Below, piece by piece: positions 1 to 64,000 of a stretch of 64,000 nt of DNA; positions within the stretch are counted from its first letter, which is position 1, and every line of letters starts with the position of its first letter. The position numbers and the translations under genes are program-made. Location of the stretch: contig JAKVBT010000005.1 in assembly GCA_022446905.1 (NCBI GenBank), positions 180,459-244,458 of the forward strand. Direction: 5' to 3'. The stretch comes from Phycisphaerales bacterium. Its GTDB lineage: Bacteria; Planctomycetota; Phycisphaerae; Phycisphaerales; SM1A02. The notes under the pieces are model-generated. The model was not told the origin of the DNA. It saw nothing but the letters and a program-made list of their open reading frames with translations, and did not search any database.

Positions 1-636
1 ATGGTCTTCTTCTACATTGTTGATCAGGCCAACAACTGGCCGCTGGCTGTGAAATGACCGGTTGAACTCACAGGCTTCGGTAATCAGGATGCCAGGCTCA
101 CCTGCATGGGGACCAGCGGGGACCTCCGCACTTCCAGTCCGGCAGCCGCCTCCGAGTTGCTCGCAGGTGGCCCCGATGATGAAACCGGGATCAAGGCCGG
201 TATCAACCAGAATCCAACTGAGTATGGCTGCGGTGGTGCTTTTGCCATGCGTGCCAGCGATGCTCACGCCAAGTCGGTCTTTTTGCACCATCCCAAGTGC
301 TTGTGCATAGAACGCGCATGGCACCTGACGTGCTTGGGCCTTGGCGACTTCCGGGTGTGATTCTGGAATCGCAGCGGATCGAATGACCAGGTCTAGTTCG
401 TTCGGGACATCATTGGGTCCGATGTGTACCTCAATGCCATCTGCAACCAAGGACCGCGTTGTTTCCGATTCGCACATGTCCGAACCAGATACTTGGTAGC
501 CCCGGGCAGTGAGCATGCGAGCGAGGCCGCTCATGCCGCATCCCCCAATGCCGGTCATCCAGATCCGTGCGCCCAGTGGCGGCAGGTCGGGAACCTCGTT
601 CGGCGGCATGGTGGAGGGGGTAGATGGCAGCGTCAT
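1..636 (-). CDS. murC: UDP-N-acetylmuramate--L-alanine ligase, N-terminal part (runs off the left edge)
   Basis: MurC adds L-alanine to UDP-MurNAc, the first amino acid of the peptidoglycan stem, in the cytoplasm. The reverse strand stays open to base 1 and is missing from the ORF track because its stop lies outside. I read the N-terminal Rossmann segment 'WMTGIGGCGMSGLA', then 'GSDMCES', the ATP loop 'GTHGKSTT' and, at the edge, 'NNVEEDH', all typical of MurC. About 212 codons are visible, so the central-domain end and the C-terminal domain are missing. Two in-frame ATGs are possible, at 636 and 609; both precede the conserved region and neither has a strong ribosome site. It diverges from the response regulator, leaving only about 55 bases between them. 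Identity is secure; the start is not. Confidence 0.93.
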   Translation of the reverse strand, partial: MTLPSTPSTMPPNEVPDLPPLGARIWMTGIGGCGMSGLARMLTARGYQVSGSDMCESETTRSLVADGIEVHIGPNDVPNELDLVIRSAAIPESHPEVAKAQARQVPCAFYAQALGMVQKDRLGVSIAGTHGKSTTAAILSWILVDTGLDPGFIIGATCEQLGGGCRTGSAEVPAGPHAGEPGILITEACEFNRSFHSQRPVVGLINNVEEDH

Positions 637-691
637 GATCGAAACCGGATGGTACGGCGGCGAACCTGTCTGTGCCGTATCCTTTTCGACC

Positions 692-2074
692 ATGAGCCAG
701 CGCGATCTGCACGATGTTGTCCATGCCCAGATCCTGGTGGTCGATGATGAAGCCGACCACGCAGACACCATGGCCGAGGCACTTCGCCGTCTTGGTCATG
801 TCTGCACGATTGTGACCAGCGCCCAAGCCGCAACTGACGAACTTCAGTACGGCAATTTTGATGTCGTGATCACAGATCTGTCTATGGAGCACGAGTCATC
901 CGGTCTCGATGTGCTTTCAGCCACCCGGGAGCATCAGCCAGATGCGGAGGCAATCATGGTCACTGCGCACGGTGACATTGCCACTGCCAAGGCAGCCTTG
1001 CAAGGTGGAGCGTATGACTTTATTGAGAAGCCACTGGATTTGGAGGTATTTCGAAATCTGGTGCAGCGAGCGATTGAGACTGTTCGGCTCCGCCACTCAA
1101 ACACTCAGTTGCAGTCCAAGGTGGATGCGGCCCATGGCTTCGAGGGAATCATTGGAGAGTCGCCAGCTATTCGAAAGGTGATTACGACCATTCGTCAGGT
1201 CGCGCCTAGCACTATCCCGGTACTGATCACAGGTGAGTCTGGCACAGGCAAGGAACTGGTCGCCCAGGCGTTACACAATCAATCCAAGCGAGTCAACAAG
1301 CGTTATGTCACCTTTAACTGCGCTGGGCAGAGTGAAAGTCTTTTAGAAGATCAACTCTTTGGACATGCCCGTGGTGCTTTTACAGGTGCGGATAAGGATC
1401 GGGAAGGTGTCTTTGAGTACGCTGATCAAGGAACGCTATTTCTTGACGAAATCGGCGACATGCCATTGCCCATGCAATCCAAATTGCTCCGCGTACTTGA
1501 AAGTGGTGAGGTTGTTCGACTGGGAACCAATGCAGCACATCATGCCGATGTTCGGTTTGTCAGTGCAACCAATCGCGATCTAAAAAGTATGATCGATGAT
1601 GGGAACTTCCGCGAAGATCTTTATTTCCGTATCAACGGTGCGGAAATTCACCTGCCACCGCTCCGCGAGCGACGTGAGGACATTCCGATCCTAATCACGC
1701 ATGCGGCCGGGCGATTTGCCGCTGAACTCGACCGGCCCGCGCCAGACTTTACCGAGCCAGCCATGATGCGGCTGTTGTCTTACAACTGGCCTGGCAATGT
1801 GCGGCAACTCTTCAACATTGTGCAGCGCATCATTGTGATGACTGAGGGCGCAGTTGTTGATGTGCGCGATGTGCCCGATGAGATTCGCCTGCACGAGGAT
1901 GAGGAGCATGTTCATCTTGGAAGTTTGGCTGGCATCGGACTTGATCGGCTGGAAAAGGAAGCCATTCGCCAGACACTGATCATGACCGGATCAAACCGTG
2001 AGCAAGCAGCTGAGATGCTGGGCATCGGCGAGCGCACGCTCTATCGGAAACTCCGCGAGTATGGATTGAAGTAG
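692..2074 (+). CDS. NtrC-type sigma-54-dependent response regulator
   Basis: A two-component output protein that, when phosphorylated, would oligomerise and drive ATP-dependent opening of sigma-54 promoters. Order: receiver domain (about residues 13-125) with acidic 'VVDDE' and phospho-acceptor Asp near residue 62 in 'VITDLSM'; AAA+ domain with Walker A 'GESGTGKE' (near 180), the sigma-54 loop 'GAFTGA' (near 228) and Walker B 'LFLDEIGD'; and a Fis-type helix-turn-helix at the C-terminus ('NREQAAEMLGIGERTLYRKL'). The ORF track starts at 509, but that extension lies on top of murC and has no domain, so I use the ATG at 692 just before the receiver, giving 460 residues, normal for the family. 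No partner kinase is in the window, so the regulon is unknown. Confidence 0.93.
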   Translation: MSQRDLHDVVHAQILVVDDEADHADTMAEALRRLGHVCTIVTSAQAATDELQYGNFDVVITDLSMEHESSGLDVLSATREHQPDAEAIMVTAHGDIATAKAALQGGAYDFIEKPLDLEVFRNLVQRAIETVRLRHSNTQLQSKVDAAHGFEGIIGESPAIRKVITTIRQVAPSTIPVLITGESGTGKELVAQALHNQSKRVNKRYVTFNCAGQSESLLEDQLFGHARGAFTGADKDREGVFEYADQGTLFLDEIGDMPLPMQSKLLRVLESGEVVRLGTNAAHHADVRFVSATNRDLKSMIDDGNFREDLYFRINGAEIHLPPLRERREDIPILITHAAGRFAAELDRPAPDFTEPAMMRLLSYNWPGNVRQLFNIVQRIIVMTEGAVVDVRDVPDEIRLHEDEEHVHLGSLAGIGLDRLEKEAIRQTLIMTGSNREQAAEMLGIGERTLYRKLREYGLK

Positions 2075-2090
2075 GCAGTGGCCTTGTGGT

Positions 2091-2861
2091 TCAGGCGTTA
2101 GCCTGAAAAATCACACTCTTGCAGGTCAGGCTGCCTTCGGCCTTTGCCAATTCAGTACTAGGTACTTGAATGAGTTGGATGCCTCGCGCCTCCAATCGTC
2201 CAGCCGTGTGCGGAAACTGTTTTGGAAACAGCATCACTTCGCCGATGCGAACGACGTTGCCTGCGAACGGTTCATCAGGATGGACGGCAATTAATTCGAG
2301 GTCTTCCAATCCATCCATATCGATCCACTCGGGATTAGCCAGCAGGCGACCCTCGCCGAGATAGGTAGCCGCCGTCTTCAGATGCAGCGCGCCGGGGACA
2401 TCCACGGCCACCACCTCATAGCCATACGGTGTGACAATGGATCGGAACTGATCAATCCCAGCATCATTGGTGCGACTTGAGCGGCCGATGTAGAACGTCC
2501 GTTCAGCAAGCAGCACATCGCCACCTTCCAATGTGGCTGGGTCTTCAATATGTGCAAGGGGTCGATGGGCCGACAGGATTGGGGTGATCGATTCCACCTC
2601 ACCGCGGCGGCTCTCAGCCCCAGGTCGGGTCAGAATGGCCACATCATCACATACCACGGCGATGTCCTCCACGAAGACAGCGTCAGGATGATGGTGGAGC
2701 GGGTCCAACTCAATGACAGTCACGCCAAGGGATTCCAAGGCCTCCACATAGGCCTGATGCTGGGCGCACGCCGTTTCATAACAGATCGGATCGCGATCCA
2801 TGTGGGTCAACTCACACTCCTGGATTGAGCGGCTGACCGGACGGATGATGGCGGTGGTCAT
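2091..2861 (-). CDS. N(G),N(G)-dimethylarginine dimethylaminohydrolase (DDAH)-like
   Basis: Predicted hydrolase of methylated arginine to citrulline and methylamines, a cytoplasmic guanidine-modifying enzyme. Visible family motifs are 'VFVEDIAVV', 'LEGGDVL', the catalytic-His segment 'ALHLKTAATYLG' and the catalytic Cys (near residue 247 of 256) in 'GSLTCKSVIF', close to the C-terminus as in DDAH. The length matches DDAH. The track start at 2897 adds a segment with no family character; ATGs at 2870 and 2861 are more plausible and I use 2861, 'MTTAIIRPVS'. The gene is convergent with the response regulator and divergent from the phosphoesterase. A related arginine deiminase-type hydrolase cannot be excluded, but the Cys context favours DDAH. 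Confidence 0.85.
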   Translation of the reverse strand: MTTAIIRPVSRSIQECELTHMDRDPICYETACAQHQAYVEALESLGVTVIELDPLHHHPDAVFVEDIAVVCDDVAILTRPGAESRRGEVESITPILSAHRPLAHIEDPATLEGGDVLLAERTFYIGRSSRTNDAGIDQFRSIVTPYGYEVVAVDVPGALHLKTAATYLGEGRLLANPEWIDMDGLEDLELIAVHPDEPFAGNVVRIGEVMLFPKQFPHTAGRLEARGIQLIQVPSTELAKAEGSLTCKSVIFQANA

Positions 2862-2911
2862 GGGCGGCATGGTACTCGCCAAGAGGGTCAAAAACATGCC
2901 ACAATGTCCTC

Positions 2912-4837
2912 ATGAACCACTCAATCATCTTGCTGTTGTGTCTTCTGTCTTCTGAGGTAGCTACAGAGTCCAATGACATTCATACCAGTCGTGAATCGGC
3001 TCAGGTGATGCCGTCGGTTCCGGTTGAAGAGGACATGTTCACATTTGTGGTCTTTGGAGATCGCACCGGTGGTCCCGCAGAGGGCATTTCGGTGCTGGCC
3101 CAAGCAGTACAAGACACCAACCTCATCGAACCAGATCTGGTGATGACGGTAGGTGATCTTATTCAGGGATACAACACCCGTGAGGCATGGGTGCTTCAAG
3201 CTGCACAGTTCCGATCAGTTATGGATGAATTGATTTGTCCATGGTTTCCCGTTGCAGGGAATCACGATGTGTACTGGCGCGGGGAAGGTCGTCCACCAGA
3301 AGAACATGAAGGCGATTATGAGGCGTGGTTTGGTCCGCTGTGGTATGCCTTTGATCACAAGGGTTGCCGTTTCATTGTTTTGTATACAGATGAGGGCAAT
3401 CCGGAAACCGGTGTTCGTTCCTTTGGCGATCCCGATAGCCAACGAATGAGCGACGCTCAAAAGTCATGGCTGCGTCAGACGCTTCATGATGCCAATGACA
3501 TGAATCATGTCTTTGTGTTCTGTCATCATCCTCGCTGGCGCGGTGGTCAATATGGGGATGATTGGGAAAACGTCCACCAGATGTTCGTGGACGCAGGAAA
3601 TGTCACAGCGGTGTTTGCTGGCCATGTACACCAACTCAGACACGATGGATGGCGCGACGGCATCGAGTATCTATCGATGGCGACGGTGGGTGGCGGACTC
3701 CCGCGTGAACTTCCTGCTGCTGGACATCTTCACCACATCAATTTGGTGACCGTCCGTGATGACCATATTGCGCAAGCGACCATTCCAGTTGGAGGTGTGA
3801 TCGATCCGCGGGCATTAACCGCAGATCACATCGCTGCAGTCGATCGTCTGCTGGTGAATGGTGCCAAAATTACGCATCCGGTTGCCGTGGATGCGGCTGG
3901 TCGGGTGGATGCCCAGCCAGTGCTTGAATTGAATGCTCCTCAAGGTCAGCGTGTGACCTGGACGGTGTGGTCAGATGCATCAGATCATCGCTGGTCAATT
4001 GGACCGGACCATATTCATGAGGTGCTTGAGCCTGGTTCCAGCGTCGAGATTCCACTGCGCGTCCGGCACGATGGACCACTGGATGATCTTTGGACAGCAC
4101 CAGCAGTCATGGTTCAGGCGGAGGTTGATATGGGTGGCATGGCGTGGACGCTTCCCAGGCAGGTGTTGCCAGTGCCCGTCGTGCCGGAAAGTCTGAAGCC
4201 ACTGGAATCGTCACAGATGTTGTTCTGTGATGGTCGTGATGGTGCGGTGACTATTGACACTGGATCGACTGTCATTCCAAAGGGCCCCTTGACGGTCGAG
4301 GCGTGGATTCGCCCTGAACAAGTCGATGGGTCAAGGGGCATTGTGGCCAAGACAGAACAATCAGAGTTTGGTTTGTTCATAGAAAAGGGTATTCCTTCCT
4401 TCTGGGTATTTGCAGGAGACAAGTACGCAATTGCTCGCAGTGATGCGCCCATCGCTTGGGGGCAATGGCATCATGTGGCAGGCGTGCATGATGGGGAGAT
4501 GGTGCGCCTCTTTGTCGATGGACAGCCGGTCGGTTCGGCGCCAGCCAAGGGGTCTCGCAGGACCAATGCGCTTCCACTTGTCATTGGTGCCGAGGTCAAT
4601 GGGGCCGGTCAGCCGGTATCACCATTTCGGGGGGGCATTGATGAGGTTCGTGTGTCAGCACGGGATCGATATCCAGCGCTCGGCTTCGCTCCTCAACGAA
4701 GGCATGTTCGTGATGCAGACACGGTGGTGTTGATGCACCTCGATGGTCGCCAGGGGCCGTTCATTTTCAACGACTCTGATCGAGCACCCCACGGGATACA
4801 GTCTGGTTCGATCAAATTCAGGGCGTCTGAAGACTGA
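2912..4837 (+). CDS. exported metallophosphoesterase with C-terminal LamG-like domain
   Basis: A 641-residue protein with a short hydrophobic N-terminus ('IILLLCLLSSE') that looks like a signal peptide. A calcineurin-like metallophosphoesterase domain follows, with the metal-ligand motifs in order: 'VVFGDRTGG', 'VGDLIQGYN', 'VAGNHDVYW', 'VFCHHPRW' and 'FAGHVHQL'. The middle is a probable beta-rich linker. The last third (about 440-600) resembles a laminin G/concanavalin-type jelly roll ('VEAWIRPEQ', 'WHHVAGVHDGEMVRLFVDGQ', 'GGIDEVRVS'), a carbohydrate- or surface-binding fold common in secreted planctomycete enzymes. It would act in the periplasm or outside the cell; the phosphoester substrate cannot be told from sequence. 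It ends 20 bases past the end of the convergent pseudopilin gene. Confidence 0.85.
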   Translation: MNHSIILLLCLLSSEVATESNDIHTSRESAQVMPSVPVEEDMFTFVVFGDRTGGPAEGISVLAQAVQDTNLIEPDLVMTVGDLIQGYNTREAWVLQAAQFRSVMDELICPWFPVAGNHDVYWRGEGRPPEEHEGDYEAWFGPLWYAFDHKGCRFIVLYTDEGNPETGVRSFGDPDSQRMSDAQKSWLRQTLHDANDMNHVFVFCHHPRWRGGQYGDDWENVHQMFVDAGNVTAVFAGHVHQLRHDGWRDGIEYLSMATVGGGLPRELPAAGHLHHINLVTVRDDHIAQATIPVGGVIDPRALTADHIAAVDRLLVNGAKITHPVAVDAAGRVDAQPVLELNAPQGQRVTWTVWSDASDHRWSIGPDHIHEVLEPGSSVEIPLRVRHDGPLDDLWTAPAVMVQAEVDMGGMAWTLPRQVLPVPVVPESLKPLESSQMLFCDGRDGAVTIDTGSTVIPKGPLTVEAWIRPEQVDGSRGIVAKTEQSEFGLFIEKGIPSFWVFAGDKYAIARSDAPIAWGQWHHVAGVHDGEMVRLFVDGQPVGSAPAKGSRRTNALPLVIGAEVNGAGQPVSPFRGGIDEVRVSARDRYPALGFAPQRRHVRDADTVVLMHLDGRQGPFIFNDSDRAPHGIQSGSIKFRASED

Positions 4838-5318
4838 CAAAGCCCGTGTCAGGGTCAACGGCAATGATTCGCACAGCAAGCGGCCCCGTTACGGTGAGGG
4901 TCTTGTCTGGTCCACCTGGTGTATTGAGTCCCCCAAGTGGGTCAAAGATGATCTGACGTCCACTTGGCGAAATTGTGACATCCTCACAGGCTACTGCGCG
5001 TTGCTCTCCGAGCCGCACCCACAACGACCGCGCGTTGCTATTGCTATCTAAGGCGTCGGTGAGTGGAACCGTTGGGTTGTCCAGATCAATAATGCGCCAG
5101 CCACCACCGTCACCATCAACCTCTAGTGCTACTCGAGTGTTTGGTCGGGCGATGGCAAGCATCTGTGCATGCTCCAGGTCGGACCACAAGAGCCGCGCAG
5201 TGGTATCAGCCATGCCGGTTCGTGAGGCGGCGACCATTGGTGTCATGATGGCACCGAAGATCGCGATGATGGCGATGACCACAAGTACTTCGGTCAATGA
5301 GAATCCACGTCGTCTCAC
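4818..5318 (-). CDS. GspH/FimT-like minor pseudopilin
   Basis: The last of four overlapping minus-strand genes. The N-terminus 'RRRGFSLTEVLVVIAIIAIFGAIM' is a type III (prepilin) signal: basic leader, Gly at -1, Phe at +1, Glu at +5, then a hydrophobic helix that anchors and assembles the subunit after prepilin peptidase cleavage. At 166 residues with a small C-terminal domain, it fits GspH/FimT. Its ATG overlaps the stop of the upstream GspK-like gene by 4 bases, indicating translational coupling. The 3' end overlaps the phosphoesterase gene tail by about 20 bases. The exact subfamily is inferred from gene order as much as from sequence. Confidence 0.8.
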   Translation of the reverse strand: MRRRGFSLTEVLVVIAIIAIFGAIMTPMVAASRTGMADTTARLLWSDLEHAQMLAIARPNTRVALEVDGDGGGWRIIDLDNPTVPLTDALDSNSNARSLWVRLGEQRAVACEDVTISPSGRQIIFDPLGGLNTPGGPDKTLTVTGPLAVRIIAVDPDTGFVSLQTP

Positions 5319-6805
5319 GGCCGCGCTCCATCTTCATCAGCGAGCACCATGGCGTTGTGTTCCCATGCGTCCACATCTCCGCCGCATCGTCGCATGACAT
5401 AATCAACAGGAATCGGACGATGTACCCACCACCCTTCGACAGGAGCAGTGACACGAGCTGATTCTGGAGAGTCAAGCATGGTGCCGAGCCTTTCCAGCAT
5501 GTCCGCACACGCCCATTGATCCAAGCCATCGCTTCTCAGATTCATGAGGTCCAGACGATCAACCAGCTCAGTCAGATGAGATAAGCCGGTTCTTGAATCC
5601 ATGCGGTGGTCATATAAGAGCCGTGCATTTCGAGTCAGACTGACATCATGGGCCGCAATTCTTCCCATCACTGTGGATCGGTCGATCAGCACATCGCATC
5701 CCGGCGCATGCATCGTGCCTTGAATGAGACTGCCGCGGTCGATTTCCCATGATGCTTGGGGATGGCCAACCGTGCAGACTGTGATCATCTCTGGATCAGT
5801 CCAGTTGATGTGACGTTGTTGCCAGGCATTTCCGCTGCGCCTCCGTGCCTGTTCGGTGCCGATGACCGCGCCGCTTAGTTCAATATCGCCTCCAACTGCA
5901 ATGCGAACGCGGACGCCTGGCTCAATCACAATGGCACTGCCACGATTCATGATGAGTTCGCCATGTACAGTTAGGTCTGACGCATTGGTGATATGCAGAA
6001 CAGCATCCCGTTCCATCACCAGATCACCACTGATAGACAGATGACCTGTCACATCATGCCGCTGTCCGCGGGGGAGTTCCAGAGAGTCGATGACATCGCC
6101 ATGGGTCAGTTGGGGCATTGGTGCAACTGGCAGGCCGACGCTGCCGATGATGTTTGGGATCGTGACTGAGCGTCCATCCTCACTTCCCACTCCGATTGGA
6201 ATATGCACGCTTAGATCACCGGAAGAGATGTCCCGGCGCGCTCGTCCGGTGGCGTGCAGATCGCCTAGGCAGGCCAGCACCCGCGCACCGTGCCCCGAGT
6301 CAGTCCATGATCGAACGCGTGCATTTCCTTGTATTTGAAGATTGCCCGCGGCCCAGACGGCATACCCACTGAGATCCCCTCGGGTGTCGGCGTCGAATGG
6401 ATGAACGGTGGCTAACGCTGAGGCAGTTTGCGTCATGCCATCCAAGGTGGCGGTGGCCTCGACGAACAACAAACTCGATCCGATGTGTGGTGGTTCGCCA
6501 GTGGCCTCATCCATCAAGCGGATATCCACGATCGCATCGGCGATGGCGTGCCCCTGAAGCAGCCAACCATCCGTATGGGCAGTCTGCCATGGGGCCTCGG
6601 ACTCGAGTACAGCAGCAGCTAGATCCAAACCGCTTTGAGCAGCCGCACGCGCCGCAGCGGCCCGGGCTGCATTGCTACCCACCAATGCAGAGTTGTCCTG
6701 CGCAGCGAGCCAGCCCATGACCAGTGTCAATGCAGTTGCCATCGAAATGAGCACCAGCAGCAGCGCAACGCCGCGGCGAGGAAGTCTTCGTTGAGCGTGG
6801 ATCAT
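5315..6805 (-). CDS. GspK/PilX-like large minor pilin with repetitive beta domain
   Basis: A 496-residue protein with leader 'RRGVALLLVLISMATALTLVMGW': Gly at -1 but no Glu at +5, as in the T2SS tip subunit GspK, which needs no Glu5. An Ala-rich amphipathic stretch follows. The middle (about 240-360) contains short beta repeats such as 'ISGDLVMERDAVLHI' and 'LTVHGELIMNRGSAIVI', reminiscent of polymer-forming, bactofilin-like or DUF7305-type solenoids and unlike classic GspK. It overlaps both neighbours by 4 bases. The role is inferred: a tip or priming subunit of a T2SS or type IV-like pseudopilus. No secretion ATPase, platform or secretin gene is in this window, so these genes presumably serve machinery encoded elsewhere. 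Confidence 0.72.
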   Translation of the reverse strand: MIHAQRRLPRRGVALLLVLISMATALTLVMGWLAAQDNSALVGSNAARAAAARAAAQSGLDLAAAVLESEAPWQTAHTDGWLLQGHAIADAIVDIRLMDEATGEPPHIGSSLLFVEATATLDGMTQTASALATVHPFDADTRGDLSGYAVWAAGNLQIQGNARVRSWTDSGHGARVLACLGDLHATGRARRDISSGDLSVHIPIGVGSEDGRSVTIPNIIGSVGLPVAPMPQLTHGDVIDSLELPRGQRHDVTGHLSISGDLVMERDAVLHITNASDLTVHGELIMNRGSAIVIEPGVRVRIAVGGDIELSGAVIGTEQARRRSGNAWQQRHINWTDPEMITVCTVGHPQASWEIDRGSLIQGTMHAPGCDVLIDRSTVMGRIAAHDVSLTRNARLLYDHRMDSRTGLSHLTELVDRLDLMNLRSDGLDQWACADMLERLGTMLDSPESARVTAPVEGWWVHRPIPVDYVMRRCGGDVDAWEHNAMVLADEDGARP

Positions 6806-7440
6806 CCGCCACCTCCACTAGGTTGTTGATGCCGCCGCATCGACTCGCCCATGCAGTGGGTCCGGATTGAACCCTCTACATTCAGGTCGTAGGTTGCAAG
6901 TACTGTTCGTTGCTGCTGCGCTGCCAGACGTCGTTGCCGGGGGTCGGTGTACGGACCGACATCAAAGGACCAGTTGGCGATGCTGGCGGCCAAATCGAGC
7001 GCGCCGTGTTTCAATCCCGAAGTTGTTTCATAGGTTGATTTCAGGGTCCACCAGTCGATGTCCTCCAGTTCCGACAGGGGGGTATCCAGCAGTTCAGCAG
7101 GATCTGCAAACCAGTGGATGGAGAGCACATCGTGTGTTGGCGACCATTCAAGCCAACGCACCTCAGTGCCGTCGACTGCTTCATCACCGTCGGTGTCCTC
7201 CAGCCACATCACGACGCGATGATCCTCAAGATCCAACAGGCATCGTGCCCGGGCGATGTACGACGAAACACGCGTCTGGGACAGGCCTGCCCGCAAGATC
7301 GAGGCTCTGGTGTCGCGTTGATCAATGATCCCATTGGTCAGGGCATCCATCATTCCCACAATGCCCAAGGCCACAGTTGATGTCACTGAGACCGCCAGGA
7401 GCAATTCGAGCAGGGTCATGCCGCGCCGAATCCGTTTCAT
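6802..7440 (-). CDS. GspJ-like minor pseudopilin
   Basis: A 212-residue protein with prepilin leader 'RRGMTLLELLLAVSVTSTVALGIVGMM': Gly at -1, Met at +1, Glu at +5. The size and position between an I-like and a K-like gene fit GspJ, the wider tip-complex subunit. The C-terminal part is soluble and rich in Trp and Asp ('VRWLEWSPTHDVLSIHWF'), with no further membrane segment. Its start overlaps the stop of the I-like gene and its stop overlaps the start of the K-like gene, each by 4 bases, so the four genes are almost certainly one transcript. It ends in a Gly-rich tail. Confidence 0.78.
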   Translation of the reverse strand: MKRIRRGMTLLELLLAVSVTSTVALGIVGMMDALTNGIIDQRDTRASILRAGLSQTRVSSYIARARCLLDLEDHRVVMWLEDTDGDEAVDGTEVRWLEWSPTHDVLSIHWFADPAELLDTPLSELEDIDWWTLKSTYETTSGLKHGALDLAASIANWSFDVGPYTDPRQRRLAAQQQRTVLATYDLNVEGSIRTHCMGESMRRHQQPSGGGG

Positions 7441-8009
7441 GGCGTGGACTCCAGCACTTGTGGCACTGGAACAAAGCGGCGGACTGTCGCAATGGGGCGT
7501 GCTTCATCGTCGCGGGCCTCAACCTGCACTTCGACGCCCTGAATGGCGACCGACAGTGGTGGTCCGACCGATGCGACATGGCGATCCGCATCAACATGAA
7601 GGGAGAACTGTTGATAATCCTTAGGGAGGTAGCCGAGTGCTTCAGATCGTCCGGCGCGAATCTCTCCCTGGGCTTCGAGATAGCCATCCCATCCGCCGCT
7701 CTGCTCGGGTCCAGCGATGGCGTCATACCATTGTTGACTGGTGGAGAAATCCGTTGGGTCCAGGCCTGTGACGCGGGCCATCAGCATCTCACAGGCGATC
7801 GCCGCCGAAAGCATGCGGCGTGCTTGCGTCGACTGCCCCCGGCCGGCGGTCAGGGCGGAAACCACTGCAGTGGTCACCAGCAGGAGGATGACTACCGCCA
7901 ACAGGGTCTCGAGAAGGGTCAGCGCGCGGCGACCGCGGGGGTGGACTGACGTGTCAAAGATGGCTGAATCGTGTTCAGGGGGCACGGATAGAGATCCTCG
8001 GTCTTCCAT
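7437..8009 (-). CDS. GspI-like minor pseudopilin
   Basis: First gene of the minus-strand pseudopilin operon. After about 25 hydrophilic residues comes 'RRALTLLETLLAVVILLLVTTAVVSAL', a prepilin-type helix with Glu at +5. The residue before the predicted cleavage site is Ala rather than Gly, which prepilin peptidases tolerate poorly but not never. The ORF track starts at 8081; I prefer the ATG at 8009 ('MEDRGS'), preceded by an AAGGA-like site, because the extra 24 residues show nothing and move the helix even further from the start. The protein would be 190 residues. It diverges from lptF, leaving about 140 bases for both promoters. Confidence 0.72.
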   Translation of the reverse strand: MEDRGSLSVPPEHDSAIFDTSVHPRGRRALTLLETLLAVVILLLVTTAVVSALTAGRGQSTQARRMLSAAIACEMLMARVTGLDPTDFSTSQQWYDAIAGPEQSGGWDGYLEAQGEIRAGRSEALGYLPKDYQQFSLHVDADRHVASVGPPLSVAIQGVEVQVEARDDEARPIATVRRFVPVPQVLESTP

Positions 8010-8148
8010 AGTCACCGTCGGATCCTTGATTGGCGATCCCAAGCGGGGATTCGGGCTTGGTTGGCGATTACAGCGGCCCAAGCCCTACAAACGGAACAGG
8101 AGGGACGATCGGTGGGCAATGAGGCCCTGAAGCGACGATACTGTGCAT

Positions 8149-9786
8149 ATGCCGCTCCGGCTTTACCGGCACATGCTGGCGGAATTGCTTCGCGTGATCT
8201 TCCTCACGGCCGCCGTGTTGGTGGTCGTGATTGCATTCGGGGCCATCATCAAGCCATTGACCGGGGATGCCCCATTCTCGGCCATGCAGGCAATCAAATT
8301 CATCGCTTTATCCATGGTGCCGATGTCGCAGTACGCGGTGCCATTTGCAGCAGGCTTTGGGGCCACATTGGTGATGCACCGAATGGCTGCTGACAACGAG
8401 ATCTTGGCGATGTCGACATCAGGGCTGCGTTACATCGCAGTCTTGATGCCAGTGATGTTTCTTGGGCTGGTTCTCTCGATCATCATGATGATCATGGTGC
8501 AGGTCTATATTCCCAAGACTTACGCTGTGATGGGACGGGTGCTCGCAGGCGATGTCACGGCCATGATTCAACATGCGGTTGATCAGGGCCGGCCCATTCG
8601 TTTTGGCGATATGGAAATCTGGGCTGAGTCGATGCGCGTGACTGAACAGCCGGAAACAAGTAATGCCTCAGAGCGTATTGAACTTCGCCGCATGGTTGCT
8701 GCGCGCATGAGCAGGGATGGATCGATCGACTCAGATGTCTCGGCGGTTGGCGCTGTACTCGATCTGCATGAACGTGACGGAGTGGTATTGATTCGTATGG
8801 CCATGGACGATGCAGTGTCCTGGGATGCCGCTGGTGGTGGCCTGCGTGGATTCCCTCGGATCGAGCCCACGCATGCCATTGCCGTGCCGCTGCCCGAGCG
8901 CACCGAGCCGATGGCAATGACCTTTACCGAATTGCTCGAAGTTGATGCTTCCCCGGAACGATTCCCCGAGATAGAGCGACTTCGTCGTCAGGTTGGAGAG
9001 GCGCTACGGAAGTGGTCTGAGCGGCAGGTAGTCGCCGCGGAGTTGCAACGACAGGGTCGCGTCTTGCTGTCAAGTGCGGACCCATTGGGTAATGATTGGG
9101 AGATTGAGGCAACCGGTCTACGACATGGCACACTGATTGCGCCCAAGGGTGGTCGGGTTCGCATCATCGAGCGGGAGCGAGATGGCCGTGCCGTGCGTTC
9201 TTTCATTGCCAGGAAAGCAATTCTGGAGGTGCAGGACTCGGGTTTGGATGCAAGTCGCCGACGCTTGCTGCTTAGCCTTGACGACGTCCGTGTCCGTGAT
9301 CTTCCCGATGGCCGCCGAGACAATCAACGGGCCACGGTGGTCATTGCCAATCTTCAGCCCCTTCCACTGGATCCCGAGGTACAAGCGGAAGTCTCGGGAA
9401 ATGAAGAGGCGATGTTGGCTCGGGCAGCATCGGTTGCCGACCAGGCGCCACGTGTTAAGCGAGCGATTCGGCTCGTGGACCAAGCAACCAGCAATTTGCA
9501 CGGCCAGGTCGTGAGCCGATTGTGGCGGCGTTGGGGGGTTGCGGTGTCGGCAGGATTATTGCCGCTGCTCGGGGCCGTGCTTGCTTTAAACATGAGGCAC
9601 GCCCAGCCTTTGTCGATCTACTTGGTCGCATTCATCCCCTCGCTGTTGAACCTAGTACTGATCACTGGTGGCAGTGGGTTCATGCGACAGGGTGACGAGA
9701 TGAGCGGGTGGTTGGTGCTATGGAGTGGCAACGTGATCCTGCTGGGCATCATTGTGGCTGGGTGGCGACGGTTGGCGAGGCACTGA
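8149..9786 (+). CDS. lptF: LPS export permease, LptF/LptG (YjgP/YjgQ) family
   Basis: One of the two inner-membrane permease halves that, with the LptB ATPase, extract lipopolysaccharide from the inner membrane and push it along the Lpt bridge. The protein opens with 'LRLYRHMLAELLRVIFLTAAVLVV', a typical LptF/G first helix, then helices near residues 45-75 and 95-125, a long periplasmic jelly-roll-like region, and three C-terminal helices ('VAVSAGLLPLLGAVLALNMR', 'LSIYLVAFIPSLLNLVLITGG'). About 545 residues is longer than the usual 370, through an enlarged periplasmic region. The track start is a GTG at 8143; the ATG two codons later is equally likely. LptG follows 3 bases after the stop. Which of the pair is LptF is assigned by order only. 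Confidence 0.85.
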   Translation: MPLRLYRHMLAELLRVIFLTAAVLVVVIAFGAIIKPLTGDAPFSAMQAIKFIALSMVPMSQYAVPFAAGFGATLVMHRMAADNEILAMSTSGLRYIAVLMPVMFLGLVLSIIMMIMVQVYIPKTYAVMGRVLAGDVTAMIQHAVDQGRPIRFGDMEIWAESMRVTEQPETSNASERIELRRMVAARMSRDGSIDSDVSAVGAVLDLHERDGVVLIRMAMDDAVSWDAAGGGLRGFPRIEPTHAIAVPLPERTEPMAMTFTELLEVDASPERFPEIERLRRQVGEALRKWSERQVVAAELQRQGRVLLSSADPLGNDWEIEATGLRHGTLIAPKGGRVRIIERERDGRAVRSFIARKAILEVQDSGLDASRRRLLLSLDDVRVRDLPDGRRDNQRATVVIANLQPLPLDPEVQAEVSGNEEAMLARAASVADQAPRVKRAIRLVDQATSNLHGQVVSRLWRRWGVAVSAGLLPLLGAVLALNMRHAQPLSIYLVAFIPSLLNLVLITGGSGFMRQGDEMSGWLVLWSGNVILLGIIVAGWRRLARH

Positions 9787-9789
9787 CTC

Positions 9790-10905
9790 ATGACTCGTAT
9801 GGATCGGCACATCATGACCCGGCTTCTGCTGAACTTCGTGTTGTTATTTGCCGTGCTCTATCTCTTTGCAGCCACCATTGATGTCATTCTGAACTTGGAT
9901 GAATTCATGAAACTCGCCAAGCAGTCGCTCGGCGAGGATGCGGGCTGGCTATCTACGTTGGTGACGGCCATGGGCTACGCAGTGGGCTATCACCTGCCCC
10001 AGTTGTCCCAGTTCTATGCCTGGCTGTACGGTGCGGTGCTTGTTGGCGCCATGTGTTTCACATTGGCGCAGATGAGCCGGCACCGAGAACTCGTGGCGCT
10101 GGTGGCTTCAGGGATCAGTTTGCGACGTGTTGCAGTCCCATTTATTGCCGTCGCGGTCGCATTGGCGGGCTTGCAGGTCATCAATCAGGAATTGATTCTT
10201 CCAAATCTCGCCAGTCGCCTGCTTCGATCTCACAATACGTCTCATCAGGAGACGGTGGATGCGTTTCCAATTCGATTCACAGATGATGCAGAAGGAATGT
10301 TGGTTCAAGCATCTAGTTTTGACCCGGCGACCAAGCGTCTGATCAAACCCAGTTTCATTGAGCGCGATCAAGACGGTCGAGCCTCTCGACGTTCATGGGC
10401 GGTGTCTGCAACTTGGGATCAAGAGGAGGAGGCTTGGGTCCTCGAGAACGGTTTCTCAGTGCAGATTCACGCTGACGGAAGTGGGTCTTCGGCACCTCGG
10501 GCGGCAGCCCCAGTCAGGACGGATCTGTCACCGACCAAGTTGACGATGCGGCGACATGGGCAGATTGCCAGCATGCTGTCTTTGGGACAGATTGCAGACA
10601 TGCTTCAATGGCCTGACGCTCGAGAGGCTGCGGCCCTGCGTCGAAGTGCCATGGCTCGATTCGCCATGCTGGGGGTCAATGTGTTGGTGCTTCTGATCGC
10701 TCTGCCATTCTTTCTTGATCGCATACCTGGACAATTGCTTGTCCGATCGGTTTGGTGCGCTCTGGTAGTGCTGCCAGCCTACTTCACTGCTGCAGGCTTC
10801 ATGCTGGTGCCGCTGCCGAGTCTGAGTGTGGCTTTAGGGGTGCTCTTGCCGGTGCTGATTCTCCTTCCCGTGGGCCTGGCTCGGCTCGGGATGGTGCGCA
10901 CCTGA
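9790..10905 (+). CDS. lptG: LPS export permease, LptF/LptG family (second of pair)
   Basis: The partner of the preceding permease; the two form the heterodimeric channel of the LPS exporter. Its 371 residues are the standard length. Helices are seen near the N-terminus ('MTRLLLNFVLLFAVLYLFAA'), around 55-85 and 100-125, and three at the C-terminus ('MLGVNVLVLLIALPFF', 'WCALVVLPAYFTAAGFMLV', 'LLPVLILLPVGLARLG'), flanking a periplasmic domain of about 150 residues. It starts 3 bases after the upstream stop, so co-translation is likely. LPS-type export agrees with a diderm planctomycete. lptB and the periplasmic Lpt genes are not in the window. Confidence 0.86.
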   Translation: MTRMDRHIMTRLLLNFVLLFAVLYLFAATIDVILNLDEFMKLAKQSLGEDAGWLSTLVTAMGYAVGYHLPQLSQFYAWLYGAVLVGAMCFTLAQMSRHRELVALVASGISLRRVAVPFIAVAVALAGLQVINQELILPNLASRLLRSHNTSHQETVDAFPIRFTDDAEGMLVQASSFDPATKRLIKPSFIERDQDGRASRRSWAVSATWDQEEEAWVLENGFSVQIHADGSGSSAPRAAAPVRTDLSPTKLTMRRHGQIASMLSLGQIADMLQWPDAREAAALRRSAMARFAMLGVNVLVLLIALPFFLDRIPGQLLVRSVWCALVVLPAYFTAAGFMLVPLPSLSVALGVLLPVLILLPVGLARLGMVRT

Positions 10906-11019
10906 GCTCTGCAAGCTCACAAGCCAATACCGCGCCCAAGGCTTCTGGGGGTCTACTGGTCTGCTATTTTCGGACCTGAGAAATCATCACGCCAACGTTG
11001 GAGAGCAATGCCGTTCTGG

Positions 11020-11056
11020 GCCGAAGTGATGCTTCGGCGCGAGGTGGCCTCGCGCC
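11020..11056. repeat. two overlapping hairpins between lptG and fliW
   Basis: Two back-to-back inverted repeats share bases. The first is GCCGAAG / CTTCGGC with a 5-base loop (11020-11038). The second is GGCGCGAGG / CCTCGCGCC, 9 perfect pairs with a 3-base loop (11036-11056). Because they overlap by three bases they cannot both fold fully. No U-tract follows, so this is not a standard terminator. They sit about 110 bases before fliW and could be an attenuator, mRNA stabiliser or terminator of lptFG; the sequence does not decide. Confidence 0.45.
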
Positions 11057-11166
11057 GCGCTTCAAGATGGTGACGCAATCGACCATCTCCTGAAGTCGGG
11101 CAGGACGCCATCCGACCCTGTCGGAATGGGCCATGAGGGCCTCTGATTGCACGAGAGGGCGACGTG

Positions 11167-11628
11167 ATGCGCGTCCAGACGACTCGATTCGGAACTGTTG
11201 AGGTCAGTGATGACCGAATTCTGAATTTCCCTGCTGGTTTGCTTGGGTTCTCCAGTTTCACCAGTTTTGCGTTGCTGCAACCTGATCAGGATGCAGTCTT
11301 TTATTGGTTGCAGTCCACGGACTCTCCAGAGTTGGCCTTTGTTGTCACCGACCCCGCCCTGTGGTGTGAGGAATACGAGGCCACGGTCCGGCAGGACCAC
11401 ATGGACATCCTCGATCTCAATGGGGTCAACGATGCACGGGTGTTCGTGATCGTCAACAAGTATGACGATTCCCTCACTGCGAACCTCCAGGGACCACTGG
11501 TGGTGAATCTTCGCAATCGCCGAGGCATGCAAATCGTGCTGGCGGATCAGCGTTGGACAACGCGGAAAGAAATCGCCAAGTTGCAGCAGTCGGAATCCAC
11601 ACCACGCGCGGTTCGGGCAACGGCCTGA
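11167..11628 (+). CDS. fliW: flagellar assembly factor FliW
   Basis: FliW binds flagellin and also antagonises the RNA-binding regulator CsrA, coupling flagellin export to its translation. The protein begins 'MRVQTTRFGTVEVSDDRILNF', followed by 'PAGLLGFSSFTSFALL' and 'FYWLQSTDSPELAFVVTDP', the strongest FliW signature. The length of 153 residues is normal. The track uses a GTG at 11164; the adjacent ATG at 11167 has GAGAGGG seven bases upstream and is preferred. csrA follows 28 bases after the stop, the usual fliW-csrA pairing, which implies the cell builds flagella although no flagellin gene lies here. Confidence 0.94.
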   Translation: MRVQTTRFGTVEVSDDRILNFPAGLLGFSSFTSFALLQPDQDAVFYWLQSTDSPELAFVVTDPALWCEEYEATVRQDHMDILDLNGVNDARVFVIVNKYDDSLTANLQGPLVVNLRNRRGMQIVLADQRWTTRKEIAKLQQSESTPRAVRATA

Positions 11629-11656
11629 CACCTTCATCTGCAGAGGAGATGCCGAG

Positions 11657-11872
11657 ATGCTTGTGCTGTCACGCCGCCGCGATGAGACCATCGTCATTGG
11701 AGACGACATTCAGATCACTGTGGTCGATATTCGTGGAGATAAGGTCCGTCTGGGCATTCAAGCCCCATTCAGCGTAGGTGTGCACCGCAAAGAGTTGCGG
11801 GAAGCGATCGAGCGTGAGAATGCACAGGCCTCAACGATTCCATCGATGCCCGATCTGCAAACTGGGACCTGA
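11657..11872 (+). CDS. csrA: carbon storage regulator / translational regulator CsrA
   Basis: A 71-residue RNA-binding dimer that blocks or stabilises mRNAs at GGA-containing sites. The N-terminus 'MLVLSRRRDETIVIGDDIQITVVDI' and 'VRLGIQAP' and the C-terminal 'VHRKELREAIERENA' are diagnostic of CsrA/RsmA. A GAGGAG sequence lies close upstream ('gcagaggagatgccgag'). It follows fliW, with which it probably forms a regulatory circuit on flagellin mRNA. The C-terminal extension after the last helix is short and variable, as in the family. Confidence 0.96.
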   Translation: MLVLSRRRDETIVIGDDIQITVVDIRGDKVRLGIQAPFSVGVHRKELREAIERENAQASTIPSMPDLQTGT

Positions 11873-11885
11873 ATTTGCTGATGAT

Positions 11886-12110
11886 TCAGTTTGGGTGACA
11901 CCCACAACCGCCGCCGCCACAGCAGCCACCAGCAGGGCTACTTGGTGCAGTTTTGATGGATGCAGCATCAACTGAAAACACGCTGTGGATTCGCTCAAAA
12001 GTCCGCCCCTTGCTATCGGGATCTTCCACCGGGGCGTCGGCTTCGGCCATGGGCCGCAGGAGGCTGATCAGGGTGCCGTCTTCAATGGCTCGGTACTCGT
12101 AGAGTGGCAT
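11886..12110 (-). CDS. degenerate FmdB-like small protein with Cys-rich tail
   Basis: A 74-residue protein. The start 'MPLYEYRAIEDGTLISLLRPM' and 'GRTFERIHSVFS' match the FmdB putative zinc-ribbon family (usual start MPxYEYRC), but the family's paired CxxC zinc ligands are absent from the body. Instead all cysteines are in a C-terminal tail 'GGCCGGGGCGCHPN', with five potential thiol/imidazole ligands in twelve residues. It starts 17 bases after the stop of the transsulfuration enzyme gene and is probably in that operon. Function is unknown; a metal- or sulfur-handling role would suit the context but is inference. Confidence 0.7.
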   Translation of the reverse strand: MPLYEYRAIEDGTLISLLRPMAEADAPVEDPDSKGRTFERIHSVFSVDAASIKTAPSSPAGGCCGGGGCGCHPN

Positions 12111-12127
12111 GGTGGATTCCGTGGAGG

Positions 12128-13327
12128 CTAGATGCGATCAAGCGCTTGGGTAAGGTCATCGACAAGATCTTGTGGTGTTTCGATGCCCATGGACAAACGA
12201 ACCAAAGTATCGCTGATGCCCAGGGCGGCGCGTCTTTCTTGCGGGACAGAGGCATGGGTCATGATGGCCGGATGATTGGCCAGTGACTCAACTCCACCGA
12301 GTGACTCGGCCAATGCGAAAATCCTCAGCGACTCGAGAAAGCGGGCGCAGCCTTCGGTGTCGGCATCCAAATCAATGGTGATCATGCCACCGCCGCCGGG
12401 CTGTCCATCGAGTTGCATCTGGCGGGATGCGAGATCAAACTGAGGATGACTCTCGTGCCCTGGCCAGCACATTCGTGTGACTTTCGGGTGGGCTGCCAGC
12501 ATCGGGGCGATGATTGCAGCTGATTCACAATGCCGCCGCATGCGCACGTCAAGTGTTTTGATGCCACGAAGCACCATGTACGAATCGAATGGACCGAGCA
12601 CAGATCCGACAGAATTCTGGTGAAAGCGAAGGCGTTCCGCCAAAGGCTCATCGCCAGTGACCAGCAGGCCTGCGACCACATCGCTGTGACCACCCAGATA
12701 CTTGGTGGCAGAGTGCATAACAATATCGATGCCATGATCCATTGGCCGTTGCAGCATCGGTGTGGCAAACGTGTTGTCACAGGCCGTGATGATGCCGTGG
12801 CGTTTTCCAAGCGCTGCGATGCCATCCAGATCTGCCAGTTTCAGCATTGGGTTTGTAGGTGTTTCTACCCAAATCAAACGCGTGCGATCAGTGATGGCCG
12901 CTTCAGCAGCTGAGAGGTCTGACAAGTCTGCAATGTCAAAGTGCAGTCCTGCCGAGCGTGCGCGTACCTGCTCAAACAGTCGGTGGGTTCCTCCGTAGAG
13001 GTCATCCATTACCAGCACATGATCTCCGGATTCCAAGATGTCTAGTAAGGTCGCGATCGCAGCCAGGCCACTGGAAAATGCGAACCCCCCGCATGAGGGG
13101 TCGGTTGACTCTGCGATCTGTGATCCTTCAAGTGTGGCAATGCATCGCTCTAGCGCGTAGCGTGTTGGGTTGTGGCTTCGGGTGTACTCAAAGCCAGCGT
13201 GTTCGCCGGGCCGCCGCTGGGCATAGGTGGAACTTAGGGAAATGGGGGGCATGACCGCGCCCGTGATGGCATCAGGATGCTGCCCACCATGAATTGCGAT
13301 TGTTCCGAGGTTCTTGCTCTGGGCCAT
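12128..13327 (-). CDS. cystathionine gamma-synthase / gamma-lyase family PLP enzyme
   Basis: A cytoplasmic Cys/Met-metabolism PLP enzyme of 399 residues, the normal size. The N-terminus 'TIAIHGGQHPDAITGAVMPPI', the PLP-phosphate loop region 'YSRxxNPT'-like 'FEYTRSHNPTR', 'WVETPTNPMLKLADL' and the PLP-lysine segment 'MHSATKYLGGHSDVVAGL' are all present. The gene begins 4 bases after cbs, so the pair probably runs reverse transsulfuration, with Cbs making cystathionine from serine and homocysteine and this enzyme cleaving it to cysteine (MccB/CGL role). Sequence alone does not separate gamma-lyase from gamma-synthase (MetB); the cbs linkage favours lyase. Confidence 0.88.
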   Translation of the reverse strand: MAQSKNLGTIAIHGGQHPDAITGAVMPPISLSSTYAQRRPGEHAGFEYTRSHNPTRYALERCIATLEGSQIAESTDPSCGGFAFSSGLAAIATLLDILESGDHVLVMDDLYGGTHRLFEQVRARSAGLHFDIADLSDLSAAEAAITDRTRLIWVETPTNPMLKLADLDGIAALGKRHGIITACDNTFATPMLQRPMDHGIDIVMHSATKYLGGHSDVVAGLLVTGDEPLAERLRFHQNSVGSVLGPFDSYMVLRGIKTLDVRMRRHCESAAIIAPMLAAHPKVTRMCWPGHESHPQFDLASRQMQLDGQPGGGGMITIDLDADTEGCARFLESLRIFALAESLGGVESLANHPAIMTHASVPQERRAALGISDTLVRLSMGIETPQDLVDDLTQALDRI

Positions 13328-13331
13328 GAAT

Positions 13332-14735
13332 TCAGCTCATTGTCTTTTTGCGGAGGTAATTGATCAGGTCGATTCTGGTGATCAGCCCGAGGTACTGACC
13401 ATTGTCCATGACAATGGCGACTCGATCAGATTCAAAGATCGGAATGAGGTCGCGGACATCTGCATCGGGGGCAATGGTTACCAGCCGTGTGGTCATGTAG
13501 TCAGAAACAGGGTTCGCGAAGGCATGGTCATTCTCCGAGACCGCCATGAGTACATCAGATTCATCGAGGATGCCCTGTAGCTGGTGCGACTGGTCGAGTA
13601 CTGCGAGTTGGCTGATGTCATACAAACGCATCATGCGTACGGCTTGCATGACTGGCATGTCCGGCGAGATGGTGTAATCCTCATGTTCGCTGTGTCGGCG
13701 AGCGATGAGGTCGCCAAGATCACTTCGCTGTGGACGATCAAGGAAGCCCTGATCGGTCATCCAGTAATCGTTGAACATGCGATCGAGGTATTTTGAGCCA
13801 TGGTCGCACAGGAAGGTGACAACGGTCTTGGGGGAGGTCTGTCGTCGGCACCATACCAGTGCAGCGTGCAGCAATGAGCCGCTTGAAGATCCCCCGAGCA
13901 AGCCCTCGTGGCGCAACAAAGATCGGGCAGCTTCAAATGCTTGTTGGTCGGTCACGGCGATGGCTTCGTCAATGATGGACAGATCAGCGACATCGGGCAC
14001 AAAATCTTCGCCGATGCCTTCGACCATCCAACTTCCTGGTTCTACCTCACGTCCTTCGTTGATCAGCGGTGCAAGAATGGAACCTTCGGGATCTGCTAGA
14101 ACTAATTGAATGTCCGGCTTGGCATTCTTGAGATAGCGGCCCGCGCCAGCAAGTGTGCCTCCCGAGCCAATGCCGGCAACAAATGCATCAATGGCGCCAT
14201 CTGTTTGTGCCCAGATTTCCGGGCCTGTCGATTCGAAGTGCGCCTTGGCATTGTTTGGATTTTCAAACTGATTGATGTAGAAGCCGCCGGTTTCTTTGGC
14301 AATCCGTTGGGCAACGTCTTGGTAATAGTCTGGGTGTCCTTTTTGGACATCACTGCGTGTGATGACCACATCAGCGCCAAGTGCTCGAAGGTGGGCAATC
14401 TTGCCTTCGCTCATCTTGTCTGGGACAACGACTGTGACTCGGTATCCCTTGAGCGACCCAACCATCGCCAGTGCGATGCCGGTATTGCCCGCGGTTGCCT
14501 CGATGATGTGACCACCTTTTGCAAGTGCACCGGATGCTGCTGCCGCTTCAATCATGGTGACTGCAATGCGATCCTTGATCGAACTGCCAGGGTTGGAGGA
14601 TTCCAGTTTGAGAAGCAGGCGGCATGGGCCGGTATCGAGGTTGGTGACTTCCACCATCGGGGTGTTCCCGATCATGGAGAGCAGTCCTTGATAGGTCGGA
14701 GCAATGGAATTTGGCTGACAGGTGGACTCAGGCAT
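13332..14735 (-). CDS. cbs: cystathionine beta-synthase (PLP domain plus CBS-domain pair)
   Basis: Condenses homocysteine with serine (or O-acetylserine) to cystathionine. The first about 330 residues are a fold-type II PLP domain: 'MIGNTPMVEV', PLP-lysine motif 'NPGSSIKDRIA', the phosphate-binding and substrate loop 'IEATAGNTGIALA', and 'GIGSGGTLAGAGRYLK'. The C-terminus holds two CBS modules ('MPVMQAVRMMRLYDISQLAVLD', 'ADVRDLIPIFESDRVAIVMD'), which in homologues bind adenosyl ligands and regulate activity. This architecture separates it from plain cysteine synthase. It has no N-terminal haem-binding segment of the animal type. It is first in a cbs / gamma-lyase-type / FmdB-like operon. Confidence 0.9.
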   Translation of the reverse strand: MPESTCQPNSIAPTYQGLLSMIGNTPMVEVTNLDTGPCRLLLKLESSNPGSSIKDRIAVTMIEAAAASGALAKGGHIIEATAGNTGIALAMVGSLKGYRVTVVVPDKMSEGKIAHLRALGADVVITRSDVQKGHPDYYQDVAQRIAKETGGFYINQFENPNNAKAHFESTGPEIWAQTDGAIDAFVAGIGSGGTLAGAGRYLKNAKPDIQLVLADPEGSILAPLINEGREVEPGSWMVEGIGEDFVPDVADLSIIDEAIAVTDQQAFEAARSLLRHEGLLGGSSSGSLLHAALVWCRRQTSPKTVVTFLCDHGSKYLDRMFNDYWMTDQGFLDRPQRSDLGDLIARRHSEHEDYTISPDMPVMQAVRMMRLYDISQLAVLDQSHQLQGILDESDVLMAVSENDHAFANPVSDYMTTRLVTIAPDADVRDLIPIFESDRVAIVMDNGQYLGLITRIDLINYLRKKTMS

Positions 14736-14776
14736 CGAAAGTCATTGTACCGCTCGTGCGAGTCCCTGAAATGAGA

Positions 14777-14810
14777 CAGGGCCGGGACGATGTGCATCGT
14801 CCCGGCCCTG
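14777..14810. terminator. perfect 16-bp hairpin, probable bidirectional terminator
   Basis: The left arm cagggccgggacgatg pairs perfectly with catcgtcccggccctg across a two-base centre. It lies between the end of the prepilin gene (14845, minus) and the start of cbs (14735, minus), so it most likely terminates the prepilin transcript. No long U-tract follows on either strand. Confidence 0.75.
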
Positions 14811-14844
14811 GAGTTGATTCCAAAGAATCAGCGATCAGTCACGG

Positions 14845-16134
14845 TCAGTCAACATCGATGATGTCACGGCCGCGACGACCATTGATGGTGTGGGTGTGGA
14901 CGCCAGAACTCATGTCTGCATAGCCGCTACGACCCTTGTCGAGGAAGTAACAGTTCACCCCATCAGGTGTGCCAACGTGGTAGAGACCACCAGCGGCTTC
15001 GGATTGCGAATTTCCCTCGGCCTGTTTCTGAACCAGACCGTGAGATTGACGAGCTTGATTGATCCCCAAGGTGGTGGTGGATCCATCGGCCATGGCAGTG
15101 ACTGGTTCACTATCAAAGTGACCGTTGAACAGCGGCGGGTGGCAGCCGTCATAGGTCAGTGCTTCCTGCATATACGTGCCATCGAATCGGTCGTGGCAGT
15201 CGAAACTGTTGTTCTGGAGCATGTGGTGCTCCATCAGGAATGTCTTGAGCGTTGGATAAGCGAATTGACCCATCGATGGGGCGCGGAAGCCGCCAGCCAT
15301 GGCCATGGGGTCCGAAGCGCCATCTGACCAACCACTTGGGTTGTTCGGGTTGTTGTAATCGGTGTCATATCGATACACATTCGCGCTCACCATGTTGGCT
15401 GGTGAGAGGCAATAGGAGGAGGGGACGCCCCGCAGGAATGGCGGGCTGTAGCCCCATGGGCTTGAAAGTGCATCGTCCAGATCAGTCCAGTTGGGATCGC
15501 AGACTTCAATGTCGCCTTCGAAGCATCGTCGCTTGCGGAGGAAGTCAATGACAGCCTTGTCCTTGGGCGCGAAGTTGATGCGGGCGGTGGGGCCACCGAC
15601 AGCACGGGAGACCTGATAACTGTGCGGGAAGCGGAAGGTACCCATCTTGTCGAGTCCTCCTCCGAATCCACTGGTCAGGCTGCCTGACCATGTGTAGGGA
15701 ACCATGAACTCAATGCAGCCACCACCGAACCATGCCCAGTTGGCGCCGTCTTCCTGAGTTCCTTCACCCCATGACACGCCGACACTGAAGTCAGCCCAAC
15801 CGGCGTTGATGCCGGAGTAGTTGTTCTGCCAATACTGGTACGCGGTTGATGCATTCGCGCCCTGTTTGAAGGCAGGCTCAGCAGTCGAGTTTCGGGGATT
15901 CTGGTCAACCTGAGACAGGTTGTCCGGAGCGCCGGTCCACATCTTGCCGTTCTCGGCTTCGTAGTTCAGATGGGAGGCGTACAACTGTTTGATGTTGTTC
16001 TTCGAAACACCGACATTGGCGGTGTCGCGAGCCGATTGAACGGCGGGGAGGAGGATGCCGACGAGTAGTGCGATGATGGAAACCACCACCAGCAGTTCGA
16101 CCAGCGTGAAACCAGTGCGCTTCGGAGTGTGCAT
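14845..16134 (-). CDS. prepilin-type N-terminal domain protein of planctomycete type
   Basis: A 429-residue protein with a textbook prepilin signal: '[39 protein letters not shown]', Gly at -1 and Glu at +5. The C-terminal domain is large, rich in Gly, Asn, Tyr and Trp, and ends with '[17 protein letters not shown]'. Such large FTLVELLVV proteins are hugely expanded in planctomycetes; their surface role is mostly unknown. The track start at 16263 is rejected: the ATG at 16134 has AAAGGTGG just upstream and places the leader correctly. It is monocistronic, with a strong hairpin after it and a roughly 320-base leader region before it. I could not confirm a DUF1559 assignment. Confidence 0.85.
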
Positions 16135-16453
16135 GAGAACCACCTTTATGGGGCCCGACGACCATCGCCGAGCTGTCCGGGCCGACCCACCCACTGGGTG
16201 ACCACGACGTTCCACCATACCGTAAAAAGTCGTCTGTGAATACATGCCAGATGGCAAGTTCACAGGGACCCAGGGGTGGCGTCATGGTCGGATCCCTTCG
16301 GATTCGGCCATGCTGACGGGCGGCAAGACGTGCGATCGGTGCCCGTCGTTGTAGCACTCCACCGCAGAGGTGGAACCGATCACTACCAGCATGGGCAGGT
16401 TTGACCGCCTGGTCAACCAATTTCCCAGCTTCATTGTCGAAAAATGAGGTTTC
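16135..16453 (-). other. 319-base intergenic region upstream of the prepilin gene
   Basis: It lies between the ruvB stop and the prepilin start, both on the minus strand. It holds the prepilin ribosome site and probably its promoter. I see only weak inverted repeats (for example CCACC/GGTGG near 16360) and no convincing small gene; the ORFs here are antisense or frame shadows with no family character. Confidence 0.5.
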
Positions 16454-17464
16454 TTAGGCGTCCAGCAGGGGGAGGGAGGTTTGTCCGCCACTGGTTAATT
16501 GCCGGCCTTGCCGGGTGCGTGCCAGCAGGCCAATCTGCAGGAGATAGGGCTCGACAACATCTTCAAGGGTGCCAGAATCCTCTCCAAGCGTGGCAGCGAT
16601 GGCTTCAAGGCCTGCCGGACCTCCGTCATACACGTCCCGAATGACCTTCAGATAGGCCCGGTCAAGATCATCCAGCCCCTGTTCATCGACGCCTTCTAGG
16701 CGAAGGGCCTCATCAGCCAATTCCGTCGTGATGCACTGGGCTTGGTGGACTTGGGCAAAATCTCTGACTCGTCGCAGGAGTCGCAGGGCTACGCGGGGGG
16801 TGCCCCGGCTGCGTGATGCAATCAGCGTGAGTGCGGCTGGGTCTGGAGGGTTCAAATTCAGGACCTCACTGGCTCGGGCAAGAATTTGCTCCAGTTCGGA
16901 GGGCTCGTAGAAATCAAGTCGGTGCGCGATGCCGAAACGGCTCCGCAGCGCCGCGGTCAGAAGGCCGGCCCGGGTCGTGGCGCCGATGAGCGTGAATGGC
17001 TGCAGTCGATAGGTGACGACTCGGGCATGCATGCCTGCATCGAGGGTGAAGTCAATCTTGAAATCTTCCATCGCCGGGTAGACGTACTCTTCAACTGCCG
17101 CTGGCAGTCGATGAATCTCATCGATGAACAAAATGTCGCCAGGTTGCATTCGGGTCAATGTGCCAACCAGATCAGCCCCCTTGGTCAGCGCTGGTCCTGA
17201 AGTCACATAGGCCTTGGTGCCCATCTCTTCTGCGACGATGTGCGCGATGGTGGTTTTGCCAAGTCCTGGCGGGCCGTGCAGGAGGAGGTGTTCGGTTGGT
17301 TCTTGTCGCGATTTGGCCGCAGTCATCGCGATCCGAAGTCGGGTTTGCAACTGCGACTGTCCGATGTAGTCGTCTAAGGTTTTGGGGCGGATGGTCGGCC
17401 CGGTGGGCTCACCGGCGGTGTCTTCCGGCTGGTGATTGGCTGAGACGATGCGTTCTCTGCTCAT
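16454..17464 (-). CDS. ruvB: Holliday junction branch-migration ATPase RuvB
   Basis: RuvB is the hexameric motor that, with RuvA, drives branch migration in recombinational repair. Visible motifs: 'IRPKTLDDYIGQ', Walker A 'HGPPGLGKTTIAHI', Walker B 'ILFIDEIHRLPAAVEE', sensor 'GATTRAGLLTAALRSRFG', then the winged-helix domain 'GTLEDVVEPYLLQIGLLARTRQGR'. The track start at 17518 adds 18 residues inside rnd; the ATG at 17464 overlaps the stop of the RNase D gene as ATGA and is preferred, giving 336 residues, the usual size. ruvA and ruvC are not in the window. Confidence 0.95.
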   Translation of the reverse strand: MSRERIVSANHQPEDTAGEPTGPTIRPKTLDDYIGQSQLQTRLRIAMTAAKSRQEPTEHLLLHGPPGLGKTTIAHIVAEEMGTKAYVTSGPALTKGADLVGTLTRMQPGDILFIDEIHRLPAAVEEYVYPAMEDFKIDFTLDAGMHARVVTYRLQPFTLIGATTRAGLLTAALRSRFGIAHRLDFYEPSELEQILARASEVLNLNPPDPAALTLIASRSRGTPRVALRLLRRVRDFAQVHQAQCITTELADEALRLEGVDEQGLDDLDRAYLKVIRDVYDGGPAGLEAIAATLGEDSGTLEDVVEPYLLQIGLLARTRQGRQLTSGGQTSLPLLDA

Positions 17465-18759
17465 GGTGTGTGATCGACCATTTGGCTTGTGACCTGACAA
17501 AGCCGCTGCTGTTGCCAATCCAGATTCAGTGTAGTGGCCCCGGACACCAGTGGGCCGAGGATGGTCTTACAGATGTCCTGTTGCCAGTGAGTGCGGCCTG
17601 GCATCCCAGTACGCCCCGACAGATACCACTGTGAGAACTCGGATCGAGAGGCAGCCAGTCCCGGTGCAATGCCACGGGCGATCGCCACGGCACAGAACAT
17701 GTGCCAGAGTCCGTCGATGGCCATGCGGTCTGACGGGGACTCATCACCTGGGCGCAAGGTGGTGGGCGGTGGGTCTTGGCCATCATCCTCTAGCGTGTTG
17801 AGAATCGCCTCAGCATGCTTGCGGGCCAGATGGGCAGGCATGCCGCGCATATCTGCCAAGGCCGCTGCATTGGCGGGCCGATCTCGGATGGTTTGGAGCA
17901 CAACAGCATCAGGCATCACCGCTCTTGGCGGCAGATCTTCATCTTGGGCGATGGCGTCCCGTGTTTGCACCAATCTTTGCATGGCGCGTCGCTGTGTTTT
18001 GTTGAACCGTCTGTTCCCTTCGATCTTGCGTCGCTGGGCATCGAGATCGGGTTCATACCACGTCAAGTCTTCAAACACGCTGCAGGCATCACGAGCCCAC
18101 TGTTCATGTCCTGCCTGAGTGATGTGCTTTTGTAGATGGTCGTGAAGCAGAGGTAGGTAGCGGACATCGTCCGCGGCGTACCGCATCTGGTTGGGTGAAA
18201 GTGGTCGGGCGTCCCATGCGGTGAAGGTCATTCCTGGAGGCATGGGTGCATTGATGATGCTTTGCACACTTTTAGTTAACGAGCATGGCCAAGGAAGGCC
18301 TGCAAGCCCACCGATCAATTGGGTATCTACAACATTGCAAGGTGCGGCACCCCATTGCCGGGACAAGATCTGCATGTCTTGTCGTCCGGCGTGCACGATG
18401 GTCACACGCTCTGGTGATGCGATGACATCCCACAATGCGCTGAGATCATCGATGGCCAGCGGATCGACCAAGTAGACCTGCTTGCGAGTACCGACTTGGA
18501 CAAGACACAACTGTGGGTAGTAGGTTTCCTCGCCGATGAACTCCGTGTCAAAGGTGACCATGTCTGCATTGCCAAGGTCGTCCACCACTGCACGCAGTCC
18601 AGCGGCATCCGTGACCAGTGGGGCGTCCTCGCGCGGGACATCGGGGTGATCCGGGATCGGCTTGAGGCTGCCGGAGGAGGCATGGGAATCGGAGTGGCTG
18701 CGATCACGGCGACGGCGTCGTGCACTCTGATGGGTTGACTTGCGTCGGGCAGCGGCCAT
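17461..18759 (-). CDS. rnd: ribonuclease D family 3'-5' exonuclease
   Basis: A DEDD-family exonuclease that trims tRNA and other structured RNA 3' ends. The exonuclease motifs are 'VTFDTEFIGE' (Exo I), 'IVHAGRQDMQIL' (Exo II) and 'YAADDVRYLPLLHD' (Exo III, Tyr type). An HRDC-like helical segment follows ('QRRAMQRLVQTRDAIAQDEDLP'). The N-terminus carries about 40 residues rich in Arg, Ser and His ('SARRRRRDRSHSDSH') before the domain; this basic tail may bind RNA or may mean the true start lies later. It overlaps ruvB by 4 bases, an uncommon but clear coupling. The length of 432 residues is slightly above the family norm. Confidence 0.87.
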   Translation of the reverse strand: MAAARRKSTHQSARRRRRDRSHSDSHASSGSLKPIPDHPDVPREDAPLVTDAAGLRAVVDDLGNADMVTFDTEFIGEETYYPQLCLVQVGTRKQVYLVDPLAIDDLSALWDVIASPERVTIVHAGRQDMQILSRQWGAAPCNVVDTQLIGGLAGLPWPCSLTKSVQSIINAPMPPGMTFTAWDARPLSPNQMRYAADDVRYLPLLHDHLQKHITQAGHEQWARDACSVFEDLTWYEPDLDAQRRKIEGNRRFNKTQRRAMQRLVQTRDAIAQDEDLPPRAVMPDAVVLQTIRDRPANAAALADMRGMPAHLARKHAEAILNTLEDDGQDPPPTTLRPGDESPSDRMAIDGLWHMFCAVAIARGIAPGLAASRSEFSQWYLSGRTGMPGRTHWQQDICKTILGPLVSGATTLNLDWQQQRLCQVTSQMVDHTP

Positions 18760-18797
18760 CAGCGCACTCTATCGCGGAGGCGGGTTCTATGAAGTAG

Positions 18798-18833
18798 CAC
18801 GGGCGTTGCAGGTAAAGACCTGCAACGCCCGTG
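18798..18833. terminator. perfect 16-bp hairpin downstream of groEL
   Basis: The arms cacgggcgttgcaggt and acctgcaacgcccgtg are perfect complements with an aaag loop. The hairpin lies 31 bases past the groEL stop on the minus strand and before rnd, so it should end the groESL transcript. There is no strong U-tract, the same style as the hairpin at 14777. Confidence 0.8.
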
Positions 18834-18863
18834 GAAACGCGGAGAAGATGCATTATTGGGGGA

Positions 18864-20492
18864 TCAGTAATCCATGCCGTCGCTGGCACCGCCCTTGGCG
18901 TCATCCTTGGCTTTGATTTCGGTAATGGCACAGTCGGTGGTCAGTAGCAGCCCTGAAATGGAAGCTGCATTTTCCAGGGCGACACGCTCGACTTTGGTCG
19001 GAACGATGACGCCTGACTTCACCAAGTTTTCGTATTCACGCGTCAGGGCGTTAAAGCCCCAGCCTGCTTCTGTGGCATCCTCAACCCGCTGGGCCACAAC
19101 GGATCCCTCCATGCCGCAGTTTTCAGCAATCTGACGGATCGGAGCGGCCAAGGCTCGGCAGACAATATCGACGCCGAACTTTTCATCGCCACGGGCCTTC
19201 TTGCGGGCGGCATCGAGGGCACGTCGTGCCTGCAGCACAGCCACGCCGCCACCGGGGAGTACGCCCTCTTCGACCGCTGCACGGCAGGCGTGCAGGGCAT
19301 CTTCGACGCGGGCCTTTTTCTCGCCCATTTCAACTTCCGTTGCAGCACCAACATTGATCTGGGCCACGCCGCCGGCAAGCTTCGCCAGGCGTTCTTGGAG
19401 TTTCTCACGGTCGTAATCACTAGAGGAGTGATCAATCTGGGCGCGAATCTGGTCGATGCGACCGCTGATGTCAGCACGTTTGCCAGCACCTTCGATGATC
19501 GTGGTGTTGTCCTTGTCAATGGTGATCTTCTTGGCACGACCGAGGTCCTTCAGAGTCAGCGACTCTAGGTCGATGCCGAGTTCTTCCATGACAGCGGTGC
19601 CGCCAGTGAGGGTGGCGATGTCTTGCATCATGGCTTTGCGGCGATCGCCAAAGCCAGGTGCTTTGACGGCTGCGACCTTGAGGATGCCACGGAGTCGGTT
19701 GACCACCAGTGTGGCCAGTGCTTCACCGTCGATGTCTTCGGCGATGATCAGCAGGCTCTTTCCGCCTTCGGCAACCTTCCCGAGAATGGGCAGAAGATCC
19801 TTGGCTGAGGACAGTTTCTTCTCATGGATCAAGATGGCGCAATCTTCAAGTACCGCTTCCATCGTTGCAGTGTCAGTGACAAAATGCGGACTGAGCCAGC
19901 CCTTATCGAACTGCATGCCTTCGACCAGTTCGACGGTGGTTTCTAGGCTTGAGCCCTCTTCGACGGTAATGACGCCATCCTTGCCGACCTTGTCCATGGC
20001 TTCTGCAATGATGTCGCCGATGGTCTGATCTTGGTTGGCCGCGCACGTGCCGACCTGCGCAATCTCAGTTGATGACTTCACAGGCTTGGACATCGTTGCC
20101 AATTCGTTGCAGACACCTTGGACGGCCAGATCGATGCCACGCTTGATCTGAGTCGCATTGGCCCCTGCTGTGATGTTCTTGAGGCCCTCAGTAAAGATGG
20201 CCTCTGCATAGACCGTTGCGGTGGTGGTGCCGTCGCCAGCATCCTTGGACGATTTACTGGCCACTTCCTTGACCATCTGGGCGCCCATGTTCTCATATGG
20301 ATCGTCCAGTTCGATTTCCTTGGCAACGGTCACGCCGTCCTTGGTCACGGTGGGCGCTCCAAAGGACTTTTCAAGAACAACCACTCGGCCGGACGGCCCA
20401 AGGGTCGTCTTGACGGCACGGGCGAGTTTCTTGATGCCTTGGAGCATGCGCTCCCGGGCTTCGATGTCGTAGGCAATTTGTTTGGCTGTCAT
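18864..20492 (-). CDS. groEL: 60 kDa chaperonin GroEL
   Basis: The ATP-driven folding chamber subunit, working with GroES. Family signatures run throughout: '[33 protein letters not shown]', '[13 protein letters not shown]', '[20 protein letters not shown]' and '[12 protein letters not shown]'. The length of 542 residues is normal. The C-terminus is '[13 protein letters not shown]', without the usual run of GGM repeats. GAAGGAAGGA lies upstream of the ATG. A small hairpin (20513-20527, CCGCCG/CGGCGG) sits just before that ribosome site. It is the last gene of a four-gene minus-strand operon. I found no CIRCE/HrcA operator sequence. Confidence 0.98.
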
Positions 20493-20512
20493 AGGATCTG
20501 TTCCTTCCTTCG

Positions 20513-20527
20513 CCGCCGACGCGGCGG
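20513..20527. repeat. short GC hairpin just upstream of the groEL ribosome site
   Basis: CCGCCG and CGGCGG pair across a three-base loop in the 60 bases between the 75-codon ORF and groEL. It could modulate groEL translation or RNA processing; this is a suggestion only. Confidence 0.35.
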
Positions 20528-20552
20528 GATGTCTCTGGGGTATCGAGTGGGG

Positions 20553-20780
20553 TCAACTGCCGTCCATGCGGGTTTGCCACATGCCGGACACATGGCTGGC
20601 ATCAATCCAGATGGTGTTGGCGCGTGTGGTGATCTTGATGCCGTGGGCGCTATGGAGCGGATCCACTTCAACCACGTTGCGGATTTCAAGTGGATCCCGA
20701 TCGCCTGTTAGCAGCAGATCGAGTTCGGCAGTCGTGCCCTTCATTTCAGTAAGCACGGCGAGAATGGGACCTCGTTCCAT
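20553..20780 (-). CDS. 75-residue unknown protein between groES and groEL
   Basis: An ORF of 75 codons that starts 9 bases after the groES stop and ends 60 bases before groEL, filling a gap that is normally short in groESL operons. The translation ('MERGPILAVLTEMKGTTAELDL', 'NVVEVDPLHSAHGIKITTRANT') has an ordinary composition with regular alternation of hydrophobic residues, as expected for a small beta-rich domain. It shows no domain I recognise. There is no clear ribosome site, so translation would depend on coupling to groES. Supporting it as real: position, orientation and frame continuity. Against: small size and the possibility that this is structured leader RNA. Confidence 0.6.
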   Translation of the reverse strand: MERGPILAVLTEMKGTTAELDLLLTGDRDPLEIRNVVEVDPLHSAHGIKITTRANTIWIDASHVSGMWQTRMDGS

Positions 20781-20789
20781 GGAATTGGC

Positions 20790-21080
20790 TCAGTCGATGA
20801 TGCCGAGAATGTCGGCTTCCGTCATGATGAGGTACTCACCGCCGTCCATTTTGACTTCGGTGCCGGCATAAGAGGTAAAAAGCACAGAGTCACCTTTCTT
20901 GACGCTGAATGGCAGATAGCCACCGGTCTCCTTATTCAGGACACCATTGCCCGTGGCCACGATGGTGCCTTGTTGGGGCTTGTCTTTGGCGGACTCGGGA
21001 AGATAGATGCCTGCATCCGTGCGTTCACGGGCTTCAGCGCGTTTGACCAGCAGCTTGTCACCAAGTGGTTTGACATTCAT
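20790..21080 (-). CDS. groES: 10 kDa co-chaperonin GroES
   Basis: The lid of the GroEL chamber. Its 96 residues match GroES: 'NVKPLGDKLLVKRAEARERTDAGIYLPES' includes the mobile loop that docks on GroEL, and 'FTSYAGTEVKMDGGEYLIMTEADILGII' is the standard C-terminus. Its ATG overlaps the stop of the upstream pseudo-receiver gene in an ATGA arrangement, so its translation is probably coupled to that gene. The ribosome site GGAGAGACCCCC lies inside the upstream coding region. Confidence 0.97.
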   Translation of the reverse strand: MNVKPLGDKLLVKRAEARERTDAGIYLPESAKDKPQQGTIVATGNGVLNKETGGYLPFSVKKGDSVLFTSYAGTEVKMDGGEYLIMTEADILGIID

Positions 21081-21604
21081 TGGGGGTCTCTCCTTCCATG
21101 CTCGGGCGTGTCCCGGCGGGTCTGTTCAGGGCACGGCGTCGGCCATGCATCCTGATAGTGTCGGCGCAGGACGCGCCGCAGTGTTTCCAGAATGGCTTCG
21201 ATGTGCAGGGGGCGGTCAAGCACCGCAAAGGCACCTTCTCGCAGAGAGGTGGCCAGTCCTCGCCCATCATCGCGTGAGTTGGCTTGTTTGGGTCGAATGA
21301 CCACAGTGGGCGGTGGCTGATCAAGCCGGCGGAGCAATTGCAGGATGCGGGCGCCGCCTGCCTCTTGACCGCCGCCACCACCACGCAGGGGGATTTCCAG
21401 ATCAACCAGTGCGATGTGGACCGGCTGCTGCTGGATAAAGTCCGCAGCCTGCTCGCCAGTCTCGGCTTTGATGGACGTGATGCCCATGGGCTCGAGCAAT
21501 CTGGGGAGTTGGTGGACGGCGGCATCATCCCGCCAGCCGCCATAAGACAGCAGGAGATTGAGTCGTCGTCGGGTTGGGGCTGTAGCCACTTGCATCTGAG
21601 TCAT
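21077..21604 (-). CDS. pseudo-receiver (response-regulator-like) protein coupled to groES
   Basis: A roughly 175-residue single-domain protein with the receiver fold pattern: 'RLNLLLSYGG', then 'PVHIALVDLEIPLRGGGGG' with an Asp where the phospho-acceptor sits, and 'AFAVLDRPLHIEAILETLRRVLRR' matching the last strand and helix. Two conserved features are changed: the acidic pair after strand 1 reads SYGG, and the invariant Lys of the 'KP' motif is Arg. Phosphorylation chemistry is therefore doubtful. A Gly/Arg-rich loop interrupts the middle. The start is uncertain: ATGs at 21604 and 21595 are near the domain edge, and the track's 21718 looks too long. Its stop overlaps groES by 4 bases. A role in chaperonin control is inference from position. 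Confidence 0.68.
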   Translation of the reverse strand: MTQMQVATAPTRRRLNLLLSYGGWRDDAAVHQLPRLLEPMGITSIKAETGEQAADFIQQQPVHIALVDLEIPLRGGGGGQEAGGARILQLLRRLDQPPPTVVIRPKQANSRDDGRGLATSLREGAFAVLDRPLHIEAILETLRRVLRRHYQDAWPTPCPEQTRRDTPEHGRRDPQ

Positions 21605-21831
21605 CTGCGCGGGGTTTCCGCCCCCCACACAGTGCAAGTGGCGTGCCTGAATTGCCCAGATTGGGAGATTTGCTGGGGGGGATTCTTGCCTCAGGCCCGC
21701 CATCCAGCGCCAGGCCACTATCAGCGGCCTGCCAAGGTGGCGGATCGGTCTTTATGGCCGCTTGACGGCGGGTGCAGGCCTCGGTGATCCTGCACGGTTC
21801 AGGCCCACTACCACAAGGAGCACGCACTGCC

Positions 21832-23256
21832 ATGGCTGCTGAAATTCCACTGCATTCTGTCAAAGACGTCCTGACTGGCCGCTCGGTCGCTCCTGGTGAT
21901 CAAGTTCAAGTCCGTGGATGGGTCCGGACCCGTCGCGATTCCAAGGCGGGCTTGTCCTTTGTGCAGGTTCATGACGGTAGTTGCTTTGATGCATTGCAGG
22001 TGGTCGCGCCAGGTGAGTTGGAGAACTACGCTTCGACGGTTCAGTCGCTCACAGCTGGATGTTCCGTGATCTGTGAAGGTCAGGTCGCCGCGTCAGAGGG
22101 CAAGGGGCAATCAGTCGAGTTGCAGGCAGACCGTATTGTCGCTGTTGGCATGGTTGAAGATCCGGATACTTATCCAGTCCCTGCCAAACGGCACACCTTT
22201 GAATATTTGCGTGAGCAAGCACACCTACGCGTACGCACCAACACTTTCTCAGCGATCGCGCGTGTTCGACATTGTCTTGCGCAGGCCGTTCATCGGTATT
22301 ACCACGAACAAGGGTTCTATTGGGTCCACACACCAATTGTCACCGCAAGTGACTGTGAAGGTGCTGGTGAGATGTTCCGGGTGTCCACTTTGGATGTCGC
22401 CAATCTGCCGCGGGATGAAGCTGGTGAGATTGACTTCAGTAAGGACTTCTTCGGTCGTGAGTCATTTCTCACGGTCTCTGGACAACTCAATGTTGAGAGT
22501 TACTGCTTGGCTTTGTCCAAGGTGTATACGTTCGGGCCAACCTTTCGCGCTGAGAACTCAAACACATCGCGGCATCTGGCAGAGTTCTGGATGATTGAAC
22601 CTGAGATTGCATTTGCGGATCTCCATGATGATGCAGACCTGGCTGAGGACTTTCTCAAGTACATCTTCAGGGCGTTGCTGGAGGAGCTCCCGGACGACAT
22701 GGAGTTCTTCCGGGCCCGCATTGATAAGACCTGTGTGGAGCGTCTTGAGGCATTTGTGGAGTCCAGCTTTGAGCGCATGGAGTACAGCGAGGCCGTATCG
22801 CTGCTTGAGCAGGCGGTCGAGAAGGGCACGAAGTTCGAGTTCCCCGTTTCTTGGGGCGTGGATTTGCAGAGCGAACATGAGCGGTGGCTCACTGAGCATC
22901 ATGTTGGACGGCCAATTGTGGTCATGAACTACCCCAAGGACATCAAGGCGTTTTACATGCGGCTCAACGATGATGAGCGGACGGTGGCAGCCATGGACGT
23001 GCTTGCCCCGGGCATTGGTGAGATCATTGGTGGAGCTCAGCGTGAGGAGCGGTTGGATGTGCTGGATCGGCGGATTGATGAGATGGACCTCGATCGGGAC
23101 GCCTACTGGTGGTATCGAGATCTGCGGAAATACGGCACCGTGCCACATGCGGGCTTTGGGCTCGGCTTTGAGCGGACCATCGCTTATGCCACCGGCATGG
23201 GCAATGTCCGGGATGTGATCCCGTTTCCACGAACTCCGCGATCCGCAGCGTTCTGA
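21832..23256 (+). CDS. asnS: asparaginyl-tRNA synthetase
   Basis: Charges tRNA-Asn with asparagine; a class IIb synthetase of 474 residues. An N-terminal OB-fold anticodon-binding domain ('[25 protein letters not shown]') precedes the catalytic core with motif 2 region '[12 protein letters not shown]' and motif 3 '[15 protein letters not shown]'. The residues 'WMIEPE' and '[11 protein letters not shown]' distinguish AsnRS from AspRS. AAGGAG lies about 11 bases before the ATG at 21832; the earlier track start at 21772 is not supported. AsnRS means the cell can charge Asn directly rather than only by transamidation. Confidence 0.96.
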
Positions 23257-23436
23257 TCGAGCATTTTATTCTCGGACGCTGCGGCCGCCTGGGCGCACAG
23301 CCTGCGCAGAACCGCCGATAAGCGGTGAATTTCGGCGGATTGAAAACTCAGACACGCTCGAGGCTTGTCCTTTCCGATGTGGCATTGGCGGGGGACAACA
23401 GCGATTGCGTGATCGCGACAGACCAGATGGAATGAA

Positions 23437-23450
23437 CCGGCATGTGCCGG
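23437..23450. repeat. short hairpin just before the B12-fold gene's ribosome site
   Basis: CCGGCA and TGCCGG form a perfect 6-bp stem with a two-base centre, six bases before the AAGGAG that serves the GTG start at 23469. It could affect ribosome access or simply be chance. Confidence 0.3.
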
Positions 23451-23468
23451 ACGGCAAGGAGCTCTTCA

Positions 23469-24164
23469 GTGAATACACAGGCGATGGTGGAACGCCTCTT
23501 CCCGATGCTCATCACGGGAGACCGAAACGGCGCTCGAAACACGGTGCAGGAATGGATGGATGCCGGGCTTGTCCCGGAAGCATTGACTCAGGAGGTCTAT
23601 TGGCCTCTGCTGGAACTGGTCAATGATTTGTTCCGACGCGATCAACTTACGAATTTAGCGCATCACTATGCGACTCGACTACTGCGCAGTTTGGTCGATC
23701 AGGCGCAGGCGAATTACCGCCAATGCGATCGGCGCGGGCGCACACTGATGCTCTTCTGTGGCAGCACAGAAGCCGATGATCTGGCCGCCCAGATGGTTGC
23801 AGATCTCGCAGAAGCCGACGGCTATGAAGTTAACTTCGGTGGCGGCGGCATTGCCTATGACGAACTGCTTGGCGCTGTTCAGGAGCAGCAACCTGACGTG
23901 CTCTTGATGTTCTCATCCTGTGCAGCCGACGCGCCGGACATCCGTCGCCTTATCGACACCATTCGCGCCATCGGCGCTTGCCCCAACACGCAGATCGCCG
24001 TTGGTGGTGGTGTCTTTGCCCGAGCCGAAGGCTTGGCCGAGGAAATTGGCGCAGATCTCTGGTCGCACAGCCCAGCGGAGATGATCGCTCAGATGAATGC
24101 TCAGCCAGAGCGTCGCGCAACCCCCGAGCAACGCACAGTCGGTCAAAATCGGGCTGCCGCCTGA
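23469..24164 (+). CDS. B12-binding-fold sensor-like protein with degenerate cobalamin motif
   Basis: A 231-residue protein. The first about 85 residues form a helical bundle like the cap domain of methyltransferases and CarH ('LFRRDQLTNLAHHYATRLLRSLVDQ'); the rest is a Rossmann-type B12-binding fold ('RTLMLFCGS', 'DVLLMFSSCAAD', 'TQIAVGGGVFAR'). The signature DxHxxG loop that supplies the cobalt-ligating His reads 'GSTEADDLAA', so base-off/His-on cobalamin binding is unlikely. There is no MerR-type DNA-binding domain. I choose the GTG at 23469 because AAGGAG lies exactly 7 bases upstream; the track ATG at 23442 is inside a hairpin. It could bind another ligand or act through a partner. Confidence 0.75.
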   Translation: MNTQAMVERLFPMLITGDRNGARNTVQEWMDAGLVPEALTQEVYWPLLELVNDLFRRDQLTNLAHHYATRLLRSLVDQAQANYRQCDRRGRTLMLFCGSTEADDLAAQMVADLAEADGYEVNFGGGGIAYDELLGAVQEQQPDVLLMFSSCAADAPDIRRLIDTIRAIGACPNTQIAVGGGVFARAEGLAEEIGADLWSHSPAEMIAQMNAQPERRATPEQRTVGQNRAAA

Positions 24165-24256
24165 TTCTGTCGCCAACCCTTCTCGATGGTCGATGGCTCT
24201 GAGCGGGGTCACGATCTTCCCCTCTAAATCTCTTCTCTTCCTCTTTCTCCGGTCGC

Positions 24257-24290
24257 GGGGGGGGGGGGGGGGCCCCCCCCCCCCCCCCCC
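24257..24290. repeat. G16-C18 homopolymer run
   Basis: Sixteen G followed directly by eighteen C in the gap before the 807-residue protein gene, preceded by a pyrimidine-rich CT tract. It could fold back as a very stable hairpin or form a G-quadruplex. Its exactness, in otherwise mixed sequence, also fits an assembly or consensus error, or a junction of two contigs. Confidence 0.9.
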
Positions 24291-24363
24291 GCCGCCGTTT
24301 TTCAGCCCGCTGGTGGCCTATCATGGGACGTCCTGACCCAGTGGGTGATTGAGGAGGTTGTCG

Positions 24364-26787
24364 ATGAACAATCGAGTGATGTTGATGCTGGTGCTCTTGG
24401 TGGCTTTCTGCTTTGGCTTGCAGCCGGCTCAGGCCCAGCGAGGCAGTTACCCGTTCTTTGTGCAGCCTATGGCGGTGCAAGACGTTCGGGCGCTGGCTGA
24501 TCGTCTGGAACTCTCACGCGATCAGCGTCGTGTCCTTCTCGAGCAGTATGAGTCTTACAACCAGCGCTTTGAGGACCTGCAAGAAGGTGATGTGCAGGAC
24601 TACATGGATAGCGGCATGGACACCATGATGCGGGTGCAGCCGTGGGGCGGTGATTTTCAGATTCCAACGCGTGAGGAAGTCAATCAACTCGTCTCTGATG
24701 GTTTGCGCATCATCAATGCCTTTGGCCGCATCGACGATTCCTTTTTCGATGACATGACACCACTGCTCAGTGAGTCCCAGGTCATTGCACTTGAGCAGCA
24801 AAGGCGCTTTCGCGCACTTGATCGCTACAGCATGTTGCACCGCAATATGGTTGGCGAACTCAATGATGGCGCTTCGCCAGATTTGATTGGCATTATGCGC
24901 CGGGTCGAAGTGGATCCTGCTGTGGAGGCCCAAGTCAATGAGATCTTGGCGGTCTATGCGAAGAACACATTGGCGGATCTTCGTTCGTTTGAGAGTGCTG
25001 GCAAGGAAGCCATTGAAAAACTGCTTGATGAAGTGGATGCCCGTGGCTTGCGCAACATGGACATGATGGCCATGATGCAGTATTTCTCTGAGGAGGATCG
25101 CATTGAGGAGCTCAAGGGGTTGTTTGACCCCATGACGCGACCTATGCAGGAGAAGGCTGCCGCTGTTGCTGCTGAGAATGTCCGGGCTTACTGGAAACTG
25201 CAGGATGTGCTCGGGCCTGAGGCGGCGCGTGAAGTGCGCCGGCGATTTGTTCGGGGTGGCTTCCGTGATGCAGATGACGGAATCGCCACTGTGCGAAGCC
25301 AATTAGTGCGTCTGCGGGAATTGGATCTCAGTCCTTCAGCCAATGCCGAAGCGGATGCTGCCATGGTCAAACTGGATGAGTCGTGGGATGCGCTGCTCAA
25401 ATCCATGTTGCCGGTGATCAATTCGCAGCGGAAGTTCCGTTCGCTAGCTCAACTGGAGGGTGATCAGCCGCTTGTTGGAGAAGATCGCATGGAGGGTCTT
25501 GTCGCGCGGCTGGACACGATTCGATTGGCTGCCGAAAATGTCACTGATCGCTATAGCGATGAACTAGATCTTGCCAAGAAGCGAGATGCAGAAGAAGAGA
25601 AACAGGCAGCTGGCGGAGGAGGCAAAGAAGAAGGCGAGGCCACCGCAGCGGCATTGAAGGTGATTCGTGTTGAGCCCATCGGAGGCGATCAGTTGCAGCG
25701 CATTGGTCAGTGGATGGGGGCTGATGCTGGCGGTCTTGAATTGATGGGGGCGTTGCATGCTGACTATGAAACTGAGGCGATGAGCTTGTTGGTCAGTAGT
25801 GGGCAGGCCACCATTGATCAGAAAGAGAACATTGACTTTGACGAAGGACAGTCATGGCGGGAATGGCAACGCGTGCAGTCTGAGCAGCGGGCAAAAGCCG
25901 GCGAGGCCCTGGCAGAAATCGAGGCCGTCTTGTTTGAGGACATGGCCTTGGCGCTTCCAGAGTCGGTTGACCGTGATCACATCAATCGCATTCACAATGC
26001 GATGATGCGGAGTCGCCGCCGCGCGGCGATGGCGCAGGATGACTGGTCGATGCGACGCCATAACGAGGCGGTCATCGATCTCACCGTGATCATTTTGGAG
26101 ACCGACCCGGCCAAGCTCGATGGGGCGCAGCGCAAGACCGTGATGGATGCACTGATCGCCTATGACAATTCCGTTGATGGTCCGCTGGAAAACCTGAAGG
26201 GGCGCATGGAGAAGGTCAAAGATTTGGAAGGGCGTCTTTGGGGGAGTGGAGAGGACTATGAACCAGAGGTGCGTCAAGCCATCCGCCGACGGTGGGAGAC
26301 GCGTCGGGAAGAACTCGGGGAAGCGCTTGGTGAACTCGCCATGCTCAATCGTGATCAGGCAGATGCCGTGTTTGATGCATTGCCACATGAGATCAGTTGG
26401 TCGATGCGTGATGCGTATGATCGTCAGGCATTTCCGCGCATCTTTGAGGACGGCCGAGCAGCAGATGAAGCCATTAATGCGGTCATGGCGCTCGAATTGA
26501 CATCTGAGCAACAACGTCAGGCCGAAGATCTTGCCAGCAACTACCGCCAGTCTTGGCGTGAATTGACCAAGGTCATGGTCGACCGGCGCAAAGAGGGGAC
26601 GCCTCGGATGACCTTCCCGCCTTCACGCGATTCCATGGCGACTGAACTCGAGATGGCGCAGATTCGCTATCGGCGTGCTCAGTTGGATCAGCGCATGTTG
26701 GCACAATTGGAGTTGGTGCTTGACCCCAGTCAGTCGGCCACGATTCCGGAATTGCAGTTGTCTGACGGTCGAGGGAAGTCGAAGTGA
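24364..26787 (+). CDS. exported helical protein of unknown function (807 residues)
   Basis: It begins with a clear signal peptide, 'NNRVMLMLVLLVAFCFGLQPAQAQ', with a likely cleavage after AQA. GAGGAGG lies six bases before the ATG at 24364, which fixes the start over the track's 24349. The mature protein is almost wholly predicted helix, rich in Glu, Arg, Leu, Gln and Met, with heptad-like spacing and several 'L(S/T)xxQxxxL' segments ('LELSRDQRRVLLEQYESYN', 'LELTSEQQRQAEDLASNYRQ'), like the DUF3106 or Spy/CpxP type of periplasmic helical repeat. A low-complexity 'EEEKQAAGGGGKEEGEATAA' linker divides two halves near residue 410. It heads a four-gene overlapping operon. I do not recognise a family. 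Confidence 0.8.
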   Translation: MNNRVMLMLVLLVAFCFGLQPAQAQRGSYPFFVQPMAVQDVRALADRLELSRDQRRVLLEQYESYNQRFEDLQEGDVQDYMDSGMDTMMRVQPWGGDFQIPTREEVNQLVSDGLRIINAFGRIDDSFFDDMTPLLSESQVIALEQQRRFRALDRYSMLHRNMVGELNDGASPDLIGIMRRVEVDPAVEAQVNEILAVYAKNTLADLRSFESAGKEAIEKLLDEVDARGLRNMDMMAMMQYFSEEDRIEELKGLFDPMTRPMQEKAAAVAAENVRAYWKLQDVLGPEAAREVRRRFVRGGFRDADDGIATVRSQLVRLRELDLSPSANAEADAAMVKLDESWDALLKSMLPVINSQRKFRSLAQLEGDQPLVGEDRMEGLVARLDTIRLAAENVTDRYSDELDLAKKRDAEEEKQAAGGGGKEEGEATAAALKVIRVEPIGGDQLQRIGQWMGADAGGLELMGALHADYETEAMSLLVSSGQATIDQKENIDFDEGQSWREWQRVQSEQRAKAGEALAEIEAVLFEDMALALPESVDRDHINRIHNAMMRSRRRAAMAQDDWSMRRHNEAVIDLTVIILETDPAKLDGAQRKTVMDALIAYDNSVDGPLENLKGRMEKVKDLEGRLWGSGEDYEPEVRQAIRRRWETRREELGEALGELAMLNRDQADAVFDALPHEISWSMRDAYDRQAFPRIFEDGRAADEAINAVMALELTSEQQRQAEDLASNYRQSWRELTKVMVDRRKEGTPRMTFPPSRDSMATELEMAQIRYRRAQLDQRMLAQLELVLDPSQSATIPELQLSDGRGKSK

Positions 26788-27395
26788 GTCTGTGGCCACG
26801 TTGGTGGCCACCTGCTGTCGCCATAGTCGTGATGGCACTGTCTGGATGTGGCCAGCCTGCGGGGCGGGCCACCCTGATGCATGGTCCCGACGCGGTCGTG
26901 CTGGTCGAGGCTGAAACTTGTGCCAATGTCCTCTGGTCAGTGCAGCGCGGTGTGCATGATCGTGCTGATGGCAGCAAGACGCCGACTGTTGATCCCAGAG
27001 TGGTCATTGCGGTGTTGTCTCCGAGCGAAGCCACTTGGTTGGCGCAAGCACGGGCCGATACGCGGCATACCCTGGCATTGGCTACCACGATGCAATCGGC
27101 GTTGGCTGCGGCTCCGCCAGCGCAAGCGCAGCAGATGCGTTGGTCTTATGTGGGGGCGGCGGATGATCCTGATATGACTTCTCAAATGATGGATGTCCCC
27201 GGTGGTCAGTGGACATGGCTTGGTGCCAATGGCTCGGGTTCTGTATGGTCGATCGAGTTGGTCGACGATCAACAGCGGCCGTGGTGTCGGGTCGATATGG
27301 ATGCGGCCACAGCACGTACGCTGCAAAACCAATTATTGGAGGCCGCTTCAGCTCGACCACCTCGATTGAGTCGTGCGGCAGGCAAAGGAACCTGA
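26784..27395 (+). CDS. small lipoprotein of unknown function
   Basis: A 203-residue protein with a lipoprotein signal, 'AVAIVVMALSGCGQ', lipobox LSGC. It starts at a GTG that overlaps the stop of the upstream gene by 4 bases, so the two are translationally coupled. The mature part is a small mixed domain ('VLVEAETCANVLWSVQRGV', 'GQWTWLGANGSGSVWSIELVDD') with no recognised motif. It would be anchored in the periplasm by acylation at the Cys. Its association with the preceding exported helical protein suggests a shared envelope role, but nothing in the sequence names it. Confidence 0.78.
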   Translation: MSLWPRWWPPAVAIVVMALSGCGQPAGRATLMHGPDAVVLVEAETCANVLWSVQRGVHDRADGSKTPTVDPRVVIAVLSPSEATWLAQARADTRHTLALATTMQSALAAAPPAQAQQMRWSYVGAADDPDMTSQMMDVPGGQWTWLGANGSGSVWSIELVDDQQRPWCRVDMDAATARTLQNQLLEAASARPPRLSRAAGKGT

Positions 27396-28619
27396 ATGAT
27401 GTTGGATGCACTTGTGATCACTATGGCTCTTGGCCAGAACGCGCAGCCCGGCGCCGTTATGCGGGTCTGGCAAACCGACCGTTCTTTGTCACAGTTGGCG
27501 CCGTTGGTGCCTGGGCAATCTCCGAATGCTTGGCTGCGCATTGATGAAATCGATTTGGTGGATGATGATTTCGGTCCATTCAAGGACGACTTCATGGTCT
27601 TGATTGATGCGAACCTGCAGACCGATGCTGCAGGTAAGTGGACTTTTCGGCTAACCAGTGATGATGGGTCGCAACTCTGGATTTCAGGCAGGCAAGTGAT
27701 TGATAATGATGGCTTGCATGGTGCCGAGTCGGTGGAGGGCACGATCGACCTGGCTAAGGGGACGCACCCCATGCAGGTCAAGTTCTTTGAGCAAGGAGTG
27801 TCTGCGTTGCTGCGTCTTGAATGGAAGGCGCCTGGAGCGAGTGACTTTCAGGTCATACCAGCCCAAGCCATGCGCTCCACGTGGCCGGATCAGCGGCCCA
27901 TCAGCGGTGGTCGCAAGGAAGTCGCGCCTCGGTTTGGCGACAAGCATGACGTTGGGCCAGAGCCAACAGGTCCACACAATGTGCTGACCCCAGCGCAGCA
28001 ACAAGCAGGTTGGCAATTGCTCTTTGATGGCACGCAGGCCGCCCCATGGTGGCGTGGATTTCGGCGTGACCATTTGCATGATGGCTGGGCTGTCGAGGAT
28101 GGCATGCTGGTGCGGGTCGGTGGCGGTGGTGACATTGTCACCCGCCAGGAGTACGACGACTTTGACTTCTACGTTGACTGGAGAGTGCAAGCTGGGGGCA
28201 ATAGTGGCATCTTCTTTCACGGTGATGAGCGTGGAAATGCCATCTACGAGGCAGCGCCGGAAATGCAGGTTCTTGACAACATTGGACATGCAGATGGCAT
28301 TACGGCCTTGCAGTCTGCTGGAGCGAATTACGCCCTGCATGCCCCACCGGTCGACTCGAGTCGTCCGGCAGGGCAGTGGAATCGAGCGAGGATCCGCGTT
28401 GATGGCGACCACGTGATCTACTGGCTCAACGGTGTCAAGACGGCTGACTATGTCATGGGCAGTGAGGACTGGAAGCGTCGGGTGGCCGGGAGCAAGTTCA
28501 TTGGCATGCCACGCTATGGAACCAATGACAAGGGACTTATTGGTCTACAAGATCACGGTGACCGAGTCGAGTTCCGCAACATCCGCATCCGGCAGCTCAA
28601 CATGCCTGCAAGTTCATGA
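27396..28619 (+). CDS. PA14-like plus DUF1080 (3-keto-disaccharide hydrolase-type) protein
   Basis: A 407-residue protein starting directly after the upstream stop. About residues 20-155 resemble a PA14 carbohydrate-binding beta-barrel ('WTFRLTSDDGSQLWISGRQVIDNDG', 'HPMQVKFFEQGVSALLRLEW'). About 205-400 form a DUF1080/3-keto-disaccharide hydrolase jelly roll ('GWQLLFDGTQAAPWWRG', 'DDFDFYVDWRVQAGGNSGIFF', 'NRARIRVDGDHVIYWLNG', 'IGLQDHGDRVEFRNIRIR'). DUF1080 proteins are abundant in planctomycetes and probably act on modified sugars or glycans. The N-terminal hydrophobic stretch is short, so export is likely but not certain. It overlaps the haemoglobin gene by 4 bases. Confidence 0.85.
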   Translation: MMLDALVITMALGQNAQPGAVMRVWQTDRSLSQLAPLVPGQSPNAWLRIDEIDLVDDDFGPFKDDFMVLIDANLQTDAAGKWTFRLTSDDGSQLWISGRQVIDNDGLHGAESVEGTIDLAKGTHPMQVKFFEQGVSALLRLEWKAPGASDFQVIPAQAMRSTWPDQRPISGGRKEVAPRFGDKHDVGPEPTGPHNVLTPAQQQAGWQLLFDGTQAAPWWRGFRRDHLHDGWAVEDGMLVRVGGGGDIVTRQEYDDFDFYVDWRVQAGGNSGIFFHGDERGNAIYEAAPEMQVLDNIGHADGITALQSAGANYALHAPPVDSSRPAGQWNRARIRVDGDHVIYWLNGVKTADYVMGSEDWKRRVAGSKFIGMPRYGTNDKGLIGLQDHGDRVEFRNIRIRQLNMPASS

Positions 28620-29056
28620 GCGAACCAGTCTCATCTGAAGATGGCTCGGCATTCAATGCTGAGCACACCCCTTTTGAAGCCATCGGTGGGGAGACTGGCG
28701 TACGCGCGCTGGTTGATGCGTTCTACGATCGCATGGATACCGAAGTGGTGGCACGCACTATTCGCGCTATGCACCCACCAGATCTGACGGCATCACGGGA
28801 CAAACTCTTTTGGTTTCTTTGCGGGTGGCTCGGTGGTCCACAGCACTTTGTTGAACGCTTTGGACATCCGCGGCTGCGGATGCGGCATGCACCATTTGCG
28901 ATCGATCAGCCTGCGCGGGACGCGTGGATGGTGTGTATGCAGGGGGCCATGGACGCGTGTGGTGTGGAGGGGGCGCTACGCACGTTTCTGAACACCCGTT
29001 TCGATGATTTGGCGACCTTCATGATTAACCGGCCGTCGTCGGCATCGGCAGATTGA
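28616..29056 (+). CDS. group II truncated haemoglobin
   Basis: A cytoplasmic haem protein of 146 residues that binds O2 or reactive gases. It has the group II pattern: 'IGGETGVRALVDAFYDRMD' with the B10 Tyr, 'LFWFLCGWLGGPQHFVERFGHPRLRMRHAPFAI' carrying the proximal His, and Trp G8 in 'ARDAWMVCMQGAM'. It ends with a 29-residue tail. The start overlaps the DUF1080 gene by 4 bases, and the 3' end overlaps the convergent exonuclease gene by about 30 bases. A role in O2/NO or peroxide handling is general family knowledge; the link to secreted glycan-type proteins is unexplained. Confidence 0.92.
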   Translation: MSEPVSSEDGSAFNAEHTPFEAIGGETGVRALVDAFYDRMDTEVVARTIRAMHPPDLTASRDKLFWFLCGWLGGPQHFVERFGHPRLRMRHAPFAIDQPARDAWMVCMQGAMDACGVEGALRTFLNTRFDDLATFMINRPSSASAD

Positions 29057-30503
29057 TCCGTTCAGCGATCTCATCGCCCCAATCAAGGACCTGCGTGAGC
29101 TGTTCCAATTGGGTCAGGTCGTCTGCAGCATTTGCAATCATTTCCTGTACATGGGTCCGCCAGATGGGCCAGCCCAGTTCATGGCGACCGCGCGGCGCCG
29201 TCAATCGGGTGCGGCAGCGCTCCGCCCAGCGCTCGGTCGCGTGGTGGTCAAGTGTTTCGGGGAAGTTGCGTGCCCGGTAGTGCAGCAGTAAGCCAGGCAA
29301 TCTTCGGTCTTCAAATTGCGACTCCAGAGACACAAGTTGGTCAGGTGGCATCGCTGGGATGGTCTTGATGAGTGCCTTGTCATGGCCACGTAGGAATCCG
29401 TCGTAGAGCGCATCGTCTGCATCGTCGGCTGACATGCCTTCGAATTGCCAGACCTGCTGGATTTGCGTGCGCAGATGTGCGGCGACCGTAGGGTTGTCAA
29501 GAAGTTGGTGATGTCGTGCGATGTCAGCGAGATCAAGTTCAAGCCGGTCGGTATCAAACGATTCCAGTACGGCATCGCTGGCTTCCAGCACGAAGGGGGC
29601 GCGGTTGCTCTTGATTTTCTTCAGGGCAAAGCGAGTTTCATCGCCCAACGTCTCCTGGCTCGAGAAGGTCCTGCGTGCGATCGTTTCTGCATCGGCTTCA
29701 AGAAGTTCGCTGGGGTCTTTGCGCAGATCCCAGCCAATGAAGTCCCGTGATTTTGGCCCCGTCTTACCAATGACATGCATCAGAGTCGTGCACCCGACTC
29801 GATTGGGGATGCGCGTTGTCGAATGAACAATCATGGCGCCAGGTTCAAGCAGGGACTCGACCTGATCAGTCTCGCACAGACTGAGTCCGTAGTTCCAGAG
29901 TTTGGGCTGTGCATCCTTCAGAAGACGGGCAAAGGCCACTGTGGCATGCACATCGGCAAGGGCGTCGTGGGCATCACCATGGTCAATGCCATTGGCTGGC
30001 GCGAGTTGATCCAGTCTGAAACTTGGGGACTGATCGTCGCGGAGCGGCCACATGAGGCCTTCGGGTCGCATCGCCCATGCAGCGCGGGTGAGATCGATGA
30101 GATCCCAAGCGCGGCAGCCCATGGCATAGGTGTGCCCATAGGGCTCAAGGAAGTTGCGCCAGAATCCCCATCGGCAGAGGAGGTCGTCAAAGCGAAGACT
30201 GTTCCAGCCAACCGAGATGGTTCCTGGTGTATTGCACAATGCATGAATCCGACCAAAGAACTCGGCTTCGTGTAGGCCTTTGGCTGCGGCCTGTTGTGGG
30301 GTGATACCGGTGATCAGTACCGCTTCTGGGGCTGGGAGGTGATCATCACTGGGGCGGCATAAGAACTCGATGCCTTTCCCTTCAGGTCCTGGTATCGGGT
30401 TCAGGTCCATGTCAGTGCGCACACAGGCGAACTGGTAGGGGCGACTGAATTGGGGGTCAGCCCCATCGGTTTCAAAGTCATAGAAGAGGAGCGTTCCGGC
30501 CAT
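29025..30503 (-). CDS. sbcB: exodeoxyribonuclease I
   Basis: A 3'-5' single-strand DNA exonuclease acting in mismatch and recombination repair. The DEDDh motifs are 'TLLFYDFETDG' (Exo I), 'GWNSLRFDDLLCRWGFWRNF' (Exo II region) and 'AHDALADVHATVAFARL' (Exo III). The ExoI-specific SH3-like and C-terminal helical regions follow ('LAQPKLWNYGLSL'-type segment, 'LSDSRLPGLLLHYRARNFP'-type segment). I use the ATG at 30503 ('MAGTLLFYD'), giving 492 residues, the family norm; the track start at 30581 lies inside the next gene. It follows the VOC gene with a short overlap and is convergent with the haemoglobin gene. Confidence 0.9.
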   Translation of the reverse strand: MAGTLLFYDFETDGADPQFSRPYQFACVRTDMDLNPIPGPEGKGIEFLCRPSDDHLPAPEAVLITGITPQQAAAKGLHEAEFFGRIHALCNTPGTISVGWNSLRFDDLLCRWGFWRNFLEPYGHTYAMGCRAWDLIDLTRAAWAMRPEGLMWPLRDDQSPSFRLDQLAPANGIDHGDAHDALADVHATVAFARLLKDAQPKLWNYGLSLCETDQVESLLEPGAMIVHSTTRIPNRVGCTTLMHVIGKTGPKSRDFIGWDLRKDPSELLEADAETIARRTFSSQETLGDETRFALKKIKSNRAPFVLEASDAVLESFDTDRLELDLADIARHHQLLDNPTVAAHLRTQIQQVWQFEGMSADDADDALYDGFLRGHDKALIKTIPAMPPDQLVSLESQFEDRRLPGLLLHYRARNFPETLDHHATERWAERCRTRLTAPRGRHELGWPIWRTHVQEMIANAADDLTQLEQLTQVLDWGDEIAERINLPMPTTAG

Positions 30504-30520
30504 CTCTGGAGCGTACTCGT

Positions 30521-30943
30521 TTAGAAGGAAATGCGACCTGTGGAATCGACTTGGCAACTCGGGTTCCACACGACTTCCCATGGATGGCCGTCAAGGTCAG
30601 CGAAATAGCCGCGGAGCCCACCCCATGGTGGTTCTGAAGGGGTGCGCAGCAGAGTGCCGCCTGCGGCCACGGCTCGGTCAAGCATGGGCTGCACGTCTTC
30701 TGGAGAGGACACATTGCAGGCCATGGTGCTGCCACCAAAGGACCCGTCATGGTGATCTTCCTGCGCTGCATCTTCCGCGAGTGATGTTCGGTCAAAGAGG
30801 GCCAGGATCCGCCCGTGCAGATCAAAGAAGGTGATGTCTGGATTGCTGCGTGGATGAGGGTTCAGGCCCATTGCCACATAGAAGGCTGTCGCTGCGGCTA
30901 CATCAGACACACCAAGGGTCATAAATGACACGCCAAAGTTCAT
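30521..30943 (-). CDS. VOC (glyoxalase/bleomycin-resistance) superfamily protein
   Basis: A 140-residue single-module vicinal-oxygen-chelate protein. The pattern 'FMTLGVSDVAAATAFYVAMGL' at the start and 'GGLRGYFADLDGHPWEVVWNP' near the end, with the metal-site Glu in 'PWEV', is typical. The substrate cannot be inferred. It overlaps the aquaporin gene by 4 bases and lies just before sbcB, so the three genes probably form one minus-strand transcript, though their functions do not relate obviously. Confidence 0.85.
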   Translation of the reverse strand: MNFGVSFMTLGVSDVAAATAFYVAMGLNPHPRSNPDITFFDLHGRILALFDRTSLAEDAAQEDHHDGSFGGSTMACNVSSPEDVQPMLDRAVAAGGTLLRTPSEPPWGGLRGYFADLDGHPWEVVWNPSCQVDSTGRISF

Positions 30944-31578
30944 GGGTTGTCCGACTCGATGATCCGCTGCACGATCACGGCCAGAAGGACGCCAAGGCCC
31001 TCACCGATCAGATACATCCACCAGGTTGACCAAGCCAGTTTTCCAGTGGCCGCCAGTGACAGCCAGACGGCGGGATTGAATGCCGCACCACTGATAGCGC
31101 CGACGGCATAGGCACCACCGCCAACCACAGCGCCAATGGCAATTCCAAACCACTGATTGCCTTGCTGCCTTGGTGAGGTGACTTGAAAGATCACCCAAAG
31201 CAAGGCAAAGGTAAACAGTGCTTCAGCAAAGATCGCCATGGCGGGATCTGGTTCGATTGGAACTGCTGCCTGGCCGCGGAGCAGCAGGCCACAGCCTGCG
31301 GCCAGCGCTGCGCCGATCAGTTGGGCGCCGAGATAGGGTCCCACTTCAGACCGTGGAAATCCTTTTGCCATCACGAAGCCAGCGAGCACGGCGGGGTTGT
31401 ACATGGCAGCCGAGATTGGTCCGCCGGCATACACCAGTGCTGCGAGCATCAAGGCGATGGCCAATGGCGCTACTGGGGCCAGATCAGGCGCGTGCAGCAC
31501 CATCAACTGAATGGTCAAGGCCAGCAGGAAGGTGCCGATTAACTCAACCACGACTCGTGCAGTAAGCGGGGCGGACAT
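30940..31578 (-). CDS. MIP-family (aquaporin/glyceroporin-like) channel with atypical selectivity filter
   Basis: A 212-residue protein with six predicted helices and the two half-helix NPA motifs in the expected places: 'ISAAMYNPAVLAGF' near residue 60 and 'ISGAAFNPAVWLSLA' near 175. In ordinary aquaporins the second NPA is followed by Arg, which forms the selectivity filter; here it is Val-Trp. Water or glycerol specificity is therefore doubtful, and permeation of another small neutral molecule is possible. It is the first gene of a probable aquaporin-VOC-sbcB transcript, and diverges from the sialidase-like gene. Confidence 0.87.
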   Translation of the reverse strand: MSAPLTARVVVELIGTFLLALTIQLMVLHAPDLAPVAPLAIALMLAALVYAGGPISAAMYNPAVLAGFVMAKGFPRSEVGPYLGAQLIGAALAAGCGLLLRGQAAVPIEPDPAMAIFAEALFTFALLWVIFQVTSPRQQGNQWFGIAIGAVVGGGAYAVGAISGAAFNPAVWLSLAATGKLAWSTWWMYLIGEGLGVLLAVIVQRIIESDNP

Positions 31579-31626
31579 GCGCGAATGCTAGCGTGCGTCT
31601 TCTATGGAGTGGAGTATGGTGCGTTC

Positions 31627-32739
31627 ATGCTCCCTGTGTTATTGCTCGGTGTGTGTCTGGCCACCCCCACGCGGGTGGATTTGGCCGATCAGGCCGCTCT
31701 TCAGACCACTGTGGATCGGGAGGCTGGTCAGTATCTGGGGCATCCCACAGCGCGGCTGCTTGCCGATGGTCAGACGATGCTCTGCTGTTATCCCAAGGGA
31801 CATGGCCGTGGGGCGTTAGTCCTCAAGAAGAGCACCGACGGTGGTCAGACATGGAGCGATCGCCTTCCAGTGCCAGCCTCGTGGGCGACGTCAAAGGAGA
31901 CGCCTCATCTCTATGGCTTGACCGATGCGGAGGGAACGCATCGATTGATCATGTTTAGTGGGCTGTATCCGATTCGCACGGCAGTGAGTGAAGACGCTGG
32001 CGCGACCTGGACGGAGTTAGAACCCATTGGTAACTACGGTGGCATTGTCGCGGTGGCCGATGTCATGCCCACTGGGCCAGCGGGGTGCTACTCGGCCTAC
32101 TTCCATGATGACGGACGATTTCTTCGTGCTGGTGGTCGAGGCACGCCGGGCTTTGAGGTCTATGCCATTGATACGACCGATGGGGGATTGACGTGGGGTC
32201 AACCCCGCGTTGTGGCTGTAGATCCATCTGTGCATTTGTGTGAGCCTGGTTTGGTGTGCTCGCCAGATGGCGGCCGCTGGGCCATGCTGCTGCGTGAAAA
32301 TAGTCGTCGCCGCAACAGTCATATCTGTTTCTCTGAGGATGCTGGAACGACGTGGTCACAGCCAGTGGAGGTGCCGGCCGTGTTGACTGGTGACCGACAC
32401 CAGGCGCTGTATTTGCCAGACGGTCGACTCTTTATCTCCTATCGCCAGATGCAGAAGGACAGCCCATGGTGGGGAGACTGGGTGGCATGGATTGGGACGT
32501 GGGATGATCTTGTCTCGGGCGGTTCTGGGCAGTACTTCATCCGCCTTTCCGACAATCAGGTGCGTAGTGATTGTGCCTATCCAGCATTGGCTCGTCTTCC
32601 AGATGGAACCATCGTGGCCGTTACCTATGGCCACTGGGTTGAGGGTGAGCCACCCTTTATTCGAGCGGTGCATCTGACACCCGAGGCTGTTGCCACCCAT
32701 ATGCCCGTTGTGCCACGCACATCAGGGCATCAGCCGTGA
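31627..32739 (+). CDS. sialidase-like exported beta-propeller (BNR/Asp-box protein)
   Basis: A roughly 370-residue six-bladed-propeller protein. At least four Asp boxes are visible: 'STDGGQTW', 'SEDAGATW', 'TTDGGLTW' and 'SEDAGTTW', as in sialidases and related glycosidases. Other propeller strands include 'HPTARLLADGQTMLCCYPKG' and 'YPALARLPDGTIVAVTYGHW'. The N-terminus 'MLPVLLLGVCLATPT' looks like a short signal peptide if translation starts at 31627 (GGAG 12 bases upstream); the track ATG at 31585 is also possible. Activity on sialic acid is not proven, as this fold is used by many glycan-binding proteins. It stands alone between divergent and same-strand neighbours. Confidence 0.78.
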   Translation: MLPVLLLGVCLATPTRVDLADQAALQTTVDREAGQYLGHPTARLLADGQTMLCCYPKGHGRGALVLKKSTDGGQTWSDRLPVPASWATSKETPHLYGLTDAEGTHRLIMFSGLYPIRTAVSEDAGATWTELEPIGNYGGIVAVADVMPTGPAGCYSAYFHDDGRFLRAGGRGTPGFEVYAIDTTDGGLTWGQPRVVAVDPSVHLCEPGLVCSPDGGRWAMLLRENSRRRNSHICFSEDAGTTWSQPVEVPAVLTGDRHQALYLPDGRLFISYRQMQKDSPWWGDWVAWIGTWDDLVSGGSGQYFIRLSDNQVRSDCAYPALARLPDGTIVAVTYGHWVEGEPPFIRAVHLTPEAVATHMPVVPRTSGHQP

Positions 32740-32774
32740 TAGTCTGAACGGACCATTCTGGAAGGAAAGACGAC

Positions 32775-34511
32775 ATGTCACATACCGTCAGTGATCAACT
32801 TTTAGCCACCCTTAAAAGTGCTGGTGTCGACCGCATCTTCGGCATTCCCGGGGACACGATTGACACGTTGATGGAGAGCATTCGCAAGGAGGGCGATGTG
32901 GAGTTTGTCGTCTGTCGGCATGAGTCCAATGCCGGATTCATGGCCTCTGGTCATGCGCGGGTCACTGGGCGGCTCGGTGTGGCGGTGGCCTGTCAGGGGC
33001 CAGGCACGAATAATCTCATTAATGGCATTGCTGATGCTGCTGGTGACCGCGTTCCGGTGCTGGCGATCACGGGTCAGGTGGACAGCAGCCGAATTGGCTC
33101 AGGCATGCCTCAAGAATCGAGTCAGTTGCAACTGCTCGAAGATCTGTGTTTGTTCAACGTGGAGGCGCGCTCGCCAGAAAATTTGATGGAGATGTTGCAC
33201 ATCGCCATCAACACGGCACTGACTCGTCGCGGCCTAGTACACATTTCAGTGCCTTCCGATGTCATGCTGGGGCGTCCCGTCAAGCAGTCGCCGCCCGTCT
33301 TTGTCAGGGGCAGTGATTCACAACTCATCCCCTCTGCGGCATCGCTTGACGCTGCAGCGGCAGCCATCGCCACTGCCAAGCGTCCAGCCATTCTCTATGG
33401 AGAAGGAGCGCGGGGTTGTGCAGATGCGGTGGTAGCGCTTTCCGAGAAGTTGCAAGCCCCGCTGATTCACACCACGCGATCCAAGGACATCATTGACAAT
33501 CATCACCCCAATGTGCTTGGTGGCATTGGCATCATGGGTGGGCATCCCGCGAATCATGCGCTGCACCAGAGCGATTTGTTGATTGTTGTGGGCAGCAATT
33601 TTGCATGGAAGGAGTTCTATCCACACGGGGTGCCGATCGTGAAGATTGACCGTGATCCATTGCATCTGGCCACGCATGTCAATGTGAAGCATCCAGTACA
33701 TAGTGATGCGGCGCCCGCGGTACAGGGATTGCTGGACCGGGTCGAAGCGCGTAGCGATACCCATTTTCTCGAGAAGTCACGCAAGCCACTGGTCAAGTTG
33801 ATTGATGACTTTGTGTTCCGGGCCAAGGAAACCAAGGCCGGCAAGCCCATTCATCCAGCTGCGATGGTCTATGGCATCCTCGAGCATCTTGAGGATGATG
33901 CGATTGTTGTTGGAGATTCAGGCTCTACCACGATCTGGTTCAACAATATTGCCCGCCTCAATGGCAAGCAGCGCTTTATCTGGTCTGCAAATCTCGCCAC
34001 ATTGGGTGGGGCACTTGGGCAGGCCATTGGCGCGAGCATGGCGTGTCCGGGGCGTCAGGTTGTTCTGATTGCTGGTGATGGTGGTTTTCAGATGAGTTTG
34101 CCAGACATCGTGACCGCGGCCATGTATCGCTGTCCGATCAAGTGCTTTGTGCTGAACAACGGGGCGTATCGCTTCATCGAGTTTGAGGAAGCGTCGCATG
34201 ATGGCAATGTTGCGTCTGGGACGCGCTTGCTGAATCCTGACTATGCCAAGCTGATGGAGTCGTGCCATGGAAAAGGCTTGAGCGTGTTTGAGTATGGGGA
34301 CATCAAGCCAAACTTCCAGGCCGCCTTCGAGCATGATGGCTTGGCTCTGGTGGACTGCCACTGTGATCCATTGGCGACGCTGATTCCCCCGGCGGTCACG
34401 CCGCATATGGCAGCGAACTACGTCAAGAGTGAGATCAAGAGTTGGTTCACGCCGCCATCGGAAGAAGTGCAGCGGCTGCGTGCACTGGCGGAAGAGGCCT
34501 CTGATTCCTGA
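32775..34511 (+). CDS. thiamine-diphosphate enzyme of the pyruvate oxidase / acetolactate synthase family
   Basis: A cytoplasmic or membrane-peripheral flavoenzyme-type protein of 578 residues. The N-terminal Pyr domain has the catalytic Glu in 'VVCRHESNAGFMASGHAR'; the middle domain has 'PAILYGEGARGC'; the C-terminal PP domain has the ThDP motif 'GDGGFQMSLPDIVTAAMYRC...NN'. 'GIPGDTIDTLMESIRKEG' and the overall length favour pyruvate oxidase or pyruvate:quinone oxidoreductase over anabolic acetolactate synthase, but the reaction is not settled by eye. AGGAAAG precedes the ATG. It has no operon partner in the window. Confidence 0.83.
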   Translation: MSHTVSDQLLATLKSAGVDRIFGIPGDTIDTLMESIRKEGDVEFVVCRHESNAGFMASGHARVTGRLGVAVACQGPGTNNLINGIADAAGDRVPVLAITGQVDSSRIGSGMPQESSQLQLLEDLCLFNVEARSPENLMEMLHIAINTALTRRGLVHISVPSDVMLGRPVKQSPPVFVRGSDSQLIPSAASLDAAAAAIATAKRPAILYGEGARGCADAVVALSEKLQAPLIHTTRSKDIIDNHHPNVLGGIGIMGGHPANHALHQSDLLIVVGSNFAWKEFYPHGVPIVKIDRDPLHLATHVNVKHPVHSDAAPAVQGLLDRVEARSDTHFLEKSRKPLVKLIDDFVFRAKETKAGKPIHPAAMVYGILEHLEDDAIVVGDSGSTTIWFNNIARLNGKQRFIWSANLATLGGALGQAIGASMACPGRQVVLIAGDGGFQMSLPDIVTAAMYRCPIKCFVLNNGAYRFIEFEEASHDGNVASGTRLLNPDYAKLMESCHGKGLSVFEYGDIKPNFQAAFEHDGLALVDCHCDPLATLIPPAVTPHMAANYVKSEIKSWFTPPSEEVQRLRALAEEASDS

Positions 34512-34565
34512 TCGGATACTGATGTTGCTGAGTCCTTGAGCAGGTTTATGCCAAGGTTCAGTCAA

Positions 34566-34640
<75 letters not shown>

Positions 34641-34688
34641 CACGGGGAAACGAGGATTGTACGGTCCCGAGCGTGATAGGGTGCTTGG

Positions 34689-35327
34689 ATGTCTGTTGAA
34701 CCCCGAATTCTCCATCGCACCGAACATTGGATGGTGGTTGATAAGCCATCTGGATGGCACTCTGTTGCTGGCCCCGGGGACCAATCCGATGTCGAAACCT
34801 GGCTCCGTGACCACGAGCCGGCCTGCCATGACCAAGACGATGGTGGCCTAGTCCATCGATTGGATCTACTGACCTCTGGATGTCTCCTGGTAGCGCTTGA
34901 CAATGCGACACATGATTTTTTGCGGTCGAGCATGTCCGGCCGTACGGATGTGGTTATCGGCAAGCAGTACTTGGCGCGATGTGATGCTGGACTGTCTGAT
35001 GTCGGGCAATTCGAGTTGTACTTCTCGAAGCGTCATCGAGGGTCGCGGAAAATGACCGTCAAGACTTTTGGATCGCCCAACGAACTGGGGCGGTGTACTT
35101 GGCAATCACAGGGGCGTGTGGGCCGTGGAGAACTGCTTGCGGTGGACATCATCGGCCCGGGACGTCGACACCAGATCCGGGCTGGGCTTTCGCACCTTGA
35201 ACATCCCATTCACGGGGACATGCTGTACGGCGTTCCCACCGACAGCCGGCCACTGTGTTTGCACGCCTGGGCGATCACACTGGAAGGACAGCGGGTGGTC
35301 AGCCCTCCGCCTGACTGGACCCGCTAA
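34689..35327 (+). CDS. RluA-family RNA pseudouridine synthase
   Basis: A 212-residue synthase that isomerises uridine in rRNA or tRNA. The catalytic-Asp motif is 'GLVHRLDLLTSGCLLVA' (HRLDxxTSG); 'KQYLARCDAG' and 'GRRHQIRAGLSHLEHPIHGDMLYG' match the later conserved regions of RluA. It has no N-terminal S4 domain and is shorter than RluD, like single-domain RluA/TruC types. The target site cannot be assigned. It is convergent with nuoA, with only 17 bases between the stops. Confidence 0.9.
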   Translation: MSVEPRILHRTEHWMVVDKPSGWHSVAGPGDQSDVETWLRDHEPACHDQDDGGLVHRLDLLTSGCLLVALDNATHDFLRSSMSGRTDVVIGKQYLARCDAGLSDVGQFELYFSKRHRGSRKMTVKTFGSPNELGRCTWQSQGRVGRGELLAVDIIGPGRRHQIRAGLSHLEHPIHGDMLYGVPTDSRPLCLHAWAITLEGQRVVSPPPDWTR

Positions 35328-35344
35328 ATAGGGGCCGCCAAGGC

Positions 35345-35749
35345 TCAGTCCCAGCGGAAGACACCCTTCTTCCACGCATACACATAGGCGATGACGGACA
35401 TCAATAGGAAAAAGAGGATGCGGCCGAGAAAGAGGCCGGCCTCTGGGCTGCCCGGTTCCAACTGCGCGAAATCAACTGCCCACGGATAGAGGAAGATGAT
35501 CTCAACGTCGAAAACGAGAAAGGTCATCGCAAGGATGTAGAAACGGACATTGAATCGACGCCTTGCAGTACCGATGGGATTCATGCCCGACTCATAGGTG
35601 CTCATCTTCTCTTCGCCATAACGCTTGGGGCCCAGCAGGTGCGATCCGAGAATATTGACTGCGCCAAAAATGATCGCCATCACGATGAGGATGACAATAG
35701 GTAGGTAAAGAGGCAGTTGGTTGGCCAGCATCAGCGACATTGGCGGCAT
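35345..35749 (-). CDS. nuoA: NADH-quinone oxidoreductase subunit A (stand-alone)
   Basis: A small three-helix membrane subunit of complex I, at 134 residues close to the standard length. The diagnostic segment is 'KMSTYESGMNPIGTARRRFNVRFYILAMTFLVFDVEIIFLYPWAVDF'; helices are at about 12-35, 70-90 and 105-128. The other nuo genes usually follow nuoA directly, but here the next gene is convergent, so subunit A is encoded apart from the rest, or the operon is split. The start at 35749 is the track choice; later ATGs at 35740 and 35731 remain possible. Confidence 0.93.
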   Translation of the reverse strand: MPPMSLMLANQLPLYLPIVILIVMAIIFGAVNILGSHLLGPKRYGEEKMSTYESGMNPIGTARRRFNVRFYILAMTFLVFDVEIIFLYPWAVDFAQLEPGSPEAGLFLGRILFFLLMSVIAYVYAWKKGVFRWD

Positions 35750-36098
35750 GGTAGCTCATGTGCGGCGGCGCATCGCTTGCAGCTGAACTCCAAGGGGTGC
35801 GATGTTGCGACCATAAGAAAACCCCCTGGCCGACGGTGGAGGTCGACCAGGGGGGGAGGGAAGAGTTGGAAGGAGCTGCCGCCCAATGGCGGGCTCTTCC
35901 AAGGGTGCCAAGAGTGAGTCAGGTCGTCACGAAGAACCGTCGGGCGTCCTGCCCCGCGGACAAATCCTGTGTCCGCTGAAGCGGCTGACCTCCTGTCTGC
36001 CACTTCCTCAGGTGTTCGGATACCTCGTGCATCCGTTCTTCGTGTCATACGCGGCGCCGCTCCTGGCGTCGAAGCCGCGATGGTTCATCTCCTTTGGT
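35750..36098 (-). other. 349-base gap between nrdJ and nuoA
   Basis: It holds the nrdJ terminator at 35822-35853 and, nearer nuoA, presumably the nuoA promoter. Between the terminator and the nrdJ stop there is no convincing ORF; the track entries there are frame shadows. I looked for RNase P, SRP and tmRNA signatures and saw none. Confidence 0.5.
35818..35853 (-). terminator. Rho-independent terminator downstream of nrdJ
   Basis: Read on the minus strand, CCCCCTGGTCGA pairs with TCGGCCAGGGGG (one G-U) around a ten-base loop and is followed at once by TTTTCTTATGG, a proper U-tract. Orientation and position fit termination of the dcd-nrdJ transcript before nuoA. Confidence 0.85.
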
Positions 36099-39000
36099 TC
36101 AACTGCACCCCATGGAATTGCCGCAGTTCACGCACTTGTAGCACGTGCCATTTCGCACGGTGATGGCGCCGCAGTTGTCACACGGCGGCGCATCGCCCAT
36201 GAGCGCGGCGGTTGCTTGACTCAATGTTGATTTTGTCGCTGTCTGCGTGCCATCGTGAAGCATCGGTTCGATTAAGTGTTCTGGCATCGCATCCGGGGCG
36301 ATGGAAGGTTCGGCCGAAGATCGGGTCGAGGGTCTGCCGATCCTCTCCCGGTCTGTGGCTACTTCGGATGATGTCGACGACGTCCTGTCGTTGCATGCGG
36401 GATCCTCCTTGATCGCAGTAGTCGTTTCAGTAGTGCGGACTGGGGCGTTGGCTTCGCGGAAGCCATCGACAAACTCCATGCCCATCCAGCGGAAGATGTA
36501 GTCAACCAGACTCTTGGCAAAGGGAATGTCGCTGTTGGTTGTCATGCCCTGCGGTTCGAACCGCTGATGGGCGAACTTGGTTACCAAACTGTTGATCGGA
36601 ACGCCGTATTGAAGGGCCACGCTGATGGCGGTTCCAAGGCTGTCCATCAGTCCGCCAATGGTCGAGCCTTCCTTGGACATGGTGATAAACAACTCGCCAG
36701 GAAGCCCATCTTCATACATACCGACAGTGAGGTAGCCCTCGTGGCCAGCAACATTGAAGTGGTGAGTCAGGCTGCGACGTGTGTCAGGAAGCCGCCGTCG
36801 CATCGGTCGCTCGATAATGCGTTCGACAACGCGTTCGACATAGTCGACTGGACGAACATCACCAGCGGCTTCAGCAGCAATCGCCACTTCCATTGCCACT
36901 TCGGCGCGGGCCTCGTTCAGTTCGTCCTCGTCTTCGTCGTCATCAAGTGAGATGTCGGTTGTCGAGGTGTTCAGGGGCTGACTCAGCTTGCAACCATCGC
37001 GGTAGAGCGCGTTGGCCTTGAGAGCCAGTTCCCAACTCAGGCGATAGGACTCAGAGATATCCTCTTCAGTGGCTTCATTGGGCAGGTTGATGGTTTTTGA
37101 GATCGCACCCGAGATGAATGGCTGAGCAGCAGCCATCATGCGGATGTGACCCTGAGGTTCAATGAACCGGGTACCCGTGGGCCCACAACGATTCGCGCAG
37201 TCGAAGACGGCCAGGTGTGCATCTCGAATGTGCGGAGCCCCTTCAATGGTCTGCGTGCCGCAGATCACCGTGTTGAGCGCTTGAATCTGTTTGTGTGTCA
37301 GCCCCAATGATGCCAGACCATTGAAGTCGGGTCGATTCTGAGCGTCTGCAACATCTTCAAATCCGCACTTCTCAAGTACGGGCGCGGGCATGTTCCAGGC
37401 GGTGAAGGCGAAGGAAAGTTCAAAGACCGTCGGCAGCACAGCCATCACATCGGCCAGGTCGTCCGTGGTGTAGCCCTGCGCAATCAGGTAGTCGCGGAAG
37501 GTGCTGCCGTCGCGGGACTGCTCGCCCTCTTCGTCAGGCATTGGGACATCAAGATCGAGTGTGCCCATAACCCAGCGCATGATCTCGTTGGTCTGGTCCT
37601 CTGAGTATCCAAGTGCCAATAGGGCGGGGCGGAGTGATTGATTGGCAATTTTGAAGTAGCCGCCGCCCGCGAGTTTCTTGAACTTGGTCAGAGCGAAGTC
37701 AGGTTCAACGCCTGTGGTATCGCAGTCCATCAGCAGGCCAATGGTGCCAGTTGGTGCAATGACGGTGGTCTGGGCATTGCGATATCCGTAGCGAGTGCCA
37801 TCAGCCAAGGCCCGGTCCCAGGCATCGATGGCGTGGTCAAGCAATTCGCCGGTGTTGGCGATGTTGATGTTGCCGCTGCGGGCCGTGTCGTGGTCGATTG
37901 GTACTGGTCGGATCTCCAGATCCTCCCACTCATCGCTGTCACGTTCGGTGCCCATGGCGGCAAGTCGGTGATTGCGAATGACACGCAACATCTCGTTGCT
38001 GTTGTCCTCATACCCAGCGAAGGCGCCGTGCTCCTTGGCCATACGCGCGCTCATGGCATAGGAGCGACCAGTCAGCACTGCGGTGAGAATGCCAGAGACG
38101 CAACGCCCTTCTTCTGAGTCATACGGAATACCCGACTGCATGAGCAGCGCGCCGAGATTGGCGTAGCCCAGGCCAAGTGTGCGGTATCGCCAACTGCGTT
38201 CGGCAATTGAGCGTGAGGGGAAGGCCGCCATCAAGACCGAGATCTCAAGCACGATCGTCCAGATGTCGATGGCGTGCTCAAAGCCCTTGATGTCGAAGGT
38301 CTGTTTGGGGGCATTCCAGAACTTAAGCAGGTTGATTGAGGCCAAGTTGCAGGCCGTGTCGTCAAGGAACATGTACTCACTGCATGGATTGGAGGCGTTG
38401 ATGCGTCCATCGACCGGGCAGGTGTGCCATTCGTTGATCGTGGTGTCGAACTGCAATCCCGGGTCGGCGCTCCGCCATGCGGCACGGCAGATCTGATGCC
38501 ACAGATTGTCGGCCTCCAGGGTGCGCGACACTTCGCCGTCGGTGCGGTTGATCAGATCCCAAGAACTACCGTCACGGGCAGCCCGCATGAAGTCGTTGGA
38601 CAAGCGGACAGAGTTGTTGGAATTCTGGCCAGAGACCGTCTCGTAGGCCTCGCCATTGAAGTCGTAGTCGAGGTGCAGGTCGAGTTCGCAAGCCAGTTCC
38701 TGCTGCGTGCCATCAATGTGCTTGAGGCCTTCGACCATGGCCGCAACCTTGAGTTCTTCGCGGGCTTTCCAGTTGACGAAGGACTCGATGTCTGGGTGGT
38801 CAGCATCGAGGCACACCATCTTGGCAGCGCGGCGAGTGGTGCCGCCTGATTTGATGGCGCCAGCGGCGCGGTCACCGATTTTGAGGAAGCTCATCAAGCC
38901 ACTGCTGTTGCCGCCGCCGCTGAGTGGCTCATCGGCACCACGAATAGAGGAGAAGTTGGTGCCTGTGCCGCTGCCATATTTAAAGAGGCGTGCTTCGCGT

Positions 39001-39608
39001 GTCCATAGATCCATGATGCCACCGGCGCCGACCAGATCGTCTTCAACTGCTTGAATAAAGCAGGCGTGCGGCTGTGGGTGTGAATAGGCATCATCGGCAA
39101 GCAACTGACGCCCCGTAGCTGGGTCATTGACCCAGTGGCCCTGCGCCGGGCCACTGATGCCATAGGCCCAGTGCAGACCAGTGTTGAACCACTGTGGGCT
39201 GTTGGGGGCGGAGACCTGATTGAGCATCATCCAGCAGAGTTCGTCGTAGAACGTCTGAGCGTCATCTTCAGAATCGAAGTAGTCGTGTTGTTCACCCCAT
39301 GCCCGCCAGCAACCGGCAAGACGGTGAATGACTTGACGGGCACTACGCTCCGGTCCAAGGATGGGCTTGCCAGCCTCGTCGAGGACCGGTTGGCCTTGTT
39401 CGTCGGTCTGAGGCACACCAGCCTTGCGGAAGTACTTGCTCACCATGATGTCGGTGGCGAGCTGGCTCCATGACTTTGGAATCCATGCGTCTTCCATTTC
39501 GAACACCATCGATCCGTCGGCGTTGGTGATGCGGCTGGTGCGCTGTTCCCACTCGACCTGAGCGAATACGTCCTGTCCAACCTTGGTGAATCGTCGCTTG
39601 AGTTTCAT
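36099..39608 (-). CDS. nrdJ: adenosylcobalamin-dependent (class II) ribonucleotide reductase
   Basis: Reduces ribonucleotides to deoxyribonucleotides using a cobalamin-generated thiyl radical, with or without oxygen. The 1169-residue protein is the long bacterial NrdJ type. Visible segments: 'FSSIRGADEPLSGGGNSSGLMSFL' and 'GGTTRRAAKMVCLDADHPDI', the substrate/radical-site region 'ASNPCSEYMFLDDTACNLASINL' near residue 408, 'VIAPTGTIGLLMDCDTTGVEPDFAL', and a C-terminal Cys module 'CDNCGAITVRNGTCYKCVNCG'. The last two CxxC pairs look like a zinc ribbon next to the reducing Cys tail. I use the ATG at 39608 with AAGGAG five bases upstream, not the track's 39650. dcd lies 103 bases upstream in the same direction. 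I found no cobalamin riboswitch. Confidence 0.95.
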   Translation of the reverse strand: MKLKRRFTKVGQDVFAQVEWEQRTSRITNADGSMVFEMEDAWIPKSWSQLATDIMVSKYFRKAGVPQTDEQGQPVLDEAGKPILGPERSARQVIHRLAGCWRAWGEQHDYFDSEDDAQTFYDELCWMMLNQVSAPNSPQWFNTGLHWAYGISGPAQGHWVNDPATGRQLLADDAYSHPQPHACFIQAVEDDLVGAGGIMDLWTREARLFKYGSGTGTNFSSIRGADEPLSGGGNSSGLMSFLKIGDRAAGAIKSGGTTRRAAKMVCLDADHPDIESFVNWKAREELKVAAMVEGLKHIDGTQQELACELDLHLDYDFNGEAYETVSGQNSNNSVRLSNDFMRAARDGSSWDLINRTDGEVSRTLEADNLWHQICRAAWRSADPGLQFDTTINEWHTCPVDGRINASNPCSEYMFLDDTACNLASINLLKFWNAPKQTFDIKGFEHAIDIWTIVLEISVLMAAFPSRSIAERSWRYRTLGLGYANLGALLMQSGIPYDSEEGRCVSGILTAVLTGRSYAMSARMAKEHGAFAGYEDNSNEMLRVIRNHRLAAMGTERDSDEWEDLEIRPVPIDHDTARSGNINIANTGELLDHAIDAWDRALADGTRYGYRNAQTTVIAPTGTIGLLMDCDTTGVEPDFALTKFKKLAGGGYFKIANQSLRPALLALGYSEDQTNEIMRWVMGTLDLDVPMPDEEGEQSRDGSTFRDYLIAQGYTTDDLADVMAVLPTVFELSFAFTAWNMPAPVLEKCGFEDVADAQNRPDFNGLASLGLTHKQIQALNTVICGTQTIEGAPHIRDAHLAVFDCANRCGPTGTRFIEPQGHIRMMAAAQPFISGAISKTINLPNEATEEDISESYRLSWELALKANALYRDGCKLSQPLNTSTTDISLDDDEDEDELNEARAEVAMEVAIAAEAAGDVRPVDYVERVVERIIERPMRRRLPDTRRSLTHHFNVAGHEGYLTVGMYEDGLPGELFITMSKEGSTIGGLMDSLGTAISVALQYGVPINSLVTKFAHQRFEPQGMTTNSDIPFAKSLVDYIFRWMGMEFVDGFREANAPVRTTETTTAIKEDPACNDRTSSTSSEVATDRERIGRPSTRSSAEPSIAPDAMPEHLIEPMLHDGTQTATKSTLSQATAALMGDAPPCDNCGAITVRNGTCYKCVNCGNSMGCS

Positions 39609-39711
39609 CTTGACTCCTTGGGCGTCCTTGCCCGACGGCGGTGCCGTCATCCATCAATACAACACGTCACATCGCCCAACGCCCGTCATGGACGCGGCAG
39701 GGGCGGTGTGT

Positions 39712-40284
39712 TCACTCGTCGACGCGTGGAAGCGTCAACCCCTCCTGGTCCTGATACTTGCCGCGCTTGTCGGCATAGCTCATTGCACACTCATGCTGAG
39801 CGCGAAGGAAGATCATCTGTGCGATGCCTTCGCACGCATACACCTTGGCCGGAAGCGGGGTGGTATTGCTGATCTCCAGAGTGACCTTGCCTCGCCACTC
39901 TGGTTCGAGTGGTGTGACATTGACGATCAGCCCGCAACGGGCATAGGTGCTCTTGCCAACACAAATGGTCAGCACATCACGAGGCACTTCGATCCACTCC
40001 ATGGTTTCCGCCAAGGCAAAGCTGTTTGGTGGAATCAGTACGTGGTCTCGGCCGGTTTCGTTCGTGTCCACGGTGACGAAGAGATCATCCGTGAATTTCT
40101 TTGGGTCAACCACGGCGGTGCCACCGCTGGTGGTGTTGGTGAAGATTTTGAATCGAGTGCCAACTCGTACGTCGTATCCATAACTCGACACGCCATACGA
40201 GACGACATCGCTTCGAGCAGCTTGATCAGAGAACGGCTCAATCGAGACATCCGTTCGAATTTCAACATCGCTCAATACTGTCAT
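39712..40284 (-). CDS. dcd: dCTP deaminase
   Basis: Deaminates dCTP to dUTP, feeding dTTP synthesis. The 190-residue protein has '[19 protein letters not shown]', '[67 protein letters not shown]', the trimer core and catalytic Glu region of Dcd. The track start at 40434 adds 50 residues of non-family sequence; the ATG at 40284 with AGAGG seven bases upstream gives the family length. It lies directly upstream of nrdJ, an apt pairing for dNTP supply. A bifunctional dCTP deaminase/dUTPase cannot be excluded. Confidence 0.94.
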
Positions 40285-40662
40285 GAGCAGCCTCTTCCCA
40301 CAGGGGCTGGCATCTGCCAACCGGCTCCACCAATCACCAACAAGACTGACACAAAGCCTGCTGGTCAGCCCCAGCGGTGGATCAGCAGCGGCCAACCACG
40401 CGTTAGGGCCTGTGAGGAGCCTGACATGGGCCATTTAGGCCATATGAGGTGCCTCACTAAGGGACGTATCGTACTACTACATGTTGTGCCTTCAAGATCC
40501 GCACACACTGAATCTTGTGATTTGGTTCAGATCGAGTCGCAAGTGACTGGTTTACAGGGGGTTAAAAGCGGAAAAACGCCCTTGAAAGCCTGTGGATGGC
40601 CTGTCGATAGCCTTTTTGGCCCCTCAGTGCGTGTGGCGGGGGGGCGTCGTAGCATTCTCACG
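40285..40662. other. 378-base divergent promoter region between dcd and the UvrD-type helicase gene
   Basis: Both flanking genes point away, so this should hold two promoters. It contains a small hairpin (GGTTGGC/GCCAGCC with AGAT loop, near 40303-40321) in the dcd leader and a patch rich in short A-runs near 40560-40610. The long upstream extension of the helicase ORF across this region has no family character. I see no NrdR boxes or riboswitch that I would stand behind. Confidence 0.45.
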
Positions 40663-42855
40663 ATGTCCATCGACCACCCCTTGTTGCAGGGTCTGACCGA
40701 AGCCCAATGTGCCAGTGTCATGCACCGAGACGGGCCGCTTCTGGTGTTGGCTGGGCCGGGTTCGGGCAAGACGACCGTGGTGACTCGCCGCATTGCCATG
40801 TTGCTTGAACAAGGTGTGGCACCATGGTCTGTGCTGGCGTTGACCTTCACCAACAAAGCAGCTGGTGAAATGCGCGATCGTGTGCAACAACGCATCGGTG
40901 TGCACGAGTCTCGAGGTTTGACGATTTCAACCTTCCACTCATTTGCAGCCATGCAACTTCGCACGCTCGGTTCTCGAGTTGGTGCTCCAGAGAATCTCAC
41001 CATCTATGACACGGCTGATCAGCGCAGCGCAGTGAAGGAAGCTATTGCGCAAGCAGGACTGGATACAAGTAACTGGCCACCGGCTTCTGTACTTTCAGCG
41101 ATTAGTCATGCCAAGAATGGACTGTGTGGTCCCGATGAGTTTGAACGCAATGCTGGAGACTTTTACGGACGCTCATTGTCGCGGATCTATCACGCGTATC
41201 AGCGCACGCTCACGCGGGCAGGAGCATTGGACTTCGATGATTTGCTGCGTCTGTTGGCAGTAGCGCTTCGAGATGACCAGGCGCTGCGAAATGACATCGG
41301 TAGTCGATACCACTATCTCCTTGTCGATGAATACCAGGACACCAATCACGCTCAGTTTGTCATTGCATCAGCCATTGCATCTATCCATCGCAACATCTGT
41401 GTCGTTGGTGATCCCGATCAATCGATCTATGCCTGGCGCGGGGCCGACATTGGCAATATTTTGGACTTTGAATCCCGCTATGAGGACGCCAAAGCAATCT
41501 CGCTGGGTGAGAACTTCCGCAGCACAGGGCATATCGTGACCGCTGCTGCAGGGGTGATCAGGCACAACGAGAGCCATCGGGCCCGCGAGTTCAGTACTTC
41601 TCGGCCAGATGGACTCAAGCCAATCGTGCAGTCATTGCCCGATGAGCATGCGGAGGCCAAGGAGGTGGTCGAGCAGTTTGGGCAGTGGCGCAGCGAGCAG
41701 GAAGTGGCGTGGTCGGATCTGGCGGTGCTGTATCGCCTCAATGCGCAGAGCCGCGTGATTGAAGAAGCCTTTCGGCGTGCTGAAGTGCCTTATGTCGTTG
41801 CCCGAGGCACAGCCTTCTACGATCGTCGTGAAGTCAAGGATGCGCTGTGCTATCTGCGAGTGTTGCTCAATGAACGTGATGATGTGGCGCTGCGGCGCAT
41901 CATCAACGTTCCGACTCGGGGTATTGGCAAGACCACCTTGGATAAAGTCGAACGCTTGGCAGCCAAACTCGATATTCCGGTGATGGAAGCAGTGCGTGGA
42001 TGTGACCGCATCGATGGTTTGACAGAACGAGCACGGGCAGCGCTGCGACGTTTTGTGACGCTGATTGACAGTTGGCGGCAGTCCATGGCCGGCGGGCTCA
42101 TCGAGATCTCTCTGGATGATCTCGTGGCTCGTGTCATTGAAGAGTCTGGACTGGAGGGTGCGGCGCGGCGCAAAGGTGCCGAAGAAGATCTCGATCGAGT
42201 CGCGAATCTTCAGGAGTTAGTCAGTGCAGCAGCAGACCGGGAGATCGACGCCAACGGGGATGGGGAGGTGTCCGGTGGGCTGCGCGGTCAACTGGCTGCG
42301 TGGCTGGAGTCGATTGCCCTGATCAGTGATGCTGATGCAGTTGATCCCGAACAGGGCGCTGTCACACTCATGACGCTGCATGCCGCCAAGGGACTGGAAT
42401 TCGAAGGTGTGGCGATCGCCGGGTGTGAGCAGGGCGTGTTGCCACACGCCCGCGCCGCTGACGACCCCGCTGGCATGGAAGAAGAACGACGCCTCTTCTA
42501 TGTCGGTATGACCCGGGCCAAACAGTGTTTACTGATGACCCATGCTCAGGTGCGTGCCCAGCGGGGACGCACCGAGTCGATGGTGCCAAGCCGCTTTCTG
42601 GATGAGTTGCCAGCCGACTGCGTGCGAGTCGTGGAAACCACCGATCCATGGAGCCTTCCAGCAGCGCCCTTGCCTGAGGTTGTTATTGGGCAGAGGGTGC
42701 GGCACCCACGCTTTGGCGTCGGGGTCGTGTTGCGATTTGGCCGCCGCGGGGCTGGGCGATTGGTCACCGTGGATTTCCAGCGGTACGGACCCCGGACCAT
42801 GCCCGCATCCCACGCTGCCTTAGAGCCTGCTGGCGATGAGTTTGAGGGGTTCTGA
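40663..42855 (+). CDS. UvrD/PcrA-family superfamily 1A DNA helicase
   Basis: A 730-residue 3'-5' helicase for excision repair, replication restart or Rep-like duties. Motifs in order: Q motif 'LTEAQCASV', Walker A 'AGPGSGKTTVVTRRIAMLL', Ia 'ALTFTNKAAGEM', II 'LLVDEYQDTNHAQF', III 'VGDPDQSIYAWRGAD', IV 'LGENFRSTGHIV', V/VI 'MTLHAAKGLEFEGVAIAGCEQGVLPHAR' and 'RRLFYVGMTRAK'. The C-terminus has a PcrA-type Tudor-like end ('GQRVRHPRFGVGVVLRFG'). The track start at 39583 runs back over dcd and nrdJ and is rejected; the ATG at 40663 sits just before the Q motif. queG follows 2 bases later. Confidence 0.93.
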   Translation: MSIDHPLLQGLTEAQCASVMHRDGPLLVLAGPGSGKTTVVTRRIAMLLEQGVAPWSVLALTFTNKAAGEMRDRVQQRIGVHESRGLTISTFHSFAAMQLRTLGSRVGAPENLTIYDTADQRSAVKEAIAQAGLDTSNWPPASVLSAISHAKNGLCGPDEFERNAGDFYGRSLSRIYHAYQRTLTRAGALDFDDLLRLLAVALRDDQALRNDIGSRYHYLLVDEYQDTNHAQFVIASAIASIHRNICVVGDPDQSIYAWRGADIGNILDFESRYEDAKAISLGENFRSTGHIVTAAAGVIRHNESHRAREFSTSRPDGLKPIVQSLPDEHAEAKEVVEQFGQWRSEQEVAWSDLAVLYRLNAQSRVIEEAFRRAEVPYVVARGTAFYDRREVKDALCYLRVLLNERDDVALRRIINVPTRGIGKTTLDKVERLAAKLDIPVMEAVRGCDRIDGLTERARAALRRFVTLIDSWRQSMAGGLIEISLDDLVARVIEESGLEGAARRKGAEEDLDRVANLQELVSAAADREIDANGDGEVSGGLRGQLAAWLESIALISDADAVDPEQGAVTLMTLHAAKGLEFEGVAIAGCEQGVLPHARAADDPAGMEEERRLFYVGMTRAKQCLLMTHAQVRAQRGRTESMVPSRFLDELPADCVRVVETTDPWSLPAAPLPEVVIGQRVRHPRFGVGVVLRFGRRGAGRLVTVDFQRYGPRTMPASHAALEPAGDEFEGF

Positions 42856-42857
42856 GT

Positions 42858-43913
42858 ATGGCGCCCCACGCGGCCCACACCTTTGTGCAGGATTGTCTTG
42901 AAGCGGGCTTTGCCCTTGCAGGGGTCACCAGCATCGACCCGCCAGAGCGTGCGCCGATCTTTGAGCAGTGGCTGGAAGATGGCATGCACGGGGCGATGCA
43001 GTGGATGGAGCGGCACCGTGATCTTCGACACCAGCCTGCAGATTTGCTTGAAGATGCTCGCTCCATCATTTGTGTGGCGACTCGATACGCACCAGCAGAT
43101 GTCAAGGGCGGGGCTGCGGTCGCTTCCTACGCGCGTGGCGACGACTACCACAAAGTTATGAAGAAACAACTCCATGCCTTGTGTGATCAGTGGCGAGGAG
43201 CCTTTCCAGATGCCCAGTTCCGCGCCTGTGTCGACACCGCACCATTGCTAGAGCGGGAACTTGCAGAGCGTGCTGGTCTTGGCCGCGTAGGCAAGAACAC
43301 CATGCTCATTGATCCGGGTGCGGGATCATGGTTGCTTCTTGGGGAAGTACTCACCACACTGGACATTGCCCCGACGCCTGCGGATCACGATGACCCGTGC
43401 GCGAGCTGCACGCGCTGCATCGATGCGTGTCCGACCGAGGCACTGTCGCCGTGGCGATTGGATGCGCGACGGTGCATCTCTGCCATGACCATTGAGCAGC
43501 GAAGTGAGATCGATGTGCAATGGCATGATGCCATTGGGGAGTGGTTGTTTGGCTGTGACATCTGCCAGGATGTCTGCCCACATAATCAGCTCACGGAACG
43601 CTCGGCAGCGCTGCCGAGCGCGCCGTGGACACGTGATCGGCTTGGGCTCGTGCCTGTCCTCGATGTCTTGGAATGGACGCCACAAAGGCGGGAGGCCAAG
43701 ATCGCTGGAACCGCGGTGACCCGAGCCACACTGGACATGATGCGGCGCAATGCCTGCATCGTGGCTGGTGGGATGGCTGGTCACGCCGATCTAGACAGTA
43801 TTCGGAGCGTGTTGGAGGCCATTGCGAACGCTGCTGACGAGCCGGAGATGGTTCGGGACGCTGCTCGGGAAGCGATCAGAAGACTGGACGCATCACTGCG
43901 GAGCGAGTCTTGA
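42858..43913 (+). CDS. queG: epoxyqueuosine reductase
   Basis: Catalyses the last step of queuosine synthesis on tRNA, reducing epoxyqueuosine with a cobalamin cofactor and two 4Fe-4S clusters. Visible motifs: 'CVATRYAPADVKGGAAVASYARGDDYHKVMKKQL', 'RAGLGRVGKNTMLIDPGAGSWLLLGEVLT', ferredoxin signatures 'CASCTRCIDACPTEAL' and 'CDICQDVCPHN'. The length of 351 residues is normal. It begins 2 bases after the helicase stop. The C-terminal HEAT-like part is short. Together with nrdJ it implies the cell has or takes up cobalamin. Its 3' end overlaps the convergent lipoprotein gene by 21 bases. Confidence 0.95.
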   Translation: MAPHAAHTFVQDCLEAGFALAGVTSIDPPERAPIFEQWLEDGMHGAMQWMERHRDLRHQPADLLEDARSIICVATRYAPADVKGGAAVASYARGDDYHKVMKKQLHALCDQWRGAFPDAQFRACVDTAPLLERELAERAGLGRVGKNTMLIDPGAGSWLLLGEVLTTLDIAPTPADHDDPCASCTRCIDACPTEALSPWRLDARRCISAMTIEQRSEIDVQWHDAIGEWLFGCDICQDVCPHNQLTERSAALPSAPWTRDRLGLVPVLDVLEWTPQRREAKIAGTAVTRATLDMMRRNACIVAGGMAGHADLDSIRSVLEAIANAADEPEMVRDAAREAIRRLDASLRSES

Positions 43914-45812
43914 GAGCAACTGCTGCAACTGTTGGGGTGTCTGAATCTTGCCTGAACGCAGTTCTTCAGCACCCGTATTCATCGCAGCAATCATCCCTTG
44001 AATTTGCTCGATTGTGGCATCTGGTGCATCGCCGGCTGACATCAGGCTGGTCAACTTCCAGCCGCTTGCTGATTCTGCAGCCTGCAAGGTGGTCTGCTTG
44101 CCACTGCCATCAATGATCGTGATATCGCCTTGGCTAGACGACGTTGAGCGAACCGACTGCACAGTGAATGGAATTTGCTCGAGCATGGCGTCTCTGAGTC
44201 CGCCAAGCATCATGCCTACCATTGGGTCCTTGCCCATGGGTGAGGCAGTGAGCGCATCAACAAAGCCGTTAATCGCGTTTGCCATTTGAGGCATGAGTGC
44301 GAGAAGTTGGCAATCCTCACCGACAGCCTCACAGTCTGTGACCGATTTGATGGCTGGAAACATTTGATCAGGCGGCATGGCACCTGCAGCCGCGAGTTGA
44401 TCAACTAACTGTTGAAGTCCTGCCGGCACATCTTCCAAGCCAGCGATCGATGTGCTGGTTGTTGGGGCCGATGCGGCTGCTGCAGAAGGTGCGATGGGTG
44501 GCGATGTGGTCTTGATGTCGGAGAAGTCGCCGCTGAGGCTGGCTTGCAATGCCTCGAGTCCGACAATGATGGAATCGCCCTGGCCTGCGCCAAGTCCGTC
44601 AGCGAGTTGGCGGGAAGCATCGATGGCTTTTTGTCCATCCGTGCGCGCCATGTCAGCTTGTGACTCTAAGACTGTCCGTGTTTCTGTCCAGGTCGCGCTG
44701 AGGGTGCGACTTCCAGATGCGGCAGCCTTGGCCATCGTGCTGATGCAGCGATGCAAGATCGAGACCTCGGAGATGGTCAGTTCAGCAGTAGCAACCTGCG
44801 CCTGCAGTTCAAGCAGGCGATCTGCAAGACCATCTTTGCCGCGACGTGAACGGGCGGCATTCGATGCTGCTTTGGCGGCTGCTGCGAGGTGGGCACGCGA
44901 CTGGGTAGTGGATTTCTTGAGTGACTCGGTCAGCAGCGCGGCAAGAGTCTGTGTGTCGTCGCTGAGGGTCTGGTCGATCTCTTGTTTGGCCTGCTCAATT
45001 CTCTTCTGCTGAGCATTGCGGGCAGAGGCGAGAGATTCCATCGAGCCAGCTTGCGTATCGACAGCGGTGATGTGATCTTCCATGCCTTTGACATTGATGT
45101 CAGCAGTGTGCAGTTGTGGTTGTGCATCCAACTCAAGCACTGCCTTGCGTCGATCCATTTCGGCTTCGACCTTGGCTGCTTGCAAATCCACATTGGCCGC
45201 TTGTGTGCGAGCGAGCATGGCAGCCTGGCCTTGCATCTGATCCGCATCTGCACGCAGTTGGGCGGCTTGCTGACCCTGCTGCTGAATGGCCGCGAGCGAT
45301 TTGCCAACGTCGTGTTGCATCGCGCTGACATCAGCGTCATATTGAGCGCGAGCTTGCTTGAGGTTGGCCATCTGATTGGTCAATTCAACGCGTGTGCTCG
45401 CCAATGTGTCTAAGTCGATGTCTTGTCGATCATCCAGTCGCGTTGACAAGGCCGTGAGATTTGCCAGGCCAGTACCCAAGGCTTCAATCTGCCCAATCAA
45501 CAGTGATGCTTGCATCATGTCGGTCAGCGCGTTTTGAGCCTGAATGGTGGCCAGGCCGAGTTCTGCTTCGGCAGTGACGCGGCTGGCGATTGACTTGAGC
45601 GTCTTGTCATCACTGCGCACACGGCCAGCTTCTCGAGCAATGGTTTGGAGTGCTCCACTGGCCTTGGCATCGCCAGGCTGGATCTCAAGCAGTGACTCCT
45701 GCAATTCAGTGAGGGTCTGCAGGGCGACTCGATGTTCGGAGGCGGAGGGGTCTTCGCATCCAGCGAGGCCAGTCAGTCCGGACAGGGCGATCAGCAGCAT
45801 CAATCGAGGCAT
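43893..45812 (-). CDS. large coiled-coil lipoprotein of unknown function
   Basis: A 639-residue protein with lipoprotein signal 'LMLLIALSGLTGLAGCEDP' (lipobox LAGC). Residues about 25-430 are predicted helix with long coiled-coil character, rich in Ala, Gln, Asp and Thr ('LAAIQQQGQQAAQLRADADQ'). Then comes a Ser/Ala/Pro-rich hinge ('PIAPSAAAASAPTTSTS') and a C-terminal alpha/beta region ('ITIIDGSGKQTTLQAAESASGW') ending 'TPQQLQQLLSRL'. It could span the periplasm as a tether or peptidoglycan-facing structural protein, but no family is recognised. GGAG lies 11 bases before the ATG. It is 60 bases downstream of the CX4CH gene and may be in the NAD-GDH operon. Confidence 0.8.
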   Translation of the reverse strand: MPRLMLLIALSGLTGLAGCEDPSASEHRVALQTLTELQESLLEIQPGDAKASGALQTIAREAGRVRSDDKTLKSIASRVTAEAELGLATIQAQNALTDMMQASLLIGQIEALGTGLANLTALSTRLDDRQDIDLDTLASTRVELTNQMANLKQARAQYDADVSAMQHDVGKSLAAIQQQGQQAAQLRADADQMQGQAAMLARTQAANVDLQAAKVEAEMDRRKAVLELDAQPQLHTADINVKGMEDHITAVDTQAGSMESLASARNAQQKRIEQAKQEIDQTLSDDTQTLAALLTESLKKSTTQSRAHLAAAAKAASNAARSRRGKDGLADRLLELQAQVATAELTISEVSILHRCISTMAKAAASGSRTLSATWTETRTVLESQADMARTDGQKAIDASRQLADGLGAGQGDSIIVGLEALQASLSGDFSDIKTTSPPIAPSAAAASAPTTSTSIAGLEDVPAGLQQLVDQLAAAGAMPPDQMFPAIKSVTDCEAVGEDCQLLALMPQMANAINGFVDALTASPMGKDPMVGMMLGGLRDAMLEQIPFTVQSVRSTSSSQGDITIIDGSGKQTTLQAAESASGWKLTSLMSAGDAPDATIEQIQGMIAAMNTGAEELRSGKIQTPQQLQQLLSRLAPQ

Positions 45813-45847
45813 GAGGTGTCGTTCTCCAAACGCGTCATGTAATTGGT

Positions 45848-45864
45848 ATCCCCCGGACGGGGGA
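45848..45864. terminator. short G-C hairpin in the gap before the coiled-coil lipoprotein gene
   Basis: TCCCCCG and CGGGGGA pair across a two-base centre. No U-tract follows on the minus strand, so it may be a weak terminator or an mRNA-processing signal between the CX4CH gene and the lipoprotein gene. Confidence 0.35.
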
Positions 45865-45872
45865 CGATAGCA

Positions 45873-47228
45873 CTACCGCGGGGTCTGTTGGGTGTCTTCT
45901 GTGGTCTGCTTGGCCGAAATCGGTGATTGGACCGGATACTGGGGGCGAGGGGACCGCATCATGGACTCAATCCACCGCTGTGAGGTCGCCATCGCCCCGG
46001 AGTTGACGCGGGGGAAGACCGATCTCCAGCCATCTACTGGCGGATGGGGGTGGGTCGCCTCGGCCCGTGGCAGGGCATATTGCAGGAGGACCGAATCCGC
46101 TGGGGTCTCCCAATCAATCAAGGGTCCATCGTCGACGGTCAGCGTATCGAGCAGCAGTAGATTGGACAGACGCAGTCGGTCGTTCATGGCAGGGCTGCGA
46201 TAGAGCATGAAACGTCCCGCATCCGGGCCGCCGTGGCAAGCACGCATGCCACATCGCGGGATCAGCCATGCATCATGCACATGCTGGCGGAACCGCTTCA
46301 AAGACTCTGGTTCAGTAATGACCTCAACGGCGGCATAGTGATCTCTGGCTTGCAACTGGAACATAAGCTCAAGCACATCGACTGCAGGCCCTTTGATCAG
46401 GCGAGCACGTGCTTGTGCAGTGCGTGGCAAGAGGGAACTGGTGGCATATTCATTGAGAAATGCCTGTCGCGCTTCCGGTGGGATCTGCAATTTGGGTGGA
46501 TTGTTGGTGTCAGTCTCGTAAACCCGAATCAGGTTGACTTGCGCATCTGAAATGGGCGGCGGCAGATGGTCGTAGCTATTCCCAGCAACCTGACTGGGTT
46601 GATGTTCAACCGGTGTGAATCGCAGGCGAGCCTCTGCGACTTGGCGCAATTGACGTGCTTGGGGCGAGCGATGCTGCGACAAATGAACATTGAGTTCATC
46701 AATGGCCTCCTCTAAGGCGCCTTCAGAAATCAGCCAGCGACACATGCGCAAATGCGCCATTTGGTGCGTCACCGGATGCTGCGATTTGATGCGCTGATAG
46801 CGATCCTGAACAGATTCAATGGGCGTCATTGATTTGACATCATGACGGTCAATGGTCAGGTCAATGTCAGAGACACGAACATCAACGCTATCGAAGCCAT
46901 CTCGAATTAAAAGTCCCTGAAGCACATGCCCCTTGGTGAGGACCAGAGACACCTCGATCGGTTCGGGCGGGTCCAAGAGCCATTGCACCCACTTGACTCG
47001 GTCAAGCGGAATCTCCTGCAACTGGTCATCACGTGTTTGAATTGTGATTGCAGTGGCATTGCTGTTGACCAAGTAGCCGGTAATGGAATGTTGGCGTGCT
47101 GTGTGGAGAATGACCCGAGACGTGTTGTCGACCGCTGCTGCTGAGTCAGCTTCAGTCGGATCAGGAAGCGCTGGAGTGGCCAGCGGTGTCACTAGGGCCA
47201 GTGCCAGACACAGTGTGGTGATGCTCAC
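45873..47228 (-). CDS. exported protein with a CX4CH motif, unknown function
   Basis: A 451-residue protein with signal peptide 'TLCLALALVTPLATPALP'. An N-terminal region (about 35-130) has Sm-like or PQQ-adjacent beta character: 'HSITGYLVNSNATAITIQTRDDQLQEIPLDRVKWVQWLL'. A helical middle with TPR-like spacing follows ('EGALEEAIDELNVHLSQHRSPQARQLRQVAEARL'). Near residue 330 is 'LIPRCGMRACHGG', C-X4-C-H. This is one residue pair longer than the standard CX2CH haem site, but CX4CH is used by some cytochromes c, so covalent haem attachment is possible. The gene overlaps the NAD-glutamate dehydrogenase stop by 4 bases. It could be a planctomycete cytochrome-like or metal-binding surface protein. 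Confidence 0.72.
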   Translation of the reverse strand: MSITTLCLALALVTPLATPALPDPTEADSAAAVDNTSRVILHTARQHSITGYLVNSNATAITIQTRDDQLQEIPLDRVKWVQWLLDPPEPIEVSLVLTKGHVLQGLLIRDGFDSVDVRVSDIDLTIDRHDVKSMTPIESVQDRYQRIKSQHPVTHQMAHLRMCRWLISEGALEEAIDELNVHLSQHRSPQARQLRQVAEARLRFTPVEHQPSQVAGNSYDHLPPPISDAQVNLIRVYETDTNNPPKLQIPPEARQAFLNEYATSSLLPRTAQARARLIKGPAVDVLELMFQLQARDHYAAVEVITEPESLKRFRQHVHDAWLIPRCGMRACHGGPDAGRFMLYRSPAMNDRLRLSNLLLLDTLTVDDGPLIDWETPADSVLLQYALPRAEATHPHPPVDGWRSVFPRVNSGAMATSQRWIESMMRSPRPQYPVQSPISAKQTTEDTQQTPR

Positions 47229-50188
47229 GACTGCTCCGACTTACGACCGCGAATGGATGCAAGGATGGACGTGTTGCGGAGCAGATCAGCAATGTCGTCG
47301 GCGCAGTCGATGGCCGCGCCCTCGGCGGCTTGGGCAAGTTGTTCACGTTCATGTTCGCGGTGGAGAAACTCGACTGCGAGACTGAAGATGGATTCTGCTT
47401 CCACCGCTTCGACAGCCTCAATGCCTTCGCGGTACACAATGCGGGCGGCAAGCGCTTTGGCAATGATCCAGCGGCGATAGGCATCAGGCATGCGGTCTGC
47501 AAGCCGATCTTGTGCGCGTTCCAACAAGCTATCTGGCAGGTGGTCATGGATGACCGATTGCAGCAGGTACTCGTGTCGAGGATCAGCCTGATCTAGGGCC
47601 GACTCGATGGCGTCAGCGACACGGATCATGGCACGGCTGAGACGCACGCTAGCGTCTGGCAAATGCAGTCGCGGCTGTCTGCGCCGCATCCGAGCAAGCA
47701 GTTCCGCTTCCTTTCGTGCGAGCATCCGCAGTGTGTCCAGTACCTCGCCAACAAAGGTCTGTTTGAGTTCGATGAACTCATCAGGTGACAACATCATGCT
47801 GGCACCGATTTCGTAACTAGAGCAGATTACGCCACACTTGTTGGCGGAGGAGTCCTTGAAAATCACCACGCCCGTGTCGGCCAGGTGTGAGCGGGCTTCT
47901 GGAGTGAGGAAAAGATTGGCCCCTTCAACAATCAGACGACTGGATGGCTGTCCTTCTTTGTCAAGGAACTCCTGCCAGTTGCCGCCGTGAATGGTGGCCG
48001 GCCGCCCACCGCAGGGCACAAAAGCATCCGCCTGTACGCGGTGGTGCAGTGTGTTGCGCAAGCGCACGCCATCAGCTTCTTCAAGACCAGAGACGCGGCC
48101 GGAGGGGCCAAGCATTGCCGGGTTGAATGCAGTGATGGGAAGTGATTGGTCCACAAGCCGCAGCAACTCATCGAGGGGAAGACCATCTGGATCCTCTGCA
48201 GATCCGCTGCCGTCTGCAATGCCCACGATCTTGGCCCGATTGCCAAACTCACGGTGCATGATGCGAATGGCGTTGCCGCCGACATCACCATCGGGGCCAC
48301 CTGTCATCTTGACGGTGAAGTCCTGATTCCGCGGATCGATGCCGATGGCTTGAAGGCCAACCTCAAGGAACACAACGACACCTTCACTGGTGACCCCGAA
48401 CTCCTTGTGATTAATACCTGCGCCAGGCTTGCTGCTCATCAATGCGGTGGGAACGCTGTACCCGCGTTGATTTGCGCGTGCCACAATCCAATTGATCAGT
48501 TGCGGAGAGATGTTCTCATCTGGCCCGAAGTACAACAGTTCTTCAGTGCCGGAGCGGTCAACAATGCGACTGCGGACCCTAGTGTCATCAACAATGAGGT
48601 CCAGAACAGAGTCGACGAATGCTTTGACGCTTCGGCCGCACTTCTCGTGCGGGTGCACCAAGATGGCAGCCTTGGAGCCGCCCTCAGGAATGTCCTTGTT
48701 CTTGAGCTGTTGGGCGCTTGCCAGTCCATAGGCTTCGTCATAGAGCCGCTCAGTCTCGCGGGTGAACTGAGGACTGCTGCGTGGCAGGACGGCGCGAATG
48801 CCGCCGCGAGCAATGTCCCGGAAGCGGACATGGAATCCGTTGAACCCGCGGCCATGTACGAAGAACACACCAAAGGGCAACTCGGGGCGTCGTTCAGTCT
48901 GCAGGAAGGCCGGGTCAAGCCGCATGGAGAGGGCGTATCGGCCTGGCACATACACATTGGTGCGAAGGACCGCCGAGATGGCCTCGAGCATGGCCTCAAA
49001 GATCGAGCGGGCGTCTTCAAGATCAACTTCGGTCTCGATCTGGGTGCGCAGAGCCGAGCATCGTTGTGCGTACGCCTCATCAGTGAGCGGTCGTTCCGGG
49101 TGGAATCGATCTAGGAATAGGTCAACGATGTCTCTGGCAATCTGAATGTTTTCAATAGCCAGTAAGCGGATGCGCTCAGAGGTGAATGCATATCGATTGC
49201 GATGAGCCAGTACTTGATGGACGAGATCGCCAAGGCCCACGACGAGCTCTGCATGCGTGAGATCAAGTTCATCGTGACGCCGTGAGAGTTTGATTGCCCG
49301 TGAGTCCACCCATTTGATGCGGCGCACGTCGTGTTGGACACGATGCCAACGCCTCGATTCGGCGTCAATCGGGCCGCCCTCCGGAGAGGTCACGACAAAG
49401 CCAACAAAGCTGACCCACCCATTGGCACCATCGTCAATGGTGTCGAGGTAGGCGCGGTGGATATTGATGCCTGCATGACTCAGTCGTTCCGCAATGCGTT
49501 CTAAAACCGAGCGGCGTGTGCTGTTGGCCACAGCGACAGAAATGCGACTTTGAGTCGGGTCCGCTTCTGGTTCAAGGGTGACCGCGACACCTTCGGTGCC
49601 AGTGACCTCTTCAAACAGCCTCCAGTGTTGCAACTTGCGCAGTGGTGTGAGCGTCATGACTTCATCAACGCTGCATCGCTGGAGGAAATTGCGGATCTGT
49701 GATTCATCCCACTCTGGGGCATGTTCGGCGGCGTAGGTCACCAACTCGCTGACTTTGGCGGCTTGTGCGGGGTCATCGAGGTCGCATGGCTCGGGGTCGC
49801 CGAATTCGAAGGTGTCGATGACAAGCGTGCCGTCCTTGGCCGTGTGTACCTTGGCAGCGCGGAGCGGTTGGTCAATGGGCAGTTCCGCCACGAGTTCAGC
49901 CAGCACGCCGGGATAGTCCAGCGGGCGCATACTCGTCCACTCGGTGCCGTCTTCGCTGCGGAGTGTCATTTCGACCGGCCGGCCGCTTGCCCGAGCTGCA
50001 ATGATTGCTCGCAGATGGCTCAGTCGTGTCTCTTCGTCGGTGTCTTGAAAGTACACCCGTGGCATCTGCTCCATGAACCAAGGAACAACTTCCTCACTGG
50101 TTCGTCGCAGACTGTCAACGATCTGATCGACAACTTCCTGAGCCTCGGATCGATCGGACATGGGGGGTGTAGGCGATTCTGTCGACAT
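47225..50188 (-). CDS. NAD-specific glutamate dehydrogenase, large type
   Basis: Oxidatively deaminates glutamate to 2-oxoglutarate and ammonium. A 987-residue protein of the large GDH family, with a long N-terminal regulatory part (ACT-like segment 'RISVAVANSTRRSVLERIAERLSHAGINIHRAYLDTID') and the catalytic part 'GFNGFHVRFRDIARGGIRAVLPRSSPQFTRETERLYDEAYGLASAQQLKNKDIPEGGSKAAI', the Lys lying near residue 496. A Rossmann segment 'GDVGGNAIRI' follows. It is shorter than the 1600-residue GDH-180 and longer than the hexameric 450-residue enzyme. It heads the operon with the CX4CH gene, and diverges from ribF with under 90 bases between. Confidence 0.9.
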   Translation of the reverse strand: MSTESPTPPMSDRSEAQEVVDQIVDSLRRTSEEVVPWFMEQMPRVYFQDTDEETRLSHLRAIIAARASGRPVEMTLRSEDGTEWTSMRPLDYPGVLAELVAELPIDQPLRAAKVHTAKDGTLVIDTFEFGDPEPCDLDDPAQAAKVSELVTYAAEHAPEWDESQIRNFLQRCSVDEVMTLTPLRKLQHWRLFEEVTGTEGVAVTLEPEADPTQSRISVAVANSTRRSVLERIAERLSHAGINIHRAYLDTIDDGANGWVSFVGFVVTSPEGGPIDAESRRWHRVQHDVRRIKWVDSRAIKLSRRHDELDLTHAELVVGLGDLVHQVLAHRNRYAFTSERIRLLAIENIQIARDIVDLFLDRFHPERPLTDEAYAQRCSALRTQIETEVDLEDARSIFEAMLEAISAVLRTNVYVPGRYALSMRLDPAFLQTERRPELPFGVFFVHGRGFNGFHVRFRDIARGGIRAVLPRSSPQFTRETERLYDEAYGLASAQQLKNKDIPEGGSKAAILVHPHEKCGRSVKAFVDSVLDLIVDDTRVRSRIVDRSGTEELLYFGPDENISPQLINWIVARANQRGYSVPTALMSSKPGAGINHKEFGVTSEGVVVFLEVGLQAIGIDPRNQDFTVKMTGGPDGDVGGNAIRIMHREFGNRAKIVGIADGSGSAEDPDGLPLDELLRLVDQSLPITAFNPAMLGPSGRVSGLEEADGVRLRNTLHHRVQADAFVPCGGRPATIHGGNWQEFLDKEGQPSSRLIVEGANLFLTPEARSHLADTGVVIFKDSSANKCGVICSSYEIGASMMLSPDEFIELKQTFVGEVLDTLRMLARKEAELLARMRRRQPRLHLPDASVRLSRAMIRVADAIESALDQADPRHEYLLQSVIHDHLPDSLLERAQDRLADRMPDAYRRWIIAKALAARIVYREGIEAVEAVEAESIFSLAVEFLHREHEREQLAQAAEGAAIDCADDIADLLRNTSILASIRGRKSEQS

Positions 50189-50277
50189 TCGCGCAGTTTA
50201 GCGGACCTCTGGGTCTGAGAACAGGTCCAAACCGGCCATAGCACAGCCCATGGAGCCGATTCGGCTAGGGTGCGCTC

Positions 50278-51201
50278 GTGTCGTACACCGTGGTCACAAT
50301 CGGCAATTTTGATGGCGTGCATCGAGGCCATAAAGCGCTTCTGGAGGCAGCTCGGGCGGCGGCTGGAGATGCGGGGCGAGTGATCGCAATCACCTTTGAT
50401 CCATTGCCTCGGCATGTGCTCTTGGACGCATCTCCAGGCCTGTTGGCGACGCTGCAGCGGCGGCAGAGTTTGCTCAAGCACTATGGCGCCGATGAAGTGC
50501 ATGTCGCGGCCATCGATCAGGACTGGCTGCGACAGGATGCTGAGACTTTTGTCAACCAGTTGGTCGCACGTTGGTCACCATCAGTCATTGTCGAAGGGCC
50601 GGACTTTCGCTTTGGACGAGATCGAGCAGGGGATATTGAATTGCTTGTGTCCTTGGGCCGAAATCATGGCTTTGAGGTGCAGGTGATTGAGCCGGTGCAG
50701 GCGCCGCTAACCACTCAAGTCCCGGTGCCTGTGCGCTCCTCGCAGATCCGGTGGTTGTTGGAACATGGACGGGTCAGTGACGCCGCGTGTCTGCTTGGTC
50801 GGCCGTGGCGGTTGGAAGGGTCGGTCGTGTCGGGTGATCAACGTGGGCGAATGCTTGCGTGCCCGACGGCCAATCTCGATCATGGCGATCTACTGCTGCC
50901 TGCAGATGGAGTCTATGCCGGACTGGCCAGGTGTCCCGGCGGGATCTTTCCAGCCGCGATCAGTGTTAGCGACAAACCCACCTTTGAGCGCACCCCACGT
51001 CTGGCTGAAGCGCATCTCATTGGCTGGGCAGGCCCACTGGATGTGTATGGATGGCATTTGGAGATTGACCTGCTGTACTGGGTGCGGGATCAGATCCGAT
51101 TTGATGGTGTCGAGGGCCTGCAGGCGCAGATTGCGCGCGATATCGCGGAAGTCTCATCCCTTCTGTCAGGCGTAGCAGGAAGTACCCTTACCGAATCATG
51201 A
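50278..51201 (+). CDS. ribF: bifunctional riboflavin kinase / FMN adenylyltransferase
   Basis: Makes FMN then FAD from riboflavin. The N-terminal adenylyltransferase module shows 'VTIGNFDGVHRGHKALL' and 'AITFDPLPRHVL', with 'VPVRSSQIRWLLEHGRVSDA' later. The C-terminal kinase module shows 'RMLACPTANLDHGDLLLPADGVYAGL' and 'LEIDLLYWVRDQIRFDGVEGLQAQIARDI'. Its 307 residues are standard. It starts at a GTG at 50278. It is the first gene of a ten-gene plus-strand run, and its stop overlaps the next start by 4 bases. Confidence 0.95.
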   Translation: MSYTVVTIGNFDGVHRGHKALLEAARAAAGDAGRVIAITFDPLPRHVLLDASPGLLATLQRRQSLLKHYGADEVHVAAIDQDWLRQDAETFVNQLVARWSPSVIVEGPDFRFGRDRAGDIELLVSLGRNHGFEVQVIEPVQAPLTTQVPVPVRSSQIRWLLEHGRVSDAACLLGRPWRLEGSVVSGDQRGRMLACPTANLDHGDLLLPADGVYAGLARCPGGIFPAAISVSDKPTFERTPRLAEAHLIGWAGPLDVYGWHLEIDLLYWVRDQIRFDGVEGLQAQIARDIAEVSSLLSGVAGSTLTES

Positions 51202-52208
51202 CTTATCAGCGGACCGCAACTTTGGACCAACTGGCAGCTCGCATCAAGGCCGCTGACCGTGTCGTCTGTACGGCGCACGCTAAGCCAGATGGGGATGCTG
51301 CGGGTTCCGTCGTCGCCCTGACACGCGCATTGGCAAGCACCCATCAGGTACAAGCGTGGTTGGCCGGGCCAGTGCCTCCACCAATGCATGCCATCATTGG
51401 TGATACGCCATGGATTTCAATCCGAGAGTCTTCGGATATTCCCACCCAAGAGCCAGACTTGATCATCGTGCTTGATACCGGGGCCCGTTCCCAGTTGTAT
51501 CCGATGGTTGAGTGGCTTGATGCGCGGCGTGATCGTGTCATCGGCATTGACCATCACGCCAGTGGAGATGATGTCGCGCCCGAACGCTTCATCGATGCGT
51601 CAGCAGCCTCATGCACCATGTTGGTGATGGAGTTGATTGACTGTCTTGGCATCACATTGGGGCAGGACATGGCAACCCCGCTTTTTGCCGGACTGGCCAC
51701 CGACACTGGCTGGTTCCGTCAGGCCAATGCCGATGCCCGGGCGTTTGCGGCCGCAGCTCGACTATTGGCATGCGATGTCGATAAAGACGGGCTCTATCGG
51801 GCCATTGAAGAGACTGCTCGTCCACAGCGCTTGTCCCTGCAAGCCCGTGCGTTGCAGTCCATCCAATGGCGACAGGATGGGCAAGTAGCGGTCATGCGTT
51901 TGACACAGCAGGATTTTGAAGACACCGAAGGTCGACGCAGCGAGGTCACCGGTTTGGTTAATGCGCCCTTGGTTGTTGCCGGTGGGGAAATGGCAGCGCT
52001 GTTGCTGGAAGAGTCTTCTGGCGCTATCAAGGTCAGTATGCGGTCCAAACCACCAAAGCATGCCGGTGGCGACTTCTTTAATGTCAGTCAGATTGCACGT
52101 GAACTTGGTGGTGGCGGACATGTACACGCAGCCGGGGCTGAAGTGCAGGGCGGTATGGATGAAGTGTCGGATCAGCTTGACGCGGCAATTGAACGCTGCC
52201 GACCATGA
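51198..52208 (+). CDS. DHH-family phosphoesterase (NrnA-like oligoribonuclease / pAp phosphatase)
   Basis: A 336-residue DHH/DHHA1 protein. Motifs: 'CTAHAKPDGDAAGSVVAL' (motif I), 'IIVLDTGARSQL' (II), 'IGIDHHASGD' (III, the DHH), 'GLATDTGWFRQA' (IV), and the DHHA1 'GGGGHVHAAGAEVQG' near the C-terminus. NrnA-type enzymes degrade nanoRNA and dephosphorylate pAp; a cyclic-di-AMP-derived dinucleotide phosphodiesterase role is also possible. It overlaps ribF and the following gene by 4 bases each. ribF next to nrnA is a common pairing with truB/rbfA in other bacteria, but those genes are absent here. Confidence 0.9.
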   Translation: MTYQRTATLDQLAARIKAADRVVCTAHAKPDGDAAGSVVALTRALASTHQVQAWLAGPVPPPMHAIIGDTPWISIRESSDIPTQEPDLIIVLDTGARSQLYPMVEWLDARRDRVIGIDHHASGDDVAPERFIDASAASCTMLVMELIDCLGITLGQDMATPLFAGLATDTGWFRQANADARAFAAAARLLACDVDKDGLYRAIEETARPQRLSLQARALQSIQWRQDGQVAVMRLTQQDFEDTEGRRSEVTGLVNAPLVVAGGEMAALLLEESSGAIKVSMRSKPPKHAGGDFFNVSQIARELGGGGHVHAAGAEVQGGMDEVSDQLDAAIERCRP

Positions 52209-52771
52209 GTGTACGGGCCAAGTTGTTGGTGGCGGCCATCACTGCTGGCCTCTTGGCCGCGGTATCCGTGCTTGTGGGCGCGGTGATGGTGGTCCAAGCC
52301 TTTGACCTGATGTCAATCGTGGTTAAGGGGTCTACGACATTTACAGTAGAGACGACCGGTCAATGGTTGGTTGCCTCCGAAACCAAGGCGCCCATTGATG
52401 GAGTCGAGCACTCCAGTAGTTCAGTCACCAGGGATCAAGTCCTACTCCATGACCCACTTGGTCAAGAGCATGCACTGAACGTCACCCAGCAGCAGGCTTC
52501 GTACCAAATGCCCGGGCGTCAGGGCGAGGTGATCGGGAGCTTCTCCGCGGAGATGCCAGGTCAATGGCAGGTGGAAGTGCCCTCCGAGACTGCACCAGTG
52601 CTTTTGGCCTTTGGTGCGGATCCAATTGATCGAATGACCTGGTGGCTCCTTGGCAGTGGGGCTGTGGCCATTGGTCTGCTGGGGATCGCCGCTGGCTGCG
52701 GTTGGGTGGCATGGCGCCGACCAACAGGCGTACACTCATTACATGAATCGTCGCGCCCATCGGCTCGCTGA
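52205..52771 (+). CDS. two-transmembrane protein of unknown function
   Basis: A 188-residue protein with one N-terminal helix ('LLVAAITAGLLAAVSVLVGAVMVVQAF', about 6-33) and one C-terminal helix ('MTWWLLGSGAVAIGLLGIAAGCGWVAW', about 142-170), enclosing a beta-rich periplasmic domain ('MPGQWQVEVPSETAPVLLAFG'). The topology resembles small tethered domains in VWA/MoxR operons. It overlaps the DHH gene by 4 bases and the next gene by 29 bases. No family is recognised; membrane location is the only firm statement. Confidence 0.75.
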   Translation: MSVRAKLLVAAITAGLLAAVSVLVGAVMVVQAFDLMSIVVKGSTTFTVETTGQWLVASETKAPIDGVEHSSSSVTRDQVLLHDPLGQEHALNVTQQQASYQMPGRQGEVIGSFSAEMPGQWQVEVPSETAPVLLAFGADPIDRMTWWLLGSGAVAIGLLGIAAGCGWVAWRRPTGVHSLHESSRPSAR

Positions 52772-54431
52772 GCGAACGGCTCGCCGCCTGCAATGGAAAC
52801 GCACCATCAGCCATGTGCGTGGTCCGCTGTTGGTGCTGGGTGTGGTCATGCTGCTGCTGGCGATCTGGGATCGCTGGCCCGGTGGCCCCCGTGTTGATTG
52901 GTTGTTGGTCGGTTGCATCGAAGCGGTGGCGGCAGCCATGTGGATGGTCTGGTCACTCTTGCAGTCGCGTGCCACGCTCTTGGATGGGGCCATCGTTCTC
53001 GATGAAGCACTGGACACCGGTGAGGCGCTCTCAACCTCGCTATTGATTCCACCGGATGATGATGATGTCGTGTCTGCTGAGGTGCATGCAGCCGCCGACC
53101 GCCGAGCCGAGTCCATTGATTTGCGACGTGGGCCAGCAGCGGCGGTTGATGTGGCTGCCCCTGAAGGTTGGTGGTGGGGACTGTTGCTGCTTGTGCCAGC
53201 GGTGGCGCTGCTCTTCTTTGAACCATTGCCGGGGCGCGGTTCTTTGGTAGTGGAAGATCTTGATCTCACTATGGCGCGAGCGGAGGCCGAAGAAACAGCG
53301 GCGATGTTGCAGGCCCAACTTGAGCAATCGCCTGAACTCGTTGAAGACATGTCTTTGGATATGGATTGGCAACTTGCCCAGCGCAGTGATGATCCGGCGG
53401 AGATTCGCCGTGAGTCATTGCGGCAAATGACCGAGTTGTCGCGGCGTTTGAACGCATTTCAAGATAGCGCAGCTGCCCGTCGTACTGAAGCTGTGCGTCA
53501 GCGCCTGAAGCGAGCTGCCCCCGGTGAAGGCGAGGGTTTTGCTGGTGAGATCCGTCGGGCAATGGCCAGTGGTGATATGGAAGCAATGGCAGAGGCGATT
53601 GGCCAAGCGCGTCAAGTCGGGACACAGGAAGATGTCGAAGGTCTTGCTTCCTTGGCATCGGATGTGCGCGACTCTGCTAAGGACAACACTGAACTCACAG
53701 ATGCCTTAAGTGGTTCTGGGCTTGATCCGGCGCTCAGCGATTTGCCAGAGGTGCTTGCAGAAGCCATTGATGAGTCTGAACATCTTTCGATGCAACAGAA
53801 GGAGGATCTGCAACAACTGTCAGACACGCAGCAGCAGGCAGAGCAGACGATGGAAGAGCTTGCGGATGAACTTGATTCAGTGGCCGGTCAGTGCAGTGGT
53901 TCTCAGGGCGAATCAGAGGCATCTTCGAAGGCCTCCACATCGAGCCAGTCTTCGCAGAAGCAGGATGCAGCATCTTGTCCATCTGAGCAACTTGCGAGAA
54001 AGCAAATTGCGCAGCGTCAGGCAGCGCAGTGCCAGCGAGTCTGTCAGGGTGGATCGGATCCAGGCGCTCCAGTGGCGGGGCCTCAGGCCCGTGGGCCCGG
54101 GCCAGGAGGGAAACAAGCAGCGAGCCAAGAAGATCCCAATGTTGACTTTGAACAGATACGAGTGCGTCAAGGGGTTGATGAGCAGGCCAGCGTGGTGCAG
54201 TCCACAGAGGCGCGTGGTGTCATCGTCCGCGGTGATGCGACTGCTACACCCGGCCAAGCAGTACAGCAGGCCCGTCGACGCCTGGCCGAGGGTATTGATG
54301 TCAAATCAGTGCCTCGTCGCTATCGCGAAGCTGTTGCGGCCTGGTTTACAGCCATTGCACCGGAGGGCCAGCCTTTGCAGGAGCCAGATGACGGGACTGA
54401 CACATCAGCGGAGAAGGTGAGTTCACCGTGA
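52743..54431 (+). CDS. membrane-anchored coiled-coil protein, DUF4175-like position in a MoxR/VWA operon
   Basis: A 562-residue protein. Three membrane helices near residues 25-45, 50-70 and 145-165 ('GPLLVLGVVMLLLAIWDRW', 'WWWGLLLLVPAVALLFF') precede a long helical region (about 180-400). Then comes a Gln/Ser-rich low-complexity segment with five Cys ('QCSGSQGE', 'ASCPSE', 'QCQRVCQGG'), and a C-terminal 'SVPRRYREAVAAWFTAIAP' motif like that ending other operon proteins of this type. The track start at 52650 lies inside the upstream gene; the ATG at 52743 is preferred. A DUF4175-like family is my guess from gene order, not confirmed by sequence. Confidence 0.65.
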   Translation: MNRRAHRLAERTARRLQWKRTISHVRGPLLVLGVVMLLLAIWDRWPGGPRVDWLLVGCIEAVAAAMWMVWSLLQSRATLLDGAIVLDEALDTGEALSTSLLIPPDDDDVVSAEVHAAADRRAESIDLRRGPAAAVDVAAPEGWWWGLLLLVPAVALLFFEPLPGRGSLVVEDLDLTMARAEAEETAAMLQAQLEQSPELVEDMSLDMDWQLAQRSDDPAEIRRESLRQMTELSRRLNAFQDSAAARRTEAVRQRLKRAAPGEGEGFAGEIRRAMASGDMEAMAEAIGQARQVGTQEDVEGLASLASDVRDSAKDNTELTDALSGSGLDPALSDLPEVLAEAIDESEHLSMQQKEDLQQLSDTQQQAEQTMEELADELDSVAGQCSGSQGESEASSKASTSSQSSQKQDAASCPSEQLARKQIAQRQAAQCQRVCQGGSDPGAPVAGPQARGPGPGGKQAASQEDPNVDFEQIRVRQGVDEQASVVQSTEARGVIVRGDATATPGQAVQQARRRLAEGIDVKSVPRRYREAVAAWFTAIAPEGQPLQEPDDGTDTSAEKVSSP

Positions 54432-55483
54432 AGCTTGGATCTTGGTGTCGTCCCATGCTTGGATTGTCTTTGCTGTCCATACTTGTGCAGGGCTGTCAGC
54501 CATCTCCGCCTCAAGTCGTGGTCTACGTCTCCACAGATGAGCAGATCGCCCGTCCGATACTGGCTGCATTTGAGGAGCAGACTGGCATTGATGTGCTCAT
54601 GGTTGGAGACACCGAAGTGCGTAAGACCACCGGTCTGCTCGACCGCATTCGACGCGAGCGTTCAGCACCAGTGGCAGATGTGCTCTGGTCTTCAGAGGCT
54701 ATCGGGACCGCGGCGCTTGCCCGTGAGGGATTGTTGGCGCCACACCACTCCAGCATGACACACGGCTGGCCTGAAGCTTGGCGAAATGCAGATCATCTCT
54801 GGCATGCATTTTCTCCGCGGCCCCGTGTGTTGGTCTATGACCCAATGGTGTTGTCCGCTGGAGATGTTCCGGAGACTTGGACTGCGCTGGCTGATCCAAA
54901 GTGGCGTGGCAAGATCGTTCTGGCTGATCCCCGATATGGGACCACAGGGGGCCACTTGGCAGCAATGCGATGGTGGATGTCCGGCACGCCAGGACGTTGG
55001 GATCAGTGGCTCGATGCCATGCAGGCACAGGCTATGCCCATGCTCCCAGGGGGCAATGCGGCTGTGGTGGATGTTGTTCGACGTGGGCAAGCCGTCCTTG
55101 GCATGACCGATGCCGATGATGTCCATGCCGCCAATGCCGCCGGCGCAAACTTAGCGATGGTTATTCCCCGCCACAGTGAACAAGTTGGAGCGGGGGCCAT
55201 GCTCATGCCCAACACGGTGGCGATTGTGCAAGGGGCGCGGCATCCGCGTGAAGCCGCTGCACTGGCGGACTTTCTGCTTGGCGATGAAACGGCGCGACTA
55301 CTGGCGGTTTCTCATTCACGCAACGTGCCGATTTCGCCAGCAGTGGCGGATTCCTTTCCAGAATTACACGTCGATGATCCCTTGGTTCTGGACATTGATC
55401 AGATTGAACATCACTGGGCACCTGCTGTCAGTGAAGTTGTCACGCGCTGGGGCCCGCAAGCATCATCGGTGGGGAGCCCATGA
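54428..55483 (+). CDS. lipoprotein solute-binding protein of the iron/thiamine type (family 1-like)
   Basis: A 351-residue lipoprotein with signal 'GLSLLSILVQGCQP' (Cys lipobox) starting at GTG 54428, overlapping the upstream stop. The body resembles AfuA/FbpA-type binding proteins: 'VVVYVSTDEQIARPILAAFEEQTGI', 'ADVLWSSEAIGTAALAREGLL', 'LADPRYGTTGGHLAAMRWW', 'AVLGMTDADDVHAAN', 'AGAMLMPNTVAIVQGARHPREAAALADFLLGDE'. The paired Tyr that bind ferric iron in FbpA are not evident, so the ligand may differ (iron, thiamine or phosphonate-type are all possible). It overlaps the permease by 4 bases. No ATP-binding subunit is nearby. Confidence 0.82.
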   Translation: MKLGSWCRPMLGLSLLSILVQGCQPSPPQVVVYVSTDEQIARPILAAFEEQTGIDVLMVGDTEVRKTTGLLDRIRRERSAPVADVLWSSEAIGTAALAREGLLAPHHSSMTHGWPEAWRNADHLWHAFSPRPRVLVYDPMVLSAGDVPETWTALADPKWRGKIVLADPRYGTTGGHLAAMRWWMSGTPGRWDQWLDAMQAQAMPMLPGGNAAVVDVVRRGQAVLGMTDADDVHAANAAGANLAMVIPRHSEQVGAGAMLMPNTVAIVQGARHPREAAALADFLLGDETARLLAVSHSRNVPISPAVADSFPELHVDDPLVLDIDQIEHHWAPAVSEVVTRWGPQASSVGSP

Positions 55484-57903
55484 GAAAGTGGGTGCTGGCG
55501 CTTGCATGGGCGCTGATCATTGGTGTTCCTATGGTTGCCGCTGTCGTGCGACCGTGGCCCGCGGCGATGGAAAAAACTTCATCATCGAGTGTGGCATTGC
55601 ACTCGGTGCGTGATGTGGCGTTGACAACAAGCGCTTGGGCTATCGCCATGGCAGTGTTGTCGATCATGCTGGCCTTGCCCGTGGCGCGCGTACTATCAGC
55701 ATCTCAGGTACGACTGCGTGCAGTCGCTGCGCCGCTGATCATCATGGGCGCGGTCATGCCACCATGGGCACTCTATTACGCATGGTGGTCATCCTTGGAG
55801 CCGGGCACATGGCTCTTTGATGTGGCCGCTAGCGGAGGGCATGTGTCACTGCTTCGTCAGGTGTTACTCAGTTTGGCCTTATTAGGAACAACCTGGTCCA
55901 TTGCATGTTGCCTTCTTATTCCGGCAAGCATGCGTTGGTCGAACCTGCGCGATCAAGCCATGCGCCTCGATGGAGCATCGTGGTGGCATCGACAATGGGC
56001 GCGAGTGCGTGTTGAGCGGTCTGGACTTGTACTAAGCGCAATCGTAGTTGCCGCTTTGACAATGTCGTGGACGACTGCCTTCGACCTTGCTGGCATCATG
56101 ACGTTGGCCAATGAACTTCGGGCCCGCATGTCTGTGGGTGGATCAATTGCGTCCTTGATGTGGTTGGTCTGGCCACAGGTGGTTCTCGCCCTCGCAGTGG
56201 CCACTGGACTCTGGCTGTGGATCCGCCAAGCAGGTGTTTCCGCTGGAGATATGGCAAGCACGAGTTGGGCATCGAAACTACTGGGTCTGTTGCTCTGGAT
56301 GTTGATGGTGGGGCTGCCCTCTCTGCTCTTATTACTGCTTGCTGGGACTGGCGGTGAAGCGGCGGTGTGGCAGGATGTTGGAATCGGGCTGATGCACGCC
56401 ATCATGCGCGGGTTGGTCATCGCTGCGCTCGTGATGGTGATCACCTTGATTGCCAGTCGTCAGGCAGGCATTTGGATTGCCATGATGGAAGTGACTTGGG
56501 TGGCTGCAGCGCTGCTTCCAGCGCCAGTTGTTGCAGCTGGTATTGGCCACGCATGGTCGGGATCGGCAATGGTGTCTACCGCCGGGGCCTGGTTGGCAGC
56601 CATGGCCGTGCGAGCTGGAGCCGTGGGCATCATCATCGGACGCTGGCGAATGTCCATGCTGGAGTCGGCCACCGATCAACTGCGACAACTCGATGGAACT
56701 CCATGGTGGCGACCTGGCCCTGGCGGGGCTGCAGCTGCAGTGGCTGGCGGGTGTGTAGCGATGATGATGTCCATTGGTGATATCGAACTGGCCGCATCCC
56801 TGGCCCCACCAATGGACCGTCCGCCCTTGGCGGTCACACTGCTCAATGCCATTCACTATCAACGCGCAGAAACCGTGGTGGCCGCGCTGGCATTGCTCCC
56901 ACTGTGCGGCATCGCGGCAGCGGTGTTGTTGACTTCCGTTGGGCGTTCAGGAATGCGTATCGCACGAGTCGCCTGTCTGCTGGGCACGGCATGTCTGGGC
57001 GTGTCCATGATTGGATGTGATGACACTCCACGAAGTGATGCGCGACTGCTGCCTACTGATGTTGAAATCGGCATGCCTGGCCGCACGCCAGGCCGATTTG
57101 ACACGCCGCGTGGCCTTGATGTGCACGCTGGCGAGTTGTATGTCGTGGATCGCTCCTCGCGGGTGCAACGCTTGGCCGCCGATGGCAGTGTCGTGTGCTG
57201 GTGGCCAATGCCGAAGATCGACAATGGTCGGCCGGTGGGATTGACCGTACTGGGTGATGGCCGTGTGGCGGTGGCGGATACCCACGAATATCGGGTGCTG
57301 ATCTTTGATCCGTGTGGAACGTTGGTGCAACAGTTTGGACGTTACGGAACCGGTTCTGGTGAGTTTGTCTATCCCACAGATATTGCTGAGCACGCAAGCG
57401 GGGCGTTGTATGTGTCGGAATACGGTGGGCATGATCGCATCAGTGTGTTCGACCCTGATGGGACGTGGGTCAGATCAATTGGGCACCCGGGTGAAGTGGG
57501 GCAGGTGGGTGAACCAGCGCACTTTGTGCGGCCGCAGTCCATTGAGTGGTCACGCAGCAATGCCATCTTGTGGGTGGCTGACTCCGGCAATCACGTGGTG
57601 CAGGGAGTCGATCCGAATACTGGACTTACGAGGGTTCTGATTGGTGCGGGCATGCTCCGCTATCCATACGGACTTGAGGTGCTCGATGACGACACTTTGC
57701 TGGTGACCGAGTATGGGTCGCACCGATTGAGCCGATGGGCCCCGTCGGGCGAACTTCTTGGCGCATGGGGCGCGTGGGGTGACTCGCCAGGGCATACCCG
57801 TATGCCCTGGGCAGTTGCATGGGATGCGGGGAGCAACCGTGTCTACGTGCTGGATACTGGCAACGCACGCATTCTCGGGATGCCCTTGGGATCGCTGCGG
57901 TAG
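55480..57903 (+). CDS. ABC permease fused to a six-blade NHL propeller
   Basis: An 807-residue protein in one open frame. Residues about 1-490 are a double-module permease (FbpB type, roughly 12 helices) with EAA-like loops 'QAMRLDGASWWHRQ' and 'QLRQLDGTPWWRPG'. Residues 492-513 read 'MRIARVACLLGTACLGVSMIGCDD', which would be a perfect lipoprotein signal if translation restarted at its Met (56953). From about 520 to the end are six NHL blades ('LDVHAGELYVVDRSSRVQRL', 'LTVLGDGRVAVADTHEYRVLIF', 'YVSEYGGHDRISVF', 'LWVADSGNHVVQ', 'LLVTEYGSHRLSRW', 'VYVLDTGNARIL'), a complete propeller. As read, the signal becomes helix 13 and exports the propeller. Either a true fusion or a lost stop codon between two genes. 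Confidence 0.8.
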   Translation: MRKWVLALAWALIIGVPMVAAVVRPWPAAMEKTSSSSVALHSVRDVALTTSAWAIAMAVLSIMLALPVARVLSASQVRLRAVAAPLIIMGAVMPPWALYYAWWSSLEPGTWLFDVAASGGHVSLLRQVLLSLALLGTTWSIACCLLIPASMRWSNLRDQAMRLDGASWWHRQWARVRVERSGLVLSAIVVAALTMSWTTAFDLAGIMTLANELRARMSVGGSIASLMWLVWPQVVLALAVATGLWLWIRQAGVSAGDMASTSWASKLLGLLLWMLMVGLPSLLLLLLAGTGGEAAVWQDVGIGLMHAIMRGLVIAALVMVITLIASRQAGIWIAMMEVTWVAAALLPAPVVAAGIGHAWSGSAMVSTAGAWLAAMAVRAGAVGIIIGRWRMSMLESATDQLRQLDGTPWWRPGPGGAAAAVAGGCVAMMMSIGDIELAASLAPPMDRPPLAVTLLNAIHYQRAETVVAALALLPLCGIAAAVLLTSVGRSGMRIARVACLLGTACLGVSMIGCDDTPRSDARLLPTDVEIGMPGRTPGRFDTPRGLDVHAGELYVVDRSSRVQRLAADGSVVCWWPMPKIDNGRPVGLTVLGDGRVAVADTHEYRVLIFDPCGTLVQQFGRYGTGSGEFVYPTDIAEHASGALYVSEYGGHDRISVFDPDGTWVRSIGHPGEVGQVGEPAHFVRPQSIEWSRSNAILWVADSGNHVVQGVDPNTGLTRVLIGAGMLRYPYGLEVLDDDTLLVTEYGSHRLSRWAPSGELLGAWGAWGDSPGHTRMPWAVAWDAGSNRVYVLDTGNARILGMPLGSLR

Positions 57904-57914
57904 CATCGACCGTG

Positions 57915-60788
57915 ATGCAGTTTGAACACCCCGGTTGGCTGCTGCTATTGGTGCTGTTGGTGCCTGTCCTGTGGATGGCGCGTCATGCACGCCGCAGTCT
58001 CGGCCCCTATCGAGGCATCTTTGTCCCGGTGATCCGCGTGACGCTGCTCTGCGCGTTGGTGTTGGCGTTGGCCGAACCACTTGTATCGCGTGGTGGCGAC
58101 ACGATGACCGTTGCTGTGGTCATGGATCGCAGCCGCTCTGTGCCCGAGGCACTGGTCGATCAGGCGGTCGGTTGGATTCAAGATGCGTCTGCAAACCGAG
58201 TCAGTGGCGATCAACTCGCTGTCGTGCAGGTTGCGCAAAGACCACGGGTGGCGGTGATGCCATCACCTGAATCCCGGATGACACTTGATCTGGCACCAGG
58301 GCGGCGTGATGGCACCGATCTTGCTGCTGGAGTGGAACTGGCCAAAAGCATTCTTCCAGAAGGTGGGGCGCATCGCATTCTACTTGTCAGTGATGGCAAC
58401 GAAACGCGCGGTGCACTATCAGCTGCTGGAACTGTGGCTCAAGATGCGGGCATTCCCATCGACGTGCTTGCGCTGACTTATCGGCACGATCGAGAAGTCC
58501 TTGTAGAGCGGTTGGAAGTGCCTGCTCAGGTTCGGCCAGGCCAACCAGTGGATGTGCGGATCACTCTTCGGGCGCAAGGTCCTTCCAAAGGCACCCTCAC
58601 CCTACTGCGCAACGGTCGCATGATTCCCATTGAAGGTCGGGACTCCATGCCTATGCAACTGGATGCAGGGCCAACAGTGTTGACGGTGACGGTGGAGGCC
58701 AGTGATGCGCCTGCTCACCGCTATGAAGCAATCTTCGAGCCAGATGTTGGCAGTGGCGATGTCATCAGCATCAACAACCGTGCAGTTGGTTTTTCGTTTG
58801 GAGCCGAATCTGGGCGGGTCTTGATCTGCAGTCAGGGAAGTGCTGATGCGGCCATGCTTGCAGAGCTGCTCAAAGAGGCCGGCATTGAGACCACACTGTC
58901 GACTCCCGCGGTGCTCAACCGAGGAATGCCAGCGTTCATGTCCTATCAAACCATTGTGCTGGTGGATGTGCCTCGGTGGTCCATTACTGAGGCAGCCGAT
59001 GCAGAACTGGCAACGTGGGTCCGGCACGCAGGTGGCGGACTCTTGGTCGTTGGCGGCGGAGAAGCCTTCGGGGCCGGCGGTTGGATTGGTTCGGCCGTGG
59101 CAGAGGTCTTGCCGGTCACGCTGGATCCCCCAGCACAACGGCAAGTACGTCGGGGTGCACTGGTCCTGATCCTGCACAGTTGTGAGATGCCGCGGGGCAA
59201 CTATTGGGGGCGTCGCGTTGCTGAAGCCGCGATTGATTCTTTGACGAGTATGGATCTGGTTGGCATTGCAGAGTATGAGTCAAGATCAGGCAGGAGCGTG
59301 TGGGCGCTGCCACTGCAGGAGGCAGGTGATAAACGCCTTGCGCTGGATGCTGCGGCTTCCCTGACCTACGGAGACATGCCGTCCTTTAAGGACAGCATGC
59401 AGATGGCCATCGACTCACTCGATGCAGCAGATGCTGGGCAGAAACATGTGCTCGTCATTACCGACGGTGATCCAACGCCGCCAAGCCAGGCACAGTTGGA
59501 GTCATGCGTGGCGGCGCGAATTACGGTCAGCGTGGTCATGGTCGGTGGGCATGGGACACCGATGGATCGCCGCAACATGCAGGCGATTGCAGCACGGACA
59601 AATGGGCGGTTCTACAACATTTCAGATGCTTCGCTCCTGCCAAACATATTTATTCAGGAAGCGCAGTTGGTTTCTCGTTCGTTAATTCAAGAGGGCAATT
59701 TTGCACCCTTCATCGCGGTGCCAGGGGGGCCAATCGGCCAGCGACTCGAGTCGATTCCGTCAATCGGCGGCTTTGTGCTGACTGAATCACGTGATGGTCA
59801 AGCGGTGGATGCCATACGCATACCGACCAGTGAGGGTGAAGATCCATTGCTGTCGTGGTGGCAGGCTGGTCTCGGTCGTGTGATTGCTTTTACAAGTGAT
59901 CTGGGAAGTCGATGGGCCGTGCAGTGGCCTCGCTGGGAAGGGGATCCTTCATTCTGGGAGCGATTGGTCCGCTGGCTGTTTCGCTCAAGCGATGAGGGAC
60001 TGATGTCCATGCGACTGATTGAACTTGATGATGGTGAGGTTGCTGTTGAATTGGAATCGGTCGATGACAATGCCGGATTCATGAACTTTGTGGAGACGCA
60101 GGGTGTGGTGCTCGCCCCAGGTGGCGAGCACATGCCTCTTGAACTTCGACAAGTCAGTCCCGGCCGATATCGCGGTTCCTACACCATGACATCGCCTGGG
60201 GCATGGGTTACGGCAGTGCGTTGGCGTGGTGGACAGGGCGCAGATGGCAGCCCTGGTATGGGCTGGTTGCAAGGGGCCACCGTGCTGAGTTGGGCTGAGG
60301 AGGACAGTGCAGTACGCAGCAATGAGGCGATGCTGGAATCGGTGGCAAACCAGACCGGTGGGCGCGTATTTGATCTGGATGTGCCTCCAGAGCTGGCCAA
60401 TTTCTTTGATCGCGCCGGATTGACCATCAGGCAGTCCACCCGAAGCATTTGGGGGTGGCTGGCCGTGGCGTCGGCCATCCTGCTCTTGTTCGATGTCGCG
60501 GTGCGCCGCATCGTCCCCGATGCGCGAACCGCTGCAGCTCGGCGACGTCGGTCTGCCTCTGGTCCTTCGTCCGCTCATGCGACTGAAGGCCTACGTCAGG
60601 TGAAAGAGCGTGTGGCCAATCAAGCCCATTCATCGACCCCCATCGAGCAACCAGTGGCCCCCAAGCATCCCTCGACTCCTATTCAACCACACGCCCTGCG
60701 TGAGGATGCAGATGAGGATGCAGATGACACATTGTCGCGTCTGCGCGCAGCGCGGCGACGGCTGCGGCGTGAGGACGAGGAGTCATGA
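57915..60788 (+). CDS. large VWA / glutamine-amidotransferase-fold membrane protein
   Basis: A 957-residue protein of the type found in planctomycete MoxR operons. Two N-terminal helices ('HPGWLLLLVLLVPVLWMARHARR', 'VIRVTLLCALVLALAEPLV'), then a VWA domain with intact MIDAS 'VVMDRSRSVPEALV' (about 72-210), a beta-rich part, a class I amidotransferase-like fold ('RVLICSQGSADAAMLAELLKEAGIETTLS', 'GGGLLVVGGGEAFGAGGW'), a second VWA-like region ('VLILHSCEMPRGNYWGRRVAEAAIDSL', 'HVLVITDGDPTPP') with degenerate MIDAS, and a C-terminal helix ('GWLAVASAILLLFDVAV'). The track start at 57819 is in the upstream gene; ATG 57915 (or GTG 57912) is preferred. It overlaps moxR by 4 bases. Confidence 0.85.
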   Translation: MQFEHPGWLLLLVLLVPVLWMARHARRSLGPYRGIFVPVIRVTLLCALVLALAEPLVSRGGDTMTVAVVMDRSRSVPEALVDQAVGWIQDASANRVSGDQLAVVQVAQRPRVAVMPSPESRMTLDLAPGRRDGTDLAAGVELAKSILPEGGAHRILLVSDGNETRGALSAAGTVAQDAGIPIDVLALTYRHDREVLVERLEVPAQVRPGQPVDVRITLRAQGPSKGTLTLLRNGRMIPIEGRDSMPMQLDAGPTVLTVTVEASDAPAHRYEAIFEPDVGSGDVISINNRAVGFSFGAESGRVLICSQGSADAAMLAELLKEAGIETTLSTPAVLNRGMPAFMSYQTIVLVDVPRWSITEAADAELATWVRHAGGGLLVVGGGEAFGAGGWIGSAVAEVLPVTLDPPAQRQVRRGALVLILHSCEMPRGNYWGRRVAEAAIDSLTSMDLVGIAEYESRSGRSVWALPLQEAGDKRLALDAAASLTYGDMPSFKDSMQMAIDSLDAADAGQKHVLVITDGDPTPPSQAQLESCVAARITVSVVMVGGHGTPMDRRNMQAIAARTNGRFYNISDASLLPNIFIQEAQLVSRSLIQEGNFAPFIAVPGGPIGQRLESIPSIGGFVLTESRDGQAVDAIRIPTSEGEDPLLSWWQAGLGRVIAFTSDLGSRWAVQWPRWEGDPSFWERLVRWLFRSSDEGLMSMRLIELDDGEVAVELESVDDNAGFMNFVETQGVVLAPGGEHMPLELRQVSPGRYRGSYTMTSPGAWVTAVRWRGGQGADGSPGMGWLQGATVLSWAEEDSAVRSNEAMLESVANQTGGRVFDLDVPPELANFFDRAGLTIRQSTRSIWGWLAVASAILLLFDVAVRRIVPDARTAAARRRRSASGPSSAHATEGLRQVKERVANQAHSSTPIEQPVAPKHPSTPIQPHALREDADEDADDTLSRLRAARRRLRREDEES

Positions 60789-61822
60789 ATCGCGCCACTG
60801 ATTTGATTCCACCGCCTCAGGCAGATTCGCAGACAGCAGCAGACATGCGTGCGGCGGTCGATCTGCTTGTCCAAGGGGTATCGGCGATTCATGGTCAGAT
60901 TGGGCGTGCGGTCATCGGCCAGAAACGGGCGGTATCCGAGGTGCTGTGCTGTGTGCTTGCCGACGGTCATGGGCTGCTCGAAGGCGTTCCGGGAACCGGG
61001 AAAACGACCTTGGTATCTGCAGTGAGTTCCGCCTGTGGACTGGACATGGGACGCATTCAATTCACCCCAGATCTCATGCCTGCTGACATCACCGGGACCA
61101 ATGTCGTCACCGTTGATGAGTCCGGTCGTCATGGCACCGTGTTTCAGTCTGGTCCAATTTTCCATGAAATGGTCTTGGCAGATGAGATCAACCGGGCGAC
61201 GCCACGCAGTCAATCAGCCATGCTTGAGGCGATGGAGGAGCGTTCTGTCACCATCGCTGGTGAAACCCGGTCATTGCCACAGCCTTTCATCGTGCTTGCT
61301 ACTCAGAATCCCATTGAGCAGGAGGGCACCTATCGCTTGCCCGAGGCTCAGCTTGATCGTTTCATGATGAAGGTGGAAGTCCCACTGCCGCCAGCGGAGG
61401 TTGTCAAGGGCATCGTGCAGGCCACTACCGGGCAGCTCGGCGTTGAGGTCCAGTGCGCTGTGGCCCCCGGTTTTTTGCAGTCTGCATCTTCATTGTGTCA
61501 GCGTGTAGTCGTGGGGCCGCACATCGATCGTTGGATCGCGGCGCTCGTGCATGCGACTGTGACAGAACTTGGCCCGCTGGTTACCAATCCTGCGAGTCCG
61601 CGCGCAGCTTTGGCAATCCGACGCGCTGCGCAGGTGGTTGCAATGACATCGGGCCGTCTGTCACTTTCGGTCGCTGACGTGCTTCAGGTCATGCCAGCGT
61701 GTTTACGACATCGATTGTCGCCAAGTCCAGACGGGCGAGCGGAGGGATTTAGTGCGTCAGATCTGATCGAGCGTTTGCTGGATGTTGTGCCGACTCCTGC
61801 GCAGGAGATCCTGCACCGATGA
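60785..61822 (+). CDS. MoxR-family AAA+ ATPase
   Basis: A cytoplasmic chaperone-type ATPase of 345 residues thought to act on VWA proteins. Motifs: 'GRAVIGQKRAVSEVLCCVLADGHGLLEGVPGTGKTT' (Walker A), 'FHEMVLADEINRATPRSQSAMLEAMEERSVTI' (Walker B and downstream insertion), 'VLATQNPIEQEGTYRLPEAQLDRFMM' (sensor region). It overlaps both the VWA and DUF58 genes by 4 bases, the usual MoxR-DUF58-VWA module. The substrate is unknown in general; linkage predicts the VWA proteins here. Confidence 0.95.
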   Translation: MNRATDLIPPPQADSQTAADMRAAVDLLVQGVSAIHGQIGRAVIGQKRAVSEVLCCVLADGHGLLEGVPGTGKTTLVSAVSSACGLDMGRIQFTPDLMPADITGTNVVTVDESGRHGTVFQSGPIFHEMVLADEINRATPRSQSAMLEAMEERSVTIAGETRSLPQPFIVLATQNPIEQEGTYRLPEAQLDRFMMKVEVPLPPAEVVKGIVQATTGQLGVEVQCAVAPGFLQSASSLCQRVVVGPHIDRWIAALVHATVTELGPLVTNPASPRAALAIRRAAQVVAMTSGRLSLSVADVLQVMPACLRHRLSPSPDGRAEGFSASDLIERLLDVVPTPAQEILHR

Positions 61823-62745
61823 TCGACTTTGGACATGACCCAACGCTACCGCCCGAGTCGTTTGAGATGCTGCTGGGCGCCGATCTGCTGGCCGCCATGG
61901 ACCGATTGGAAATCATCTCTCGCCGTGTGCTGGCGGGAACGATGCAAGGGGAGCGTCGCAGTCGACGCAAGGGCTTCAGCATCGATTTCGCTGAGCACCG
62001 CCCCTATGTCGCAGGCGATGACCTGCGCTATGTCGACTGGAATGTCTTTGCACGCCTCGACGCTTTGTTTCTGAAGTTGTATCTCGATGAGGAAGATCTC
62101 AGTGTGGTTTTGGCCATCGATGCAAGTGCCTCCATGGACTGGGGAAATCCGTCAAAGTGGGTTTGGGCTCGCAGACTGGCAGGCGCTTTGGGAGGGGTGG
62201 CGCTGGCAGGACACCACCGAGTGACTGCCATGACATTCAATGCCGAAGGTGTGCAGGCATTGCGTGATTTGCGTGGCCGCGCCCGCACCGCAGAACTGGG
62301 TGGCTGGCTAGTCGATGCAGCCAGTCGTGGCGGCAGCGACTTGGAAGGTGCAATGCATACGATTCGGGCGACGCAACGTGGCCGAGGTGTAGTGATCCTC
62401 ATCAGCGACTTCTGGGAGCAAGCGGATCCCATCGGACCGCTGCAACAATTGGCTGGTGAACAGGACTTGCACTGTGTGCAGGTGCTGAGTCCGCAGGAAT
62501 TAGATCCTGGTGGGCACGGCCTGGTTGGCGACCTTGCTTTGGAAGATGCGGAGACTGGAGGAATCTGCGAAATCACGGTGACGCCAGCCCTGCTTCGTAT
62601 CTGTCAGGCGCGTGTTCAGGAACGAGTCCGCTTAGTTCGTGAAGCAGCGCGGCGCGCTGGTGGGTCACATGTGGCAGTTTCGACGGAGGAGTCGGTGGCC
62701 GAGGTGCTGACCCAGCAACTCCGACGGCAAGGGCTGCTGCGATGA
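61819..62745 (+). CDS. DUF58 domain protein
   Basis: A 308-residue soluble DUF58 protein with a degenerate VWA-like core: 'QGERRSRRKGFSIDFAEHRPYVAGDDLRYVDWNVFARLDALFLKLYLDEEDLSVVLAIDASASMDWG'. The family is almost always next to moxR and a VWA/BatA gene. 'GGVVILISDFWEQ'-like 'GRGVVILISDFWEQADPI' follows, the second conserved segment. It has no membrane helix, so it probably acts in the cytoplasm or as a membrane-associated partner. Overlaps of 4 bases at both ends show tight coupling with moxR and the BatA-like gene. Confidence 0.93.
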   Translation: MIDFGHDPTLPPESFEMLLGADLLAAMDRLEIISRRVLAGTMQGERRSRRKGFSIDFAEHRPYVAGDDLRYVDWNVFARLDALFLKLYLDEEDLSVVLAIDASASMDWGNPSKWVWARRLAGALGGVALAGHHRVTAMTFNAEGVQALRDLRGRARTAELGGWLVDAASRGGSDLEGAMHTIRATQRGRGVVILISDFWEQADPIGPLQQLAGEQDLHCVQVLSPQELDPGGHGLVGDLALEDAETGGICEITVTPALLRICQARVQERVRLVREAARRAGGSHVAVSTEESVAEVLTQQLRRQGLLR

Positions 62746-64000
62746 CCTGGTTGACGCCTTGGTCTGCATTCTGGCTTCTTGTTGGCACGGTCCCAGTGCT
62801 GCTGGCGCTGTATATCCTGCGGCTCCGACGTGCACGCCAAGTCGTTCCATCAATCCTGATGTGGATCGAGTCCAAGGAAGATCTGCAGGCCAACACGCCC
62901 TTTCAGCGGCTGCGTCGCAACATCTTGTTGCTGCTGCAACTGATCGCCTTATTGCTTCTGGGTTTGGCGATGGCAGGAGGGCGTTTGGAATCCCCGGAAG
63001 GGCGAGGGGCATCGTCGGCGCTCATTATTGATCGATCGGCGTCTATGCAAGCCGTTGACCAATCGGGTCGGACTCGATTTGAACAGGCGATTGCAGCAGC
63101 CCACGGCGCTGTGGATCGATTGCATCCCGATGGTTGGTTTGGCATGAGTGGTGGTCGCACCATGATCATCGGTGTGGCCGATGAAGCTGAGGTCTTGCAG
63201 CCATTTACCAGTTCAGCATCTACGCTGCATGCAGCACTTGACCGTATGGAGCCAGTCGATACTGACGCCAGTGTTCAGGATGGACTGGATCTGGCCCGTG
63301 CATCTTCGATTAATCCGGATCCTGAGGCCGAACGTGCTGACGCGCCCGCGGTGCGGGTGGAGTTGTTTACCGATGGTGGCTTGATCGATCTGGAACAAGC
63401 CAGTGATCGCCGTGAAGATGTACGTGTGCACTTGATCGGCCAAGCGGCTGACAATGTCGCCGTGCGATCGGTCGCCGCTGATCGCTTGCCAGAAGATCAG
63501 GACATGGTGCAGGTTTTTGCCTCATTGGAAAACCATGATCAGATCGCGCAGACTGTCGCCGTGCAGTTGTCAGTCAATGGCCTGCCAATGGCCGTTGAGG
63601 ATCTCGAGATTCCAGGGAGAGATCAGAATCTCGATCAGCCAGGGCGTCGCGATGTGGTGTTCACACCACGAATGCATCCTGGAGACGTACTGTTTGAGGT
63701 CAAGGTGCTCCGCGAGGATGCTTTATCGACGGACAATGCGGGCTGGGCAGTTGCAGCGGCGCCCAGAACGCGACGGGTGCTGCTTATCTCTGATCGCGAT
63801 TTGATGAATGAAGCGATGGGGGTCATTCCCGGTGTTGCCGTCGAGCAGTTCAATACGCTGCCTCAGGACCCAACTCTGTGGCGTGCTGCTGACTTGGTGA
63901 TCTTTGATCAGGTCGAACCATCCATGTGGCCAGATCTGCCGACCATGTCCATCGACACATCTGTGCCAAGCAGTCGAGTGACCTGGCTGGGGCGTGGCGC
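62742..64000 (+). CDS. BatA-like VWA membrane protein, N-terminal part (runs off the right edge)
   Basis: Over 419 residues are visible with no stop. It starts 'MTWLTPWSAFWLLVGTVPVLLALYILRLRRARQVVPSILMW', the helix-plus-basic pattern of BatA/DUF1550-type proteins, then a second helix ('LLLLQLIALLLLGLAMAGGRL'). The VWA domain follows with MIDAS 'ALIIDRSASMQAVD' and 'VRVELFTDGGLIDLE'. The rest (from about 230) is beta-rich. Its start overlaps the DUF58 stop by 4 bases. The missing C-terminus probably has further domains like the large VWA protein upstream. Confidence 0.88.
   Translation, partial: MTWLTPWSAFWLLVGTVPVLLALYILRLRRARQVVPSILMWIESKEDLQANTPFQRLRRNILLLLQLIALLLLGLAMAGGRLESPEGRGASSALIIDRSASMQAVDQSGRTRFEQAIAAAHGAVDRLHPDGWFGMSGGRTMIIGVADEAEVLQPFTSSASTLHAALDRMEPVDTDASVQDGLDLARASSINPDPEAERADAPAVRVELFTDGGLIDLEQASDRREDVRVHLIGQAADNVAVRSVAADRLPEDQDMVQVFASLENHDQIAQTVAVQLSVNGLPMAVEDLEIPGRDQNLDQPGRRDVVFTPRMHPGDVLFEVKVLREDALSTDNAGWAVAAAPRTRRVLLISDRDLMNEAMGVIPGVAVEQFNTLPQDPTLWRAADLVIFDQVEPSMWPDLPTMSIDTSVPSSRVTWLGRG

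Follow-up and report, generated by a model that had tools for sequence, protein, structure and literature searches.

An NHL propeller fused in frame to an ABC-type permease through a conserved internal lipobox in Planctomycetota: a probable substrate of signal peptidase II

Polytopic membrane proteins joined in one chain to proteins that work outside the cytoplasm are represented by a few described systems. The cytochrome b/c1 polyprotein FbcH of Bradyrhizobium, on which Thony-Meyer et al. are said to have reported in 1991, is reportedly cut by signal peptidase I, and it is the closest precedent known to us for the locus analysed here. GlnPQ and OpuA are permeases with fused substrate-binding proteins (SBPs). 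FbpABC and PhnSTUV, importers of the FbpB type for ferric iron and AEP, and the NHL-repeat lipoproteins of Planctomycetota are the systems to which the separate parts of the locus can be compared.

Architecture of the fused gene and its operon

The window, a stretch of 64,000 nucleotides from a Phycisphaerales contig (JAKVBT010000005.1), was analysed as a whole. On its plus strand, positions 55480-57903 form a single open frame of 807 aa, with no stop codon across 56930-56960. A sequence-only reading of this DNA had described the frame as a permease fused to an NHL propeller through a lipoprotein signal, and this description was confirmed by the open frame, by Foldseek and by the Pfam NHL model.

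Residues 1 to ~490 (55480-56949, plus strand) were assigned to a two-half ABC permease of the FbpB type on the basis of the fold, of EAA-like loops and of the point at which the permeases of split relatives stop (loci L055 and L065). Foldseek matched the N-terminal part to FbpB of Thermus (9j4r_A) with a TM-score to target of 0.73 over 513 columns, and the two-half fold was thereby found for residues 1-490. No Pfam model recognised the permease part in the window, and PF00528 did not match the permeases of relatives (0 of 30); identification as a permease therefore relies on the fold and on the neighbouring SBP gene. The EAA-like loops lie at residues ~155-186 and ~393-424. Both retain an LDG core, and loop 1 is atypical in that it is devoid of the Ala-Ala and Leu-Pro found in relatives that bear an ATPase.

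The C-terminal part (residues 535-800; 57082-57879, plus strand) is an NHL beta-propeller: Pfam NHL scored 69.7 bits on the chain (cut-off 20), a ScyF-like NCBIfam model matched below its threshold, and Foldseek superposed this part on the propellers of TRIM71 and Thin with TM-scores to target of 0.87-0.90, so that both the repeats and the propeller fold were found. Between permease and propeller stands a complete lipoprotein signal, RIARVACLLGTACLGVSMIGC, ending I-G-C513; residues 490-513 read SGMRIARVACLLGTACLGVSMIGC, that is a basic n-region and a hydrophobic core followed by IGC. The signal proper covers residues 491-512 (56950-57015, plus strand) and the codon of Cys513, the predicted site of lipidation before which LspA is predicted to cut, occupies 57016-57018 on the same strand. 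This signal is not N-terminal, as 490 residues precede it in the same frame. In the AlphaFold model of the whole chain (mean pLDDT 87.5, pTM 0.84), residues 494-509 of the signal form a helix, and pLDDT at the junction falls below 50 at residues 508-518 only.

The fused gene lies in an operon transcribed from the plus strand. Immediately upstream, with a 4-base overlap, is the gene of an FbpA/PhnS-like substrate-binding lipoprotein (54428-55483; Pfam SBP_bac_8, 63 bits), and an SBP gene precedes the fusion in most relatives. The lipobox Cys23 of the SBP is present in 27/28 sequences, and its conserved features comprise acidic and Arg residues and a TDxDDV motif. Ferric iron is not supported as its substrate: overall the protein resembles FbpA, but the tyrosine pair of ferric binders is missing and the conserved TDxDDV stands instead. 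Further upstream is a membrane/coiled protein (52650-54431; start uncertain, no strong Pfam match). The fusion is followed by genes for a vWA/GATase1-like membrane protein (57915-60788; Pfam VWA, with the start ATG at 57915 set by comparison with locus L031), a MoxR-type AAA+ ATPase (60785-61822) and a DUF58-type protein (61819-62745), the last two named from reading the sequence and not from a profile scan. Downstream sequence was long enough in 73 permease::NHL loci; among these, vWA homologues were found in 68, MoxR homologues in 67 and DUF58 homologues in 62; the upstream membrane/coiled protein had homologues in 52/73. We infer that the outer part of the system encoded by this vWA/MoxR operon consists of the SBP, the permease and the NHL lipoprotein.

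Motif and profile searches revealed no ABC ATPase gene in the window, nor in the flanks of the fusion in nearly all 40 relatives; the exception is L067, where a lone ATPase lies 3 kb from a permease fragment. Elsewhere in the genome of the window, an orphan PhnT2/PotA-type ABC ATPase (G000:C1:1843-2937; L071, L255) adjoins a ParB-like gene, is accompanied by no SBP or permease gene and is conserved in most of the order. Its distribution gives no support for a role as the cognate partner, since among 61 genomes it is present in some that have no fusion and missing from some that do. The ABC unit, which has no local ATPase, may either depend on an ATPase in trans or no longer be a pump; for the SBP, permease and NHL protein together, we favour neither a transporter powered in trans nor a motorless ligand sensor strongly.

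Spread of the permease fusion and of related fusions

A match to the fused gene was obtained in 51 of the 61 relatives examined, and the fused frame recurred in the genus, in most sampled genera of the family, in parts of the order and beyond. Scanning a genome collection added 80 loci, many of them fused, and Planctomycetota was the phylum in every record of the scan whose title gives one. After removal of near-copies, 91 non-redundant permease::NHL chains shared the architecture of the gene in the window. The suspicion that a stop codon had been removed here by sequencing or assembly error has nothing in its favour except the unusual architecture; it is refuted by a frame that stays continuous across the junction in dozens of independently assembled genomes with identities of 28-46%, and we give it next to no probability. 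The permease::NHL fusion is real and widespread, and the merger of a permease gene with an NHL lipoprotein gene, as originally suggested, is borne out.

Split forms also occur. Permease and NHL are encoded separately, without an adjacent ATPase gene, in L055, L065, L200, L224, L225 and L234; the separate NHL proteins mostly carry a lipoprotein signal of their own, and the permease stops before the 13th segment. The sequence-only reading had held that a stop at the junction in close relatives would count against the fusion. Such relatives exist (G011, G031 and a few others), but they are sporadic and the NHL of G031 (L055) falls within the fused clade on the tree, so that the fusion cannot be dismissed as an artefact on account of these split forms. 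The tree requires at least 7 changes, with a direction that is fixed only for L055; they may reflect one permease::NHL fusion that later split repeatedly or several separate fusion events. In this locus, ~4 kb of opposite-strand genes (8977-12767) lie between the permease and NHL genes of an otherwise co-linear operon. In L070 (G006; 1014-3469), the permease is read in two overlapping frames, probably by an assembly frameshift. The very long frames of L230, L227, L149, L145 and L135 were discarded as over-extended frames and are not fusions.

In other Planctomycetota, SBP, permease, ABC ATPase and NHL lipoprotein are separate genes in this order (L135, L136, L137 and L138), and the partial contig L145 carries permease, ATPase and NHL. 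A second fusion, in which the ABC ATPase is joined to the NHL propeller through the lipoprotein signal, was found in genera of the families coded f32, f33, f17 and f84, a group that is perhaps Pirellulaceae-like. These chains are in frame with an intact lipobox and conserved ATPase catalytic motifs (L151:4970-6907, L235:3772-5643 and 14 more). On the tree they form one clade (support 99) apart from the permease fusions, and a single clade for both types was rejected (AU p 4e-5). The ATPase::NHL fusion arose independently of the permease::NHL fusion.

A third arrangement was seen once: in L148 (G129; 5706-7559), MiaA (tRNA dimethylallyltransferase) is in frame with an NHL lipoprotein whose lipobox reads LSC. 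In G163, the sole other genome of that family, a single in-frame TAA separates MiaA and NHL, and the lone fused case could be a sequencing error.

Conservation and proposed processing of the internal lipobox

In published lipoboxes, the Cys at +1 is invariant and -1 is occupied by G, A or S (PMC8048626). A pattern scan found a hydrophobic stretch with [GAS]-Cys at the junction in 91/91 non-redundant permease::NHL chains and a [GAS]-Cys lipobox in 13/13 non-redundant ATPase::NHL chains; ahead of the hydrophobic core, fused chains of both types have ~3 Lys/Arg and few Asp/Glu. When 36 fused permease chains were aligned, Cys513 was invariant (36/36), the next-best cysteine reached 25/35 and no further invariant cysteine was present anywhere in the chain, while most helix columns neighbouring Cys513 had entropies of 2-3 bits. 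In 14 aligned ATPase::NHL chains, the Gly and the Cys of the lipobox were both invariant. The background for the pattern, taken from the 500 residues that precede the junction in these same permeases, is 1.26 per 500 residues with ~12 helices, or ~0.1 per helix. Against a lipoprotein signal, position -3 is Leu or Val in no more than 37/91 fused chains, although separate NHL proteins of the family are similar in this respect (15/30). Among NHL proteins that this cassette encodes as separate genes, those of L238, L239, L251, L253 and L254 are attached to the membrane through a plain anchor that lacks the lipobox Cys, and the propeller as such can thus do without it.

From these sequence patterns we consider it fairly probable that the chain is a two-product precursor, lipidated by Lgt and cut by LspA before Cys513 to give a permease and an NHL lipoprotein. 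The FbpB-type permease part would insert with 12 helices, so that its C-terminal end stays in the cytoplasm; a 13th segment, provided by the former lipoprotein signal, would then span the membrane and export the propeller, whose periplasmic location, already proposed from the sequence, agrees with the predicted topology. Once Cys513 is lipidated and the chain cut ahead of it, the permease would be left with one spare helix at its C-terminus, and the other product would be an ordinary membrane-anchored NHL lipoprotein, which may work with the SBP, the permease and the vWA/MoxR proteins of the operon. Such cleavage would restore the two proteins of split relatives. Because a cut chain would leave an ordinary permease and NHL lipoprotein, the fusion would be nearly neutral, and this would explain the interchange of one-gene and two-gene forms in the family. 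Genes for both LspA and Lgt were found in this genome. The same searches returned no match for LspA or Lgt in G030, which has the fusion with an intact box, or in G002 and G006; these are draft genomes and one Lgt query had no positive control. It also speaks against cleavage that no documented LspA substrate preceded by a long N-terminal part is known to us, nor was one found in the literature searched, which also held nothing on a permease-NHL fusion, an internal lipobox or a lipoprotein version of FbcH-like processing.

The chain might instead stay uncut, with the 13th segment as a plain or lipidated helix that keeps the propeller tethered next to the permease, where it would act in sensing or gating, much as the sequence-only reading had imagined. 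The single continuous frame, stable across a large clade, and the pTM of 0.84 for the whole chain speak for such a chimera. However, a plain helix offers no reason for [GAS]-Cys in every one of the 91 chains: a tethering helix needs neither the Cys nor a small residue before it, and cleavage is therefore favoured over a tether. The recurrence of split forms also argues against an uncut chimera, as does the AlphaFold model of the ATPase::NHL chain, in which the domains are good but pTM is 0.53 and the linker lies below 50, and a function for an uncut chimera of MiaA and NHL is difficult to imagine. Permease, ATPase and perhaps MiaA are unrelated N-terminal partners, and all that they have in common is the kept signal. 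A helix 13 that simply tethers a gate is thus unsupported, and we regard the uncut chimera as unlikely.

Two products could also be obtained from a translation start just ahead of the lipoprotein signal, the read-through chain being a by-product. In the gene of the window, residue 492 is encoded by an in-frame ATG, and for permease::NHL genes the frequency of ATG is somewhat raised in the signal region, at 53% against 38% in other parts of these genes. This enrichment is not seen in ATPase::NHL genes (23% against 26%), the ATG of the window has no usable Shine-Dalgarno spacing ahead of it, and the frame would have no need to remain open. Moreover, 10/91 fused genes (one of them, L063, mis-anchored) have no ATG, GTG or TTG 12-34 codons before the Cys. 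Internal initiation does not cover all fused genes, was rejected as a general explanation and appears to us quite improbable. Retention of the Cys for a disulfide or a metal site would fit a residue predicted to face the periplasm, but the chain holds no second invariant cysteine, and an always small -1 residue behind a basic n-region is what lipoprotein signals have; we attach very little probability to it. Two proteins cut at the kept internal lipobox are, on the sequence evidence, the most likely working form.

Extending this to the other fusions, we are just inclined to believe that signal peptidase II processes polyproteins in Planctomycetota, freeing C-terminal lipoproteins from a permease, an ABC ATPase and perhaps MiaA at an internal lipobox, and that such fusions are tolerated and kept. 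If so, Lgt and LspA would accept hundreds of residues ahead of the signal, even where these form a polytopic membrane protein or a cytoplasmic ATPase, and operon genes would have a route to fuse with their functions preserved. As signal predictors examine N-termini, such lipoproteins risk being miscalled in annotation. Within a vWA/MoxR operon, the locus moreover reveals an ABC-like unit that is conserved and has no motor ATPase encoded nearby.

Comparison with known systems

As in FbpABC and PhnSTUV, an SBP is encoded beside a two-half permease of the FbpB fold, and the ATPase of the separate-gene relatives is of the PhnT2/PotA/FbpC type. The fusion differs from these importers by the absence of an adjacent ATPase, by its atypical first EAA loop, by a permease that is negative in Pfam and by an SBP with TDxDDV and no ferric tyrosine pair. 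With the NHL-repeat lipoproteins of Planctomycetota, the locus shares the propeller, the lipobox and the place before vWA/MoxR genes, whereas here the propeller is synthesised at the C-terminus of a longer polypeptide. In GlnPQ and OpuA, too, an ABC permease is covalently linked to an extracytoplasmic domain; there, that domain is the receptor and is not attached through a lipobox, whereas here the SBP is separate. The likeness to FbcH lies in a polytopic membrane protein and a periplasm-facing protein, each known separately, carried in one frame with an intact internal signal between them. The difference lies in the enzyme: signal peptidase I acts on FbcH, whereas the lipobox found here predicts cleavage through Lgt and LspA.
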